This document shows, piece after piece, positions 1-64,000 of a stretch of 64,000 nucleotides of DNA. A program made the translations under genes and the position numbers. The stretch's first letter is position 1. Every line of letters begins with the position of its first letter. The notes under the pieces were generated by a model. The model was not told where the DNA came from, did no database searches, and worked only from the letters and a program-made list of their open reading frames with translations. Origin of the DNA: Manihot esculenta (lineage: Eukaryota; Streptophyta; Magnoliopsida; Malpighiales; Euphorbiaceae). The stretch covers positions 28,201,526-28,265,525 of the forward strand of contig NC_035162.2 of assembly GCF_001659605.2 (NCBI RefSeq). Reading direction: 5' to 3'.

Positions 1-2275
1 ACCTTAAATTCCAAGTACCATGGTGAGTTCTGAAGGTTGTCTTTTGATCCACCATAATTTGATAATAACCTGCCTCAAGATCTATTTTGTTGAAAAGATT
101 TTAGCTCCATGTAATTCATCTAACAAATCACCTATGATAGGGATTAGAAATTTCTTTTTAATAGTGAGGCTATTAAGCTTTTTGTAATCCACACAAAACC
201 TCCATGATAAATAAAACTGGTGAGGAAAAAGGAGTGGTACTAAGCTGAATTATGGAATTATCCAGAATTTCAGTGACTACTCAATCTCATTTTTCTGAAA
301 ATGTGGGGCATCTATAAGGTCTTATGCAGAAGGGTTAGGAGTTTGGTAGCAAAGGAATAGAGTGGTTATAGTTTCTAAATGGGGGTTAAGGAAGTAGGTC
401 TTTAAAATACATTTTGGTATTTAACTAACAATAAGTGCAGCTCTTTAAGATGAATACTTGGGTTTGTAACAAGACTTGCCTGGTTCTCCTCCTGTGGAAC
501 AACAATACAAAACAGTGGAGACCGGAAATCTGCTCAGAATTATTGCAAGGGAGCAGTTTGGAGGTAGAAGCTAAAGCTCTCTAGACCCTGTAATGTCTTA
601 GGTTTCCCTTCCCTCCTAAAGCACACTGTTAAGTGATAGAAATAAAAAAGGATTGGATAACTTCATCCAATTCACTCCTAATATAATGACAAAGTTGCCA
701 TATCCACCACCTTGAGATCAAAGGTAAACTTGAGATGTTGAACCCACCAAGAGAATCCTCGGCACATGTGAGTGTTGGTCTTTTTCATACCATCAACCAC
801 TATTACAGCTATCTCAGGGACCTCTACCCTGGCATCCATGATACTGTAGTACTCCCATTCTCTATCAATATTATGAGCTGCCTATTGTTGTATTGCCCAA
901 GAACTCTTATAGTTGCTCCCCTTTCATTTTCCTCCAATGCATTTAAGAAAATAGTCATCTCTTCTTGCTTCTCTATACCATCCTCCCCTTCTAACACCTC
1001 ATGCCACTCTTCATCCACCTCTACTTCCTAATTTTCCCCTTGTAAAGCCATTAAGGATCTTTATTTGCATTGATGCCCAGGGAAATATTTTCCCTCACAT
1101 TTATAGCATGGTCTAGGATGCCTTATTCCCCCTTGCAGTTGCATAACATTGGGTTTGTTTTTTATTGAAGTTTGGCTATTATTTGGTTAACTTTTGGTGG
1201 CAGTAGTACTTGGTTTGGAACTGGTTCCAGTTTCTTGATTGGGCGGTTTAGGTGGATAAGGATAACTTGTATGTGTTTGGTTGGGCTTGTATTAATATGA
1301 AGTTTGGTGTAGGTGTTTGGTTTGGAATAGGATTGGGCTGATTCTTGGAAATAGGCGGTTGTCTTGGCATAACCTAAGAGTTGCTCTTGGAATCTAGCAA
1401 TATCAAAAGGCATGAGAGAGATCTACAGGTTTTAACATTCGAACCATAGGCCTTATCACATCCCTCAATCCACCAATGCATCCACAAAGTAAATAGTCTT
1501 CCTTAAATGAGACATAACACTTTCCATCCTAATTCTTAAATCCTCAAATTTGTATCGGTACTCCACAGTACCCTCTTGCCTCATCTTCATAAATTCTTCC
1601 ACAATGTCTTCCAACACCCCCAAACCTCACACACAATTCACTCTCAAAATCATCCCAAGAATGAGGACACCTACCTTTAATCCATTATGATACCAAGCAT
1701 CAGCTCTATCAACTAAAAACAGACTAGCAATCCCTACCTTCTCTTCATTAGGGACCTTGTAAACTTCAAAATTCTCAACACATTTCCTTACCATACTCTA
1801 GACTCTTTGAGATCAAAAGTAATTAGTTCAATTTTAGGGAGATATTTCTCCATACCTAGAGATCCAAACATTGCTTATGTTGTGTTTCAGTACCAGAACT
1901 TGATCCCTGTTTCTGGTTCCCCATCTCCCTTGGTATGGGTAGAATACCCTAACCTCCGACACCCAAGTTGGTACTGTTGCCTATACTATCTTCATTAGCC
2001 ACTTCTTTTCCTTTTATCATTCATTATCCAAGTGAGAAGGGATCAAAATTCCTCCATAATGGAGTTCTTAGTCTCAACAACACTGTTTAATCTCCTCCCT
2101 CATTAACTCCAGATTTCTTCTAGACTCTTCCTGCATAATTCTCAATTGTTCCTCAAACCCATTCAATCTCACAAAATCGGCACTTATCACCACTGACCTA
2201 GTCATATTGCAACACTACTGGAGAAAAAAAAAATTGGCAACAAAACCAGCTTCATAACACAACTCTAATACCAAT
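1..2275 (-). pseudogene. Decayed Ty3/gypsy gag-pol remnant
   Basis: Read on the minus strand, this stretch is the front half of a Ty3/gypsy gag-pol. From 5' to 3' on that strand there is gag debris (about 2200-1160), a CCHC zinc knuckle at 1064-1120 of the form C-Y-K-C...F-P-G-H-Q-C, an aspartic-protease segment at 824-1018 in which the catalytic Asp-Ser-Gly reads Asn-Gly-Ser, and the start of reverse transcriptase at about 330-1 with a decayed D-Y-R-like motif. Frames are broken by many stops and shifts, so no protein can be made. The rest of pol and the other LTR lie beyond base 1. Lineage cannot be fixed from what is visible. Confidence 0.7.
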
Positions 2276-2557
2276 TGTACTATAGCAGATTGTCAAACAA
2301 TACAAGAGAAGGGAATCAAGAGGGAGAGAAGAAGAATTTGGAAAGAAAAGTCAGAAATAGAGAAAATAGAGAGGAATAGAGATTGAGAGTTGTATTCATT
2401 AATTTGATTGCCTCTCTACAAGTGTGATACTCACTAACAAACTATCAACAGTTGTCTAACTACTTTATAAAACTATACACATATTACCCTTATATTTCCC
2501 TCCATAGCTAATTACATTTACTCCCGCCAACATTTCTCTTATTTTTCCTATAATACA
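2276..2557 (-). repeat. Probable 5' LTR of the decayed gypsy element
   Basis: Just left of this segment, 2263-2274 read on the minus strand is a mutated tRNA-Met primer site (TGGTATTAGAG). An LTR should therefore end at 2276, and on the minus strand the sequence does end in ACA there. The distal edge is placed where minus-strand TG begins TGTATTATAGG at about 2557. No second LTR is in the window, so the outer edge is approximate. Confidence 0.45.
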
Positions 2558-3339
2558 TGACAGTGGACTTGTTGGATTTATAAGGCTTCTCCTTTACCTA
2601 TAAAAAGGAAGAGCTTACTGCTGCAAAAGAGAGAGAGAAAGTGAGTATTTTCTATACAGTGTTGCCGAAAAGAAGGGAAGAATTTTTTTTTTGTACTCTA
2701 TCTTTTATTTATGAAATCTCTAGTTTTTTTCTCTCCATCTTTTTTCTCTCTTTAGTTGTGCGATTTTGAATCTTTGATGATGGAATTGTTAGTGAAGTTT
2801 CTAGCTTTTGATCTTTGGTATTGTTGCTGCAACTTTGATGCTGAACCGTGACTCTACGCCCAACTATATGCTTGTAAACTGCCAAGGGCAAGTTTAACTT
2901 CAAAATCAAATTCAGAATTTGACCTTCATTGGCATCACAAAAGATCAAATGGAACCTTTAGCATAAAAGAGGCGAGAAACATCATCTACCTCTTTAAGCA
3001 ATCCACCAATCCTAAACTCATTCAACAACCACCCTTAAAAGAATAACTCCAGACAAGATAAATTTTGTTGCTAAAATTCTACCAAAAAGAAACTAGTATG
3101 AGATCCATTAATACGAATTGAGAATCCTGCAATAAATATAAAAACCTCAGACTGTTAACTTAATCCCAAAACCCTTTCTGTTTAACATAGCGAAGAAAGA
3201 AAAAGGGGAAAGAGAGAGAGCTACTAGTTTAAAAAGTTGTTTTTCTCAAACATCTGCCCTTCTTCTCATGAATATTTAAGTCCAACTAATTGCCAATTGG
3301 AACAGTTATCACTATCAAGAAGCTTCATCCATACAAAAA
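2558..3339. other. AT-rich intergenic stretch, nothing recognised
   Basis: There is no convincing reading frame. It contains runs of GAGAGA near 2630 and 3210 and a few T/A runs. A 79-codon minus-strand frame at 2709-2948 has no recognisable domain and is probably chance. Confidence 0.4.
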
Positions 3340-3800
3340 CAACTAAACCTTAATACAAATTAGTTGGAGTTAGCTATATGGATCATTTTGAGCTATTTAG
3401 CTCATCTGAAACCAATTCCAAATCAGTATCCAGAATTTATAGATCTTTCAACACTACTTCCCTGCATGTCATTTTATGTCTTATCCTCTCAGGCTCCTTC
3501 CACCAATAACTTATCCAACTTCCATTATGAAACACTCCATTCTCTACATTAGATATGACCAATCCATCTTAATCGATTCTTTCATTTCATCAATAATACA
3601 TGCTACATGCACTTCCGAATATAAATGGTCATTTCCTAATCTTATTCATTAGCATAGTATCAGCATCCATCTTATTATCTCAACTTTTGCCATACTCATC
3701 TTATGGGCTTCTTGTACCTTAAATGTCCAATACTTCCTTACAACATAACTAGGCTAACCACAGTTTTGTAGAACTTGCCTTTCATTGTTAGGAACCCAAA
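3340..3800 (-). mobile_element. Probable RTE-type LINE fragment
   Basis: The text around 3350-3390 (TTAGTTGGAGTTAGCTATATGGATC) and the following 400 bases resemble the 3' part of plant RTE-clade LINEs read on the minus strand, including the 'ACTTTTGCCATACTCATCTTATG' and 'GTAGAACTTGCCTTTCATT' portions. This is from recall of family texture, not an alignment. No reading frame remains. Confidence 0.35.
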
Positions 3801-3869
3801 AATAACATAGCAAACCAATCACACTCTTCTATCTCATGCATAAGGATTTGATCACATGGTTACATCCTC

Positions 3870-5140
3870 ATTTATTACTGAATTATTCCAGATGATATGC
3901 TGGATCTACATGTCTTAATCCTTATTTTGATGCTAATAAGCAATTAGTGTGCTACTACTTGATTTTGGAAGTATTTGTGTGAGCTTGTAGATTTCCAATA
4001 TAAATTAATGGAATTCCTTTAAATTCAAAAATTAAAAATGCAAATATTGGAAGCTACTTCAAGAAAGGAATCAAACATAATTTCCTAGTTTGTCCCCTGT
4101 AAATTTCAATTAATTAATTGTGATAGCTCAAGTTATGATTTATCTTCTTAAATTTATAAATAGACTATTTTTGGGACCAAAATGAAATTTTGCATATGAA
4201 GTATTTTCTAAGTTATTTAAAAAATAAAAGGTTTTAAAATGCAAGTTATAACAATTCAAATAGAATGAAAATTGAAAGCCTAAAACCTAAGTTTTTATTT
4301 CATAACTTTTAGAGAAACCCAAATAAAATTTTAAAAATGGAGTACTTTTTAATTATTTTTCTATAAAATGGAAGATTTTAAATATAGGTTACAGCAGTTC
4401 AAATGGATTGAAGAAATTTTGTAGTTTAAGTTATGTTTTTTCAAAGATTTAAGGAAGAATCTTTTTTGGCCCCTAAAATGGTGGAAGTTAATAGGAATAG
4501 AGGCAAAACGCCAAAATTTTGCATTATAAGGGTTTAGTTTCTTGCCTCCAAAGGCTTTGGCACCTAAAGATGAATGTTTGGCCGCCGAACCTGAGTTTTT
4601 TATAACCCAAATAACAACTATTTAAGTGCTTGAATAGCATTTTTTGCACTTAATGTACCCCAACAACTATATTTATGTTAAACCTATAAATTGAAATTGA
4701 TTTTTATCTGAGTAAAGTTACAAGAACTATTTATTCAAGCATTTTATAGTTTTTTTCTAAGCTCTATACGCTCCTCTCTTTAGAACATGAGTTACACCAA
4801 TTAACTTCCAAAGCTAGTTTTGAGATGTAATTGTTTTTTGTTGAGATTAAAAGAAGGTTATTGAGTAAGTTTATTGAACTAAGTGTGATATTGAGCAAAA
4901 TTTCCTCTTGTGAGAAAGAGAATTGTAAAAGAGCAAAGGGTTTACTCTAGAATTGTAAAGGGTTTAATCTTCACCCAAAGGAGATTGATTGGTGGAGTTG
5001 AACTCATAAGAAAGGCCTTGAGAAAAGGACATAGACTTAGGATAGCCGAACCTCTAGAAATTCATATGTCCATTATTATCTTTCTTCCTTTCCACCCCTT
5101 TTAGCTTGTTTTTTTGGCCTTCAATTTTTTATAAATCCAA
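3870..5140. other. AT-rich stretch without a gene
   Basis: About 1.3 kb of A/T-rich sequence. It has recurrent phrases around 'AAGTTATAACAATTCAAATAGAATG' (4243-4267), which recurs in altered form near 4390-4410. This texture is often seen in non-coding parts of LTR elements, but no ends or primer site were found. Confidence 0.35.
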
Positions 5141-5149
5141 GTCACCCGC

Positions 5150-5451
5150 CCTCCGAGTTGCCTCAAGGTACAACATGATAGATTCTAAATACTTGATTTG
5201 TTTACATTTTGGCACCAACATTCCACCCAATCAAACATTGATCCCATTCCTTATGTGAGAATTAAACTTGTAGCACATATAATTCATTTTATACCTACTT
5301 AATCTATAACCCTTACTCTCAATAGTCATTCTTCACAACTGCAACATTTGATCAACTCATGTACTAGTTTCATCCACTAAAATTGCATAACTTGCAAATA
5401 ACATGCACCATGGAATGTCATATTGATATGAATAGTTAGCTCATTTATGAC
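5150..5451 (-). mobile_element. Probable RTE LINE reverse-transcriptase debris, split by the copia element
   Basis: The sequence just before the copia insertion (AACATGCACCATGGAATGTCAT at about 5399-5420) resembles the plant RTE-LINE RT segment on the minus strand. The continuation would be the bases after 10562. Strongly decayed, and assigned by texture only. Confidence 0.3.
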
Positions 5452-5688
5452 CGAAAACGATGATGAAAAAAGGAGAGGGAAGCAGAAGTTTTGAGAGAAA
5501 AATGTTTGATGATTCCCCTCAAGCCAATTGGGATATATATACTACTTACAAGAAAACATATTGGATAAGAAAATAAATTAATTCCCTAATTATAGCCTAA
5601 TCATATTCCAATCATATCACATAATCATATCCCTAATTATGTACACAATCACTACAAATCTAGACTATTTACAGAAAGTATCTCAACA
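5452..5688 (-). repeat. Copia 3' LTR
   Basis: 237-bp LTR matching 10323-10557 with scattered substitutions. On the minus strand it begins TGTTGAGATACTTTCTG. It is preceded by target duplication ATGAC. The inner edge touches the purine tract at 5689-5702. Confidence 0.9.
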
Positions 5689-5702
5689 CTCCCCTCAAGC
5701 TG
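5689..5702 (-). other. Copia polypurine tract
   Basis: On the minus strand this reads AGCTTGAGGGGAG directly before the 3' LTR, the expected plus-strand primer position. Confidence 0.75.
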
Positions 5703-5967
5703 AAGCGTACATATCATATGCTCCAATCTTATTACAAATACATTTGATTCGTGAACCCAGAAGAGATTTTGTGAAAATATCAACTAGTTGATCATTTGAG
5801 TTGATAAAGCTAGTAGAAATGCATCCCGACTCAATCTTTTCCCTAATAAAATGGCAATCCACCTCTATATGCTTCGTTCTCTCATGAAAAACTGAATTTG
5901 ATGCAATATGGAGGGTAACCTGATTATCACATATCAGCTTCATTTGGCCAGTATCGCTATATTTCAA
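5695..5967 (-). pseudogene. Copia RNase H C-terminal remnant
   Basis: The 90-aa frame carries the copia RNase H ending: a 'CDNQ' near residue 14, 'HERTKHIEVDCHFIREK' around residues 28-44, and the terminal 'DIFTK' at residues 63-67. These are hallmarks of the Ty1/copia RNase H tail. Upstream the frame is lost in a local duplication (5922-6301). Confidence 0.85.
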
Positions 5968-6301
5968 TTCCTGAATTGGCCAGTATCGCTATATTTCAAT
6001 TCCTGAAGGAGTTGCTTCAACCAAATGAGTTCGCATGTGCCAAAGCCATAGCTCGATATTTTGCTTCTACATTTAATCTTGCAACCACACCCTATTTTTT
6101 ACTTTTCCAGGATATAAGATTCCCTCCGATCATAATACAATATCCTGAAGTAGATTATCACATATCAGCTTAATTTGGCCAGTATCGCTATATTTCAATT
6201 CCTGAATTGGCCAGTATCATTATATTTCAATTCCTAAAGGAATTACTTCAACCAAATGAGTTCGCATGTGCCAAAGCCATAGCTCAATATTCTGCTTCTG
6301 C
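5922..6301 (-). repeat. Local tandem duplication inside copia RNase H
   Basis: The segment beginning GATTATCACATATCAGCTT at 5922 returns at 6153, an offset of 231 bases, with a few substitutions. Within each copy a roughly 31-bp phrase (TTGGCCAGTATCGCTATATT...) is itself doubled. The duplication is inside the pol remnant and destroys its frame. Confidence 0.75.
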
Positions 6302-6309
6302 ATTGATGG

Positions 6310-7290
6310 AATTGACTAAACACACTTACAACAAAGGAAATATCTAGTCACGTGATAGTGAGATAATTGAGCTTGCCAACTAATTTTCTGTATCTAGCAG
6401 GATCTTTAAGTGGTTCCCCCTATTCAAGAATAGGTTTGACATTTGGATCCATGGGAGTGTCCAAGTGTCTACAGTCTAATATGGATGTTTCTTAATATAT
6501 ATCCAAAGCATATTTCCGTTGAAAAATCACAATACATGTTTTAAACTGTACCACTTCAATCTCCAAGAAATACTTCAATTTCCCCATGTCTTTAGTTTGG
6601 AAATGACTAAACAAATATTACTTAAGCTGAGAAATTCCATTATGATCATTTCCTGTAATAACAATATCATCAACATAGACCACTAAGTAGATGTATTCAT
6701 CGCCATATGACAAAAAAATACGAAATAATCAGAATTACTTCGAGACATTCTAAACTGTTGAACTATAGTGTTGAATCGTCCAAACCATGCTCTTAGAGAC
6801 TGTTTTAGACCATACGAGGAGCGTCAAAGAAGACATACTAAGCCTAACTTCCCCTGAGCAACAAACCCCGGAGATTGCACCATATAGACTTCTTCAGCGA
6901 GCTCACCATAAAAAAACGTATTTTTAATGTCCAGTTGATAAAACGTCTAGTGATTAATTACAGCCAATGAAATAAGGAGGCGAACAGAAGTTACTTTGGC
7001 TACTAGAGAGAAAGTATCACCATAATCAAGCCTAAAAATCTATGAAACCTTTATCTACAAGGCGAGCTTTAAGGCGATTAATTTTGCCATCCAGTCCCAT
7101 CTTAACTGTGTAAACCCACCGACAACCAACAATAGACTTGCCAGGTAATAAAGATACCAGATCCCAAGTTCCATTATTATGAAGAGCAGCCATCTCCTCA
7201 ACCATTGCATTACACTAGCTAGAATGATCCAATGCTTCTCTAACTGTATTGGATATAGAAACAGCAGACACGGTGGAAACAAAAGTATAA
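6310..7290 (-). pseudogene. Copia reverse transcriptase remnant
   Basis: Minus-strand translation near 6690-6660 gives a Y-L-V-V-Y-V-D-D stretch, with the RT catalytic YVDD encoded at 6666-6677. Upstream parts are recognisable around 7055-7250 as the RT start ('FTQLRWDWMAKLIALK', a mutated form of the usual copia lysine-rich phrase). Frames shift several times. Confidence 0.75.
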
Positions 7291-8069
7291 TAGGAAGGAG
7301 ACAAATGATAGTAACTCACAAAATTATAAATGGAATGAGAATTTTGAGAAGAGCGAATACCTTTTCGAAGAGCAAGAGGAGGAGTAGCTATTGTTACTGA
7401 AGACATGACCGAAGTAGGTGATAATGGAACTGGAGATGGGTCACTAGAAGTACCTGCATCAAGGAGAGGAATATCATTGTTATTAGCAGATGGATGAGGC
7501 CAACATGTGTAGACCTCAAGAGGTGGTGTAGGAGTGGGAGATGGACTAACTTGAGGCCAAGAAGAGATAAGAGTTGAAGGTAAAGGTAAAGGCAAAACTT
7601 TAGGAACAAAGGTTTTGTGCGTTGGACTAGAAGAAAAATAAAGGAAGGTTTCAAAAAAGATGACATCTGCAGAGATAAAATATCTGTTAGTAATGGAATC
7701 ATAATATTTGTAACCTTTTTGAAACCGAAAATAGGCGAGAAAGACACATTTAACTGATTTGGGCTAGACTTTGTCTTTACTAGGGATATGATCATGAATA
7801 AAGTATATACATCCAAAAACTTGCAGAGACAACTAGTTGGAGATCTGGTTAGGAAAGAGAACCAAATGAGGACTCTGATGCTGCAAAACAGAGGAAAGCA
7901 TACGGTTGATCAAGTAGCAAGCAGTAAGGACTACCTCGCTCCAAAAACGCAGCGGAACATTATGATGTATGAGTAAGGTGCAGACTGTTTCAATTAAATG
8001 CCGATTTTTTCGCTTGGCAACACCATTTTATTAAGAAATATGGGCACAAGAAGTCTGGTGAGCAATACC

Positions 8070-8568
8070 CTAAGTAGACAAGAAATGAGATAAAGAAGAG
8101 GAAAGATATGCTCGTGCATTATCACTACGCAAAACCTTAATGCGAATACCAAATTGATTATGTATTTTAGCACAAAATTTTTGAAAAATGGAGAATAACA
8201 CAGAGCAATTCTTCATAAAAAAAAGCTCAAGTGCAACGAGAATAATCATCACTAAAAATAACAAAATATTAAAATCCCAAAGTTGTACTGACACGACTTG
8301 GATCCCAAATGTCTGAATGAACAATGTTAAAAATTGAAGTGGCCCTGTTATTGACTCGCTTGGGAAATGAAACCCGAGTTTGTTTCCCAAGTTGACATGA
8401 CTCACATGCTAGAGAAGACAAAGAAGAAAGACTAGGGACGATTTTCTGCAATTTGAGAAGACTAGGATGTTCCAAATGGTTATGAATAAGCTCAGCAGAA
8501 GTGGTAGAAACAAAAGCAACTGGAGAGGTGGAGAAATGGTACAATCCTTGACTCAGATCCTGTTCCAA
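8070..8568 (-). pseudogene. Copia integrase remnant
   Basis: Two overlapping minus-strand frames cover the GAG-pre-integrase and the N-terminal and core integrase. 'HNHLEHPSLLKLQKI' and 'CESCQLGKQTR' at about 8490-8375 form the HHCC zinc-binding domain. 'HSDIWDPSRVST' at about 8310-8275 is the first catalytic Asp region, and 'RSDNARAYLS' near 8110 is the second. A frameshift lies near 8300. Confidence 0.85.
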
Positions 8569-8828
8569 TCATTCTCCCAATACTCTGATCCTACACAACA
8601 AAATCAGCAGTAAAGGTTACTGAACAATTAAGATTTTTGATCAATTTGCTAATGGAGATTAAATTATATAGACATTTAAGAGTGAACAAGACAGTAGTTA
8701 AGGTAATAGAAGGAAGGAGTTGTACTTTTCCTATTCCTTTAACTTGAGTTTGTGAACCATTAGCTAAGGTGATTTTAGATGGTGTGAGAGGTGAAACAAG
8801 AGTAGAGAAAAAATTGTGATTACCAGAG

Positions 8829-8861
8829 ATGTGATCAGAAGAACCAGAGTCTAGAATCCAT
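8829..8861 (-). pseudogene. Copia aspartic protease motif
   Basis: The minus-strand reading is W-I-L-D-S-G-S-S-D-H-I, the copia protease active site (Asp-Ser-Gly). It sits between the gag knuckle and integrase as expected. Confidence 0.8.
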
Positions 8862-9049
8862 GAACCAACAAGTAAAGACTTAATTAGACAAGCAAAGGAA
8901 TTACCGGAGTGAGCAATGCTGGAAGATGAAGGATGTTGCTTAGCTGTTTGAAACTGAAAGTATTTTTTATAGTCTTCTCCAGTTAAAGTGATTGGATCTA
9001 GTTCCTGAGATTTATTGGTAAGTTGTAGAAGCGGGCCTTCTTCATTAAA

Positions 9050-9331
9050 TTAGTTAAGATGCACTGCCGACTTGCCAATAATATCAAGTTGATTAGGCTG
9101 TGGATGTTGACCATGCAATGCCCAACATGCATCCCATGTGTGATCATTCTTATCACAATAGGAGCAATGGAACTTCTTTCCTTTACCTTTGCGATTTCCT
9201 CCTTGTCTTTGATTCCCTTGCGGCACAGCCAAAACTAAAGATTCCATGTCTATACCGTCACTCTTACTAAGAGAAATACATAAGAGCCTAGCTAACACAT
9301 CTTCTAAAGTTGGAATAACTAAATCAGTCAA
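9050..9331 (-). pseudogene. Copia gag C-terminal remnant with zinc knuckle
   Basis: The 93-aa minus-strand frame has a basic stretch (RQGGNRKGKGKKFH) followed by C-S-Y-C-D-K-N-D-H-T-W-D-A-C, a CCHC zinc knuckle of the copia gag type. The surrounding gag is interrupted by stops. Confidence 0.8.
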
Positions 9332-10310
9332 AATTTAATCTTTCACATAACAAAGATCAGATCGCAACCCAATTAATGCCAAAACCATAAAGAATTTATC
9401 TCAGTTGTTCTTCTAGCGCATCAACATCATCAGTAAAAGATATAAGAGAATTAAATTCATCTTTCCGAGTTTTTACCTGACCCAAATAACTACCCATATC
9501 CTGATGATTCTGTTGTTATTGAACTATATCTGACACAACCTTATAAATGTTTTGTACATCATTAGTGTACAATTTTTTTGCCTTAGTCCAAAACTTACAA
9601 TAAGTTTTGCAAGACTAAAACAAAATAAGTAATTTTGGGTCTATTGAATGCCATAAAAGACTACATAGTTGAGCATCAATCTTAACTCAGTTGGGTTTAT
9701 CAATAACAGTGATTTCAGTAGCATTTTTTGCTAAATGATCATCATACCCGTCCTAAAAACCATAACTCTACCGATGCAGCCCAAGAAGCATAATTATTAC
9801 TTCCTTGCAACTTTACAGTAGTAATTGAAAAGAAAGGTTCAAGGGACTCAGAACCTATATTGAGGGTGTTCTGCTTCTCAAAAATGTCGAGAGAGATTCT
9901 AGAACAACAAGAGACTGAATAGGGGCTTGATTCTACAAAAAAAAAGATCTGTGCCTGTGAACAGTAAATTCGAAGCTACTGTTCACAAGGGACGTGTGAA
10001 GATGAGCTGCGCAAGTGACCGAACCTAATGGACTTGAGTCGCCGGTGTCGGGCGATGCTAGAGGAAGGGTCGCTAGCGTGAAAAGTTTGCCGGAGAACAG
10101 TTCACAGTTCACGTGCCGGCGCGTATACCAAAGACAGACAGCTTGAGCAGCACGTGGAGATGTGTGGAGCCTTCCTGTGGCGGCACTTCACCGGGTCGCT
10201 GATCGGAAACCGGCGAGAAAGGTGGGCCAGGCGGTGAGACCAACTGATTTCCAAAAAGTCTCCATAGCAAGTTGGCAGATCTGCCACTCACAGCTGAACC
10301 AAGTTTCTTG

Positions 10311-10322
10311 GCTCTGATACCA
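10311..10322 (-). other. Copia primer binding site (tRNA-iMet)
   Basis: The reverse complement is TGGTATCAGAGC, directly next to the 5' LTR edge at 10323. It pairs with the 3' end of initiator methionine tRNA. Confidence 0.9.
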
Positions 10323-10557
10323 TGAAAATGATGATGAAAAAATGAGGGAAGCAGAAGTTTTGAGAGAAAAATGCTTGATGATTCCCCTCAAAGTAATTGG
10401 GGTATATATACTACTTACAAGAATATATACTAGGTAAGAAAATAAATTAATTCCCTAATTATAGCCTAATCATATCCCAATTATATCACATAATCATATT
10501 TCTAATTATATACACAATCACTATAAATCTAGACTATTTACAGAAAGTATCTCAATA
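10323..10557 (-). repeat. Copia 5' LTR
   Basis: 235-bp LTR paired with 5452-5688. It is followed at 10558-10562 by target duplication ATGAC. Confidence 0.9.
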
Positions 10558-10562
10558 ATGAC

Positions 10563-11025
10563 AATAAAGCATATAACTCATACTGATTCCCAAATCCTCA
10601 AAACACCCATTCATATTTCAAATAGCAATTTTTCAAAAATCAAATAACCATCACCCCATCCCCGGAAATGGGGGAAATAAATAAAACCACTATATTGCAT
10701 CTACTATAGATCTCAAATAATGGGGAAATCCATATTTACCAGCATATCCATACATGCCTTGGTAGTAAATTAGATCACAACCAGTATGCAAATAATGGGA
10801 TCAACCTAGAGGTTATTTGTCCTTTATGGTAACCTTGATAGATAACCACTAAGAAAATGGCAGAATTATCCAAGAGGTTACTCATCCTTTCTAATAAAGA
10901 TGGCGTGATCCATTTATTGAAAAAGAAAAAGATTCTCTGGAATATCATCAAAAAATCCAGAACAACATAAATGTCTTTCTTTGGAATAAGACTACTAACA
11001 AGAAATTCATCAAAAATGGATGTAC
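10563..11025 (-). other. Sequence between the copia element and E1 exon 2 (intron 2 side)
   Basis: This follows the exon 2 donor on the minus strand and should be intron 2 if the gene continues. No next E1 exon could be read here. It holds AT-rich sequence with a repeated 'GATAACCACTAAG / CAAGAGGTTACTCATCC' texture. Confidence 0.5.
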
Positions 11026-11243
11026 CTGGAAATCAGAAAGCTTTTCTTTTACCAATTTTGTAGTTAAGGTGGAAACAACTACTGCATTATTGAGTTCCTG
11101 CAGCTTTTGAACAGAAGCCAATGCTCTGTTCTTGCCAACATCATTCTCAGAAAAAATGAAATTACTGGACAAATCCCACAATTCAACTGTCTGTTCATCA
11201 TGCAATGTTATAGACTTGACCCCAGCGAGAATAAGGTTTTTAG
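11026..11243 (-). CDS. UBA1: Ubiquitin-activating enzyme E1, exon 2
   Basis: Exon 2 of a plant ubiquitin E1 on the minus strand, 218 bp. It starts after TGCAG and encodes '[28 protein letters not shown]', '[22 protein letters not shown]' and ends at Asp-Phe-Gln with CAG before donor GTACAT (11021-11025). This is the first adenylation (ThiF-like) half, next to the nucleotide-binding GxGxxG-like loop carried by exon 1. Exon 1 coding (349 bp) plus this exon gives exactly 189 codons, so the splice phases agree. E1 activates ubiquitin with ATP and loads it on E2 enzymes in cytosol and nucleus. The remaining roughly 850-900 residues, including the catalytic Cys domain and the E2-binding ubiquitin fold, are not in the window. 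Confidence 0.9.
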
Positions 11244-11919
11244 CTGCAGCAAGAGAATGCACACATTTACATGGTCACAAAGATGGCATGAAATAAAATA
11301 TAAGGCAATAGCTCTCTATTAATCCTTTCCAACTCAAATCATGGCTTAAATAGAATTGGATACGCCAATCTTAGACACATAGAGTTACATGCACATGAAA
11401 AAAAGTAGGTTGCATCATCTACTTTGAAGTCTCAAAGAGATTAAAATCTTGTACCAAATGACATCATAGTCACTACAAAGACCATAATGTAGACAGGTGA
11501 ATACAGTACGAAAACAAGGTTAACAACAACAATATCAACTGAAAAATCTAAGCACAATTTTAGCACTGCGCTTCATAGATTCTCCAAAATAAATAAATAA
11601 AAGAATGAAGAAATAAATAAAATCAAAACTCATAGAACTCAGATAATTCACCAATCAAACCAACAGTATTGGAATTTGGGACTTATATGCAAGTCTCAAA
11701 TATCAAACTACAGCTTTTCCAAGAAAAAAAAACTACAGCTTTTCAGATCTTAGAATCTAGTCAGCTCATACATCCCCAAATATCCACCACCAGTCCATCT
11801 TAAACAATATATTCACAACTATAAGTCAACATTAGATTATAATGAAAAAATTAAATTAAATTAAATAAAGGAAAATCGAACAAGATAGAAACAATGGTCA
11901 TATCATATCACATCCATAC
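11244..11919 (-). other. E1 intron 1
   Basis: Minus-strand intron with donor GTATGG at 11919 downward and acceptor TTGCTGCAG at about 11244-11252. It splits a Gly/Ala codon (phase 1). The content is AT-rich and no other feature was found. Confidence 0.85.
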
Positions 11920-12268
11920 CAATCTCAGCACCAAGACCCTGCATGCCCGAGACTAGAACATTAGAGGCAAAAAGCCGCCGCATGGTCTCACGGCCATACA
12001 CAGCGAGCTGCCGGCTGTGCAGGTCCTCATCAATATCACTCAGATTCGCATCACCAGGAGCCATAATCAAACCGCTGCTACGGTTGCTGCCAACAACGCT
12101 ACAATTATTGATGGTGGTGGATGTAGCGCTGGTAATTGCGTGTGCCGTTGATTCCAAAACGCAACCGATCCGATGCTTCTTAATGGAGGGAGAACCAGTT
12201 GTTTCGCTTCCGTTCTCTTCTTCTTCTGCTATAAGCACGCCTTCAGCTGGTCGCTTTTTTGGAAGCAT
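11920..12268 (-). CDS. UBA1: Ubiquitin-activating enzyme E1, exon 1 (N-terminus)
   Basis: Coding part of the first coding exon, minus strand. The start is the ATG at 12268-12266, giving [10 protein letters not shown], the usual plant E1 beginning. About 60 poorly conserved, Ser/Thr-rich residues with a basic KK..KKHR patch follow. Then comes the conserved '[20 protein letters not shown]' and '[12 protein letters not shown]', the start of the ATP-binding Rossmann fold. The exon ends inside a codon at G/GTATGG. A longer frame running from a non-ATG codon at 12292 was rejected. The frame is intact with no stops. Together with exon 2 it covers 189 residues of an enzyme normally near 1,050-1,100 aa. 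Confidence 0.9.
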
Positions 12269-12600
12269 AAAGTGCAGTAAACTGCCCAACAAGCCACAAA
12301 ACCCTAATGAAATCGTTACGATGGAAACACCCCAGATAATCTACCACTGGCACACATTAATCCCACAATAACTGGCACCAAAATTATCAACCATAGCCCT
12401 AGTTTAAGCTTCCACATGATTCCAAGTCAGAGATGGCAAGCAGAACAAAGATCATTACAAACTAACAAGGAAAGAAACGTACCGACTAGGACTAATAGTA
12501 AGCACAACAATTGGACGACAGTAAGCCAACGAGAGAAGTAAATTTGGTTCTGATTCGTAGCTTCAAGAGTAATGTTCAGTGACTTTGGTTTGGGTTTCAT
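12269..12600 (-). promoter_or_regulatory. E1 5' leader with probable 5'-UTR intron
   Basis: On the minus strand, a plausible 5'-UTR intron runs from donor GTCG/GTACGTTTC (near 12482) to acceptor TTGGGCAG (near 12279), only about 10 bases before the ATG. The outer exon would lie at about 12483-12600. A clear TATA box was not placed. This is predicted from splice consensus only. Confidence 0.5.
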
Positions 12601-12619
12601 TTATACGTAGGGAAATGGG

Positions 12620-14808
12620 AAAAAGGCGCCATACCCTAATAGTCTATTAGTCTATGGGCCCTCAAAACATAAGTTTAGGATCAATTTTAACGATAGATGA
12701 AGTTTGGTCAAAATAATTTAATATATAACACAACAATCACTCAAATAATCAAATCAGTTACTAGCTATCAGATATATAAATATATAGTCTCCACTTTCGC
12801 TTAAAAAAAATGAGTCTTCACGTGCAGATCCTATTATTATTGGCTTAAAGAAAATGAGTTTTCTCTTTCACAAAATGACTGACAATTCATAAGTTGCTGT
12901 TAAGATTGCTACCAATAAGGGTACTATCATTTCTTTTACTCTAGACAAAACATACCCTCTATAGTCAACAAAATAGATCTCAATAATTTGAATAATGAGC
13001 AAGCTCCAATATATCAAAAAGTTACAAGCTACTCTCAAGCAATACAAAACTCAAGAGAGGTATCATTCATGATTCCTAGAAAAAGGAAAGAAACTTTCAT
13101 TGATACCCCAAGAGCTTGGACAGAAGCGATTCATATACGATCCAAAGAAAAGGTCGAGTTTGAGGAAGAAGAGTCCTCAGAAAATGCTCCAAAAAACGTC
13201 GACTAGAAGCTGGTACAGACTATTCAAAGGTACCATAAGGAGCAAAAAAAGGATTACGATATAGATGATGTCTCACCTCTTTCAGAAAAGATTTTGGCAG
13301 AGACAACTCCTAAGTTTAGACAAGTGTCGTCTTATGTCATATAAATATAGCATATAGTTTCGTTTATGATATTTCCAAGCTACGATGCGTTCTTTCAGAC
13401 ATCGCCTTATGCTATCTCAAGGTATCGTTATAAATTACCCCAATTGGCATGCCAATTCCCCTCTCAGCTACTAGCTTCCAAGTTAAACATTTTAGGTACT
13501 TTGTACATGCTCATATTATATAATTAGAATAATGCCAACTTATAAAACAATTATCATTATTTTTATTTCTCATCTCATTTGCATATTGGACAATCATTCA
13601 TATATTCTCATACAATCACATGCATACATTTAATGTGAGGCATTTCAATTGCTTAATACTAAGCCAACATCATATTTTTTCTTATTGCACCTCAATTCAA
13701 TAAGAAAATAGTCAATTGAGCATACAAGGTTGCTGCCCAACTAAAATAGACACATTTCATAATATTTAAATACATTTGCCATGCAAATTCAATGCCATAT
13801 CTTCAAGGCATATTTTTGTCCTATATTGTAGTCACGTTTTTGAAATTTTAAACGTCTAATTCACTTATGATCTCTTCATAAAAATTGTTCTTCTATATCT
13901 TAACTTTTCAACAAGCTAATATTCACCCCATTTGGACCACTAAAACTCATGTTATGCTATAATATATCAAGGCTACCCACAGACCTAGGTAACCAATATT
14001 AAAGTTATATTTTTCACATATTCTATTTTTGACAACCAATTAGATAAAGGTAAAGATAGAATTGGGTAAAGTTGTCTTCTAATACCTTTTAATCCTATGT
14101 CTTAAGTTTACTTTGAATCAAGGTTTAGGTGATTTGGACATCTATAACTCCATTTATGACTCAATAAATTCAAACTGCCCATAGGACACAATCTCATTGT
14201 TCAAACAGTATATGTAATTATAAATTATGATTAAATGATATAGAATTGGGCTTTACTTCGTCCATGAAAGTTTTAAATTATTTTCTTACGGCTCTAAAGA
14301 ATCTAGAATTATGCAATTTGAATATCTATAACTCAACTTATATTATTTTATTTACAGACTACCATATGCTCAGTTATAGGATCTGATTGATCCAAATTTT
14401 AAATTCTAACATCAAAATCGGTCCCTTCCTGATAGAATTAGGCCTATATGTCTCATAAAAGTTCTAAGTCTATGTCTCAAGATTAATTTAGTTCCTGTAT
14501 TATATTATTTGGACATTTCTACATCAAGTTATGGCTTGATAACTATAGACTGTCCAACTAAATACTAGAAATTCCAGCAACATTGGAAATATTTTTATTC
14601 ATTATTAATCCAACAAATATCAAATCATGCAAATCATTCATACTTACATATTCATAATCAAGAAAACATATTCACACAAAGAACTAATAGTTTCAATATA
14701 ATAAAAGAGTTCGTATGTATAAACTTTTTTACCTAGTTAAAGATCTTCTTTTTCACTTTCAATTCACTTCCTCCTTCTCCTTTCCTTTAGAAGATCCAAC
14801 TCCTAACT
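12620..14808. other. AT-rich intergenic region
   Basis: There is no recognised gene. A 72-codon plus-strand frame (12988-13206, Lys/Glu-rich) is followed at about 13265-13330 by 'PLSEKILAETTPKF'-like coding, which vaguely recalls the front of Tat-lineage gag; this is weak. The 14030-14580 stretch is AT-rich, repeat-like text ('GGACATCTATAACTC', 'GAATATCTATAACTC', 'GGACATTTCTACATC') with imperfect recurrence. Confidence 0.4.
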
Positions 14809-15628
14809 CCACTTGTCCTTCAAAAGTAAAGAAAATAATAATAAATCAATACATTATTTTTTTTTATTTTTGCATATAATGAAATGGATTATGGTTTCCT
14901 CAAACTAGTATTAACTTACTCTTACTCTTTCTCTTTCTTATCCTAAAGTCATGATTTACCTAAACTTTTCCCTTGAAAATCTTCTTGCTCTTGGTTCCTT
15001 TCTTCAATTTTAAACTTGCTATGGTATTTATGTGAAGTGAAAATTGTTAGAAAACCCAAAGATTACTGTAATCCAAAACTACATAGCGGAAGAAAAATCT
15101 ATGTTTCTCCTTTCAGAATCCGAGTGTTTCGTTTAATTCGAAAGGAATAATAAAAGACTAACTTTTTAGACTTGACGAAAAGGGACTTTTTTGGACTTAT
15201 GGTGCTGCTTCTGAAACGAACACCCGAAATGGTATCCATAAACTTTTCCGTCTATAGTGCTAGCTCTCTCAATGAATGGATTAGTTATGTGCTCCCCAAT
15301 CTGCAATCCATAAAAACAATCACCAAAAACCTTACTCCCGCAATTCAAAGAAAGTCTTTTATTCATTTTTTCAGTCTTTTCGTTTTCTACACTTCTTTTC
15401 GTAAAAAAGTTGTGTTTATAACCAGCTATCACAATATTGCAGATACTCATATATCTTTTCAAAAGAAAACGAAAAGCCCTTTATCTATAACAGTTACAAA
15501 TAGACTGTAGATATTTTAAATGTTATTATCTTATAATAACAAATAATTAATATTAATAATAATAATAATAACATCTTTATTATTATTAATTATACTAATG
15601 GGCTCTTAGTCCATTAATATGACATAAC
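14809..15628. repeat. 820-bp host segment, left copy flanking the viral insertion
   Basis: This segment is repeated at 31236-32055 in direct orientation at a constant offset of 16,427. I saw no differences in the stretches compared. It ends ...GACATAAC immediately before viral sequence at 15629. It is not viral: the viral unit-unit junction at 28695 lacks it. It includes overlapping antisense short frames (15166-15462 and 15172-15510) without domains, and a TAA/AAT-rich microsatellite-like stretch at about 15530-15600. Confidence 0.95.
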
Positions 15629-15656
15629 TAGGCAAGATTGCGCTTGCTTCCCCTAT

Positions 15657-15669
15657 TGGTATCAGAGCC
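15657..15669 (+). other. Viral minus-strand primer site (tRNA-iMet), unit 1
   Basis: TGGTATCAGAGCC, the perfect complement of the initiator tRNA-Met 3' end, which defines position 1 in caulimovirid numbering. It lies 126 bases before the polyprotein ATG. The preceding 15629-15655 is repeated at 23317-23343. Confidence 0.95.
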
Positions 15670-15782
15670 TAGGTTGAACCCGATCCATAACTCTTAGTGA
15701 AACCCAAGTCGCGTTTCCTGTTGCCAGAAAACCATAGTTGTTAGGCGTGGTGGAGTAAATCGTTGACAGTGATCTAAGAAAA

Positions 15783-18700
15783 ATGGAAAGGATATTTAAC
15801 TCAATCTCTGGTAATTCTAGGAGATCTAGCTCATCTAGCTCCTCTAGGTCTATTATCTCAAAAAATAAAAATAAAAATAAAGAAATATTATTAGCAGCCG
15901 ATATAGATACTAGTTTACAAAATTGGAAATTACCTCCTGTCTCCTCAGATCTGATCTACAGAACTCCTTTTAAACTTCGATCTGATTACATAGTGAAAAC
16001 TGTAGAGCAGGCTACTCCAGTTCATGGAAACTTACAATCAATGAGTTTATTATCAGAAGAACTCATTCGAAAGCATCAAGAGAAATACTTATTCCTTCAT
16101 ATAGGAATGGTACAGGTAGCGGTAAAACCCGCTACTAGATTGGGGCTTAATACAGCCGCTATGCTCTGTGTCAGAGACAAAAGACACAATAAGTTCAGTG
16201 ACTCCTTATTAGGAGTAGTGGAATCCTCTCTCTGTGATGGGCCAATCTTTTTCCAATGTTACCCGAATCTTACTTTGTCATTATCCGATCCACACATAAT
16301 GAAAACTCTTATTCTGGATATAAAGACAATGGGGTATGACATGGTACCAGGATCAGAAAATCTAATTCTAATTTATAGAATTCATTACAAAGCAATGAAC
16401 ACAGTAGTTCCTAATTTGAGGGACAGTGCCACAAAGTTAGTCTCTCCAAAAGGGACGACTACTTTATTTCTGACTAATATGTCAAAAGGGAATTTAATAG
16501 TTCCCAAACCAATCCAATGGGATCAGGTTAATTTACCTGATAGCTGGCTTCTAGAAGAAGCAGTACCTCCCAAAAAGGAGGAATCAACCACTGTTCAATC
16601 TATTATGCAGTCAAGTGAAGGAGCGGTTGCTATCACCTTCAGCAGAAGCAGAAGTGTTTCTGACAGAAGATCAATGACGGAGTCGTTCTTGTCAGAACCA
16701 TTACCTCCCAGGACATCGGTCTCAGTACCAGTCCTGAGAAGTACTTCAGTGATTGGGCTCCAAAGATCTGAAGAACAAGTGGCCAAGCCTGTGTACACAA
16801 GGCCACAAAGCCCAATAAGGCCTCAAAGCCCAACCCCTTCAGATATGGGCTATGATGCAGAAAGTTTGATTTCAAAGTCCTTTAAAATCATGCTGCTAGA
16901 AACAGAAGAAGAACCATTTAATAAATGGTTTCAAATGGAACTTTCTCTCAAAGAACAGAAAATGTGGAACAGAAAGTATGAACTATACAAAACCCAAAAA
17001 CAGGGAAGTAAAGACTTTCCTGGGTTCCTCAAACACTGCTTCTCCATACTGAAAAGGCCTTACCCAAACCTAGAAGATCCTTCCTTTTTAACCACCCTTG
17101 AATCTCATTATAAGACCTTCATAACTTCTCGAAATAAAATCCTCAAAGAAGTGCATCCACCCTTGACCGACATAATGTACCAACCTACAGAGAACACCAA
17201 AGTAGAATGCATTCCTTTTTCCCATGACCCTTCAGAAAACCCAGCAGCTAAACAACAAAACTACACAAATCTTAGCCTCCATACTATTGGACAGCAGCTG
17301 AATCGAGTTGAAAATCAAGTATCAAAAATAGCAGCTCAACCAAAGGACATTCTTCCAAACAGGGACATAGCAGAATCTTCTACAGGACTAAAAATAGAAG
17401 AAAAGGTGCTATTCAAACCAATGGATAGCAAACCCCTTGGTATCAAACTGAACAAAAATGAGGATATGCTGGAAGAATTAACAAAAAGGCTATCTAAGCT
17501 AGGTATAAAAGGAGATGATAAAAAGAAGGAAGAGGGAAAATTGAAAGCTATTGCTCCATTAACAATGGAGTCAGAAGCAGAAGAAAAATCAGATACAGAT
17601 CACGAGTTAATTCAACTCGAACAGATGCTAAAAGAAACTGAACCAGCAGAAGTTAACAGGATAAAATATCCTAAAACTAGAGCAACAATGGAGTTAAAGC
17701 CATACTATCCAAGACCTTCGCCAATAAATCTGCAATTTGAAGATACAGGTTACAATTACATGCAGTATGATGGAACTTCAATAGTCGAATGGAATATTGA
17801 TGGACTATCCGATTATCAAATCAAAAATGTCCTTCAATATATGACTATGTATGCTACTGCGAGTAGAGCTAAGGGTAATGATGACCCTAGCACAGCTAAA
17901 GCCCTAATAGCAGGGTTTGGTGGCCAACTTAAAGGTTGGTGGGACTTCGCAGTCTCTACAGAAGGAAAGGAGATAATATTCAAAATGGTTAAACAAGAAG
18001 GCACCCAGCAAGTCCCAGATGTGGTTAATACCCTATTATATACTATAGGGTTACACTTTATCGGATCAGTAAATATGCTGATCGATAGAGCCCAAGAGCA
18101 GTTAATTAATCTGCGATGCCCGGATCTATCACATTTTAAATGGTATAAAGATACCTTCTTCTCTTTAGTGTTTATAAGAGAAGATAGCAATAATAGTGTT
18201 TGGAAAGAAAAGTTCTTGGCAGGATTACCGGCACTATTTGCAGAAAGAGTAAGGGATCAAATACGAAGCAAACATAACGGTAATATACCGTATCATGATT
18301 ATACATATGGCGAATTAGCCTCTGAAGTAGTCACCGCAGGTGTCTCTCTTTGTAATGAATTAAAAATTCATAAGCAGATGAAGAAAGAGCGCTTTCATGG
18401 TAAACAAATTCTTGGAAGCTTTTGTGACCAGTATGGCATTCAACCTTTAAAATTTCCGTCCACGAAATTTCGAGGGGGTAGGGGAGAGCCGACACACAAG
18501 CAGGCACACAAACCATACAAACCCTACAAGAAAAACAGGCGCTTATATTACAAGAAACCCTGGAAAGAAAAGGGAAAACCTGTAAAGGTTAACAACCCAG
18601 AGAAGGGAAGAAAGAGGCCTGATCAGAGCAAAGCAGAGAAAACTATAGTCTGCTACAGATGTGGAAAAAGAGGACATTATGCCAACAAATGTCGAGTGAA

Positions 18701-21275
18701 GCAGCAAATACAGGCATTGACTATAGATGAAGACTTAAAAGAAGCATTAGCAAAAATCTTGCTAAACGAAACAGACTCTGAACAGGAGACAATGGAAATC
18801 AATGCAGTAGACTATACCACTGAAGAGGAAAGCAGCACAGAAGTAGAAGAGCACCAGAAAGAGGATTGTGATGGACAATGTGATTACTATAAATCACTAT
18901 GTGCGATGAATGGTCTTATGGTGTTAACCAAAGAGGATAATTTCATCCTCGATTTAATAGATAACATCGAAGATCCAGAGAAGAAGAGAGAGAAACTAGA
19001 GACTTATATTGATCTCTACAAAAATACAGGGGTAACGACCCCTGTACAGACTCAGCAATCTGAGAGAAACCAGTCTCCATATAATCTAAAAGAGATACTG
19101 GAAAGAATTAAAAATTCCAAAAATCAGAAAGAGCCAACAGTGGCAGAATTACGTTCAGAACTCAACTCAGTAAAAACTGAGATTAGAGAGTTAAAAGAAA
19201 GAATAGGTGTTTTAGAGCTGTTAAATGAACAGCAGCAATTAGCCATAGAAGAACAAGAGCTAGATGGAGAAACAAAAGATTTAAATAATCTCCATTATAT
19301 CAACATGGCAGACAGGGTAATAACCCATAAATGGCACACCAGGGTGACTATAGTAGTACACAAGGAGTGGGTGTTTGAAACCAATGCCTTGATCGACTCT
19401 GGAGCTGATCTTAACTGTATTAATGAAGGACTAGTTCCTTCAAAGTACTTTTCAAAGACACTCGAAGAATTGCATACAGCGGATGGAAGCAAGATGTCGG
19501 TAAGATACAAATTAAACAATACTGCCATCTGCAATCAAGGTACATGCTTTGAGATCCCCTTTCTTATGGTCAAAGGATTATCTCATCCTGTCATTTTAGG
19601 GAATCCCTTTTTACATATGCTATACCCTATTAGGCAGATAACTAAAGAAGGGATAAGTACAGAGATAAATGGAAAAGTAATCACTTTTCATTTTACTTCT
19701 CAACCAAAATTAAAACAAATAGATGTGTTAAAAAACACAATAGAAAGTAAGACTAAGTTTATTAACTCTTTAAGACAAGAAGTTGTCTATAAAAGCATAG
19801 ACCAAAGGTTAAAAGAACCTAGAATGCAACAAAGGATTAAAGAAGTCCAGGAAGAGTTAACAAGGAGCATTTGTGCTGAAAGCCCCGATGCTTTCTGGTC
19901 TAGGAAAAAACATGTGGTAAATTTGCCATATGAGCCTGATTTCTCAGAAAAGGCTATTCCTACAAAGGCCAGGCCCATTGCAATGGGACAAAGGCATTTA
20001 GAGATTTGTAAAAAAGAAGTTGCTGAGCTAGAGGCTAAAGGGTTAATTAGAAAAAGTGATAGCCCATGGAGTTGTCCGGCCTTTTATGTAGAAAATGCAG
20101 CCGAGTTGGAAAGAGGAGTACCCAGACTAGTCATAAACTATAAGCCCTTAAATAAGGCGCTTAGATGGGTTAGATATCCTCTACCTAATAAAAGAGACTT
20201 GCTAAATAGGCTTTATGAAGCCACAGTGTTCTCTAAATTTGATATGAAGTCTGGATACTGGCAAATCCAGATTGCAGAAGAGGATAAGTATAAAACAGCA
20301 TTCACTGTGCCTTTTGGGCATTATGAATGGAATGTCATGCCCTTTGGACTAAAAAATGCCCCTTCTGAATTTCAGAAAATTATGAATGAAATTTTTAACG
20401 TTTATTCAGCGTTTTCAATTGTTTATATTGATGATGTCCTAATCTTTTCCAGGACAATAGATCAGCACTTTAAGCATTTAAAAATGTTTGAGAAAATCGT
20501 TAAAATAAACGGTTTAGTTGTTTCTGCAAAGAAGATAAAAATCTTCCAAACAAAAGTAAGGTTTTTGGGTCATAACATCTTTGAAGGAACCATCATCCCA
20601 ATAGACAGAGCGATAGAATTCGCTAGTAAATTTCCAGATGAAATAAGAGAAAAAACCCAACTTCAGAGATTCTTAGGAAGTCTGAATTATGTCTCTGATT
20701 TTTATAAAAATTTAGCCCAGGATGCTAAACCATTGTTTCAAAGGCTTAGAAAGAATCCTCCTGAATGGACAAATGAATGCACGATAGCTGTAAAGAAAAT
20801 TAAGGATAGGGTAAAAACTCTACCTTGTTTAGCAATTCCACACCCAGAATCTTTTAAGATTGTAGAAACTGATGCTTCTGATAAAGGTTATGGAGGAATC
20901 CTTAAACAAAGGATGAATGATAAAGAAACTTTAGTCCGATTTACTAGTGGAATCTGGGTTGGACCAAGAGTAAATTACTCTACGGTTAAGAAAGAAATCT
21001 TAGCAATTGTTTTATGCGTACAAAAATTTGAATCTGATTTATTAAATCAGAAATTCCTAATAAGGATTGATTGTAAAAGTGCTAAGGAAATACTCCTTAA
21101 AGATGTTAAAAACATTGCATCCAAACAGATATTTGCTCGATGGCAAGCAATTCTATCTGTTTTTTATTTTGATATTGAGTTTATAAAAGGAGAATTTAAT
21201 TCATTACCTGATTTTCTAACAAGAGAATTTCTTACAGGAAATGAGTTCAAATACTCCGGTGAAAAGGCCATTTGA
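15783..21275 (+). CDS. Viral ORF1 polyprotein MP-CP-PR-RT-RH, unit 1 (intact)
   Basis: 1830-aa uninterrupted frame. Residues about 50-260 form a 30K-superfamily movement domain. Residues about 365-900 are the capsid region, with a basic C-terminal tail at about 905-955 and a CCHC zinc knuckle at 957-970. An acidic, coiled-coil-like stretch (about 1100-1170) precedes the aspartic protease with D-S-G-A at 1205-1208. Reverse transcriptase follows, with catalytic Y-I-D-D at 1548-1551. RNase H begins at the catalytic Asp 1697 (E-T-D-A-S). No integrase is present, as in all Caulimoviridae. The start is the first in-frame ATG after the primer site. The last 35 bases overlap ORF2. All inspected catalytic motifs are present, so the frame could be functional; nothing here shows it is expressed. 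Confidence 0.95.
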   Translation: MERIFNSISGNSRRSSSSSSSRSIISKNKNKNKEILLAADIDTSLQNWKLPPVSSDLIYRTPFKLRSDYIVKTVEQATPVHGNLQSMSLLSEELIRKHQEKYLFLHIGMVQVAVKPATRLGLNTAAMLCVRDKRHNKFSDSLLGVVESSLCDGPIFFQCYPNLTLSLSDPHIMKTLILDIKTMGYDMVPGSENLILIYRIHYKAMNTVVPNLRDSATKLVSPKGTTTLFLTNMSKGNLIVPKPIQWDQVNLPDSWLLEEAVPPKKEESTTVQSIMQSSEGAVAITFSRSRSVSDRRSMTESFLSEPLPPRTSVSVPVLRSTSVIGLQRSEEQVAKPVYTRPQSPIRPQSPTPSDMGYDAESLISKSFKIMLLETEEEPFNKWFQMELSLKEQKMWNRKYELYKTQKQGSKDFPGFLKHCFSILKRPYPNLEDPSFLTTLESHYKTFITSRNKILKEVHPPLTDIMYQPTENTKVECIPFSHDPSENPAAKQQNYTNLSLHTIGQQLNRVENQVSKIAAQPKDILPNRDIAESSTGLKIEEKVLFKPMDSKPLGIKLNKNEDMLEELTKRLSKLGIKGDDKKKEEGKLKAIAPLTMESEAEEKSDTDHELIQLEQMLKETEPAEVNRIKYPKTRATMELKPYYPRPSPINLQFEDTGYNYMQYDGTSIVEWNIDGLSDYQIKNVLQYMTMYATASRAKGNDDPSTAKALIAGFGGQLKGWWDFAVSTEGKEIIFKMVKQEGTQQVPDVVNTLLYTIGLHFIGSVNMLIDRAQEQLINLRCPDLSHFKWYKDTFFSLVFIREDSNNSVWKEKFLAGLPALFAERVRDQIRSKHNGNIPYHDYTYGELASEVVTAGVSLCNELKIHKQMKKERFHGKQILGSFCDQYGIQPLKFPSTKFRGGRGEPTHKQAHKPYKPYKKNRRLYYKKPWKEKGKPVKVNNPEKGRKRPDQSKAEKTIVCYRCGKRGHYANKCRVKQQIQALTIDEDLKEALAKILLNETDSEQETMEINAVDYTTEEESSTEVEEHQKEDCDGQCDYYKSLCAMNGLMVLTKEDNFILDLIDNIEDPEKKREKLETYIDLYKNTGVTTPVQTQQSERNQSPYNLKEILERIKNSKNQKEPTVAELRSELNSVKTEIRELKERIGVLELLNEQQQLAIEEQELDGETKDLNNLHYINMADRVITHKWHTRVTIVVHKEWVFETNALIDSGADLNCINEGLVPSKYFSKTLEELHTADGSKMSVRYKLNNTAICNQGTCFEIPFLMVKGLSHPVILGNPFLHMLYPIRQITKEGISTEINGKVITFHFTSQPKLKQIDVLKNTIESKTKFINSLRQEVVYKSIDQRLKEPRMQQRIKEVQEELTRSICAESPDAFWSRKKHVVNLPYEPDFSEKAIPTKARPIAMGQRHLEICKKEVAELEAKGLIRKSDSPWSCPAFYVENAAELERGVPRLVINYKPLNKALRWVRYPLPNKRDLLNRLYEATVFSKFDMKSGYWQIQIAEEDKYKTAFTVPFGHYEWNVMPFGLKNAPSEFQKIMNEIFNVYSAFSIVYIDDVLIFSRTIDQHFKHLKMFEKIVKINGLVVSAKKIKIFQTKVRFLGHNIFEGTIIPIDRAIEFASKFPDEIREKTQLQRFLGSLNYVSDFYKNLAQDAKPLFQRLRKNPPEWTNECTIAVKKIKDRVKTLPCLAIPHPESFKIVETDASDKGYGGILKQRMNDKETLVRFTSGIWVGPRVNYSTVKKEILAIVLCVQKFESDLLNQKFLIRIDCKSAKEILLKDVKNIASKQIFARWQAILSVFYFDIEFIKGEFNSLPDFLTREFLTGNEFKYSGEKAI
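17956..17972 (+). other. Purine tract in capsid region, probable plus-strand primer
   Basis: CTACAGAAGGAAAGGAG is purine-rich and is exactly the 17 bases found at both ends of unit 2 (23341-23357 and 31022-31038). Caulimovirid plus-strand synthesis starts at purine tracts and leaves a discontinuity there. The match between tract and breakpoint is what supports the call. Confidence 0.7.
21236..21240 (+). promoter_or_regulatory. Candidate 3' splice site before ORF2, unit 1
   Basis: CTAAC (branch-like, 21216-21220), then a TTTCTTACAG/G acceptor with AG at 21236-21237, three bases before the ORF2 ATG. The phase matches the leader donor at 23042. Predicted from consensus only. Confidence 0.6.
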
Positions 21276-22404
21276 TGACATGACACCCACGCCGGTTAAA
21301 GAATCGGATCGGGTTAGAGAAGATGCTTATAAAATAAGTATCAAACCAGTAAACGAGAAAGAGGTAAATTACCCATATATTCCTATCAGCTTTTACACCA
21401 TGAATCCGATTGAAAAAAGGTATGAAAACCTTAATCCTTGGGAAATAGCTGATTATTATACTGAACATCATTCGGGAGCACCATTCCTCCCAAAGACCTT
21501 TGAGTATTATCAAGCTATACTCTCTGAAACTAGGTCAGTAGAGATTATCCCTACAGAAAGAACAGGTCATCAGTGGGCATACAGTAAATTCCTAATAAAG
21601 AATGTTATTACCAGCGAACAATGGGGTGATTCGCTGTTAAGACAGAAGGAATTACAATATGGTAGACCAAAATGGTATAGTTATTTTGACTATATCCAAG
21701 CCTGGACAGGAGCTCTCTTATATGAGAATCGACAGAAGAAATTCAGCTGGTTTCTCCAATTTCAGCTTGAAAAGGAAATTAAAGAATTTCCTCCCTGGTT
21801 TCATGATTGGTTTTTTAACTGGGGAATTTTTCCAATTATGTTACCTGACAAGGTCCGATCTGCTTATAAGCAGTTTACTGAGGTTAATGAATCTCTTGAA
21901 AACCCCAGATTGGATTTTACAATTCAATACAGAGTTCCATGGATAGCTAAATGGGATTATATCCTGACCACTAAACGATCTAAAAAATTTGAAGAATTTA
22001 CTATTGCCAATATAAAGTGGTTAACTCGAAGAGTCATGGTTAAATGGTGGGATAAATTTGATTTCTTTGGACCATCATCTGTCTATTACTGCAGAGGACT
22101 TATTCAACTGGTTAAACAACCAGAAAAGGCAAAAGCATCTGACAAGTCTAAACTGTCGAAATTACTGAAAGAATTCTTTCATTCCCTGCCAAAAGAAGAA
22201 TTGAGGAAACGATTGTCATCTGCACTAGAAGAATTAAGTGACCATGAAGCTTCTAGTGAAAGGCCTAAGGACAAGGGAGAGTGTTCCAGATCAAAGTTTA
22301 AACGCTCTAAAAGCAGCGATTCATCCGATGAAGACATGTTGTCAGACTCTCTGTTCCAAGACAGCCAGAATCCTGAAGATCCAGATGAGGCCACTTGGCC
22401 ATAA
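21241..22404 (+). CDS. Viral ORF2, unit 1, function unknown
   Basis: 387-aa frame in +1 relative to ORF1, overlapping its last 35 bases. The protein is unusually rich in Trp, Tyr and Phe over residues 40-290 ('WEIADYY', 'PPWFHDWFFNW', 'WLTRRVMVKWWDKFDFF') and ends in a Lys/Ser/Glu/Asp-rich tail of about 80 residues that looks disordered. It has no zinc knuckle, no enzyme motif and no signal peptide. An ORF2 of unknown role after the polyprotein is typical of florendoviruses. A strong acceptor directly before the ATG suggests it may be made from a spliced RNA rather than only by reinitiation. The copy at 26626-27789 encodes the same protein. Confidence 0.85.
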   Translation: MSSNTPVKRPFDDMTPTPVKESDRVREDAYKISIKPVNEKEVNYPYIPISFYTMNPIEKRYENLNPWEIADYYTEHHSGAPFLPKTFEYYQAILSETRSVEIIPTERTGHQWAYSKFLIKNVITSEQWGDSLLRQKELQYGRPKWYSYFDYIQAWTGALLYENRQKKFSWFLQFQLEKEIKEFPPWFHDWFFNWGIFPIMLPDKVRSAYKQFTEVNESLENPRLDFTIQYRVPWIAKWDYILTTKRSKKFEEFTIANIKWLTRRVMVKWWDKFDFFGPSSVYYCRGLIQLVKQPEKAKASDKSKLSKLLKEFFHSLPKEELRKRLSSALEELSDHEASSERPKDKGECSRSKFKRSKSSDSSDEDMLSDSLFQDSQNPEDPDEATWP

Positions 22405-22675
22405 TTATGCTTGTACTCTTATGTATAATTATGAGTGTACTTTTTATATTTTGTCCAGATGTAATAAGTGTGTTTTGTCCTTATCTGTTCATGATTCCAG
22501 CTGTAACGGAAAAGAACGTAGTGGACGATGGGGCCCATAGCGCACCCGCACTACATCTTAGCCGAAAGGAATCCTTTGCTTTATACTTTTAGTTAGTGCG
22601 CCACGCGTCCTACTAACGCTGGTTAGTTTAGATTTTAAGATAAGGAAGAATCTTTCAACTTGCACAACGAGTTGA
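22405..22675 (+). promoter_or_regulatory. Viral intergenic region / promoter upstream part, unit 1
   Basis: Non-coding 270 bp between ORF2 and the TATA box, in the place of the pregenomic promoter. It contains the stretch around 22520-22620 with GGGCCC, a GC-rich 'GCGCCACGCGTCC' (22597-22609) and direct 'GTTAGT' repeats. Short frames here (for example 22395-22592) are not credible genes. Confidence 0.6.
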
Positions 22676-22683
22676 TATAAATA
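22676..22683 (+). promoter_or_regulatory. Viral TATA box, unit 1
   Basis: TATAAATA, followed about 30 bases on by a pyrimidine-rich TTCTTTTTTTCGG start region. The first ATG downstream of the likely start is that of the leader ORF at 22781. Transcription would read into unit 2. Confidence 0.8.
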
Positions 22684-22780
22684 GAGGTAAGATGAGAAAG
22701 GGGAGATAGGTTCTTTTTTTCGGAATTCTCTCTGAACTCCTTGCTTCTCTTTGCTTTTGTATTGTACTACTAAGCTTTGA

Positions 22781-23080
22781 ATGAAAAATACTTTTTCTAA
22801 ATTTGAATCTCGTTCTCTTGGAAAGAAATTGTCTCAGTTATCCTTAAAGTCTGAAACTGCCAAAATCTGCAGAAAAAGAAATCTTCCGGTCAACAATCTA
22901 ATCGGAGTACAAGACACACTTGGAGAACATACCGGCAAATTCGATTACTTGGTCTGGTATACTAAACCAGAGTCAGCCGAAATCCCTTTCTCATCCATCA
23001 AACCAACAGGTTGGGGAGTTGAATTCGCAGAAATTGATCAAGTAAGTAATTTATGTCTTATCATATTACTAAAGCTATAG
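22781..23080 (+). CDS. Viral leader ORF A, unit 1
   Basis: 99-aa frame starting at the first ATG after the expected transcription start, basic at the N-terminus (K/R-rich residues 1-35), with no known domain. A consensus 5' splice site CAA/GTAAGT falls exactly at a codon boundary after residue 87. Splicing to 26623 (unit 2) or the equivalent 21238 would continue in frame into ORF2. Rice tungro bacilliform virus uses a comparable short-ORF splice to express its last ORF. Left unspliced, the frame stops at 23080. It recurs at 28159-28458. Confidence 0.6.
   Translation: MKNTFSKFESRSLGKKLSQLSLKSETAKICRKRNLPVNNLIGVQDTLGEHTGKFDYLVWYTKPESAEIPFSSIKPTGWGVEFAEIDQVSNLCLIILLKL
23042..23047 (+). promoter_or_regulatory. 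Candidate 5' splice site in leader, unit 1
   Basis: GTAAGT preceded by CAA, followed by AATTT: a near-perfect plant donor. Paired with the acceptor at 26621-26622 it would define a 3,581-base intron at this locus. Confidence 0.65.
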
Positions 23081-23286
23081 AACATTTACTCTTTTTAGAT
23101 TTAACTAATAGAAACGAAGTAGTGCAATTTAAGACTGCCATTATAGCTGAAGGTAGCGAATTGTTCACTTATCATTCTGTTAATCATAATGAACACTGTG
23201 ACTGCCGAGAATATCAACGAACTTTGGCTTTGTTTAATGTTTTATTAAATTATTTAAATCAATTAATTAGAAATAATAATTTTTAA
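23053..23286 (+). CDS. Viral leader ORF B, unit 1
   Basis: 77-aa frame between leader ORF A and the primer site, overlapping the end of ORF A by 28 bases. It has no recognised domain; a His-Cys-Asp-Cys cluster lies near residue 49. It is also present in unit 2 at 28431-28664. It may be a real small protein, or simply the open inside of the predicted intron. Confidence 0.4.
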   Translation: MSYHITKAIEHLLFLDLTNRNEVVQFKTAIIAEGSELFTYHSVNHNEHCDCREYQRTLALFNVLLNYLNQLIRNNNF

Positions 23287-23369
23287 TAGACTACCTGTTG
23301 AACACCTCTTGCTAAGTAGGCAAGATTGCGCTTGCTTCCCCTACAGAAGGAAAGGAGATAATATTCAAA

Positions 23370-26300
23370 ATGGTTAAACAAGAAGGCACCCAGCAAGTCC
23401 CAGATGTGGTTAATACCCTATTATATACTATAGGGTTACACTTTATCGGATCAGTAAATATGCTGATCGATAGAGCCCAAGAGCAGTTAATTAATCTGCG
23501 ATGCCCGGATCTATCACATTTTAAATGGTATAAAGATACCTTCTTCTCTTTAGTGTTTATAAGAGAAGACAGCAATAATAGTGTCTGGAAAGAAAAGTTC
23601 TTGGCAGGATTACCGGCACTATTTGCAGAAAGAGTAAGGGATCAAATACGAAGCAAACATAACGGTAATATACCGTATCATGATTATACATATGGCGAAT
23701 TAGCCTCTGAAGTAGTCACCGCAGGTGTCTCTCTTTGTAATGAATTAAAAATTCATAAGCAGATGAAGAAAGAGCGCTTTCATGGTAAACAAATTCTTGG
23801 AAGCTTTTGTGACCAGTATGGCATTCAACCTTTAAAATTTCCGTCCACGAAATTTCGAGGGGGTAGGGGAGAGCCGACACACAAGCAGGCACACAAACCA
23901 TACAAACCCTACAAGAAAAACAGGCGCTTATATTACAAGAAACCCTGGAAAGAAAAGGGAAAACCTGTAAGGGTTAACAACCCAGAGAAGGGAAGAAAGA
24001 GGCCTGATCAGAGCAAAGCAGAGAAAACTATAGTCTGCTACAGATGTGGAAAAAGAGGACATTATGCCAACAAATGTCGAGTGAAGCAGCAAATACAGGC
24101 ATTGACTATAGATGAAGACTTAAAAGAAGCATTAGCAAAAATCTTGCTAAACGAAACAGACTCTGAACAGGAGACAATGGAAATCAATGCAGTAGACTAT
24201 ACCACTGAAGAGGAAAGCAGCACAGAAGTAGAAGAGCACCAGAAAGAGGATTGTGATGGACAATGTGATTACTATAAATCACTATGTGCGATGAATGGTC
24301 TTATGGTGTTAACCAAAGAGGATAATTTCATCCTCGATTTAATAGATAACATCGAAGATCCAGAGAAGAAGAGAGAGAAACTAGAGACTTATATTGATCT
24401 CTACAAAAATACAGGGGTAACGACCCCTGTACAGACTCAGCAATCTGAGAGAAACCAGTCTCCATATAATCTAAAAGAGATACTGGAAAGAATTAAAAAT
24501 TCCAAAAATCAGAAAGAGCCAACAGTGGCAGAATTACGTTCAGAACTCAACTCAGTAAAAACTGAGATTAGAGAGTTAAAAGAAAGAATAGGTGTTTTAG
24601 AGCTGTTAAATGAACAGCAGCAATTAGCCATAGAAGAACAAGAGCTAGATGGAGAAACAAAAGATTTAAATAATCTCCATTATATCAACATGGCAGACAG
24701 GGTAATAACCCATAAATGGCACACCAGGGTGACTATAGTAGTACACAAGGAGTGGGTGTTTGAAACCAATGCCTTGATCGACTCTGGAGCTGATCTTAAC
24801 TGTATTAATGAAGGACTAGTTCCTTCAAAGTACTTTTCAAAGACACTCGAAGAATTGCATACAGCGGATGGAAGCAAGATGTCGGTAAGATACAAATTAA
24901 ACAATACTGCCATCTGCAATCAAGGTACATGCTTTGAGATCCCCTTTCTTATGGTCAAAGGATTATCTCATCCTGTCATTTTAGGGAATCCCTTTTTACA
25001 TATGCTATACCCTATTAGGCAGATAACTAAAGAAGGGATAAGTACAGAGATAAATGGAAAAGTAATCACTTTTCATTTTACTTCTCAACCAAAATTAAAA
25101 CAAATAGATGTGTTAAAAAACACAATAGAAAGTAAGACTAAGTTTATTAACTCTTTAAGACAAGAAGTTGTCTATAAAAGCATAGACCAAAGGTTAAAAG
25201 AACCTAGAATGCAACAAAGGATTAAAGAAGTCCAGGAAGAGTTAACAAGGAGCATTTGTGCTGAAAGCCCCGATGCTTTCTGGTCTAGGAAAAAACATGT
25301 GGTAAATTTGCCATATGAGCCTGATTTCTCAGAAAAGGCTATTCCTACAAAGGCCAGGCCCATTGCAATGGGACCAAGGCATTTAGAAATTTGTAAAAAA
25401 GAAGTTGCTGAGTTAGAGGCTAAAGGGTTAATTAGAAAAAGTGATAGCCCATGGAGTTGTCCGGCCTTTTATGTAGAAAATGCAGCCGAGTTGGAAAGAG
25501 GAGTACCCAGACTAGTCATAAACTATAAGCCCTTAAATAAGGCGCTTAGATGGGTTAGATATCCTCTACCTAATAAAAGAGACTTGCTAAATAGGCTTTA
25601 TGAAGCCACAGTGTTCTCTAAATTTGATATGAAGTCTGGATACTGGCAAATCCAGATTGCAGAAGAGGATAAGTATAAAACAGCATTCACTGTGCCTTTT
25701 GGGCATTATGAATGGAATGTCATGCCCTTTGGACTAAAAAATGCCCCTTCTGAATTTCAGAAAATTATGAATGAAATTTTTAACGTTTATTCAGCGTTTT
25801 CAATTGTTTATATTGATGATGTCCTAATCTTTTCCAGGACAATAGATCAGCACTTTAAGCATTTAAAAATGTTTGAGAAAATCGTTAAAATAAACGGTTT
25901 AGTTGTTTCTGCAAAGAAGATAAAAATCTTCCAAACAAAAGTAAGGTTTTTGGGTCATAACATCTTTGAAGGAACCATCATCCCAATAGACAGAGCGATA
26001 GAATTCGCTAGTAAATTTCCAGATGAAATAAGAGAAAAAACCCAACTTCAGAGATTCTTAGGAAGTCTGAATTATGTCTCTGATTTTTATAAAAATTTAG
26101 CCCAGGATGCTAAACCATTGTTTCAAAGGCTTAGAAAGAATCCTCCTGAATGGACAAATGAATGCACGATAGCTGTAAAGAAAATTAAGGATAGGGTAAA
26201 AACTCTACCTTGTTTAGCAATTCCACACCCAGAATCTTTTAAGATTGTAGAAACTGATGCTTCTGATAAAGGTTATGGAGGAATCCTTAAACAAAGGATG

Positions 26301-26660
26301 AATGATAAAGAAACTTTAGTCCGATTTACTAGTGGAATCTGGGTTGGACCAAGAGTAAATTACTCTACGGTTAAGAAAGAAATCTTAGCAATTGTTTTAT
26401 GCGTACAAAAATTTGAATCTGATTTATTAAATCAGAAATTCCTAATAAGGATTGATTGTAAAAGTGCTAAGGAAATACTCCTTAAAGATGTTAAAAACAT
26501 TGCATCCAAACAGATATTTGCTCGATGGCAAGCAATTCTATCTGTTTTTTATTTTGATATTGAGTTTATAAAAGGAGAATTTAATTCATTACCTGATTTT
26601 CTAACAAGAGAATTTCTTACAGGAAATGAGTTCAAATACTCCGGTGAAAAGGCCATTTGA
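23370..26660 (+). CDS. Viral ORF1, unit 2, 3' part (CP-PR-RT-RH)
   Basis: 1096-aa frame, the continuation of ORF1 from mid-capsid to the end. It lacks the movement domain because unit 2 was opened at 23341, inside the capsid region. The first Met used is at 23370. It keeps the zinc knuckle, protease D-S-G-A, RT Y-I-D-D and RNase H. It differs from unit 1 by a few residues, for example Lys to Arg just after the basic capsid tail and Gln to Pro at the RT start. The missing 5' part is at 28849-31038. Confidence 0.93.
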   Translation: MVKQEGTQQVPDVVNTLLYTIGLHFIGSVNMLIDRAQEQLINLRCPDLSHFKWYKDTFFSLVFIREDSNNSVWKEKFLAGLPALFAERVRDQIRSKHNGNIPYHDYTYGELASEVVTAGVSLCNELKIHKQMKKERFHGKQILGSFCDQYGIQPLKFPSTKFRGGRGEPTHKQAHKPYKPYKKNRRLYYKKPWKEKGKPVRVNNPEKGRKRPDQSKAEKTIVCYRCGKRGHYANKCRVKQQIQALTIDEDLKEALAKILLNETDSEQETMEINAVDYTTEEESSTEVEEHQKEDCDGQCDYYKSLCAMNGLMVLTKEDNFILDLIDNIEDPEKKREKLETYIDLYKNTGVTTPVQTQQSERNQSPYNLKEILERIKNSKNQKEPTVAELRSELNSVKTEIRELKERIGVLELLNEQQQLAIEEQELDGETKDLNNLHYINMADRVITHKWHTRVTIVVHKEWVFETNALIDSGADLNCINEGLVPSKYFSKTLEELHTADGSKMSVRYKLNNTAICNQGTCFEIPFLMVKGLSHPVILGNPFLHMLYPIRQITKEGISTEINGKVITFHFTSQPKLKQIDVLKNTIESKTKFINSLRQEVVYKSIDQRLKEPRMQQRIKEVQEELTRSICAESPDAFWSRKKHVVNLPYEPDFSEKAIPTKARPIAMGPRHLEICKKEVAELEAKGLIRKSDSPWSCPAFYVENAAELERGVPRLVINYKPLNKALRWVRYPLPNKRDLLNRLYEATVFSKFDMKSGYWQIQIAEEDKYKTAFTVPFGHYEWNVMPFGLKNAPSEFQKIMNEIFNVYSAFSIVYIDDVLIFSRTIDQHFKHLKMFEKIVKINGLVVSAKKIKIFQTKVRFLGHNIFEGTIIPIDRAIEFASKFPDEIREKTQLQRFLGSLNYVSDFYKNLAQDAKPLFQRLRKNPPEWTNECTIAVKKIKDRVKTLPCLAIPHPESFKIVETDASDKGYGGILKQRMNDKETLVRFTSGIWVGPRVNYSTVKKEILAIVLCVQKFESDLLNQKFLIRIDCKSAKEILLKDVKNIASKQIFARWQAILSVFYFDIEFIKGEFNSLPDFLTREFLTGNEFKYSGEKAI
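26621..26625 (+). promoter_or_regulatory. Candidate 3' splice site before ORF2, unit 2
   Basis: Same context as unit 1: branch-like CTAAC, TTTCTTACAG with AG at 26621-26622, then GAA and the ORF2 ATG at 26626. It is the acceptor reachable from the unit 1 promoter and donor. Confidence 0.6.
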
Positions 26661-27789
26661 TGACATGACACCCACGCCGGTTAAAGAATCGGATCGGGTT
26701 AGAGAAGATGCTTATAAAATAAGTATCAAACCAGTAAACGAGAAAGAGGTAAATTACCCATATATTCCTATCAGCTTTTACACCATGAATCCGATTGAAA
26801 AAAGGTATGAAAACCTTAATCCTTGGGAAATAGCTGATTATTATACTGAACATCATTCGGGAGCACCATTCCTCCCAAAGACCTTTGAGTATTATCAAGC
26901 TATACTCTCTGAAACTAGGTCAGTAGAGATTATCCCTACAGAAAGAACAGGTCATCAGTGGGCATACAGTAAATTCCTAATAAAGAATGTTATTACCAGC
27001 GAACAATGGGGTGATTCGCTGTTAAGACAGAAGGAATTACAATATGGTAGACCAAAATGGTATAGTTATTTTGACTATATCCAAGCCTGGACAGGAGCTC
27101 TCTTATATGAGAATCGACAGAAGAAATTCAGCTGGTTTCTCCAATTTCAGCTTGAAAAGGAAATTAAAGAATTTCCTCCCTGGTTTCATGATTGGTTTTT
27201 TAACTGGGGAATTTTTCCAATTATGTTACCTGACAAGGTCCGATCTGCTTATAAGCAGTTTACTGAGGTTAATGAATCTCTTGAAAACCCCAGATTGGAT
27301 TTTACAATTCAATACAGAGTTCCATGGATAGCTAAATGGGATTATATCCTGACCACTAAACGATCTAAAAAATTTGAAGAATTTACTATTGCCAATATAA
27401 AGTGGTTAACTCGAAGAGTCATGGTTAAATGGTGGGATAAATTTGATTTCTTTGGACCATCATCTGTCTATTACTGCAGAGGACTTATTCAACTGGTTAA
27501 ACAACCAGAAAAGGCAAAAGCATCTGACAAGTCTAAACTGTCGAAATTACTGAAAGAATTCTTTCACTCCCTGCCAAAAGAAGAATTGAGGAAACGATTG
27601 TCATCTGCACTAGAAGAATTAAGTGACCATGAAGCTTCTAGTGAAAGGCCTAAGGACAAGGGAGAGTGTTCCAGATCAAAGTTTAAACGCTCTAAAAGCA
27701 GCGATTCATCCGATGAAGACATGTTGTCAGACTCTCTGTTCCAAGACAGCCAGAATCCTGAAGATCCAGATGAGGCCACTTGGCCATAA
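26626..27789 (+). CDS. Viral ORF2, unit 2
   Basis: Second copy of the 387-aa aromatic-rich ORF2, identical in protein to 21241-22404 with at least one silent base change (near 27566). It overlaps the end of the unit 2 ORF1 by 35 bases. It lies downstream of the unit 1 TATA box and leader. Confidence 0.85.
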   Translation: MSSNTPVKRPFDDMTPTPVKESDRVREDAYKISIKPVNEKEVNYPYIPISFYTMNPIEKRYENLNPWEIADYYTEHHSGAPFLPKTFEYYQAILSETRSVEIIPTERTGHQWAYSKFLIKNVITSEQWGDSLLRQKELQYGRPKWYSYFDYIQAWTGALLYENRQKKFSWFLQFQLEKEIKEFPPWFHDWFFNWGIFPIMLPDKVRSAYKQFTEVNESLENPRLDFTIQYRVPWIAKWDYILTTKRSKKFEEFTIANIKWLTRRVMVKWWDKFDFFGPSSVYYCRGLIQLVKQPEKAKASDKSKLSKLLKEFFHSLPKEELRKRLSSALEELSDHEASSERPKDKGECSRSKFKRSKSSDSSDEDMLSDSLFQDSQNPEDPDEATWP

Positions 27790-28060
27790 TTATGCTTGTA
27801 CTCTTATGTATAATTATGAGTGTACTTTTTATATTTTGTCCAGATGTAATAAGTGTGTTTTGTCCTTATCTGTTCATGATTCCAGCTGTAACGGAAAAGA
27901 ACGTAGTGGACGATGGGGCCCATAGCGCACCCGCACTACATCTTAGCCGAAAGGAATCCTTTGCTTTATACTTTTAGTTAGTGCGCCACGCGTCCTACTA
28001 ACGCTGGTTAGTTTAGATTTTAAGATAAGGAAGAATCTTTCAACTTGCACAACAAGTTGA

Positions 28061-28068
28061 TATAAATA
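28061..28068 (+). promoter_or_regulatory. Viral TATA box, unit 2
   Basis: TATAAATA in the same context as unit 1. Transcripts would run through the primer site into the truncated 5' ORF1 and out into host DNA. Confidence 0.75.
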
Positions 28069-28158
28069 GAGGCAAGATGAGAAAGGGGAGACAGGTTCTT
28101 TTTTCGGAATTCTCTCTGAACTCCTTGCTTCTCTTTGCTTTGTACTACTAAGCTTTGA

Positions 28159-28458
28159 ATGAAAAATACTTTTTCTAAATTTGAATCTCGTTCTCTTGGA
28201 AAGAAATTGTCTCAGTTATCCTTAAAGTCTGAAACTGCCAAAATCTGCAGAAAAAGAAATCTTCCGGTCAACAATCTAATCGGAGTACAAGACACACTTG
28301 GAGAACATACCGGCAAATTCGATTACTTGGTCTGGTATACTAAACCAGAGTCAGCCGAAATCCCTTTCTCATCCATCAAACCAACAGGTTGGGGAGTTGA
28401 ATTCGCAGAAATTGATCAAGTAAGTAATTTATGTCTTATCATATTACTAAAGCTATAG
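28159..28458 (+). CDS. Viral leader ORF A, unit 2
   Basis: Same 99-aa protein as 22781-23080. The leader just before it is 7 bases shorter than in unit 1 (a TTGTAT-like repeat unit and one T are missing). The splice donor GTAAGT is at 28420-28425, but no ORF2 acceptor follows on this side within the viral DNA. Confidence 0.55.
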   Translation: MKNTFSKFESRSLGKKLSQLSLKSETAKICRKRNLPVNNLIGVQDTLGEHTGKFDYLVWYTKPESAEIPFSSIKPTGWGVEFAEIDQVSNLCLIILLKL

Positions 28459-28664
28459 AACATTTACTCTTTTTAGATTTAACTAATAGAAACGAAGTAG
28501 TGCAATTTAAGACTGCCATTATAGCTGAAGGTAGCGAATTGTTCACTTATCATTCTGTTAATCATAATGAACACTGTGACTGCCGAGAATATCAACGAAC
28601 TTTGGCTTTGTTTAATGTTTTGTTAAATTATTTAAATCAATTAATTAGAAATAATAATTTTTAA
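28431..28664 (+). CDS. Viral leader ORF B, unit 2
   Basis: Same 77-aa frame as 23053-23286, with no domain recognised. One silent A/G difference is visible near 28621. Confidence 0.4.
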   Translation: MSYHITKAIEHLLFLDLTNRNEVVQFKTAIIAEGSELFTYHSVNHNEHCDCREYQRTLALFNVLLNYLNQLIRNNNF

Positions 28665-28722
28665 TAGACTACCTGTTGAACACCTCTTGCTAAGTAGGCA
28701 AGATTGCGCTTGCTTCCCCTAT

Positions 28723-28735
28723 TGGTATCAAAGCC
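28723..28735 (+). other. Viral primer site, unit 2 (one mismatch)
   Basis: TGGTATCAAAGCC: the same site as unit 1 with one G to A change against the tRNA. Here the unit reads continuously through the primer site, showing that unit 2 was circular across this point. Confidence 0.9.
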
Positions 28736-28848
28736 TAGGTTGAACCCGATCCATAACTCTTAGTGAAACCCAAGTCGCGTTTCCTGTTGCCAGAAAACCA
28801 TAGTTGTTAGGCGTGGTGGAGTAAATCGTTGACAGTGATCTAAGAAAA

Positions 28849-31047
28849 ATGGAAAGGATATTTAACTCAATCTCTGGTAATTCTAGGAGATCTAGCTCAT
28901 CTAGCTCCTCTAGGTCTATTATCTCAAAAAATAAAAATAAAAATAAAGAAATATTATTAGCAGCCGATATAGATACTAGTTTACAAAATTGGAAATTACC
29001 TCCTGTCTCCTCAGATCTGATCTACAGAACTCCTTTTAAACTTCGATCTGATTACATAGTGAAAACTGTAGAGCAGGCTACTCCAGTTCATGGAAACTTA
29101 CAATCAATGAGTTTATTATCAGAAGAACTCATTCGAAAGCATCAAGAGAAATACTTATTCCTTCATATAGGAATGGTACAGGTAGCGGTAAAACCCGCTA
29201 CTAGATTGGGGCTTAATACAGCCGCTATGCTCTGTGTCAGAGACAAAAGACACAATAAGTTCAGTGACTCCTTATTAGGAGTAGTGGAATCCTCTCTCTG
29301 TGATGGGCCAATCTTTTTCCAATGTTACCCAAATCTTACTTTGTCATTATCCGATCCACACATAATGAAAACTCTTATTCTGGATATAAAGACAATGGGG
29401 TATGACATGGTACCAGGATCAGAAAATCTAATTCTAATTTATAGAATTCATTACAAAGCAATGAACACAGTAGTTCCTAATTTGAGGGACAGTGCCACAA
29501 AGTTAGTCTCTCCAAAAGGGACGACTACTTTGTTTCTGACTAATATGTCAAAAGGGAATTTAATAGTTCCCAAACCAATCCAATGGGATCAGGTTAATTT
29601 ACCTGATAGCTGGCTTCTAGAAGAAGCAGTACCTCCCAAAAAGGAGGAATCAACCACTGTTCAATCTATTATGCAGTCAAGTGAAGGAGCGGTTGCTATC
29701 ACCTTCAGCAGAAGCAGAAGTGTTTCTGACAGAAGATCAATGACGGAGTCGTTCTTGTCAGAACCATTACCTCCCAGGACATCGGTCTCAGTACCAGTCC
29801 TGAGAAGTACTTCAGTGATTGGGCTCCAAAGATCTGAAGAACAAGTGGCCAAGCCTGTGTACACAAGGCCACAAAGCCCAATAAGGCCTCAAAGCCCAAC
29901 CCCTTCAGATATGGGCTATGATGCAGAAAGTTTGATTTCAAAGTCCTTTAAAATCATGCTGCTAGAAACAGAAGAAGAACCATTTAATAAATGGTTTCAA
30001 ATGGAACTTTCTCTCAAAGAACAGAAAATGTGGAACAGAAAGTATGAACTATACAAAACCCAAAAACAGGGAAGTAAAGACTTTCCTGGGTTCCTCAAAC
30101 ACTGCTTCTCCATACTGAAAAGGCCTTACCCAAACCTAGAAGATCCTTCCTTTTTAACCACCCTTGAATCTCATTATAAGACCTTCATAACTTCTCGAAA
30201 TAAAATCCTCAAAGAAGTGCATCCACCCTTGACCGACATAATGTACCAACCTACAGAGAACACCAAAGTAGAATGCATTCCTTTTTCCCATGACCCTTCA
30301 GAAAACCCAGCAGCTAAACAACAAAACTACACAAATCTTAGCCTCCATACTATTGGACAGCAGCTGAATCGAGTTGAAAATCAAGTATCAAAAATAGCAG
30401 CTCAACCAAAGGACATTCTTCCAAACAGGGACATAGCAGAATCTTCTACAGGACTAAAAATAGAAGAAAAGGTGCTATTCAAACCAATGGATAGCAAACC
30501 CCTTGGTATCAAACTGAACAAAAATGAGGATATGCTGGAAGAATTAACAAAAAGGCTATCTAAGCTAGGTATAAAAGGAGATGATAAAAAGAAGGAAGAG
30601 GGAAAATTGAAAGCTATTGCTCCATTAACAATGGAGTCAGAAGCAGAAGAAAAATCAGATACAGATCACGAGTTAATTCAACTCAAACAGATGCTAAAAG
30701 AAACTGAACCAGCAGAAGTTAACAGGATAAAATATCCTAAAACTAGAGCAACAATGGAGTTAAAGCCATACTATCCAAGACCTTCGCCAATAAATCTGCA
30801 ATTTGAAGATACAGGTTACAATTACATGCAGTATGATGGAACTTCAATAGTCGAATGGAATATTGATGGACTATCCGATTATCAAATCAAAAATGTCCTT
30901 CAATATATGACTATGTATGCTACTGCGAGTAGAGCTAAGGGTAATGATGACCCTAGCACAGCTAAAGCCCTAATAGCAGGGTTTGGTGGCCAACTTAAAG
31001 GTTGGTGGGACTTCGCAGTCTCTACAGAAGGAAAGGAGTTCTTTTAA
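28849..31047 (+). pseudogene. Viral ORF1, unit 2, 5' part (MP and start of CP), truncated
   Basis: 732-aa frame equal to the first 730 residues of unit 1 ORF1, with a Glu to Lys change near residue 640. It is cut at 31038 where the inverted fragment begins and stops three codons later. It holds the complete movement domain and part of the capsid region. As integrated it cannot make the polyprotein. Confidence 0.93.
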
Positions 31048-31235
31048 GTCTTCATCTATAGTCAATGCCTGTATTTGCTGCTTCACTCGACATTTGTTGG
31101 CATAATGTCCTCTTTTTCCACATCTGTAGCAGACTATAGTTTTCTCTGCTTTGCTCTGATCAGGCCTCTTTCTTCCCTTCTCTGGGTTGTTAACCTTTAC
31201 AGGTTTTCCCTTTTCTTTCCAGGGTTTCTTGTAAT
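31039..31235 (-). repeat. Inverted viral fragment
   Basis: 197 bp that is the reverse complement of 18547-18743 (basic capsid tail and zinc knuckle). It joins unit 2's right end to the second copy of the host segment. It has no function of its own; it marks a rearranged junction. Confidence 0.95.
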
Positions 31236-32055
31236 CCACTTGTCCTTCAAAAGTAAAGAAAATAATAATAAATCAATACATTATTTTTTTTTATTTTTGC
31301 ATATAATGAAATGGATTATGGTTTCCTCAAACTAGTATTAACTTACTCTTACTCTTTCTCTTTCTTATCCTAAAGTCATGATTTACCTAAACTTTTCCCT
31401 TGAAAATCTTCTTGCTCTTGGTTCCTTTCTTCAATTTTAAACTTGCTATGGTATTTATGTGAAGTGAAAATTGTTAGAAAACCCAAAGATTACTGTAATC
31501 CAAAACTACATAGCGGAAGAAAAATCTATGTTTCTCCTTTCAGAATCCGAGTGTTTCGTTTAATTCGAAAGGAATAATAAAAGACTAACTTTTTAGACTT
31601 GACGAAAAGGGACTTTTTTGGACTTATGGTGCTGCTTCTGAAACGAACACCCGAAATGGTATCCATAAACTTTTCCGTCTATAGTGCTAGCTCTCTCAAT
31701 GAATGGATTAGTTATGTGCTCCCCAATCTGCAATCCATAAAAACAATCACCAAAAACCTTACTCCCGCAATTCAAAGAAAGTCTTTTATTCATTTTTTCA
31801 GTCTTTTCGTTTTCTACACTTCTTTTCGTAAAAAAGTTGTGTTTATAACCAGCTATCACAATATTGCAGATACTCATATATCTTTTCAAAAGAAAACGAA
31901 AAGCCCTTTATCTATAACAGTTACAAATAGACTGTAGATATTTTAAATGTTATTATCTTATAATAACAAATAATTAATATTAATAATAATAATAATAACA
32001 TCTTTATTATTATTAATTATACTAATGGGCTCTTAGTCCATTAATATGACATAAC
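31236..32055. repeat. 820-bp host segment, right copy
   Basis: Direct repeat of 14809-15628. After 32055 (…GACATAAC) the sequence goes on into ACATCAATAACG rather than viral DNA, so this side shows the continuous pre-insertion host sequence. TCC at the left edge is shared with the viral fragment end (microhomology). Confidence 0.95.
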
Positions 32056-32932
32056 ACATCAATAACGTTTTTTTTGTGTGTGACCCAATAGGCTCACAAG
32101 GCTCATAAATCATAAGCGGCCTTTAGCAAGATAATATGACTACCTAATTAATATGAGGATCGATAGTCCGATAACCTAATAAACATAACATGTATTAATC
32201 TATTTGTCATATGATATCTAGTTTAAACATAAGTCATGGTCAATGTCAAACTTATAATCTTCAAACTTATGATTTCTCGATCTCCAAGTAGACTGATAAA
32301 ATCAAATGATATTGATAATATTATCAAATCATTTGAGCATGACCATGCATTTCTCAGTCTCACTTATCGAGGAGCCCAAAATATATATCTCTCAAAGAGA
32401 TGGACAAATTCTATCTTGATTGTTTCATATCCTCTACATAATATTATGCTCAATCATAACCTTTATAATTATTAGATTAAAGACAATGTTTGATTATGTC
32501 AAAACATAACAGTTCTTATATTGAAAACTATGACAATCTCAAGTCAAAGAATTAATACATAACTATCTTGAGATTCAGTTATGACAATAACCTATTTTGT
32601 GATCTCAATATGGGTCCATCCAATACTTTATTCTCTAACAAATATCTATGATTATTGATTTATATCAACATACACATAATCATCTCATGATTATCAATCA
32701 ATAATCATACTACTCATATTTTATTATTATCATCATAATAATAAGTATTAAGGGATGTTAATCATTATTATGTAACATGCAAACAAATAAATAATAATGA
32801 TAATAAAATCTCTTTTATTAATAAACAAAATAACATACAAAAAGATCTAAGATAATGATCTAGGGCAAATACACTAACAAAAACGTGGTTTCATGTAAAA
32901 ACTTGATGGGATTTAGTGATTGGAAGATGATT
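32056..32932. other. AT-rich host sequence, no gene seen
   Basis: This continues the host segment. A 79-codon frame (32236-32475) has no domain. The text around 32330-32420 ('GAGCATGACCATGCATTTCTCAGTCTC') resembles non-coding retroelement sequence often seen in plants, but I cannot name it. Confidence 0.35.
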
Positions 32933-34324
32933 AGGGCTGTAAATGAGCCAAGCTATTCGTGAGCTACTCGAGACTCGACTCGATAAAAGCTCGACCGAGT
33001 TCGGCTCGTTTTTTAAACGAGCCAAGCTCGAGCTCAATTTTGAGACTCGTCACTTAAATGAGCTGAGCTTGAGCTCCATAGTATTCGGCTCGTTAAGGCT
33101 CGCGAGCTGGCTCGTTTTTAGCCTCGCGAGCTGGCTCGTTGAGAAGGCTCGCGAGCTGGCTCGTTGAGAAGGCTCGCGAGCAGGCTCATTGAGAAGGCTC
33201 ACGAGTAGACTCGTTAAATAGGCTCGTGAGTAATATTGTTTAAATAAATTGGTGAACCAATTCGTTAAATAAATTTATGAACAAGTTCATATATTATTAA
33301 AAAAATAAAAATAACTATAAAGTTATAAAATTTAAACTATTATAAATACTTGAAAATTATAGTATTGAAAATTACAAATAATTAAGATTAATTATTATAA
33401 TTAATATTCTTTAAAATTAAATTATAAAAATCTTTTGTATATAATTATTATAATAAGATTCCATAAAATTAATGTATAATCACAAATAATTAATATTAAT
33501 TATTATAATAAATATTCTTTAAAATTATAGTACTACATTATAAATTGAGTTGTAAAAATTATATACATTTTAAAATTAAAGTATAATTATAAAAAAATTT
33601 TTGTATATAATTAAGCATACAATATGAAAGATGATAATAATTATCAAAGTATATTAATAATAATTAATTAAGGTTATATGGATGTTGAAGTTGAAATTCA
33701 AGTTAACTAATTGAACAAGCATGTAGATGATTATGAAGATAATTAAATTATATTAGCTTGTTTCAACTGTTGGAAGTTGAAATCAACTTTATTCGTTTGA
33801 TATTAAATTTTGTGTGTAATCTAATTTTATTATGTTGTTGAATTTATATTTATTTGTGTTATTTTAGTTATAAATTATGTTACGTAATTTTTTTTATGTA
33901 CACTCTCTTTTTTTATATTATTTAAATTAATGATGATTAAAAACTGATTAAAGTGTAATTATTAATTCGAGCTCGAGCCTGAACTTGAGTTCAAACCAAA
34001 CTTTTTAATTTTGAGCTCGGTCTCGAGCTTTTTTAACGAGTTTCTTAATCGAGTTTTTCGAGTTCGAGCTCGAGTTTTATTAACGAGCTTCTTAATCGAG
34101 CTTTTCGAGCTCGAGCTCGAATTAGGCTCGTTATTAAATCGAACGAGCCTTTCACGAGTCGAGCTCGAATCGAGCTCGATTATAATATTTAATTCTCGAG
34201 CCGAGCTCGAATCAAATATTAGAGCTCGAGTCGAGCTCGAGCTCGAACTCGAACTTCCAAACTTTTTTAATAAATGAGCTTGAGCTCTACAAAGCTCGGC
34301 TCGGCTCGGCTCGATTACACCCCT
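32933..34324. mobile_element. Foldback/MITE-like element with GAGCTCGA-rich inverted ends
   Basis: The left end AGGGCTGTAAATGAGCC and the right end, read inverted, AGGGGTGTAATCGAGCC form imperfect terminal inverted repeats. Both flanks for about 250-350 bases are packed with AGCTCGAG, GGCTCG and CTCGCGAG-type words, left oriented one way and right the other. The left side includes a 23-bp tandem (GAGCTGGCTCGTTGAGAAGGCTCGC). The AT-rich centre (33240-33960) has no transposase. A clean target duplication was not found. The Ser-rich frames here (33962-34369 and its antisense) are repeat translations. Confidence 0.65.
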
Positions 34325-34518
34325 AAAAATGATAGAAATGGAGGAAATGGGAGATGGGGTTTTCGGCAACTTGGTTGAAGAATGGAGAAGATGAGATCTT
34401 TTCTCTTCTTGTGGCTCTTACGTCTCAAATGGATGGCTTTATGGAAAAATTAGGAGTATAAGATTATGGAGACTTCACAAGGAAGATGTTGTGTAGATGG
34501 AGAGTTTGTCTTTAAACT

Positions 34519-34865
34519 AATAAACATCCACTCATACCCAATTTTTGTACATCCATATATGCTATAATTTTGCCATGCCAATTTCTTGAAGAAATTGTTG
34601 TTTGTCTTTTAGTTCATAAATGTCCACTCATACCAATTTTAGATACCTTTACATACACCATAGTTTTACCATAACAACTTCTTGAAAAAGTTGTTTTATC
34701 CTTTAGTTAATAAATGTCTACTCATACCAATTTTGGATGCCTCTATATATACTATAGTTTTACCATAACAACTTCTTGAAGAAGTTGTTTTTTTTTTTAT
34801 TTCATGAATGTTTACTCATACCAATTTTTGGGAGCCTCTACATATACCATAGTTTTTTCTTTACT
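34519..34865. repeat. ~95-bp tandem repeat, about four units
   Basis: Units start at about 34519, 34615, 34709 and 34803 with 'ATAAATGTCYACTCATACC', followed by a 'CTATAGTTTTACCATAACA' phrase. The first three carry an inverted motif centred on TTCTTGAAGAA. The fourth is cut short. Confidence 0.8.
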
Positions 34866-35087
34866 GAAAATTCTAACTTTTATTTAACTAATCAAATCCT
34901 CAATTAATTAAATAGATTAATAATTTCATAATATTATCTTAAACCTAATTATGTAAATTTCCCTTTTTGTCCCTTATTTCATTTTTTTTAATTTAGCCCT
35001 TTTTCTCACTTACCTATAAGCTACTTCTAGTCCCTATAGCACTAATTATATTTATATAACGATGTATAGAATATGGGTCATTACACA
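34866..35087. other. AT-rich stretch before the Tat element
   Basis: No gene or LTR boundary could be recognised. It ends in TATAGAATATGGGTCATTACAC just before gag-like coding. Confidence 0.35.
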
Positions 35088-35532
35088 CAACGTCAAGTTC
35101 ATTGATTCCCTAATTAAGAACCCAGCTGCTATGTACCAACAGCTAATGGACAAGACCCAAAAGTATATCAGGTTGGATGACGAAGTCCAAGCATTAAGAG
35201 AGGACAAAAGGACAAGTCAAAAGTAAATCCAAAAGCCAAAGAGGTGAGGATATGAAGGAGACCATAGAAGTTATCCAGTCTCCCAAAGGAGGGATGATCA
35301 AAGTAAGTATAAGAATTATACTTCATTGAATGATTCATTTACACGCATTCTAATATGGATCAAGAAGAATGACAAGGAAGTCAAATGGCCTTCCAAGCTC
35401 AATCTAAAGAGAGTCGAAATGCGAGATATGATTAAGTACTACCATTTTCACGAAGATCACAGACATATAACGAAGGAGTGCCGGCAGTTGAAAGATGAGA
35501 TTGAGAGATTAATAACGGACGCCACACTTTGA
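35088..35532 (+). pseudogene. Tat gag remnant
   Basis: 'AMYQQLMDKTQKYIRLDDE' near 35130 and 'YYHFHEDHRHITKECRQLKDEIERLI' at about 35435-35515 are the Tat gag helix region and its C-H-H-C-like motif, in which the usual first Cys reads Tyr. The frame shifts near 35230. Confidence 0.8.
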
Positions 35533-35799
35533 AAGTTTTCCAGAAAGAATAGAGAAGAGAGGAGGCTCGAACATAAGGTAACAACTCCTAAAGCTCCTCC
35601 GAACAGTGAACCTGTAGGGGTTATACATGTAATTGCAAGAGGACCCATCAATGGCAAAGGAAAAAAAAAAGGTGTTTCACAGAAGACATTCTATCGGTCA
35701 AGCAGGAACCATATGCCAAATAGGAAGTAAGGTTTAGACCTACAGACAAACTAATAGGGTTTTTTCAAAATGATCCGTTGATTGCTAACATCCATCTAA

Positions 35800-36139
35800 A
35801 CAGGTATGAGGTGAGGCGAGTCTCGGTGGATACAGATAGTTTCATTAATCTCCTCACCTTATAGGTTTTTAATAAATTGGGCTTGGATAAAAATAACCTT
35901 GTTAAAGTATCCTATTCGTTTGTAGGATTAGGGATAAAACCGTGGCAGTGTTAGGCACTATCAACCTCCCCCTTGTACTAGGTGATGAGAAGCATAAGTG
36001 GAGGCTGTATGTGGAGTTTGCGGTGGTAGATATCCCGCTTGTGTACAATGTGATACTCGGTTACCCAGTTCTGAACTGTTATGGTATAATTATTAACATG
36101 AGTGCTATGTGTTTTAAGCTACCAACTCTAGAGAATTAG
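35800..36139 (+). pseudogene. Tat aspartic protease remnant
   Basis: 'VDTDSFINLLTL' at about 35825-35865 takes the place of the catalytic D-G/S-G. 'AVLGTINLPLVLGDE' and 'VVDIPLVYNVILGYPVLN' (35945-36080) are the flap and the I-G-R-P-like segment of Tat proteases. A frameshift separates the two parts. Confidence 0.75.
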
Positions 36140-36539
36140 CTGTAATTTGAGGAAACTAGAAGTCGACCCAATACTGTTACAAACTCTCTACAAAAAGCCT
36201 CGGGAAAGTGACGATGCCCATTGACATGTTAGAGAAGCCTGAATCCCAAATAAAACCAGAGTGAATAAACATAGTAGAAGAGATTCAATTAGGTAAGGAT
36301 CAAAAGATATGGTTCAATACTGCATTAACTGGTGAAACAAGAAATTGTTTAATAGAATTACTAAGGTGTAGAATGACCACTTTCGCCTGGTCTCTAGAAG
36401 ATGTGACGGGGTGGACCTGACTTTTATCACCCATAAGTTGTTTATCGAAAAAACACTAAAATCAATACAATAAAAGAGAAGGAAGTTTACTCCGAAGAGA
36501 CAATAGGTGATCAATGAGGAGGTTAATAAGTTGTTAAGT

Positions 36540-37060
36540 GTAGGATTGATATAGGAGGTCTAATATCCTACATGGCTCGCCAATATAGTACTGGTAAAAA
36601 AGGCCAACGGGAAATGGAGGATGTGCATGGATTTTACCACCTTGAATAAAGCATGTCTAAAGGATCATTACCCACTCCCATCTATCAACAGGTTAATGGA
36701 CTCGTCCTTGGGTCATGCAATGATTTCTTTTTTTAATGCCATTTTAGGTTTCCACCAGATCATGATGGTACCAAAGATGCAAAAAAGACTGCGTTCATCA
36801 CCGATATAGAAGTATTTTGCTACAAAGTGGTATCGTTCAGACTAAAGAATGCAGGGTTGACTTACCAAAACCTAGTGTCATGAATCTTCAAAGACTTAGT
36901 GGGGTTAACAGTCGAGGTGTACGTGGATGATATGGTGGTAAAGAGCCAATCCTTAGAATATCATCCAGATGATATTTGAAAAGTTTTTGAATAAAACTAA
37001 ACCTTGAAAAATGTACTTTTGAGGTGAAAGCGGGAAAGTTTTTGTGATATATAGTTTCAA
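36540..37060 (+). pseudogene. Tat reverse transcriptase remnant
   Basis: 'CMDFTTLNKACLKDHYPLP' (36624-36680) and 'VEVYVDDMVVKS' (about 36912-36947) are RT motifs including the catalytic Y-V-D-D. Internal stops and frameshifts are present. Confidence 0.85.
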
Positions 37061-37302
37061 AAATAGGCATAAAAGCAAATCCTGAAAAAATTAGTGCCAT
37101 CCAAAATATGGAGGCACCCAAAACTATTAATAAAATATAAAAGTTGAATGGGTAGGTCATAGCTCTTGGCTGGTTTATATCATGCTCAGCCAGAAGGTGT
37201 CTTCCATTTTTTAAAGCCATAAAAGGCAAAAATAAGTTTGTTTGGGGGAAAGAATGCGGAAAAACATTTGAAAGTTAAAAAACCTTTTTATCATCTCCCT
37301 TT

Positions 37303-37656
37303 TTGCTAAGCTTGCCCTTTGAAGGTGAAATTTTGTTTCTATACTTGTTTGTGACACAGGAAACAGTAAGCTCGGTACTCGTTTGTGAGAACAAAGGGGA
37401 GCAAAGCCTAGACTATTACGGTAGCCAAGTCTTGAAAGGAGCAGAACTAAACTATCTTCCTCTCAAAAAATTGGCATTCATAGTCCTAATGTCAGCCAGA
37501 AAGTTACATCCATACTTTGAGTCACACATCAGAGAAGTAAGGACAGGTTATCCATTGCAAAAGGTTTTACATAGGCTGGAGTTGTCAGCACGATTGTCCA
37601 CATGGGCGGTAATACTATCAGCTTTTGATATCAGTATGTCCCAAGAAAGGCCATGA
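37303..37656 (+). pseudogene. Tat RNase H remnant
   Basis: 'SSVLVCENKGEQSLDYYGSQVLKGAELNYLPLKKLAF' over residues 27-63 is the Ty3-type RNase H core. The frame ends in a stop at 37656. Confidence 0.8.
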
Positions 37657-37689
37657 AAGCCCAGGCAGTAACTGATTTTATTGTAGAAA

Positions 37690-38014
37690 TGACCCCGCCA
37701 TTAGAGCCTTCAATATTTCCTGAATCAACCATTAAGGAGTGGAAGATTTGGGCGGATGAAGCTTGTGGAGCGTAGGGTTCTGGAATTGAGATCCTCTTGC
37801 AGAGTCAAACCATGATAAAGCTTTATAAGCGACAAAACTCGCTTTTAATGCTACCAACAACGTAGTTAAGTATGAGGCTGTGATAATGGCTTTGAAAATC
37901 AAGAAAACATGTACACAGAAATTTATTATTTTTAGTGACTCATAGTTGGTTGTTAATCAGTGCCAATGATAGTTCAAAATTTGAGATCCAAACCTTATCA
38001 AATACGAGGAAAAG
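37690..38014 (+). pseudogene. Tat second RNase H (archaeal-type), left half
   Basis: 'WKIWADEACGA' then 'KATNNVVKYEAVIMALK' (frame-corrected by eye) and 'IIFSDS' are the aRNH motifs. The domain is cut at 38014 by the Tekay-like insertion and resumes at 47826. Confidence 0.7.
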
Positions 38015-38633
38015 TGTAACGACCCGAAAATCGGACCGCTACCGGCGCTAGGATCCAGATCGGCTTAAGGCCGCCGGGACCCGTAGCAAGCCTGACATAT
38101 AACCTGTAAACCTGTATAATCCCATACATGATCCACAACATACATAAAAATTAAAACTTTTCTTTACACGAACATCAACCAAACTCAACCTGTGCATAAA
38201 CATTAACATAACATTGATCCCTCTGTGGGATCTCATCAGTGCCCCCAAATGGGTGACATAACATATGTTGAGTTGGTTTGCATAAACATCATAAAAATCT
38301 CTAAGATCATGTAATTAACAAGGGATAACAACAATCTATGGTCAAGCACAACTCTAACATCCATAAACCTCATTACATAACTATACTGTACTTTTACATT
38401 ACAATTTGATCATGTCCATTGCTAGCTATTACATAAGCATGACTTCTTTACTCTATCCGGACTCCCGCACTATACTGTACCTGCAAGCCTGGGGTAAAGG
38501 GAGAGGGGTGAGCTAAAAGCCCAGTGAGCTGAACTATAAAACATTTTAACACTATGCTTTAATGAAATGCATCATAACACAGACAATTCACATAAGGGTT
38601 GGGTGAACTTGTCACCAATTAGTCCAAGCTAAC

Positions 38634-38816
38634 ATGGTGCCAGGCCGTAGCATGGGGTCCTGGTCTTCCTGTCATACATACATTACTTACCATTATTCCA
38701 GGGCCTCCTCTGGACTCCTGGTCTTCGAGTCCACAATCGTGCCAGGCCGTAGAATGGGGTCCTGGTCTTTCATTTCCGTGCCAGGCCGTAGAATGGGGTC
38801 CTGGTCTTCCTGTCAT
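38634..38816 (-). repeat. Short direct repeats in element C LTR
   Basis: About 45-65-bp units built on GTGCCAGGCCGTAGAATGGG and TCCTGGTCTT, four occurrences with one degenerate. The same array is at 46219-46401. Related, differently arranged units are in element B (55255-55455, 62865-63065). Confidence 0.85.
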
Positions 38817-39871
38817 GGACTAATTGGGTCATCCAACATTCACCCACATCAACAACACATGATGCAATGCGGCATATTCGTGAAACTAATGCAATCACCC
38901 TATTGCATGATCATGATGCATGAAACATGATAAAACATTTAATCTAAAAGATATAGTTTAGTTCCACTCACCTCTGGCAGACTCTGACAGCACCGAAGCA
39001 GCTGGACTCACTGCTGGGGTCCTCGGTTCCTCGGGTCCGAACCTACACAGGTGGACTCAAATGAGGGACCAAACATACCTGAACATAACCATAAACTACT
39101 CCCCAAAAACCCCCTAAAACACCATGAAAACATCACATAAAAACATGCAAGAAATGGCTGAACAGGGCACTTTCGGCGGCAGGTTCGGCGGCTGAAAGCC
39201 CCTCTAGAGCCGAAAGTCGGGCACTTTCGGCGGCACCTTCGGCGGCCGAAAGTCCCAGACAGATCCGAAAGTCTTCTTTCGGGGGCAAGCTTCGGCAGCC
39301 GAATGCTGCCTCCACAAGGGGGTTCGGCGGCCGAAACTCCCTTCGGCGGCCGAACCTGGTTTCTGCCAGAAGGGCAGAAACTTGGTTCACATGAACCCCT
39401 TGCCTCCTAAAACCTCAAATCATGCATAAGTCTCAACCAAAACATGCATACAAGTTCCTAGGGGTCTCAAACAGTCATATACCCCAACTACAACACTTCA
39501 AACACACACAATCAACACATATTGTCCAAAACATCAATATTAACCCATAACTCAACATATAACCTAACATGCATTTCTACCCATAGATCTTGCTTAAAAC
39601 TTATTTAGAATACATAAGGAGCTTAAGATCGGCTCTTACCTCTTGAAGATCGAGAGGGAGACGACCTAAACTTGGAGATCCACGAAAATGAGCTCCTGAG
39701 TTCCCAAAGCTCCAAAACTTGGTTTAAATGCTCAAAACTTGCAATGTGAGTTTAAAACTCAAGAAAAATGGAAGAGATTTGGAGGAAGAACACAAGAGTT
39801 GCAAAGGGAAGGTCGGAAGCTTGCTGTGGCCGAAAATGGGAGAAAACTCGCCCATTTCGGCTAAGTGCCCC

Positions 39872-39878
39872 TTTTATA
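39872..39878 (-). promoter_or_regulatory. Element C LTR TATA box
   Basis: The reverse complement is TATAAAA in the context GCCACCTATAAAAGG. The same position in the other LTR is 47457-47463, and the motif is conserved in elements A and B. Confidence 0.7.
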
Positions 39879-40237
39879 GGTGGCTGGCCAGGCCACGTTC
39901 GGGGGCCGAATGCGCTTCCGCGTCCATGCAATGTTCGGCGGCCGAACTTAAATTTCGGCGGCCGAACCTGGACTTCCCTAACTCATGCTTTCGGGGGCCT
40001 AACGTGCCTCCAAAATGCATGCATGTTCGGCGGCCGAACTTGATTTTCGGCGGTCGAACCTGGGTTTTCCTCCTATGACTTATCATGCAAAAACTCATTT
40101 AATTTCATACTTAAAATCATAAAACACATTAAAACATTTTTATAAAACATGATTCTACCCTTCTAGAGGTTTCTGACATCCGAGATTCCACCGGACGGTA
40201 GGAATTCCGGTACCGGAGTCTAGCCGGGTATTACATT

Positions 40238-40250
40238 CTCCCCCCCTAAA
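40238..40250 (-). other. Element C polypurine tract
   Basis: On the minus strand, CTTTAGGGGGGGAGA directly before the 3' LTR. Confidence 0.8.
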
Positions 40251-40334
40251 GAACATTCGTCCCTGAATGTTCCTCAACTAGTACATGCATAGCAAACAAC
40301 ATAACATACATATAAAACACATAAAGATCTAACC

Positions 40335-43300
40335 TTAAAAGAGATGGGGATATTGCTGGAGCATGGACTCCCGTGTCTCCCAAGTGCACTCTTCCATATT
40401 GTGGTGGTTCCAGAGGACTTTCACCATCGGGATTTCCTTGTTTCTTAGCTTTCTGATCTGAGTGTCTATGATCCGCACCGGCTGCTCAACATAGGTGAGA
40501 TCCTCTTGGACCTCTACATCAGGCTCACTAAGAACCTTGCCCGGATCTGACACAAACTTCCTTAACATTGAAACATGGAAAACCGGATGGATTCTTGCCA
40601 TTGAAGCAGGCAAATCTAGCTTGTACGACACATTCCCAATCTTCTGCAAGATTTCAAAGGGTCCGATGTATCGCGGGGCTAGTTTACCCTTCTTCCCAAA
40701 GCGAACCACTCCCTTCATTGGAGACACCTTGAGCAATACCAGATCCCCCTCCTGAAACTCTACCTGTCTTCTGCGGATGTCTGCATAACTCTTCTGTCTG
40801 CTTGCAGCAGTCTTGATTCTCTCTCTGATTAAGGGTACCACCCTGCTGGTGATCTCTACTAATTCAGGCCCTGCCAAGGCCTTTTCTCCAACCTCTTCCC
40901 AGCAAACAGGTGACTTGCACTTCCTTCCATATAAAGCTTCATATGGAGCCATCCCGATGCTAGCATGATGGCTGTTATTGTAGGCAAACTCCACCAAAGG
41001 TAGATGCTGCCTCCAAGAACTGCCAAAGTCCAGCACACACATTCTCAGCATATCTTCTATGGTCTGGATGGTCCTCTCTGACTGTCCGTCTGTCTGTGGA
41101 TGGAAGGCAGTGCTGAAATCCAATCTAGTACCCATGGCATCCTGCAGACTCCGCCAAAACCTGGAGGTGAACTGGGGTCCTCTATCTGACACTATAGAAA
41201 CAGGAACCCCATGCAGTCTGACTATCTCATCAACATACACCTGCGCCAACTTGTCCACAGAATAGCCACTCCTGACAGGGATGAAGTGAGCAGATTTGGT
41301 GAGTCTATCCACAATCACCCATATGGAGTCCAATCTGTTGGACGTTGCCGGTAACCCCACTACGAAGTCTATAGCTATATTCTCCCATTTCCACTCTGGA
41401 ATAGGTAGCGGGTTAAGCATTCCAGCCGGCTTCTGATGTTCCAGCTTCACCCTCTGACATACTTCGCAGGCTGACACAAACTGTGCCACTTCTTTCTTCA
41501 TAGCTGGCCACCAATAAACTTTCTTCAGATCCTGATACATCTTGGTGGCTCCGGGGTGAATGCTGTATCTTGCATTATGAGCCTCTCTCATAATGTCTCC
41601 TTTTAGCCCAATGTCATCTGGTACACACAATCGACTCCCATAGCGGAGGATCCCCCTATTGTCAAATCGAAACTCATTGTCTTTGCCTGACTGAACAGTC
41701 CTGGCAATCTTCACTAATTCTGGGTCCTCATGCTGCTTCTGAGCCACCTGCTCCAGAAACACGGGTGTCACTTTCATCTGAGCAACTAAAGCACCTGTAC
41801 CAGACAACTCCAACTGTAGACCTTCCTCAATGAGCTTGTAAAACTCCTTCACCACTGGTCTCCTCTCTGCCGTGATGTGGGATAGACTGCATAGTGACTT
41901 CCAGCTTAGAGCGTCTGCCACGACATTCGCCTTACCCGGATGATACTGAATCTTACAATCATAGTCACTCAGCAGCTCCACCCATCTCCTCTGCCTCAAG
42001 TTCAAATCCCTCTGACTCAAGATGTACTGCAAGCTTTTATGATCTGTGAAGATCTCACATTTTACCCCATAGAGGTAGTGCCTCCATATCTTGAGTGCAA
42101 AAATTACTGCTGCCATCTCTAGGTCATGTGTGGGGTAATTCAACTCATGCTTCTTTAGCTGCCTAGAAGCATAAGCAATCACCCTCTCATTCTGCATCAG
42201 TACACAACCCAGTCCCACACGGGACGCATCGTAGAAGACTGTAAAGTCCTCATCACTAGATGGCAGAGCTAAAACTGGTGCTGAAGTCAACCTCTTCTTA
42301 AGCTCTTCAAAACTCTCTTCTCACTGGTCGGTCCACACAAACTTCTGATTCTTCCTGGTTAACCTGGTTAGAGGAGCTGCAATTTTCGAGAAGTCCTGAA
42401 CGAACCTCCTGTAGTAACCTGCCAAACCCAAGAAACTCCTGATCTCTGTTACTGAAGTGGGTCTAGGCCAGTTAGCTACAGCTTCTACCTTCTTGGGGTC
42501 TACCTCTATCCCATTCTCTGATACTACATGCCCCAAGAATGAAATGCTCCTCAGCCAGAACTCACACTTAGAGAACTTGGCATACAAGCCATGTTCCCTC
42601 AAGGTCTGTAGAACTAACCTCAGATGATGGGCATGCTCCTCTGCATTCCTGGAATACACCAAGATATCATCTATGAAGACAATAACGAAGTGATCCAGGT
42701 ACTGGCTAAACACTCTGTTCATGAGGTCCATGAATGCTGCAGGGGCGTTGGTTAACCCGAACGGCATTACAAGAAACTCAAAATGCCCATATCTGGTCCT
42801 GAAAGCTGTCTTTGGTACGTCCTCTTCCCTGATCCTCAACTGATGGTACCCCGATCTCAGATCTATTTTGGAGAAACAACCCGCTCCTGCTAGCTGGTCG
42901 AATAGATCATCGATCCTTGGCAATGGGTACTTGTTCTTGGTAGTGACTTTGTTCAACTGCCTGTAGTCAATACAAAGTCTAAGGGATCCATCCTTCTTTC
43001 TCACAAATAAGACTGGAGCACCCCAGGGTGAGGTACTCGGTCGGATGAAGCCCTTGTCTACCAGCTCCTGCAACTGTTCCTTCAACTCTTTCAACTCTAC
43101 TGGCGCCATCCTGTAGGGAGGGATAGAGATCGGTCGGGTTCTAGGCATCAATTCTATCTCGAACTCTATCTCCCTAGCAGGTGGTAAACCTGGCAGCTCG
43201 TCTGGGAACACATCTGCGAACTCTCTCACCACTGGCACTGAGGCGGGCTCTCTAACCTGATTGCTAAGCTCTCTCACATGAGCCAAATACCCCTGACATC

Positions 43301-45329
43301 CCCTCCTAAGCAACCTACGAGCCTGAAGAGCTGATATCAGACCTCTAGGTGTACCCCTCCTGTCTCCTCTGAAGACAACCTCAGACCCATCCTGACCTCT
43401 GAACCTGACTACCTTGTCCCTGCAGTCCAAGGTAGCACCATGGGTAGATAACCAGTCCATCCCTAGAATGACGTCAAAATCTGTCAAATCTAGAACCACT
43501 AGGTCGGCGGACAAGCATCTTCCCTCAACAAACACACGACTACACTGGCAGACTGACTCTGCCACAGATGGATCACACTTGGGTCCACTGACCCAGAGAG
43601 GACACTCTAACCCAGAAGTCATCAGACCCAACCTCCCCACGGCTCTCGGAGCAATAAAAGAATGAGATGCGCCAGGGTCCATCAAGGCATACACATCTGA
43701 ACAACCAATAATTAAGTTACCTGCCACCACGGTGTTAGATGCATCTGCCTCCTGCTGAGTCATTGTGAAGATCCGTGCTGGAGCTGATGGACCTTCACCT
43801 CTGAAACCCGCTGAGGAAGAGGCTGCCCCTCTCCCTCTGCCTCTGCCACTGGCCTGAGTCATGGCTGGAGCTGCTGGTTGCGCTACACTGCCTGAAGCTG
43901 TCTGCTGGGACTGAGCCATCGGGACTGCTCTTGGACAATCTCGAGCCATATGCCCCTCTTGACCACATCTGAAACAGGTGTTCGTCCCAAACCGACATAC
44001 TCCCCTGTGTGGCTTACCACACCTCGCACAAACTGCATTATCCGCACCAGAGCTTGAGCCACTCCCAAATCCCAGACTAGACTTGACTTTATTCCAGAAC
44101 TTGTTCCTCTTACCCTTGGGCTTACCCCATCTCTTACTGCCTGAAGCTGCTGCACTCAGGGTAGAGGGATCTAATCTTCCCCCACCCGGAGTTTTAGAAC
44201 CGGAAGACTGTGCCACTGACTGCTTAACTGTCCCCTGAACGATGGCACTGGCCTCCATTTTCCTGGCCATATCTACTATGGCATGGAAGCTCTCCCTGTC
44301 CACTGACTGAATCAAGGAGGAATACCTGGAATGGAGTTTCATGACGTACCTCCTTGATCTCTTCGAATCTGTATCCAGACTCTGCCCAGCAAAAGGCAAC
44401 AGCTCCAAGAATCTGTCGGTGTACTCCTCTACACTCATTTCCTCCGTCTGCCTCAACTGCTCAAACTCTATCATCTTCAGCTCCCTTGAACTATTGGGAA
44501 AAGCCCATCCTGCAAACTCGTTTGCAAACTCTTCCCAAGTCATGCTGTCCACTCTCGGGTTCACATAATTCTTGAACCACTCCCGTGCCTTCTTGCACTT
44601 AAGCGTGAACCCGGCCATCTGAATGGCTCTACTGTCATCAGCCCCAATCTCATCTGTAATCACTTTAACCCTTTCAAGATACACAAATGGGTCATCCCCT
44701 TTTTCATACTGAGGAGCACCCAATTTCATGTAGTCAGTCATCTTAACCTTGCTCCCACTGGCCGAGCTAGGTCTAGGTGGCTGAACAACTGGGGCTGCTG
44801 GTTCTGCAGGTGGTGGAGGTGGTGCAACATTTTCTGAAGTAGGGTTTGCTGGATTTGGATAGTAAGGTGGGGGTGGATACATTGGGTACTGAGAGTATGG
44901 TGGGTAGTATGGTGGGTATGGCATCTGTGTGGGATAAGGGGTGAAACTAGGGTAATCCGATGTACCTCCCATCGAATACCCGGGATGTTATGAGAAGTGT
45001 GGGTAGTGGGGTGGCTGAACAAATCCCGAGGCCTGAGTGCCTCCTTGGGACTCTCCCATTCCCTCTCCTGACATACTGACTCCCAAACTGCCATCCCTTC
45101 TCTGTTCTACATCCATATCATCCCCCATGCCCTCAGACATTCCTCCCTGAACTGTTCCCCTCACTGATCTGCTTCTACTCAGATCCAAAGACCTTCTAGG
45201 GTTTCTCACTGCTCTGTCCCTGTTGGACCTGCTTGACATTGCCCTAGGCAATATAGGAGGACGGGCGCTCATGCCCTCATCCTCAGGTGGTACTCCAGTC
45301 AATCTTGCTGATCGACGAGTTCCTCTCAT
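40335..45329 (-). pseudogene. Element C gag-pol, two nonsense codons
   Basis: 4,995-bp frame from the ATG at 45329, the same length as element B and without frameshifts. Order: Pro/Tyr-rich N-terminus, gag core, paired Cys motifs ending in [14 protein letters not shown], protease with D-P-G-A, RT with F-I-D-D, RNase H with D-A-S, integrase with HHCC and D-D-35-E, and a chromodomain-like tail ending in Q-Q-Y-P-H-L-F. A stop at about 44987-44985 (CAA to TAA against element B) and one near 42320 (TGC to TGA) split it into the frames 45329-44988, 44972-42321 and 42290-40335. Otherwise it is well preserved. Confidence 0.93.
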
Positions 45330-45584
45330 CCTGTTTTCTGAAAAACAGTACACAGCACATAAACATTAGCATCATATGGTTCATGTGGGCACACATGAAC
45401 CCGCATCACATATCACATATCATAGCATATCATTAATGCACATGCATATTATCATGGCATTTCACATTATCATGCAAGACAGGACTCCACATCCTATCCT
45501 AGTGGACATGATCCTTCCTATTGTGCTTGACCTTCTATAACATCTATGAGCCCGATATTCTAGGTCCGACCATATGAACCTAGA

Positions 45585-45596
45585 GCTCTGATACCA
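45585..45596 (-). other. Element C primer binding site
   Basis: The reverse complement is TGGTATCAGAGC, three bases from the 5' LTR edge at 45600. Confidence 0.9.
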
Positions 45597-45599
45597 TTC

Positions 45600-47820
45600 T
45601 GTAACGACCCGAAAATCGGACCGCTACTGGCGCTAGGATCCAGATCGGCTTAAGGCCGCCGGGACCCGTAGCAAGCCTGACATATAACCTGTAAACCTGT
45701 ATAATCCCATACATGATCCACAACATACATAAAAATTAAAACTTTTCTTTACACGAACATCAACCAAACTCAACCTGTGCATAAACATTAACATAACATT
45801 GATCCCTCTGTGGGATCTCATCAGTGCCCCCAAATGGGTGACATAACATATGTTGAGTTGGTTTGCATAAACATCATAAAAATCTCTAAGATCATGTAAT
45901 TAACAAGGGATAACAACAATCTATGGTCAAGCACAACTCTAACATCCATAAACCTCATTACATAACTATACTGTACTTTTACATTACAATTTGATCATGT
46001 CCATTGCTAGCTATTACATAAGCATGACTTCTTTACTCTATCCGGACTCCCGCACTATACTGTACCTGCAAGCCTGGGGTAAAGGGAGAGGGGTGAGCTA
46101 AAAGCCCAGTGAGCTGAACTATAAAACATTTTAACACTATGCTTTAATGAAATGCATCATAACACAGACAATTCACATAAGGGTTGGGTGAACTTGTCAC
46201 CAATTAGTCCAAGCTAACATGGTGCCAGGCCGTAGCATGGGGTCCTGGTCTTCCTGTCATACATACATTACTTACCATTATTCCAGGGCCTCCTCTGGGC
46301 TCCTGGTCTTCGAGTCCACAATCGTGCCAGGCCGTAGAATGGGGTCCTGGTCTTTCATTTCCGTGCCAGGCCGTAGAATGGGGTCCTGGTCTTCCTGTCA
46401 TGGACTAATTGGGTCATCCAACATTCACCCACATCAACAACACATGATGCAATGCAGCATATTCGTGAAACTAATGCAATCACCCTATTGCATGATCATG
46501 ATGCATGAAACATGATAAAACATTTAATTTAAAAGATTTAGTTTAGTTCCACTCACCTCTGGCAGACTCTGACAGCACCGAAGCAGCTGGACTCACTGCT
46601 GGGGTCCTCGGTTCCTCGGGTCCGAACCTACACAGGTGGACTCAAATGAGGGACCAAACATACCTGAACATAACCATAAACTACTCCCCCAAAACCCCCT
46701 AAAACACCATGAAAACATCACATAAAAACATGCAAGAAATGGCTGAACAGGGCACTATCGGCGGCAGGTTCGGCGGCCGAAAGCCCCTCCAGAGCCGAAA
46801 GTCGGGCACTTTCGGCGGCACCTTCGGCGGCCGAAAGTCCCAGACAGATCCGAAAGTCTTCTTTCGGGGGCAAGCTTCGGCAGCCGAATGCTGCCTCCAC
46901 AAGGGGGTTCGGCGGCCGAAACTCCCTTCGGCGGCCGAACCTGGTTTCTGCCAGAAGGGCAGAAACTTGGTTCACATGAACCCCTTGCCTCCTAAAACCT
47001 CAAATCATGCATAAGTCTCAACCAAAACATGCATACAAGTTCCTAGGGGTCTCAAACAGTCATATACCCCAACTACAACACTTCAAACACACACAATCAA
47101 CACACATTGTCCAAAACATCAATATTAACCCATAACTCAACATATAACCTAACATGCATTTCTACCCATAGATCTTGCTTAAAACTTATTTAGAATACAT
47201 AAGGAGCTTAAGATCGGCTCTTACCTCTTGAAGATCGAGAGGGAGACGACCTAAACTTGGAGATCCACGAAAATGAGCTCCTGAGTTCCCAAAGCTCCAA
47301 AACTTGGTTTAAATGCTCAAAACTTGCAATGTGAGTTTAAAACTCAAGAAAAATGGAAGAGATTTGGAGGAAGAACACAAGAGTTGCAAAGGGAAGGTCG
47401 GAAGCTTGCTGTGGCCGAAAATGGGAGAAAACTCGCCCATTTCGGCTAAGTGCACCTTTTATAGGTGGCTGGGCAGGCCACGTTCGGGGGCCGAATGCGC
47501 TTCCGCGTCCATGCAATGTTCGGCGGCCGAACTTAACTTTCGGCGGCCGAACCTGGACTTCCCTAACTCATGCTTTCGGGGGCCTAACGTGCCTCCAAAA
47601 CGCATGCATGTTCGGCGGCCGAACTTGATTTTCGGCGGCCGAACCTGGGTTTTCCTCCTATGACTTATCATGCAAAAACTCATTTAATTTCATACTTAAA
47701 ATCATAAAACACATTAAAACATTTTTATAAAACATGATTCTACCCTTCTAGAGGTTTCCGACATCCGAGATTCCACTGGACGGTAGGAATTCCGGTACCG
47801 GAGTCTAGCCGGGTATTACA
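45600..47820 (-). repeat. Element C 5' LTR
   Basis: 2,221-bp partner of 38015-40235. It is followed by AAAAG. CGG-rich inverted-word clusters are at 46750-46945 and 47480-47645. Confidence 0.95.
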
Positions 47821-47825
47821 AAAAG

Positions 47826-48754
47826 GTTCCCTCTCTAATGGATAGGATCAAAGATAGGCAGGGCAACTACGAGCTTCACCAGGTGGATAGAGATGATAAC
47901 AAATAGGCTGATTTTCTGGCCAAAATGGCGGTGGCAGGAGAACAACACTTAACACAACCATTTTAATTTGAAGAACTGCACACTCCTGCAACCGATGAGG
48001 AAGAGTCTTTTCCTATAGAGGAAGGAGAATCATAGATGACGCATGTGTACAAGTTTTTAACATAGGATGATTTGTCACCCGATGAATTATCAGCTAAATA
48101 GGTAATAAGAAAATCCTCTAAATATGCACTAATTGATGGTTGGTTATACAAGAGATCCTCAACTCAACCATGGCTGCATTGTGTAACCGAAGAATAAGGC
48201 TAGGAAATCCGAAAGGATATTCATGAAGATGATTACGGGAGCCATGAAGGAGCTCAGACGATCGCCTGGAAAGCATTCAAACAAGGGTACTACTGGCAAT
48301 GATAATTCAAAATGCAAAGCAGCTTGTCTAGAAGTGTCAAAGATGTCAAGTACATGTGAACATTCCAAGGATACTGGTAGAGATGCAAGCGGCAATTAGA
48401 AGCCCCTAGCCTTTCTTTCAATGGAGGATAGAAATCCTTGGCCCATTCTTAAAGGCAGATGGGTTAAGGAGATTCGTGATTGTGGCAATGGATCATTTCA
48501 ATAAGTGGGCTAAGGATGAGGCAGAGGCAATTCAGTCCATTACCACCCAACAAGCGATCTCTTTAATTAGGAAGAACACCTTTACTCAATTTGGAATCCC
48601 AAAAGTAGTAATTACTGACAATGGAACTCAGTTTGCAAGTTCTAAGTTTAAAGATTTCTGCAGGAAAATGAGAGATTGACTTAAGGTTCAGTTTTGTCTA
48701 TCACCCACAGACTAATGGAATGATCAAGGTTACAAACAGGACTATCCTACAAGT
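47826..48754 (+). pseudogene. Tat second RNase H end and integrase remnant
   Basis: 'PSLMDRIKDRQGNYELHQVDRDD' then 'ADFLAKMA' (47828-47930) resumes the aRNH. 'AMDHFNKWAKDEAEAI' and 'FGIPKVVITDNGTQFASSKFKDFC' (48484-48670) are the first and second catalytic Asp regions of integrase. 'YHPQTNGMIKVTNRTI' at 48700-48747 lies beside the catalytic Glu position, here Lys. It is cut at 48755. Confidence 0.85.
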
Positions 48755-51015
48755 TGTAATACCCGGCTAGACTCCGGTATCAGAATTCCTACCGTCCGGT
48801 GGAATCTCGGATGTCGGAAACCTCTAGAAGGGGTAAAACCATGTTTTCATAAAATGTTTTAATGTATTTTATGGTTTTAAGCAAGAAAGAAATTAAGTTT
48901 TGAATGAAAATGGTCTTGTGAGGAAGACTCAAGTTCGGCCGCCGAACCTCAAGTTCGGCCGCTGAACATGCATGCACTTCAGGAGTGCTTTAGGCCCCCG
49001 AAAGCATAAGTGAGGGAAGTCCAGGTTCGGCCGTCGAACCTTGTGTTCGGCCGCCGAACATGGCATGCATGCGGAGGCACGTTCGGCTCCCAAATGTGGC
49101 CTGGCCAGCCACCTATAAAGGGGTCCCTTAGCCGAAATGGGCGAGTTTTCTCCCCATTTTCGGCCAAGGTGAGCTCTCCGCCGTCCCTCGCCGATTTTGA
49201 GTCCTTTTCTTCAAATCTTTCATGATTTTTATAAGTTTGCAACTTTGTTTTGAAGATCTTTGAGCATAAAGCGAGTTTTGAAGCTTGGAAGACTCAGGAG
49301 CTCTCTCCCTCCGTTCTCCAAGTTTAGGTCGCCTCCCCTGTCGATCTTCAAGAGGTAAGGGTCGATCTTGAACTCTTTTTATATTTTAAACAAGTTTTAT
49401 GAAGATCTATGGGTAGAAATGCATGTTAGGTTATATTGAAGTTTTTGGGTTCATGTTTAGTTTTTGAGCAATGTATGATGTTTGTGGTTGTTTGATGTGT
49501 TGTAGTTGGGGTTTAAGGTAGTTTGAAGCCCCTAGGAGCTGATGTATGTTTCTATGCATATTTTGGTTGGGTTGGATGCATGATTGAAAGGTTGGGAGGC
49601 ATTTGTGCATGTTGGAGCTGAGTTTCTGCCACTTTGGAGAAACTCAAGTTTGGCCGCCGAAGGGACTTTTGGCCGCCAAACCCGCTTGTGGAGGCAGCAT
49701 TCGGCTGCCGAAGCCTGCCCCCGAAAGAGGACTTTCGTCTCTGGAGGGCAGTTTTGGCCGCCGAAGGTGCCCCCGAACATGCATGAGTTTCGTCTCTGTC
49801 TGGGGGTTCGGCCGCCGAAGGTGCCGCCGAACCTGCCTGACTTTCGGCTCTGGAGGGACTTTCGGCCGCCGAACCTGCCGCCGAAAGTGCCCTGTTCAGC
49901 CTTCCTTTGCATGTTTTCTATGGATGTTTTGAGGTGTTTTAGGGGGTTTTTGGGGAGTACTTTAGAGTCATGTTTATGTATGTTAGGTCCCTCATTTGAG
50001 TCCACCTGTGTAGGTTCGGACCCGAGGAACCGAGGACTCCAGCAGTGAGATAGCTGCTTTTGAGTCTTGTCAGAGCTAGCAAGAGGTGAGTGGAATAACT
50101 CTCTATGATTTCAAAATAAATAATGAATGTTTTAGCATGATTCACGCATCATGAATGCCATGAGATATATTAGGGTGCTTGCATTAGAATTCACGAATAT
50201 GTTGCATTGCATATTATGTTGTTGATGTGGATGAATGTTGAATGATCCATTAGCCCTTATATGGTATGATATGACAGACTATGGAAGTCCGGGTGAGCCT
50301 GCACTACGCCCCCGGCATGATTGGATATGTATGTTATGCTATGGAAGTCCAAGTGTGCCTGCACTACGCCCCTGGCATGATTAGACGGTATGGAGGGCTA
50401 AGTGGTGAGAAGTTCATCCTTGACGTGAAATGTTTGTGTTGTGATGCATTCCATGATATCATATGTCTTAAATACTATGTTTTATTATTCTGCTCACTGG
50501 GCTCTAGTAGCTCACCCCTCTCCCTTAACCCCCAGGTTTGCAGGTACAGGGTAGACCAGGAGGTCAGCAGGAATAGAGCCTTGTGTATGTAATAGTTAGA
50601 AGTGGACATGAATATGATGTAATGTAAAAGTATAGTTGAATGTAATGTAATGATGTTATTGAGGATAGAATGTGCTTGACCATAGTATGTTGAAATCCCT
50701 TTTTAGATACATGATCTCAAAATGTTTATGGATGTTTATGTTTAACCAAACTTAATGCATGATTATGTCACCCCATTGGAGCTTTGATGAGGACTCCAAG
50801 GTGGGTTTAATGTTAATGTCTATGTATGGTGTATGCATAGGTTGAGTTTGGTTTATGAATGAAAAAGAAAAGTCCAAAATTTTTATGTATGTGTTGATCA
50901 TGTATGGGATTAAACAGGTTTACAGGATGAATGTTAGGCTTGCTACGGGTCCCGGCGGCCTTATGCCGACCTGGATCCTAGCGCCGGTAGCAGTCCGGAT
51001 TTTTGGGTCGTTACA
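48755..51015 (+). repeat. Element A 5' LTR
   Basis: 2,261-bp LTR of the same family as B and C but more diverged. It ends GGGTCGTTACA. TATA at 49114-49119. CGG-rich inverted-word clusters are at 48930-49090 and 49650-49885. Two 60-bp direct repeats at 50279-50395 (TATGGAAGTCC...CTGCACTACGCCC) replace the CCAGGCC array of the other elements. Confidence 0.92.
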
Positions 51016-51018
51016 GAA

Positions 51019-51030
51019 TGGTATCAGAGC
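51019..51030 (+). other. Element A primer binding site
   Basis: TGGTATCAGAGC three bases after the LTR end at 51015. Confidence 0.9.
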
Positions 51031-51287
51031 CCTAGGTTCATATGGTCGGACCTAGAGTGTCGGGCTCATAGATGTTATAGAAGGTCAAGCACAATAGGAT
51101 AATCATGTCCACTAGGATAGGATGTAGAGTCCTGTCTTAAATGATGATGTGAAATTCCATGATTATATGCATGTGCATTGATGTTATGATATGATATGTG
51201 ATGTATGTGATGCGGGTTCATGTGTTTGCACATGAACCATTTGAGGCTAATGTTCCATGTGATGTGTGCTGTTTTTCAGTAAACAGG

Positions 51288-52336
51288 ATGAGAGGAACTC
51301 GTCGATCTGCACGATTGACTGGAGTACCACCCCAGGACGAGGGCACTGACGCCCGTCCTCCTGCATTGCCTAGGGTAATGTCAAGTAGGTCCAGCAGGGA
51401 AAGAGCAGTAAGAGACCCTAGAAGGTCTTTGGATCTGGGTAGAAGCAGATCAGTAAGGGGAACAGTGCAAGGTGATATGTCAAAGGATGTGGGGGATCAG
51501 ATGGATGTGGATCAGAGGAGGGATGGCAGTTTAAGAGTGAGTATGTCAGAAGAGGGAATGGGAGAGTCCCAAGGAGGCACTCAGGCCTCGGGATTTGTTC
51601 AGCCACCTTATTACCCACCCTTTTCACATAATCCCGGGTATTCGATGGGAGGTACATTGGATTACTCCAGTTTTAACCCTTATCACTCTCAGATGCCATA
51701 CCCACTTTTCTACCCACCGTACCCACAGTACCCTATGTACCCACCCCCACCCTACCATCCAAGTCCAGCAAACCCTACCCTAGGGGATGCTGCACCTCCT
51801 CCACCATCAGCAGCACCTGCTGTCCCAGCAACCCAAGACCCTAAACCTAGCTCATCTGGAGGGAGCAAGGTCAAGATGACCGACTACATGAAGCTGGGTG
51901 CTCCCCAGTTTGAAACCGGTGATGACCCGTTTGCGTATCTTGAGAGGGTCAAGACAATTACAGATGAGATAGGAGTTGATGACAATAGAGCCATTCAGAT
52001 GGCTGGGTTCACATTAAAATGCAAGAAGGCCCGAGAGTGGTTTAAGAACTATGTGAACCCGAGGTTGGATAGTCTATCCTGGGAGGAGTTTGCCAATGAG
52101 TTTGCAGGATGGACTTTTCCTGACAGTTCCAAGGAGCTGAAAATGATTGAATTTGAGCAGTTGAGGCAGACAGACGAGATGAGCGCAGATGAGTATACAG
52201 ACAGATTCTTGGAGCTGTTGCCGTATGCTGGGCAGAATCTAGATACAGATCAGAAAAAGTCAAGGAGGTATATCATGAAGCTCCATTCCAGGTATTCCTC
52301 CTTGATTCAGTCAGCAGAAAGGGAGAGTTTCCATGC
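51288..52336 (+). pseudogene. Element A gag, truncated by insertion
   Basis: About 350 codons from ATG 51288 (M-R-G-T-R-R-S-A-R-L-T-G). It contains the Pro/Tyr-rich segment and the gag core ('[20 protein letters not shown]', '[20 protein letters not shown]'). The frame is open up to the insertion, then runs about 18 foreign codons to a stop at 52394. Confidence 0.9.
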
Positions 52337-53835
52337 TGATGATCTGAGATCCAATAGAATAGGGTTTTACCAGGGTTTTTCTATTACAGAATAAGGCTTA
52401 AGCTTTCTGAGGAGGGGACTCCTCTTTTATACATTGTCTTGCTTGCTGGTGACGTGTAAAGGTCTCTCCAGGATTGGGCCACGCGTCTCTGCCATGCGGA
52501 TTCGGAGGTACTGGGGTATCAGCCGCCTGCTCCATGCGTAACGGCCTCTGATTCTCCCCGTGCGTACGTTCGAGCGGATCTGCCAGGTTGTCTGGTGAAT
52601 ATTTTTCTGGATCCTGGGCTGGACCGAGAGTTGGGCCGGGTGCTAAGCCTGAGGGGAGAGGGCCTGCTCCGTGCGGACCGGGCCGGCTTGAGTGAGGAAG
52701 ATGGGTCGAGCCCGACCTTGAAGGTTGGATGAGCCAGGCTTGTTATGTATATCAGGTGTGTGGGCCTCTACGTCATGGGCCTTGGGCTGTGGTCAAGCCC
52801 CTGGTCCGGGGTGAAGGAATCCAGCGGTCATCAATTGCCCCTTCACCTTCTCGGCAGTTATTGCTCCAACTGCCGAGGGGGTGAATACCAAGAACTATTA
52901 TGATCGCGTCTATTCGGGTTCAGGTGCCTTAATAACATCCTTTCATCTTTCAGTCGTTGCGCAGTTTCTGAATTCTATCTGCTCTTTCCTCTTTCTGTCT
53001 TTTCTCTATTCTTCTTGTCCTCTGCCGCCTTTACTTTCTTGTCATCATTATCTAGACATCTCCTTTCTTTCCTTTTCTGTGAATATCTTTTAGAAATCTG
53101 ACACCATTAGCTTAGAGTCTAGTGTAGCTCTGCCCCGTGCTAAGTCCTCAGGCTCCGAGTATATATCGGCTCCAGCTTTTCTTCATTCGTGAGCCTTCTG
53201 TTGAAGCGAGAAATTCTTGTTTTATCTGTGACAGGTCTATCCGACGCCTTTTTCAAACAGATTGCCTTGTGCCCCAGAGGTTTGCCGTGATTGTGCTCTT
53301 ATCATCTTAAGGGAGAACTGTTTCTGACTTGTCCCTGTTTTGAAACTTTTTGTAGTTCCTGAAATAAAAATGGGTCAGTTCAAAATTCTTGAGAATTTGA
53401 TGTTACCTCTAAGGCGTTTGGATAGTGCATTGAAGATCCTTCGGGTATGGCAGTCGAAGGGCGGGACCATTCGGCAAGCTGCTGAAACTGCTTTACCCAG
53501 GTCGTCTGGCCGGCCTCCTCCTCTGCTTGTTGTCCGGGCTCCAGAGAAGTTCTGGGCTGTTGAGGGGTTCGCTCTAACTTCGCCTTTTTCCGCAGAGAAA
53601 CAGGGAATTTCCTCGATGCCCATGTTGTCCTCTTTTGATATAAATGGGAGTGGCGCCGGCGCTCAGCTTGTTGTTCTTTTTGATGTGAAGTACCAGTATT
53701 ACGTGAGACTGGGATCTGCTGCACTCAGTCAGGTCTCCGGCGATTTCTTCGAATGTGTACTTCGCGATCTCTTCGGGGCCGTAGCCTCGAAGACTTATGT
53801 TTTTCATGTGTGGTGCACGGTCGGCATACAATATC
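52337..53835 (+). mobile_element. Unclassified insertion in element A, left part
   Basis: Foreign, GC-richer DNA starting TGATGATCTGAG. It carries TA-rich 'GAGTATATATCGG' near 53157 and pyrimidine-rich stretches, then an open frame. A TG start suggests a long LTR, perhaps of a Tat-type element, but no primer site or protein domain is visible. It is split by element B and continues at 63686. Confidence 0.5.
53370..53835 (+). pseudogene. Unknown ORF, 5' part, split by element B
   Basis: From ATG 53370 the frame is open to the element B insertion. Across the insertion site, counting one ATATC only, it stays open from 63686 to a TAG at 63877-63879, for 219 codons in total. No domain is recognised. 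It has many Ala/Ser/Leu residues, no clear membrane segment and no zinc motif. It could be a chance frame in a non-coding LTR, or a gene or captured gene fragment. Confidence 0.35.
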
Positions 53836-56073
53836 TGAAATACCCGGCTAGACTCCGGTATCGGAATTCCTACCGTCCGGTGGAATTTCGGATGTCGGAA
53901 GCCTCTAGTAGGGTAGAAACATGTTTTATAAAATGTTTTCATGAATTTTAATGGTTTTAAGTATGAAATTGAATGAGTTTTGCATGAAAAAGTCTTTGGA
54001 GGAAAACCCAGGTTCGGCCGCCGAAAGTCAAGTTCGGCCGCCGAACATGCATGCGTTTTGGAGGCACGTTAGGCCCCCGAAAGCATGAGTGAGGGAAGTC
54101 AAGGTTCGGCCGCCGAACCTCATGTTCGGCCGCCGAACATTTGCATGGATGTGGAGGCACATTCGGCCCCCGAACGTGGTCTGGCCAGCCACTATAAAAG
54201 GGTCCCTTAGCCGAAAACGGGCGAGCTTTTTCCCCATTTTCGGCCAAGGTGAGCTTCCCGCCGTCCCTCACCCATTTTCAATGTTCTTCCTCTAAATCCT
54301 TCAATATTTTCACTTGTTTTCACTTGGTTTTGAAGTTTTGAGCATTTAAACCAAGTTTTGGAGCTTTGGGAACTCAGGAGCTCATTTTCTTGGATCTCCA
54401 AGTTTAGGTCGTCTCCCTCTCGATCTTCAAGAGGTAAGAGCCGATCTTAAGCTCCTTATGTGTTTTAAGTAAGTGTTATGCAAGATCTATGGGTAGAAAT
54501 GCATGTTAGGGCATATGTTGAGTTATGGATATATATTGATGTTTTGAGCAATGTGTGTTGTTTGAGTATGTTTGAAGTGTTGTAGATGGGGTATATGCAT
54601 GTTTGAGGCCCCTAGGAACTTATATGCATGACTTGGTTGGAGTATATACTTGATTTGTGGTTTTGGGAGGCAGGAGGTTCAAGTGAACCAAGTTTCTGCC
54701 CGTTTGGCAGAAACCAGGTTCGGCAGCCGAAGGGAGTTTCGGCCGCCGAACCCCTCTTGTGGAGGCAGCTTTCGGCTGCCGAAGGTGCCCCCGAAAAGAG
54801 ACTTTCGTCTCTGTCTGGCACTTTCGGCCGCCGAAGGTGCCGCCGAACCTGCCTGAGTTTCGTCTCTGTCCAGGACTTTCGGCCGCCGAAGGTGCCGCCG
54901 AAAGTGCCCTGTTCAGCCACTCCATGCATATCTCTATGTGATATTTTCAGGATGTTTTAGGGGGTTTTTGGGGAATACTTTAGAGTTATGTTCAAGTATG
55001 TTTGGTCCCTCATTTGAGTCCACCTGTGTAGGTTCGGACCCGAGGAACCGAGGACCCCAGCAGTGAGTTCAGCTGCGGTGTTGTCAGAGTCAGCCAGAGG
55101 TGAGTGGAACTAAAACTAAATCTTTTAAATTAAATGCTTTATCATGTTCCATGCATCATGATTATGCAATAGGATGATTGCATTAGTTTTCACGAATATG
55201 CCGCATTGCATAAATTGTTGTTGATGTGGGTGAATGTTGGATGACCCAATTAGTCCAAGACAGAAAGACCAGGCCCCATGCTACAGGCCTGGCACAGAGT
55301 AAGAAAGACCAGGCCCCATTCTACAGGCCTGGCACAGAGTAAGGCACGGTTATGGGACTCGAAGACCAGGAGCCCAGAGGAGGCCCTGGAAAATGGTAAG
55401 TAATGTATGTTCTGACAGGAAAGACCAGGACCCCATTCTACAGGCCTGGCACAGAGTTAACTTGGACTAATTGGTGACAAGTTCACCAAACCCTTATGTG
55501 AATTGTTTGTGTTATGATGCATTTCATAGAGCATAGTGTTAATGTGTTTTAATAGCTCTACTCACTGGGCTTTTAGCTCACCCCTCTCCCTTTACCCCCT
55601 CAGGCTTGCAGGTACAGTATAGTGCGGGAGTCCGGATAGAGTAAAGAAGTTATGCCTTTGTAATAGCTAGAAATGGACATGATCAAAATTGTAATGTAAA
55701 AGTACAGTATAGTTATGTAATGAGTTTTATGGATGTTAGTATGTGCTTGACCATAGATTGTTGTATCCCTCTTTATACATGATCTTAGAGATTTTGATGA
55801 TGTTTATGTAAACCAGCTCAACACAGGTTATGTTACCCCTTGAGGGCACAGATGAGATCCCACAGAGGGATCAATGTCATATTAATATTTATGCACAGGT
55901 TGAGTTTGGTTGATGAGTATGCAAAGGAAAGTTTTAATTTTTATGCTCATTGTTGATCATGTATGGGATTATACAGGTTCACAGGCTTTATGTCAGGCTT
56001 GCTACGGGTCCCGGCGGCCTTAAGTCGACCCGGATCCTAGCGCCGGTAGCGGTCCGATTTTCGGGTCGTTACA
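53836..56073 (+). repeat. Element B 5' LTR
   Basis: Begins TGAAATACCC (the 3' copy has TGTAATACCC). TATAAAAG at 54193-54200. CGG-rich inverted-word clusters at 54010-54175 and 54715-54905. CCAGGCC/TACAGGCCTGGCACAGAG repeats at 55255-55455. Confidence 0.95.
54193..54200 (+). promoter_or_regulatory. Element B LTR TATA box
   Basis: TATAAAAG in the context CCAGCCACTATAAAAGGGTCCC. It recurs in the 3' LTR at 61800-61807. Confidence 0.75.
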
Positions 56074-56076
56074 GAA

Positions 56077-56088
56077 TGGTATCAGAGC
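56077..56088 (+). other. Element B primer binding site
   Basis: TGGTATCAGAGC three bases after the 5' LTR. Confidence 0.92.
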
Positions 56089-56337
56089 CCTAGGTTCATA
56101 TGGTCGGACCTAGAGTGTCGGGCTCATAGAGGTTATAGAAGGTCAAGCACGATAGGAAAGATCATGTCCACTAGGATAGGATGTGGAGTCCTGTCTTGCA
56201 TGATGATGTGAAATGCCATGATAATATGCATGTGCATTAATGATATGCTATAATATGTGATGAGGGTTCATGTGTGCCCACATGAACCATATGATGCTAA
56301 TGTTGCTTGTTATGTGTACTGTTTTTCAGAAAACAGG

Positions 56338-59300
56338 ATGAGAGGAACTCGTTGATCAGCAAGATTGACAGGAGTACCACCTGAGGATGAGGGCATGAGC
56401 GCCCGTCCTCCAGCATTGCCTAGGGCAATGTCTAGCAGGTCCAATAGGGACAGAGTAGCAAGAGACCCTAGAAGGTCTCTGGATCTGGGTAGGAGCAGAT
56501 CAGTTAGAGGAACAGTTCAGGGAGGAGCGTCAGAGGATATGGGGGATGATATGGACGTGGAACAGAGGAGGGATGGCAGTTTGGGAGTCAGTATGCCAGA
56601 AGAAGGAATGGGAGAGTCCCAAGGAGGCACTCAGGCCTCGGGATTTGTTCAGCCACCTCACTACCCACATTTCTCACAACATCCCGGGTATTCGATGGGA
56701 GGTACATCGGATTACCCTAGTTTCACCCCTTATCCCACACAGATGCCATACCCACCATACTACCCACCATACTCTCAGTACCCAATGTATCCACCTCCAC
56801 CCTACTATCCAAATCCAGCAAACCCTACCTCAGAAAATGTTGCACCATCTCCACCACCTGCAGAACCAGCAGCCCCAGTTGCTCAACCTCCTAGACCTAG
56901 CTCAGCCAGTGGGAGCAAGGTCAAGATGACCGACTATATGAAGCTGGGTGCTCCCCAGTTTGAAACCGGTGATGATCCGTTCGTGTACTTGGAGCGGGTC
57001 AAGGCAATTACAGATGAGATAGGGGCGGATGACAGTAGAGCCATTCAGATGGCCGGGTTCACGCTTAAGTGCAAGAAGGCACGGGAGTGGTTCAAGAACT
57101 ATGTGAACCCGAGAGTGGACAGCATGACTTGGGAAGAGTTTGCAAACGAGTTTGCAGGATGGGCTTTTCCTGATAGTTCAAGGGAATTGAAGATGATAGA
57201 ATTCGAGCAGTTGAGGCAGACTGATGACATGAGTGTAGACGAATATACTGACAGGTTTATGGAGTTGCTGCCATTTGCAGGGCAAGACCTTAGCACAAAC
57301 CAGAAGAAGTCGAGGAGGTATATCATGAAGCTCCATCCCAGGTATTCCTCCTTGGTACAGTCAGCAGATAGAGAGAGTTTTCACGCCATAGTAGACATGG
57401 CTAGGAGAATGGAGGCTAGTGCCATCGTTCAGGGGACAGTTAAGCAGACAGTGGCACAAGCTTCTGGTTCTAAAACTCCGGGAGGGGGAAGGTTAGATCC
57501 CTCTACCTTGAGTGCAGCAGCTTCAGGCAGTAAGAGATGGGGTAAACCCAAGGGTAAAAAGAACAAGTTCTGGAGTAAAGTCAAGTCTAGTCTGGGATTT
57601 GGGAGTGGCTCAAGCTCTGGTGCGGATAATGCAGTTTGTGCGAGGTGTGGTAGGCCACACAAGGGAGTATGTCGGTTTGGGACAAACACTTGCTTCAGAT
57701 GTGGTCAGGAGGGGCATATAGCTAGAGATTGTCCAAGAGCGGCCCCGATGGCTCAGTCCCAGCAGACAGCTTCAGGCAGTGTAGCGCAGCCAGCAGCTCC
57801 AGCCATGACTCAGGCCAGTGGCAGAGGCAGAGGGAGAGGAGCAGCCTCTTCTTCAGCGGGTTTCAGAGGTGAAGGTCCATCAGCCCCAGCACGGATCTTC
57901 ACAATGACACAGCAGGAGGCAGACGCATCCAACACCGTGGTGGCAGGTAATCTCGTCATAGGTTGTTCGGATGTTTATGCATTGATGGACCCTGGTGCAT
58001 CTCATTCATTTATTGCTCCGAGAGCCGTTCAGAGGTTGGGGTTGATGATCTCTGGGTTAGAGTGTCCTCTCTGGGTCAGTGGACCCAAGTGTGATCCATC
58101 AGTGGCAGAGTCAGTCTGTCAGTGTAGTCCAGTTTTTGTTGAGGGGGGATGCATGTCCGCCGACCTTGTGGTTCTAGATTTGACAGACTTTGACGTCATT
58201 CTAGGGATGGACTGGTTATCTACCCATGGTGCTACCTTGGACTGCAGGGACAAGGTAGTCAGGTTCAGAGGTCAGGATAGATCAGAGGTTGTCTTCAGAG
58301 GAGACAGGAGAGGTACACCTAGAGGTATGATCTCAGCTCTTCAGGCTCGTAGGTTGCTTAGGAAGGGATATCAGGGGTATTTGGCTCATGTGAGAGAGCT
58401 TAGTAGTCAGGTCAGAGAGCCCGCCTCGGTGCCAGTGGTTAGAGAGTTCTTAGATGTGTTCCCAGACGAGCTGCCAGGTTTACCACCTGCTAGGGAGATA
58501 GAGTTCGAGATAGAACTGATGCCTGGAACCCGACCGATCTCTATCCCTCCCTACAGGATGGCGCCAGCAGAATTAAAAGAGTTGAAGGAGCAGTTACAGG
58601 AGCTGGTAGACAAGGGCTTCATCCGACCGAGTACCTCACCCTGGGGTGCTCCAGTTCTGTTTGTGAAAAAGAAGGATGGATCTCTTAGACTTTGTATCGA
58701 CTACAGGCAGTTGAACAAAGTCACTACCAAGAACAAGTACCCATTACCAAGGATCGACGATCTATTCGACCAGCTAGCAGGAGCGGGTTGTTTCTCCAAA
58801 ATAGATCTGAGGTCCGGGTATCATCAGTTGAGGATCAGGGAAGAGGATGTGCCAAAGACGGCTTTCAGGACCAGATATGGGCATTTTGAGTTCCTTGTGA
58901 TGCCGTTCGGGTTAACTAACGCCCCTGCAGCATTCATGGACCTCATGAACAGAGTGTTTAGCCAGTACCTGGATCACTTCGTTATTGTCTTCATAGATGA
59001 TATCTTAGTGTATTCCAGGAATGCAGAGGAGCATGCCCATCATCTGCGGTTGGTTTTACAGACCTTGAGGGAACATGGCTTGTATGCCAAGTTCTCCAAG
59101 TGCGAGTTCTGGCTAAGGAGCATTTCATTCTTGGGGCATGTAGTGTCAGAGAATGGAATAGAGGTAGACCCCAAGAAGACAGAAACTGTGGCTAACTGGC
59201 CTAGACCCACTTCAGTGACAGAGATCAGGAGTTTCTTGGGTTTGGCAGGTTACTACAGGAGGTTCGTTCAGGACTTCTCAAAGATAGCAGCTCCTCTAAC

Positions 59301-61332
59301 CAGACTAACCAGGAAGAATCAGAAGTTTCTGTGGACCGACCAGTGCGAGGAGAGTTTTGAAGAGCTCAAGAAGAGGTTGACTTCAGCACCAGTTTTAGCT
59401 CTGCCATCTAGTGGAGAGGACTTTACAGTCTTTTGTGATGCGTCCCGTGTGGGACTGGGTTGTGTGCTTATGCAGAACGAACGGGTGATTGCTTATGCTT
59501 CTAGGCAGCTAAAGAAGCATGAGTTGAATTACCCCACACATGACCTTGAGATGGCAGCAGTAATCTTTGCACTCAAGATGTGGAGGCATTACCTCTATGG
59601 GGTAAAATGTGAGATCTTCACCGATCATAAAAGCCTGCAGTACATCCTGAGTCAAAGAGACTTGAATTTGAGACAGAGGAGATGGGTAGAGTTGCTGAGT
59701 GACTATGATTGCAAGATTCAGTATCATCCGGGTAAGGCGAATGTTGTGGCAGACGCCCTAAGCCGGAAGTCACTAGGCAGTCTATCCCATATCACGGCAG
59801 AGAGGAGACCAGTAGTGAAGGAGTTTTATAAACTCATTGAGGAAGGTCTACAGATGGAGTTATCTGGTACAGGTGCCTTGGTCGCTCAGATGAAAGTGAC
59901 ACCCGTGTTTCTGGAGCAGGTGGCTCAGAAACAGCATGAGGACCCAGAGTTAGTGAAGATTGCCAGGACTGTTCAGTCAGGCAAGGACAGTGAGTTCAGA
60001 TTTGACAGTAAGGGGATCCTCCGCTATGGGAGTCGTTTATGTGTACCAGATGACATAGGGCTAAAAGGAGACATTATGAGAGAGGCTCATAATGCAAGAT
60101 ACAGCATTCACCCCGGAGCCACCAAGATGTATCAAGATCTGAAGAAAGTTTACTGGTGGCCAGCTATGAAGAAAGAAGTGGCACAGTTTGTGTCAGCCTG
60201 CGAAGTATGTCAGAGGGTGAAGCTGGAACATCAGAAGCCGGCTGGAATGCTTAAACCGCTACCTATTCCAGAATGGAAATGGGAGAATATAGCTATGGAC
60301 TTCGTAGTGGGGTTACCGGCGACGTCCAACAGATTGGACTCCATATGGGTGATTGTGGACAGACTCACCAAATCTGCTCACTTCATCCCTGTCAGGAGTG
60401 GCTATTCTGTGGACAAGTTGGCGCAGGTGTACGTTGATGAGATAGTCAGACTGCATGGGGTTCCTGTTTCTATTGTGTCAGATAGAGGACCCCAGTTCAC
60501 CTCCAGGTTTTGGCGGAGTCTGCAGAATGCTATGGGTACTAGGTTGGATTTCAGCACTGCCTTCCATCCACAGACAGACGGACAGTCAGAGAGGACCATC
60601 CAGACCATAGAAGATATGCTGAGAATGTGTGTGCTGGACTTTGGCGGTTCTTGGAGGCAGCATCTACCTCTGGTGGAGTTTGCCTACAATAACAGTCATC
60701 ATGCTAGCATCGGGATGGCTCCATATGAAGCTTTATATGGAAGGAAGTGCAGATCACCTGTTTGCTGGGAAGAGGTAGGAGAGAGGTCCTTAGCAGGACC
60801 CGAGCTAGTAGAGATCACCAGCAGGGTGGTGCCCATGATCAGAGAAAGAATCAAGACAGCTGCAAGCAGACAGAAGAGTTATGCAGACATCCGCAGAAGA
60901 CTAGTAGAGTTTCAGGAGGGGGATCTGGTATTGCTCAAGGTGTCTCCAATGAAAGGAGTGGTTCGGTTCGGGAAGAAGGGTAAGCTGGCTCCGCGGTACA
61001 TCGGACCCTTCGAAGTCTTGCAAAAGATTGGGAATGTATCGTACAAGCTGGATTTACCTGCTTCGATGGAGAGAATCCATCCGGTTTTCCATGTTTCTAT
61101 GTTGAGAAAGTTCGTGTCAGATCCGGGCAAGGTTCTTAGTGAGCCTGATGTGGAGATCCAAGAGGATCTCACCTATGTTGAGCAGCCAATTCGGATCATA
61201 GACACCCAGATCAGAAAGTTAAGAAACAAGGAAATCCCGATGGTGAAAGTCCTGTGGAACCACCACAATTTAGAGGAATGCACTTGGGAGACACGGGAGT
61301 CTATGCTCCAGCAGTACCCTCATCTCTTTTAA
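56338..61332 (+). CDS. Element B gag-pol polyprotein (one early stop)
   Basis: The ancestral ATG at 56338 is followed by a TGA at codon 6 (56353-56355), where elements A and C have Arg CGA. The frame is then open to 61332, and the next usable ATG is at 56395. Counting from 56338: Pro/Tyr-rich N-terminus, gag core about 195-350, zinc knuckle 452-465, protease D-P-G-A from Asp 551, RT F-I-D-D 885-888, RNase H Asp 1034 (F-C-D-A-S; element C has F-Y-D-A-S), integrase catalytic Asp 1321, Asp 1382 and Glu 1418 (35-residue spacing), and a chromodomain-like C-terminus. All enzymatic motifs inspected are intact. Loss of about 19 N-terminal residues may be tolerated. Confidence 0.9.
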
Positions 61333-61428
61333 GGTTAGATCCCTATGTGTTTATGTGCCTTGTATGTGTTATGTTCTTTGCCATGTTATGCATGTACTAG
61401 TTGAGAAACATTCGGGGACGAATGTTCT

Positions 61429-61440
61429 TAAGGGGGGAAG
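61429..61440 (+). other. Element B polypurine tract
   Basis: TAAGGGGGGAAG directly before the 3' LTR at 61443. Confidence 0.85.
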
Positions 61441-61442
61441 AA

Positions 61443-63680
61443 TGTAATACCCGGCTAGACTCCGGTATCGGAATTCCTACCGTCCGGTGGAATTTCGGAT
61501 GTCGGAAGCCTCTAGTAGGGTAGAAACATGTTTTATAAAATGTTTTCATGAATTTTAATGGTTTTAAGTATGAAATTGAATGAGTTTTGCATGAAAAAGT
61601 CTTTGGAGGAAAACCCAGGTTCGGCCGCCGAAAGTCAAGTTCGGCCGCCGAACATGCATGCGTTTTGGAGGCACGTTAGGCCCCCGAAAGCATGAGTGAG
61701 GGAAGTCAAGGTTCGGCCGCCGAACCTCATGTTCGGCCGCCGAACATTTGCATGGATGCGGAGGCACATTCGGCCCCCGAACGTGGTCTGGCCAGCCACT
61801 ATAAAAGGGTCCCTTAGCCGAAAACGGGCGAGCTTTTTCCCCATTTTCGGCCAAGGTGAGCTTCCCGCCGTCCCTCACCCATTTTCAATGTTCTTCCTCT
61901 AAATCCTTCAATATTTTCACTTGTTTTCACTTGGTTTTGAAGTTTTGAGCATTTAAACCAAGTTTTGGAGCTTTGGGAACTCAGGAGCTCATTTTCTTGG
62001 ATCTCCAAGTTTAGGTCGTCTCCCTCTCGATCTTCAAGAGGTAAGAGCCGATCTTAAGCTCCTTATGTGTTTTAAGTAAGTGTTATGCAAGATCTATGGG
62101 TAGAAATGCATGTTAGGGCATATGTTGAGTTATGGATATATATTGATGTTTTGAGCAATGTGTGTTGTTTGAGTATGTTTGAAGTGTTGTAGATGGGGTA
62201 TATGCATGTTTGAGGCCCCTAGGAACTTATATGCATGACTTGGTTGGAGTATATACTTGATTTGTGGTTTTGGGAGGCAGGAGGTTCAAGTGAACCAAGT
62301 TTCTGCCCGTTTGGCAGAAACCAGGTTCGGCAGCCGAAGGGAGTTTCGGCCGCCGAACCCCTCTTGTGGAGGCAGCTTTCGGCTGCCGAAGGTGCCCCCG
62401 AAAAGAGACTTTCGTCTCTGTCTGGCACTTTCGGCCGCCGAAGGTGCCGCCGAACCTGCCTGAGTTTCGTCTCTGTCCAGGACTTTCGGCCGCCGAAGGT
62501 GCCGCCGAAAGTGCCCTGTTCAGCCACTCCATGCATATCTCTATGTGATATTTTCAGGATGTTTTAGGGGGTTTTTGGGGAATACTTTAGAGTTATGTTC
62601 AAGTATGTTTGGTCCCTCATTTGAGTCCACCTGTGTAGGTTCGGACCCGAGGAACCGAGGACCCCAGCAGTGAGTTCAGCTGCGGTGTTGTCAGAGTCAG
62701 CCAGAGGTGAGTGGAACTAAAACTAAATCTTTTAAATTAAATGCTTTATCATGTTCCATGCATCATGATTATGCAATAGGATGATTGCATTAGTTTTCAC
62801 GAATATGCCGCATTGCATAAATTGTTGTTGATGTGGGTGAATGTTGGATGACCCAATTAGTCCAAGACAGGAAGACCAGGCCCCATGCTACAGGCCTGGC
62901 ACAGAGTAAGAAAGACCAGGCCCCATTCTACAGGCCTGGCACAGAGTAAGGCACGGTTATGGGACTCGAAGACCAGGAGCCCAGAGGAGGCCCTGGAAAA
63001 TGGTAAGTAATGTATGTTCTGACAGGAAAGACCAGGACCCCATTCTACAGGCCTGGCACAGAGTTAACTTGGACTAATTGGTGACAAGTTCACCAAACCC
63101 TTATGTGAATTGTTTGTGTTATGATGCATTTCATAGAGCATAGTGTTAATGTGTTTTAATAGCTCTACTCACTGGGCTTTTAGCTCACCCCTCTCCCTTT
63201 ACCCCCTCAGGCTTGCAGGTACAGTATAGTGCGGGAGTCCGGATAGAGTAAAGAAGTTATGCCTTTGTAATAGCTAGAAATGGACATGATCAAAATTGTA
63301 ATGTAAAAGTACAGTATAGTTATGTAATGAGTTTTATGGATGTTAGTATGTGCTTGACCATAGATTGTTGTATCCCTCTTTATACATGATCTTAGAGATT
63401 TTGATGATGTTTATGTAAACCAGCTCAACACAGGTTATGTTACCCCTTGAGGGCACAGATGAGATCCCACAGAGGGATCAATGTCATATTAATATTTATG
63501 CACAGGTTGAGTTTGGTTGATGAGTATGCAAAGGAAAGTTTTAATTTTTATGCTCATTGTTGATCATGTATGGGGTTATACAGGTTCACAGGCTTTATGT
63601 CAGGCTTGCTACGGGTCCCGGCGGCCTTAAGTCGACCCGGATCCTAGCGCCGGTAGCGGTCCGATTTTCGGGTCGTTACA
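61443..63680 (+). repeat. Element B 3' LTR
   Basis: 2,238-bp partner of the 5' LTR. It ends GGGTCGTTACA followed by ATATC. CGG-rich clusters at 61615-61785 and 62325-62515; short repeats at 62865-63065. Confidence 0.95.
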
Positions 63681-63685
63681 ATATC

Positions 63686-64000
63686 TGAGCTTGTTCGAAT
63701 GTACCGTGCATCACACTCGGGTAACCGAACGTTTGCCCAGGGGGACAGTGAGAAATGCTTATGGGAATCAACTTGTTCAGTTCCCCTATAATAGCGGGAC
63801 AGATCTTGGCCTTTTCTGCCAAACTCACATTCCGAGCTGTGAGAATTCCTCCGGGCTGAAGACCAGAGTAGTAGGATAGGTGATAACGATGTAATCGTAG
63901 ATGATGATGTATGTGGTTATGTAAATCCTTTAAGGATAGTCTTTCATCCCGTAGTGTAGGCCTTTGTAACGTGCTGTAATGTACTTTTCTTTTAATGAAG
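63686..64000 (+). mobile_element. Unclassified insertion, right part
   Basis: Continuation of 52337-53835 after element B. It holds the end of the 219-codon frame (TAG at 63877-63879) and then non-coding text with several TGTAAT and TTTTAATGAAG near 63970-64000, which looks like the 3' end of a transcript. The unit's outer end is past the window. Confidence 0.5.

Follow-up and report, generated by a model that had tools for sequence, protein, structure and literature searches.

A predicted splice joining a conserved leader ORF to ORF2 in a florendovirus array of the cassava genome

How do florendoviruses express ORF2, the reading frame that follows their polyprotein? Only guesses have been published: leaky scanning was suggested in PMC4241990, and PMC5902531 presumes a subgenomic RNA or, as in rice tungro bacilliform virus (RTBV), a spliced pregenomic RNA, the sites of which it does not give in its available text. 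The question is raised by a viral array within 64,000 nucleotides of cassava (Manihot esculenta) DNA (contig NC_035162.2; hereafter the window, to which all positions refer), for which an initial annotation had predicted an mRNA joining a short leader ORF (ORF A) to ORF2, adding that nothing of the kind was known to have been described for florendoviruses. As to the idea, this last remark has to be corrected, since PMC5902531 had already conjectured it; as to the sites, it stands, and our full-text literature searches (subscription papers and supplements lying outside their scope) found neither a paper giving florendovirus splice sites nor one matching spliced transcripts of endogenous pararetroviruses. 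Exact junctions matter here because they allow a simple split-read search in existing plant RNA-seq.

The caulimovirid array (positions 15629–31038) consists of two genome copies that are 99.7–99.8% alike over their aligned stretches (Table 1). Copy 1 reads ORF1, ORF2, then the leader. When its ORF1 was searched against Pfam in four pieces, matches to MP, Caulimovir_coat_dom, zf-CCHC, RVP/Peptidase_A3, RVT_1 and RT_RNaseH were obtained, i.e., the order MP, coat, protease, RT, RNase H in one polyprotein. ORF2 lies in frame +1 relative to ORF1, the end of which it overlaps by 35 nt; its product falls in the 45–58 kDa range (mass estimated from length) and yields no Pfam match above the cut-off. 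Florendoviruses are described as having one MP-CP-AP-RT-RH1 polyprotein and, in another frame, an ORF2 without known homologue (Geering et al. 2014, PMC4241990). Judged on its sequence, and as far as the available text of that paper goes, the layout of copy 1 is the published one: the polyprotein layout, the other-frame ORF2, the tRNA-Met site and loci longer than one unit are all shared. Scans of viral contigs, bacterial and archaeal genomes and phage records gave no match; one search of solved structures gave none either, and another returned two matches only (E 0.78 and 0.94). AlphaFold models were unusably poor (mean pLDDT of 41.6 for ORF A and 46.8 for ORF2).

Table 1. Features of the viral array, with positions counted from the first letter of the window.
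Feature	Positions	Strand	Remarks
Copy 1	15629-23343		opened at tRNA-Met primer site; 27 nt repeated at its ends
tRNA-Met primer site TGGTATCAGAGC	15657..15668	+	identity as tRNA-Met site follows PMC4411674 (available text)
ORF1, copy 1	15783..21275	+	intact, 1830 aa; MP, coat domain, zinc knuckle, protease, RT, RNase H
TATAAAAGG, possible subgenomic promoter	21182..21190 (repeated identically from 26567 in copy 2)	+	59 nt before ORF2
Predicted acceptor and branch-like CTAAC, copy 1	21216..21237	+	AG 21236-21237
ORF2, copy 1	21241..22404	+	387 aa
TATA box of leader promoter	22676..22684	+	read from sequence; transcription probably starts near 22707
ORF A	22781..23080	+	99 aa; protein conserved in 3 relatives
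Predicted exon 1, coding part	22781..23041	+	261 nt = 87 codons, ends CAA
Predicted donor CAA/GTAAGT	23039..23047	+	last exon base 23041, GT at 23042-23043
Predicted intron	23042..26622	+	3581 nt here; 5884 nt on genome-length path (by arithmetic)
ORF B	23053..23286	+	77 aa; overlaps ORF A end; removed by predicted splice
Long leader stem, shunt-like	23116..23338 (23116-23147 paired with 23311-23338)	+	pair probabilities 0.42-0.89
Copy 2	23344-31038		opened at purine tract (CAGAAGGAAAGGAG); 14 nt repeated
Predicted acceptor and branch-like CTAAC, copy 2	26601..26622	+	the usable one at this locus; AG 26621-26622
ORF2, copy 2	26626..27789	+	387 aa; predicted exon 2 from 26623
ORF A of second leader	28159..28458	+	donor GT at 28420; no ORF2 downstream of that donor in the array

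The second and third units, which the initial annotation had kept separate, together form one permuted genome copy, opened at the purine tract. For this reason, we rejected the reading of the missing MP region in the second unit as a deletion or as a bipartite component. The two copies meet with a microhomology of 3 nt, and their junction (23343/23344) was likewise discarded as a splice scar, because the matching 5' stretch of copy 1 continues with TTGGTATC, not with GT, and because the CAG of unit 2 derives from the 3' side. Altogether, the array suggests the integration of DNA opened at strand discontinuities; the purine tract would then be the plus-strand primer, even though longer purine runs exist. 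On either side of the array, the host DNA carries a direct repeat of 821 bp (14808–15628 and 31235–32055), which is either a target duplication of very large size, produced perhaps when offset nicks underwent patch repair, or an assembly effect; its 100% identity suggests that the event is recent. To the right, a filler of 197 bp (31039–31235), an inverted copy of 18547–18743, adjoins the array. Further along, the arms of an inverted repeat (38015–63680) measure about 9.9 kb and are 91% identical; the end of each arm is formed by 2.2-kb direct repeats (99.2 and 99.8% identical) that adjoin TGGTATCAGAGC sites. The structure has the appearance of a pair of LTR retrotransposons inserted in opposing orientations and separated by a related segment. 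An Rfam scan of 14000–33000 gave no match.

The ORF A start, the donor, the CTAAC, the AG and both ORF2 starts lie exactly where the initial annotation had placed them, in letter-by-letter agreement with the DNA. Both ORF2 copies are preceded by TTTCTTACAG/GAA ATG (ATG at 21241 and 26626). Donor and acceptor are both in phase 0, again as annotated, so that the join would yield an in-frame product of 87 + 1 + 387 = 475 residues. The unit 1 promoter and donor precede the unit 2 acceptor, which is the right order for direct use; since no ORF2 follows the second donor in the array, only the path from 23042 to 26622 works directly here. By sequence and arithmetic, the arrangement is of the RTBV type: a donor in the first leader ORF and, in frame with it, an acceptor at the next ORF beyond the polyprotein.

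In the leader, the ORF A start is indeed, as the annotation had it, the first ATG after the presumed transcription start; another ATG (22692, 16 nt past the TATA box) would be relevant only if transcription began unusually early. In leader shuffles, an ATG-initiated ORF of at least 99 codons arose 2 times in 1000 and one of at least 77 codons 18 times in 1000. No ATG at all separates the ORF A start from that of ORF B (shuffle mean 3.2, P 0.017), so that exon 1 has a single start. ORF A and ORF B start in weak contexts (T at -3), ORF1 in a strong one (A at -3, G at +4). ORF B, which has no Pfam match, recurs at 28431–28664 with an identical protein. The long stem begins 35 nt past the ORF A stop, i.e., a leader ORF ends ahead of a stem-loop as in the RTBV scheme, and the total folding energy of the leader is ordinary (z -0.04 with 20 shuffles, -0.97 with 100). 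A similar shunt layout is reported for a peach florendovirus, with the difference that the primer site was placed there on the ascending arm (PMC5902531, available text), and a text search of the available part of PMC4241990 found no mention of leader ORFs.

Are the splice sites better than chance would provide? Each genome copy contains a single GTAAGT hexamer (a total of 2 for the array, against 5.3 expected from base composition). Scored with approximate plant matrices, the donor ranks third among 204 GTs and the acceptor fifth among 419 AGs of 22707–27789, and in copy 1 they rank seventh of 316 and sixth of 574, respectively. Because the acceptor sits within the coding sequence of ORF1 (REFLTGN), our null model left the protein unchanged and sampled codons according to the usage of the virus itself (20000 draws). 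Under this null, an AG fell at the same spot in 37.5% of the draws and an equal or better score in 4.0%, a strong and open phase-0 acceptor stood at most 30 nt from the ATG in 14%, and a CT[AG]A[CT] branch-like site appeared in the stretch searched in 56%. As for the donor, an equal or better phase-0 site arose anywhere in ORF A in 23% of the draws and a phase-0 GTAAGT in 4.9%. The joint chance of donor and acceptor is about 0.2–3% if the two are independent, a figure uncorrected for the pattern having been noticed first and tested later. These tests are suggestive, not decisive: the sites are only moderately unusual.

The four AGs of 22707–27789 that outscore the predicted acceptor (the best at 25837) bring in a different reading, in which the leader donor is joined mainly to other acceptors and tunes RNA levels as in cauliflower mosaic virus (CaMV), the fusion of ORF A with ORF2 being a minor or functionless by-product. 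CaMV does use several donors and acceptors, its P1P2 fusions are undetectable and their P2 part is dispensable (PMC4498817, available text). Against this, it is at the ORF2 acceptor, the one for which the join was translated, that a phase fit and a composition step are found, and we regard the reading as very improbable.

This composition step has a counterpart at the donor. Plant introns are AU-rich, and viral introns in plants are so too (PMC4498817, available text). Over 100 nt on each side, GC content falls from 0.43 to 0.26 at the donor and rises from 0.27 to 0.41 at the acceptor, and no 300-nt window of ORF1 is lower in GC than the 300 nt that lead up to the acceptor (3 of 516 windows equal them). 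Within copy 1, a drop as large as that of the donor is met at 105 of 7515 positions (7 of 308 GT sites), and a rise as large as that of the acceptor at 252 of 7515 (16 of 620 AG sites). Since both sites are also gene borders, these steps support splicing without proving it.

Protein conservation was examined on both sides of the join. A search with ORF A retrieved three relatives (95, 84 and 71% identity), all of which carry Q-V-S in frame at the donor, as far as protein letters tell, beside length changes of whole codons. Invariant columns number 59 of 88 before the donor and 7 of 12 after it, and the stop is kept, so that conservation does not drop past the donor; this tail may be conserved by the overlapping start of ORF B, or else the full-length ORF A protein may be produced too. 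Searches with ORF2 found 13 relatives in all, several of them fragments, including proteins of Sesamum, Rehmannia and cassava, none labelled as florendovirus; no ORF A match was detected among them (BLASTP, E up to 1). One of the 13 (P0004) reads N-F-L-Q-E-M before S-S, which at the level of protein letters fits CAG/GAA ATG. A cassava gene model (P0005) is ORF2-like from E-M-S-S; it was rejected as proof of acceptor use, its residues 2–62 resembling the antisense coat region (E 0.001).

The conservation of ORF A through to its own stop is also what would be expected if ORF A were an independent small protein, the donor incidental and ORF2 served by its own subgenomic RNA from TATAAAAGG, as TAV is by the CaMV 19S RNA. 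The short distance of this TATA-like element from ORF2, the own ATG of which is usable (G at -3), makes for a serious rival, and the possibility is named in PMC5902531 (available text). Yet the element lies inside the coding sequence of ORF1 and arises in 27.5% of codon-preserving draws, copy 1 holds 12 TATAWA motifs, and chance would have to account for the donor, for the matching phases and for the steps in composition. We deem a subgenomic origin unlikely. On a third route, ribosomes would pass from ORF1 into ORF2, either through a +1 frameshift or through termination-reinitiation in the overlap of the two. The relative frame and the 35 nt shared by the two ORFs would permit it, as would the fusion of the ORF2 domain to the polyprotein in Amborella B virus and B components (according to the available text). 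The frame of ORF2, assessed by eye, is however open over no more than about 50 nt upstream of the ORF1 stop, and such recoding strikes us as highly improbable. Plain leaky scanning to ORF2, the suggestion of PMC4241990 in its available text, looks implausible as well, given the 74 ATGs that precede ORF2 on the unspliced RNA of this locus and the 119 on the genome-length path.

The best single account of ORF2 expression is, in our view, a leader-to-distal-ORF splice of the tungrovirus type, which we consider somewhat more probable than not. A pregenomic RNA would start near 22707. Without splicing, it would be translated for ORF A and ORF B, both of which start in weak contexts, and then for ORF1, through leaky scanning or shunting. 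The host spliceosome would act on part of this RNA and join 23041 to 26623 (on a circular genome, it would reach the same acceptor about 5.9 kb away), thereby removing ORF B and ORF1, and the first ORF would then encode 475 residues: 87 from ORF A, one Glu and ORF2. The sites, phases and order given by the initial annotation hold, the mRNA itself staying a prediction; its account mentioned neither ORF B nor the competing TATA box before ORF2 nor the permuted second copy. Beside the sites, phases, order, ORF A conservation and GC steps observed at this locus, we infer the making and splicing of the RNA, the fraction spliced and the role of the product.

More tentatively, and with a little less than even confidence, we propose that leader genes (A, and probably B) are conserved in florendoviruses and that their ORF2 product is a two-exon protein, made of a conserved exon A domain (87 residues) spliced in frame onto ORF2, while the same domain is also produced alone as the 99-residue ORF A protein, a single host splice switching between the small protein and the fusion. 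It counts against the leader splice that some florendoviruses are reported to have the ORF2 domain within the polyprotein, so that exon A would be dispensable there. If the splice is real, the annotated ORF2 start would be incomplete and a conserved leader domain would so far have escaped notice; splicing would also occur outside the two caulimovirid genera in which it was described by 2015 (PMC4498817, available text).

Among known systems, CaMV is alike in that its 35S RNA is a caulimovirid pregenomic RNA with a leader donor and gives rise to fusion ORFs, but CaMV splices to an acceptor within ORF II and expresses its last ORF (TAV) from a separate 19S promoter (PMC4498817 and PMC2241666, available text). 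The closer precedent is the one named in the initial annotation, the splice of leader sORF1 to ORF IV in RTBV, which the literature confirms. As predicted for this locus, the mRNA for ORF IV (P4) uses a donor in the first leader ORF, which ends ahead of a stem, and an acceptor before the ORF following the polyprotein, and the fusion is in frame; the introns are of comparable size as well, with 6.3 kb in RTBV (PMC4498817) vs. 5.9 kb here on the genome-length path. The two differ in that the exonic part of the RTBV donor lies in the third codon of sORF1, whereas exon 1 would add 87 codons here, and in that splicing is demonstrated in RTBV and predicted in the cassava array. The predicted splice would vary the RTBV scheme by a far longer first exon, one conserved at the protein level.
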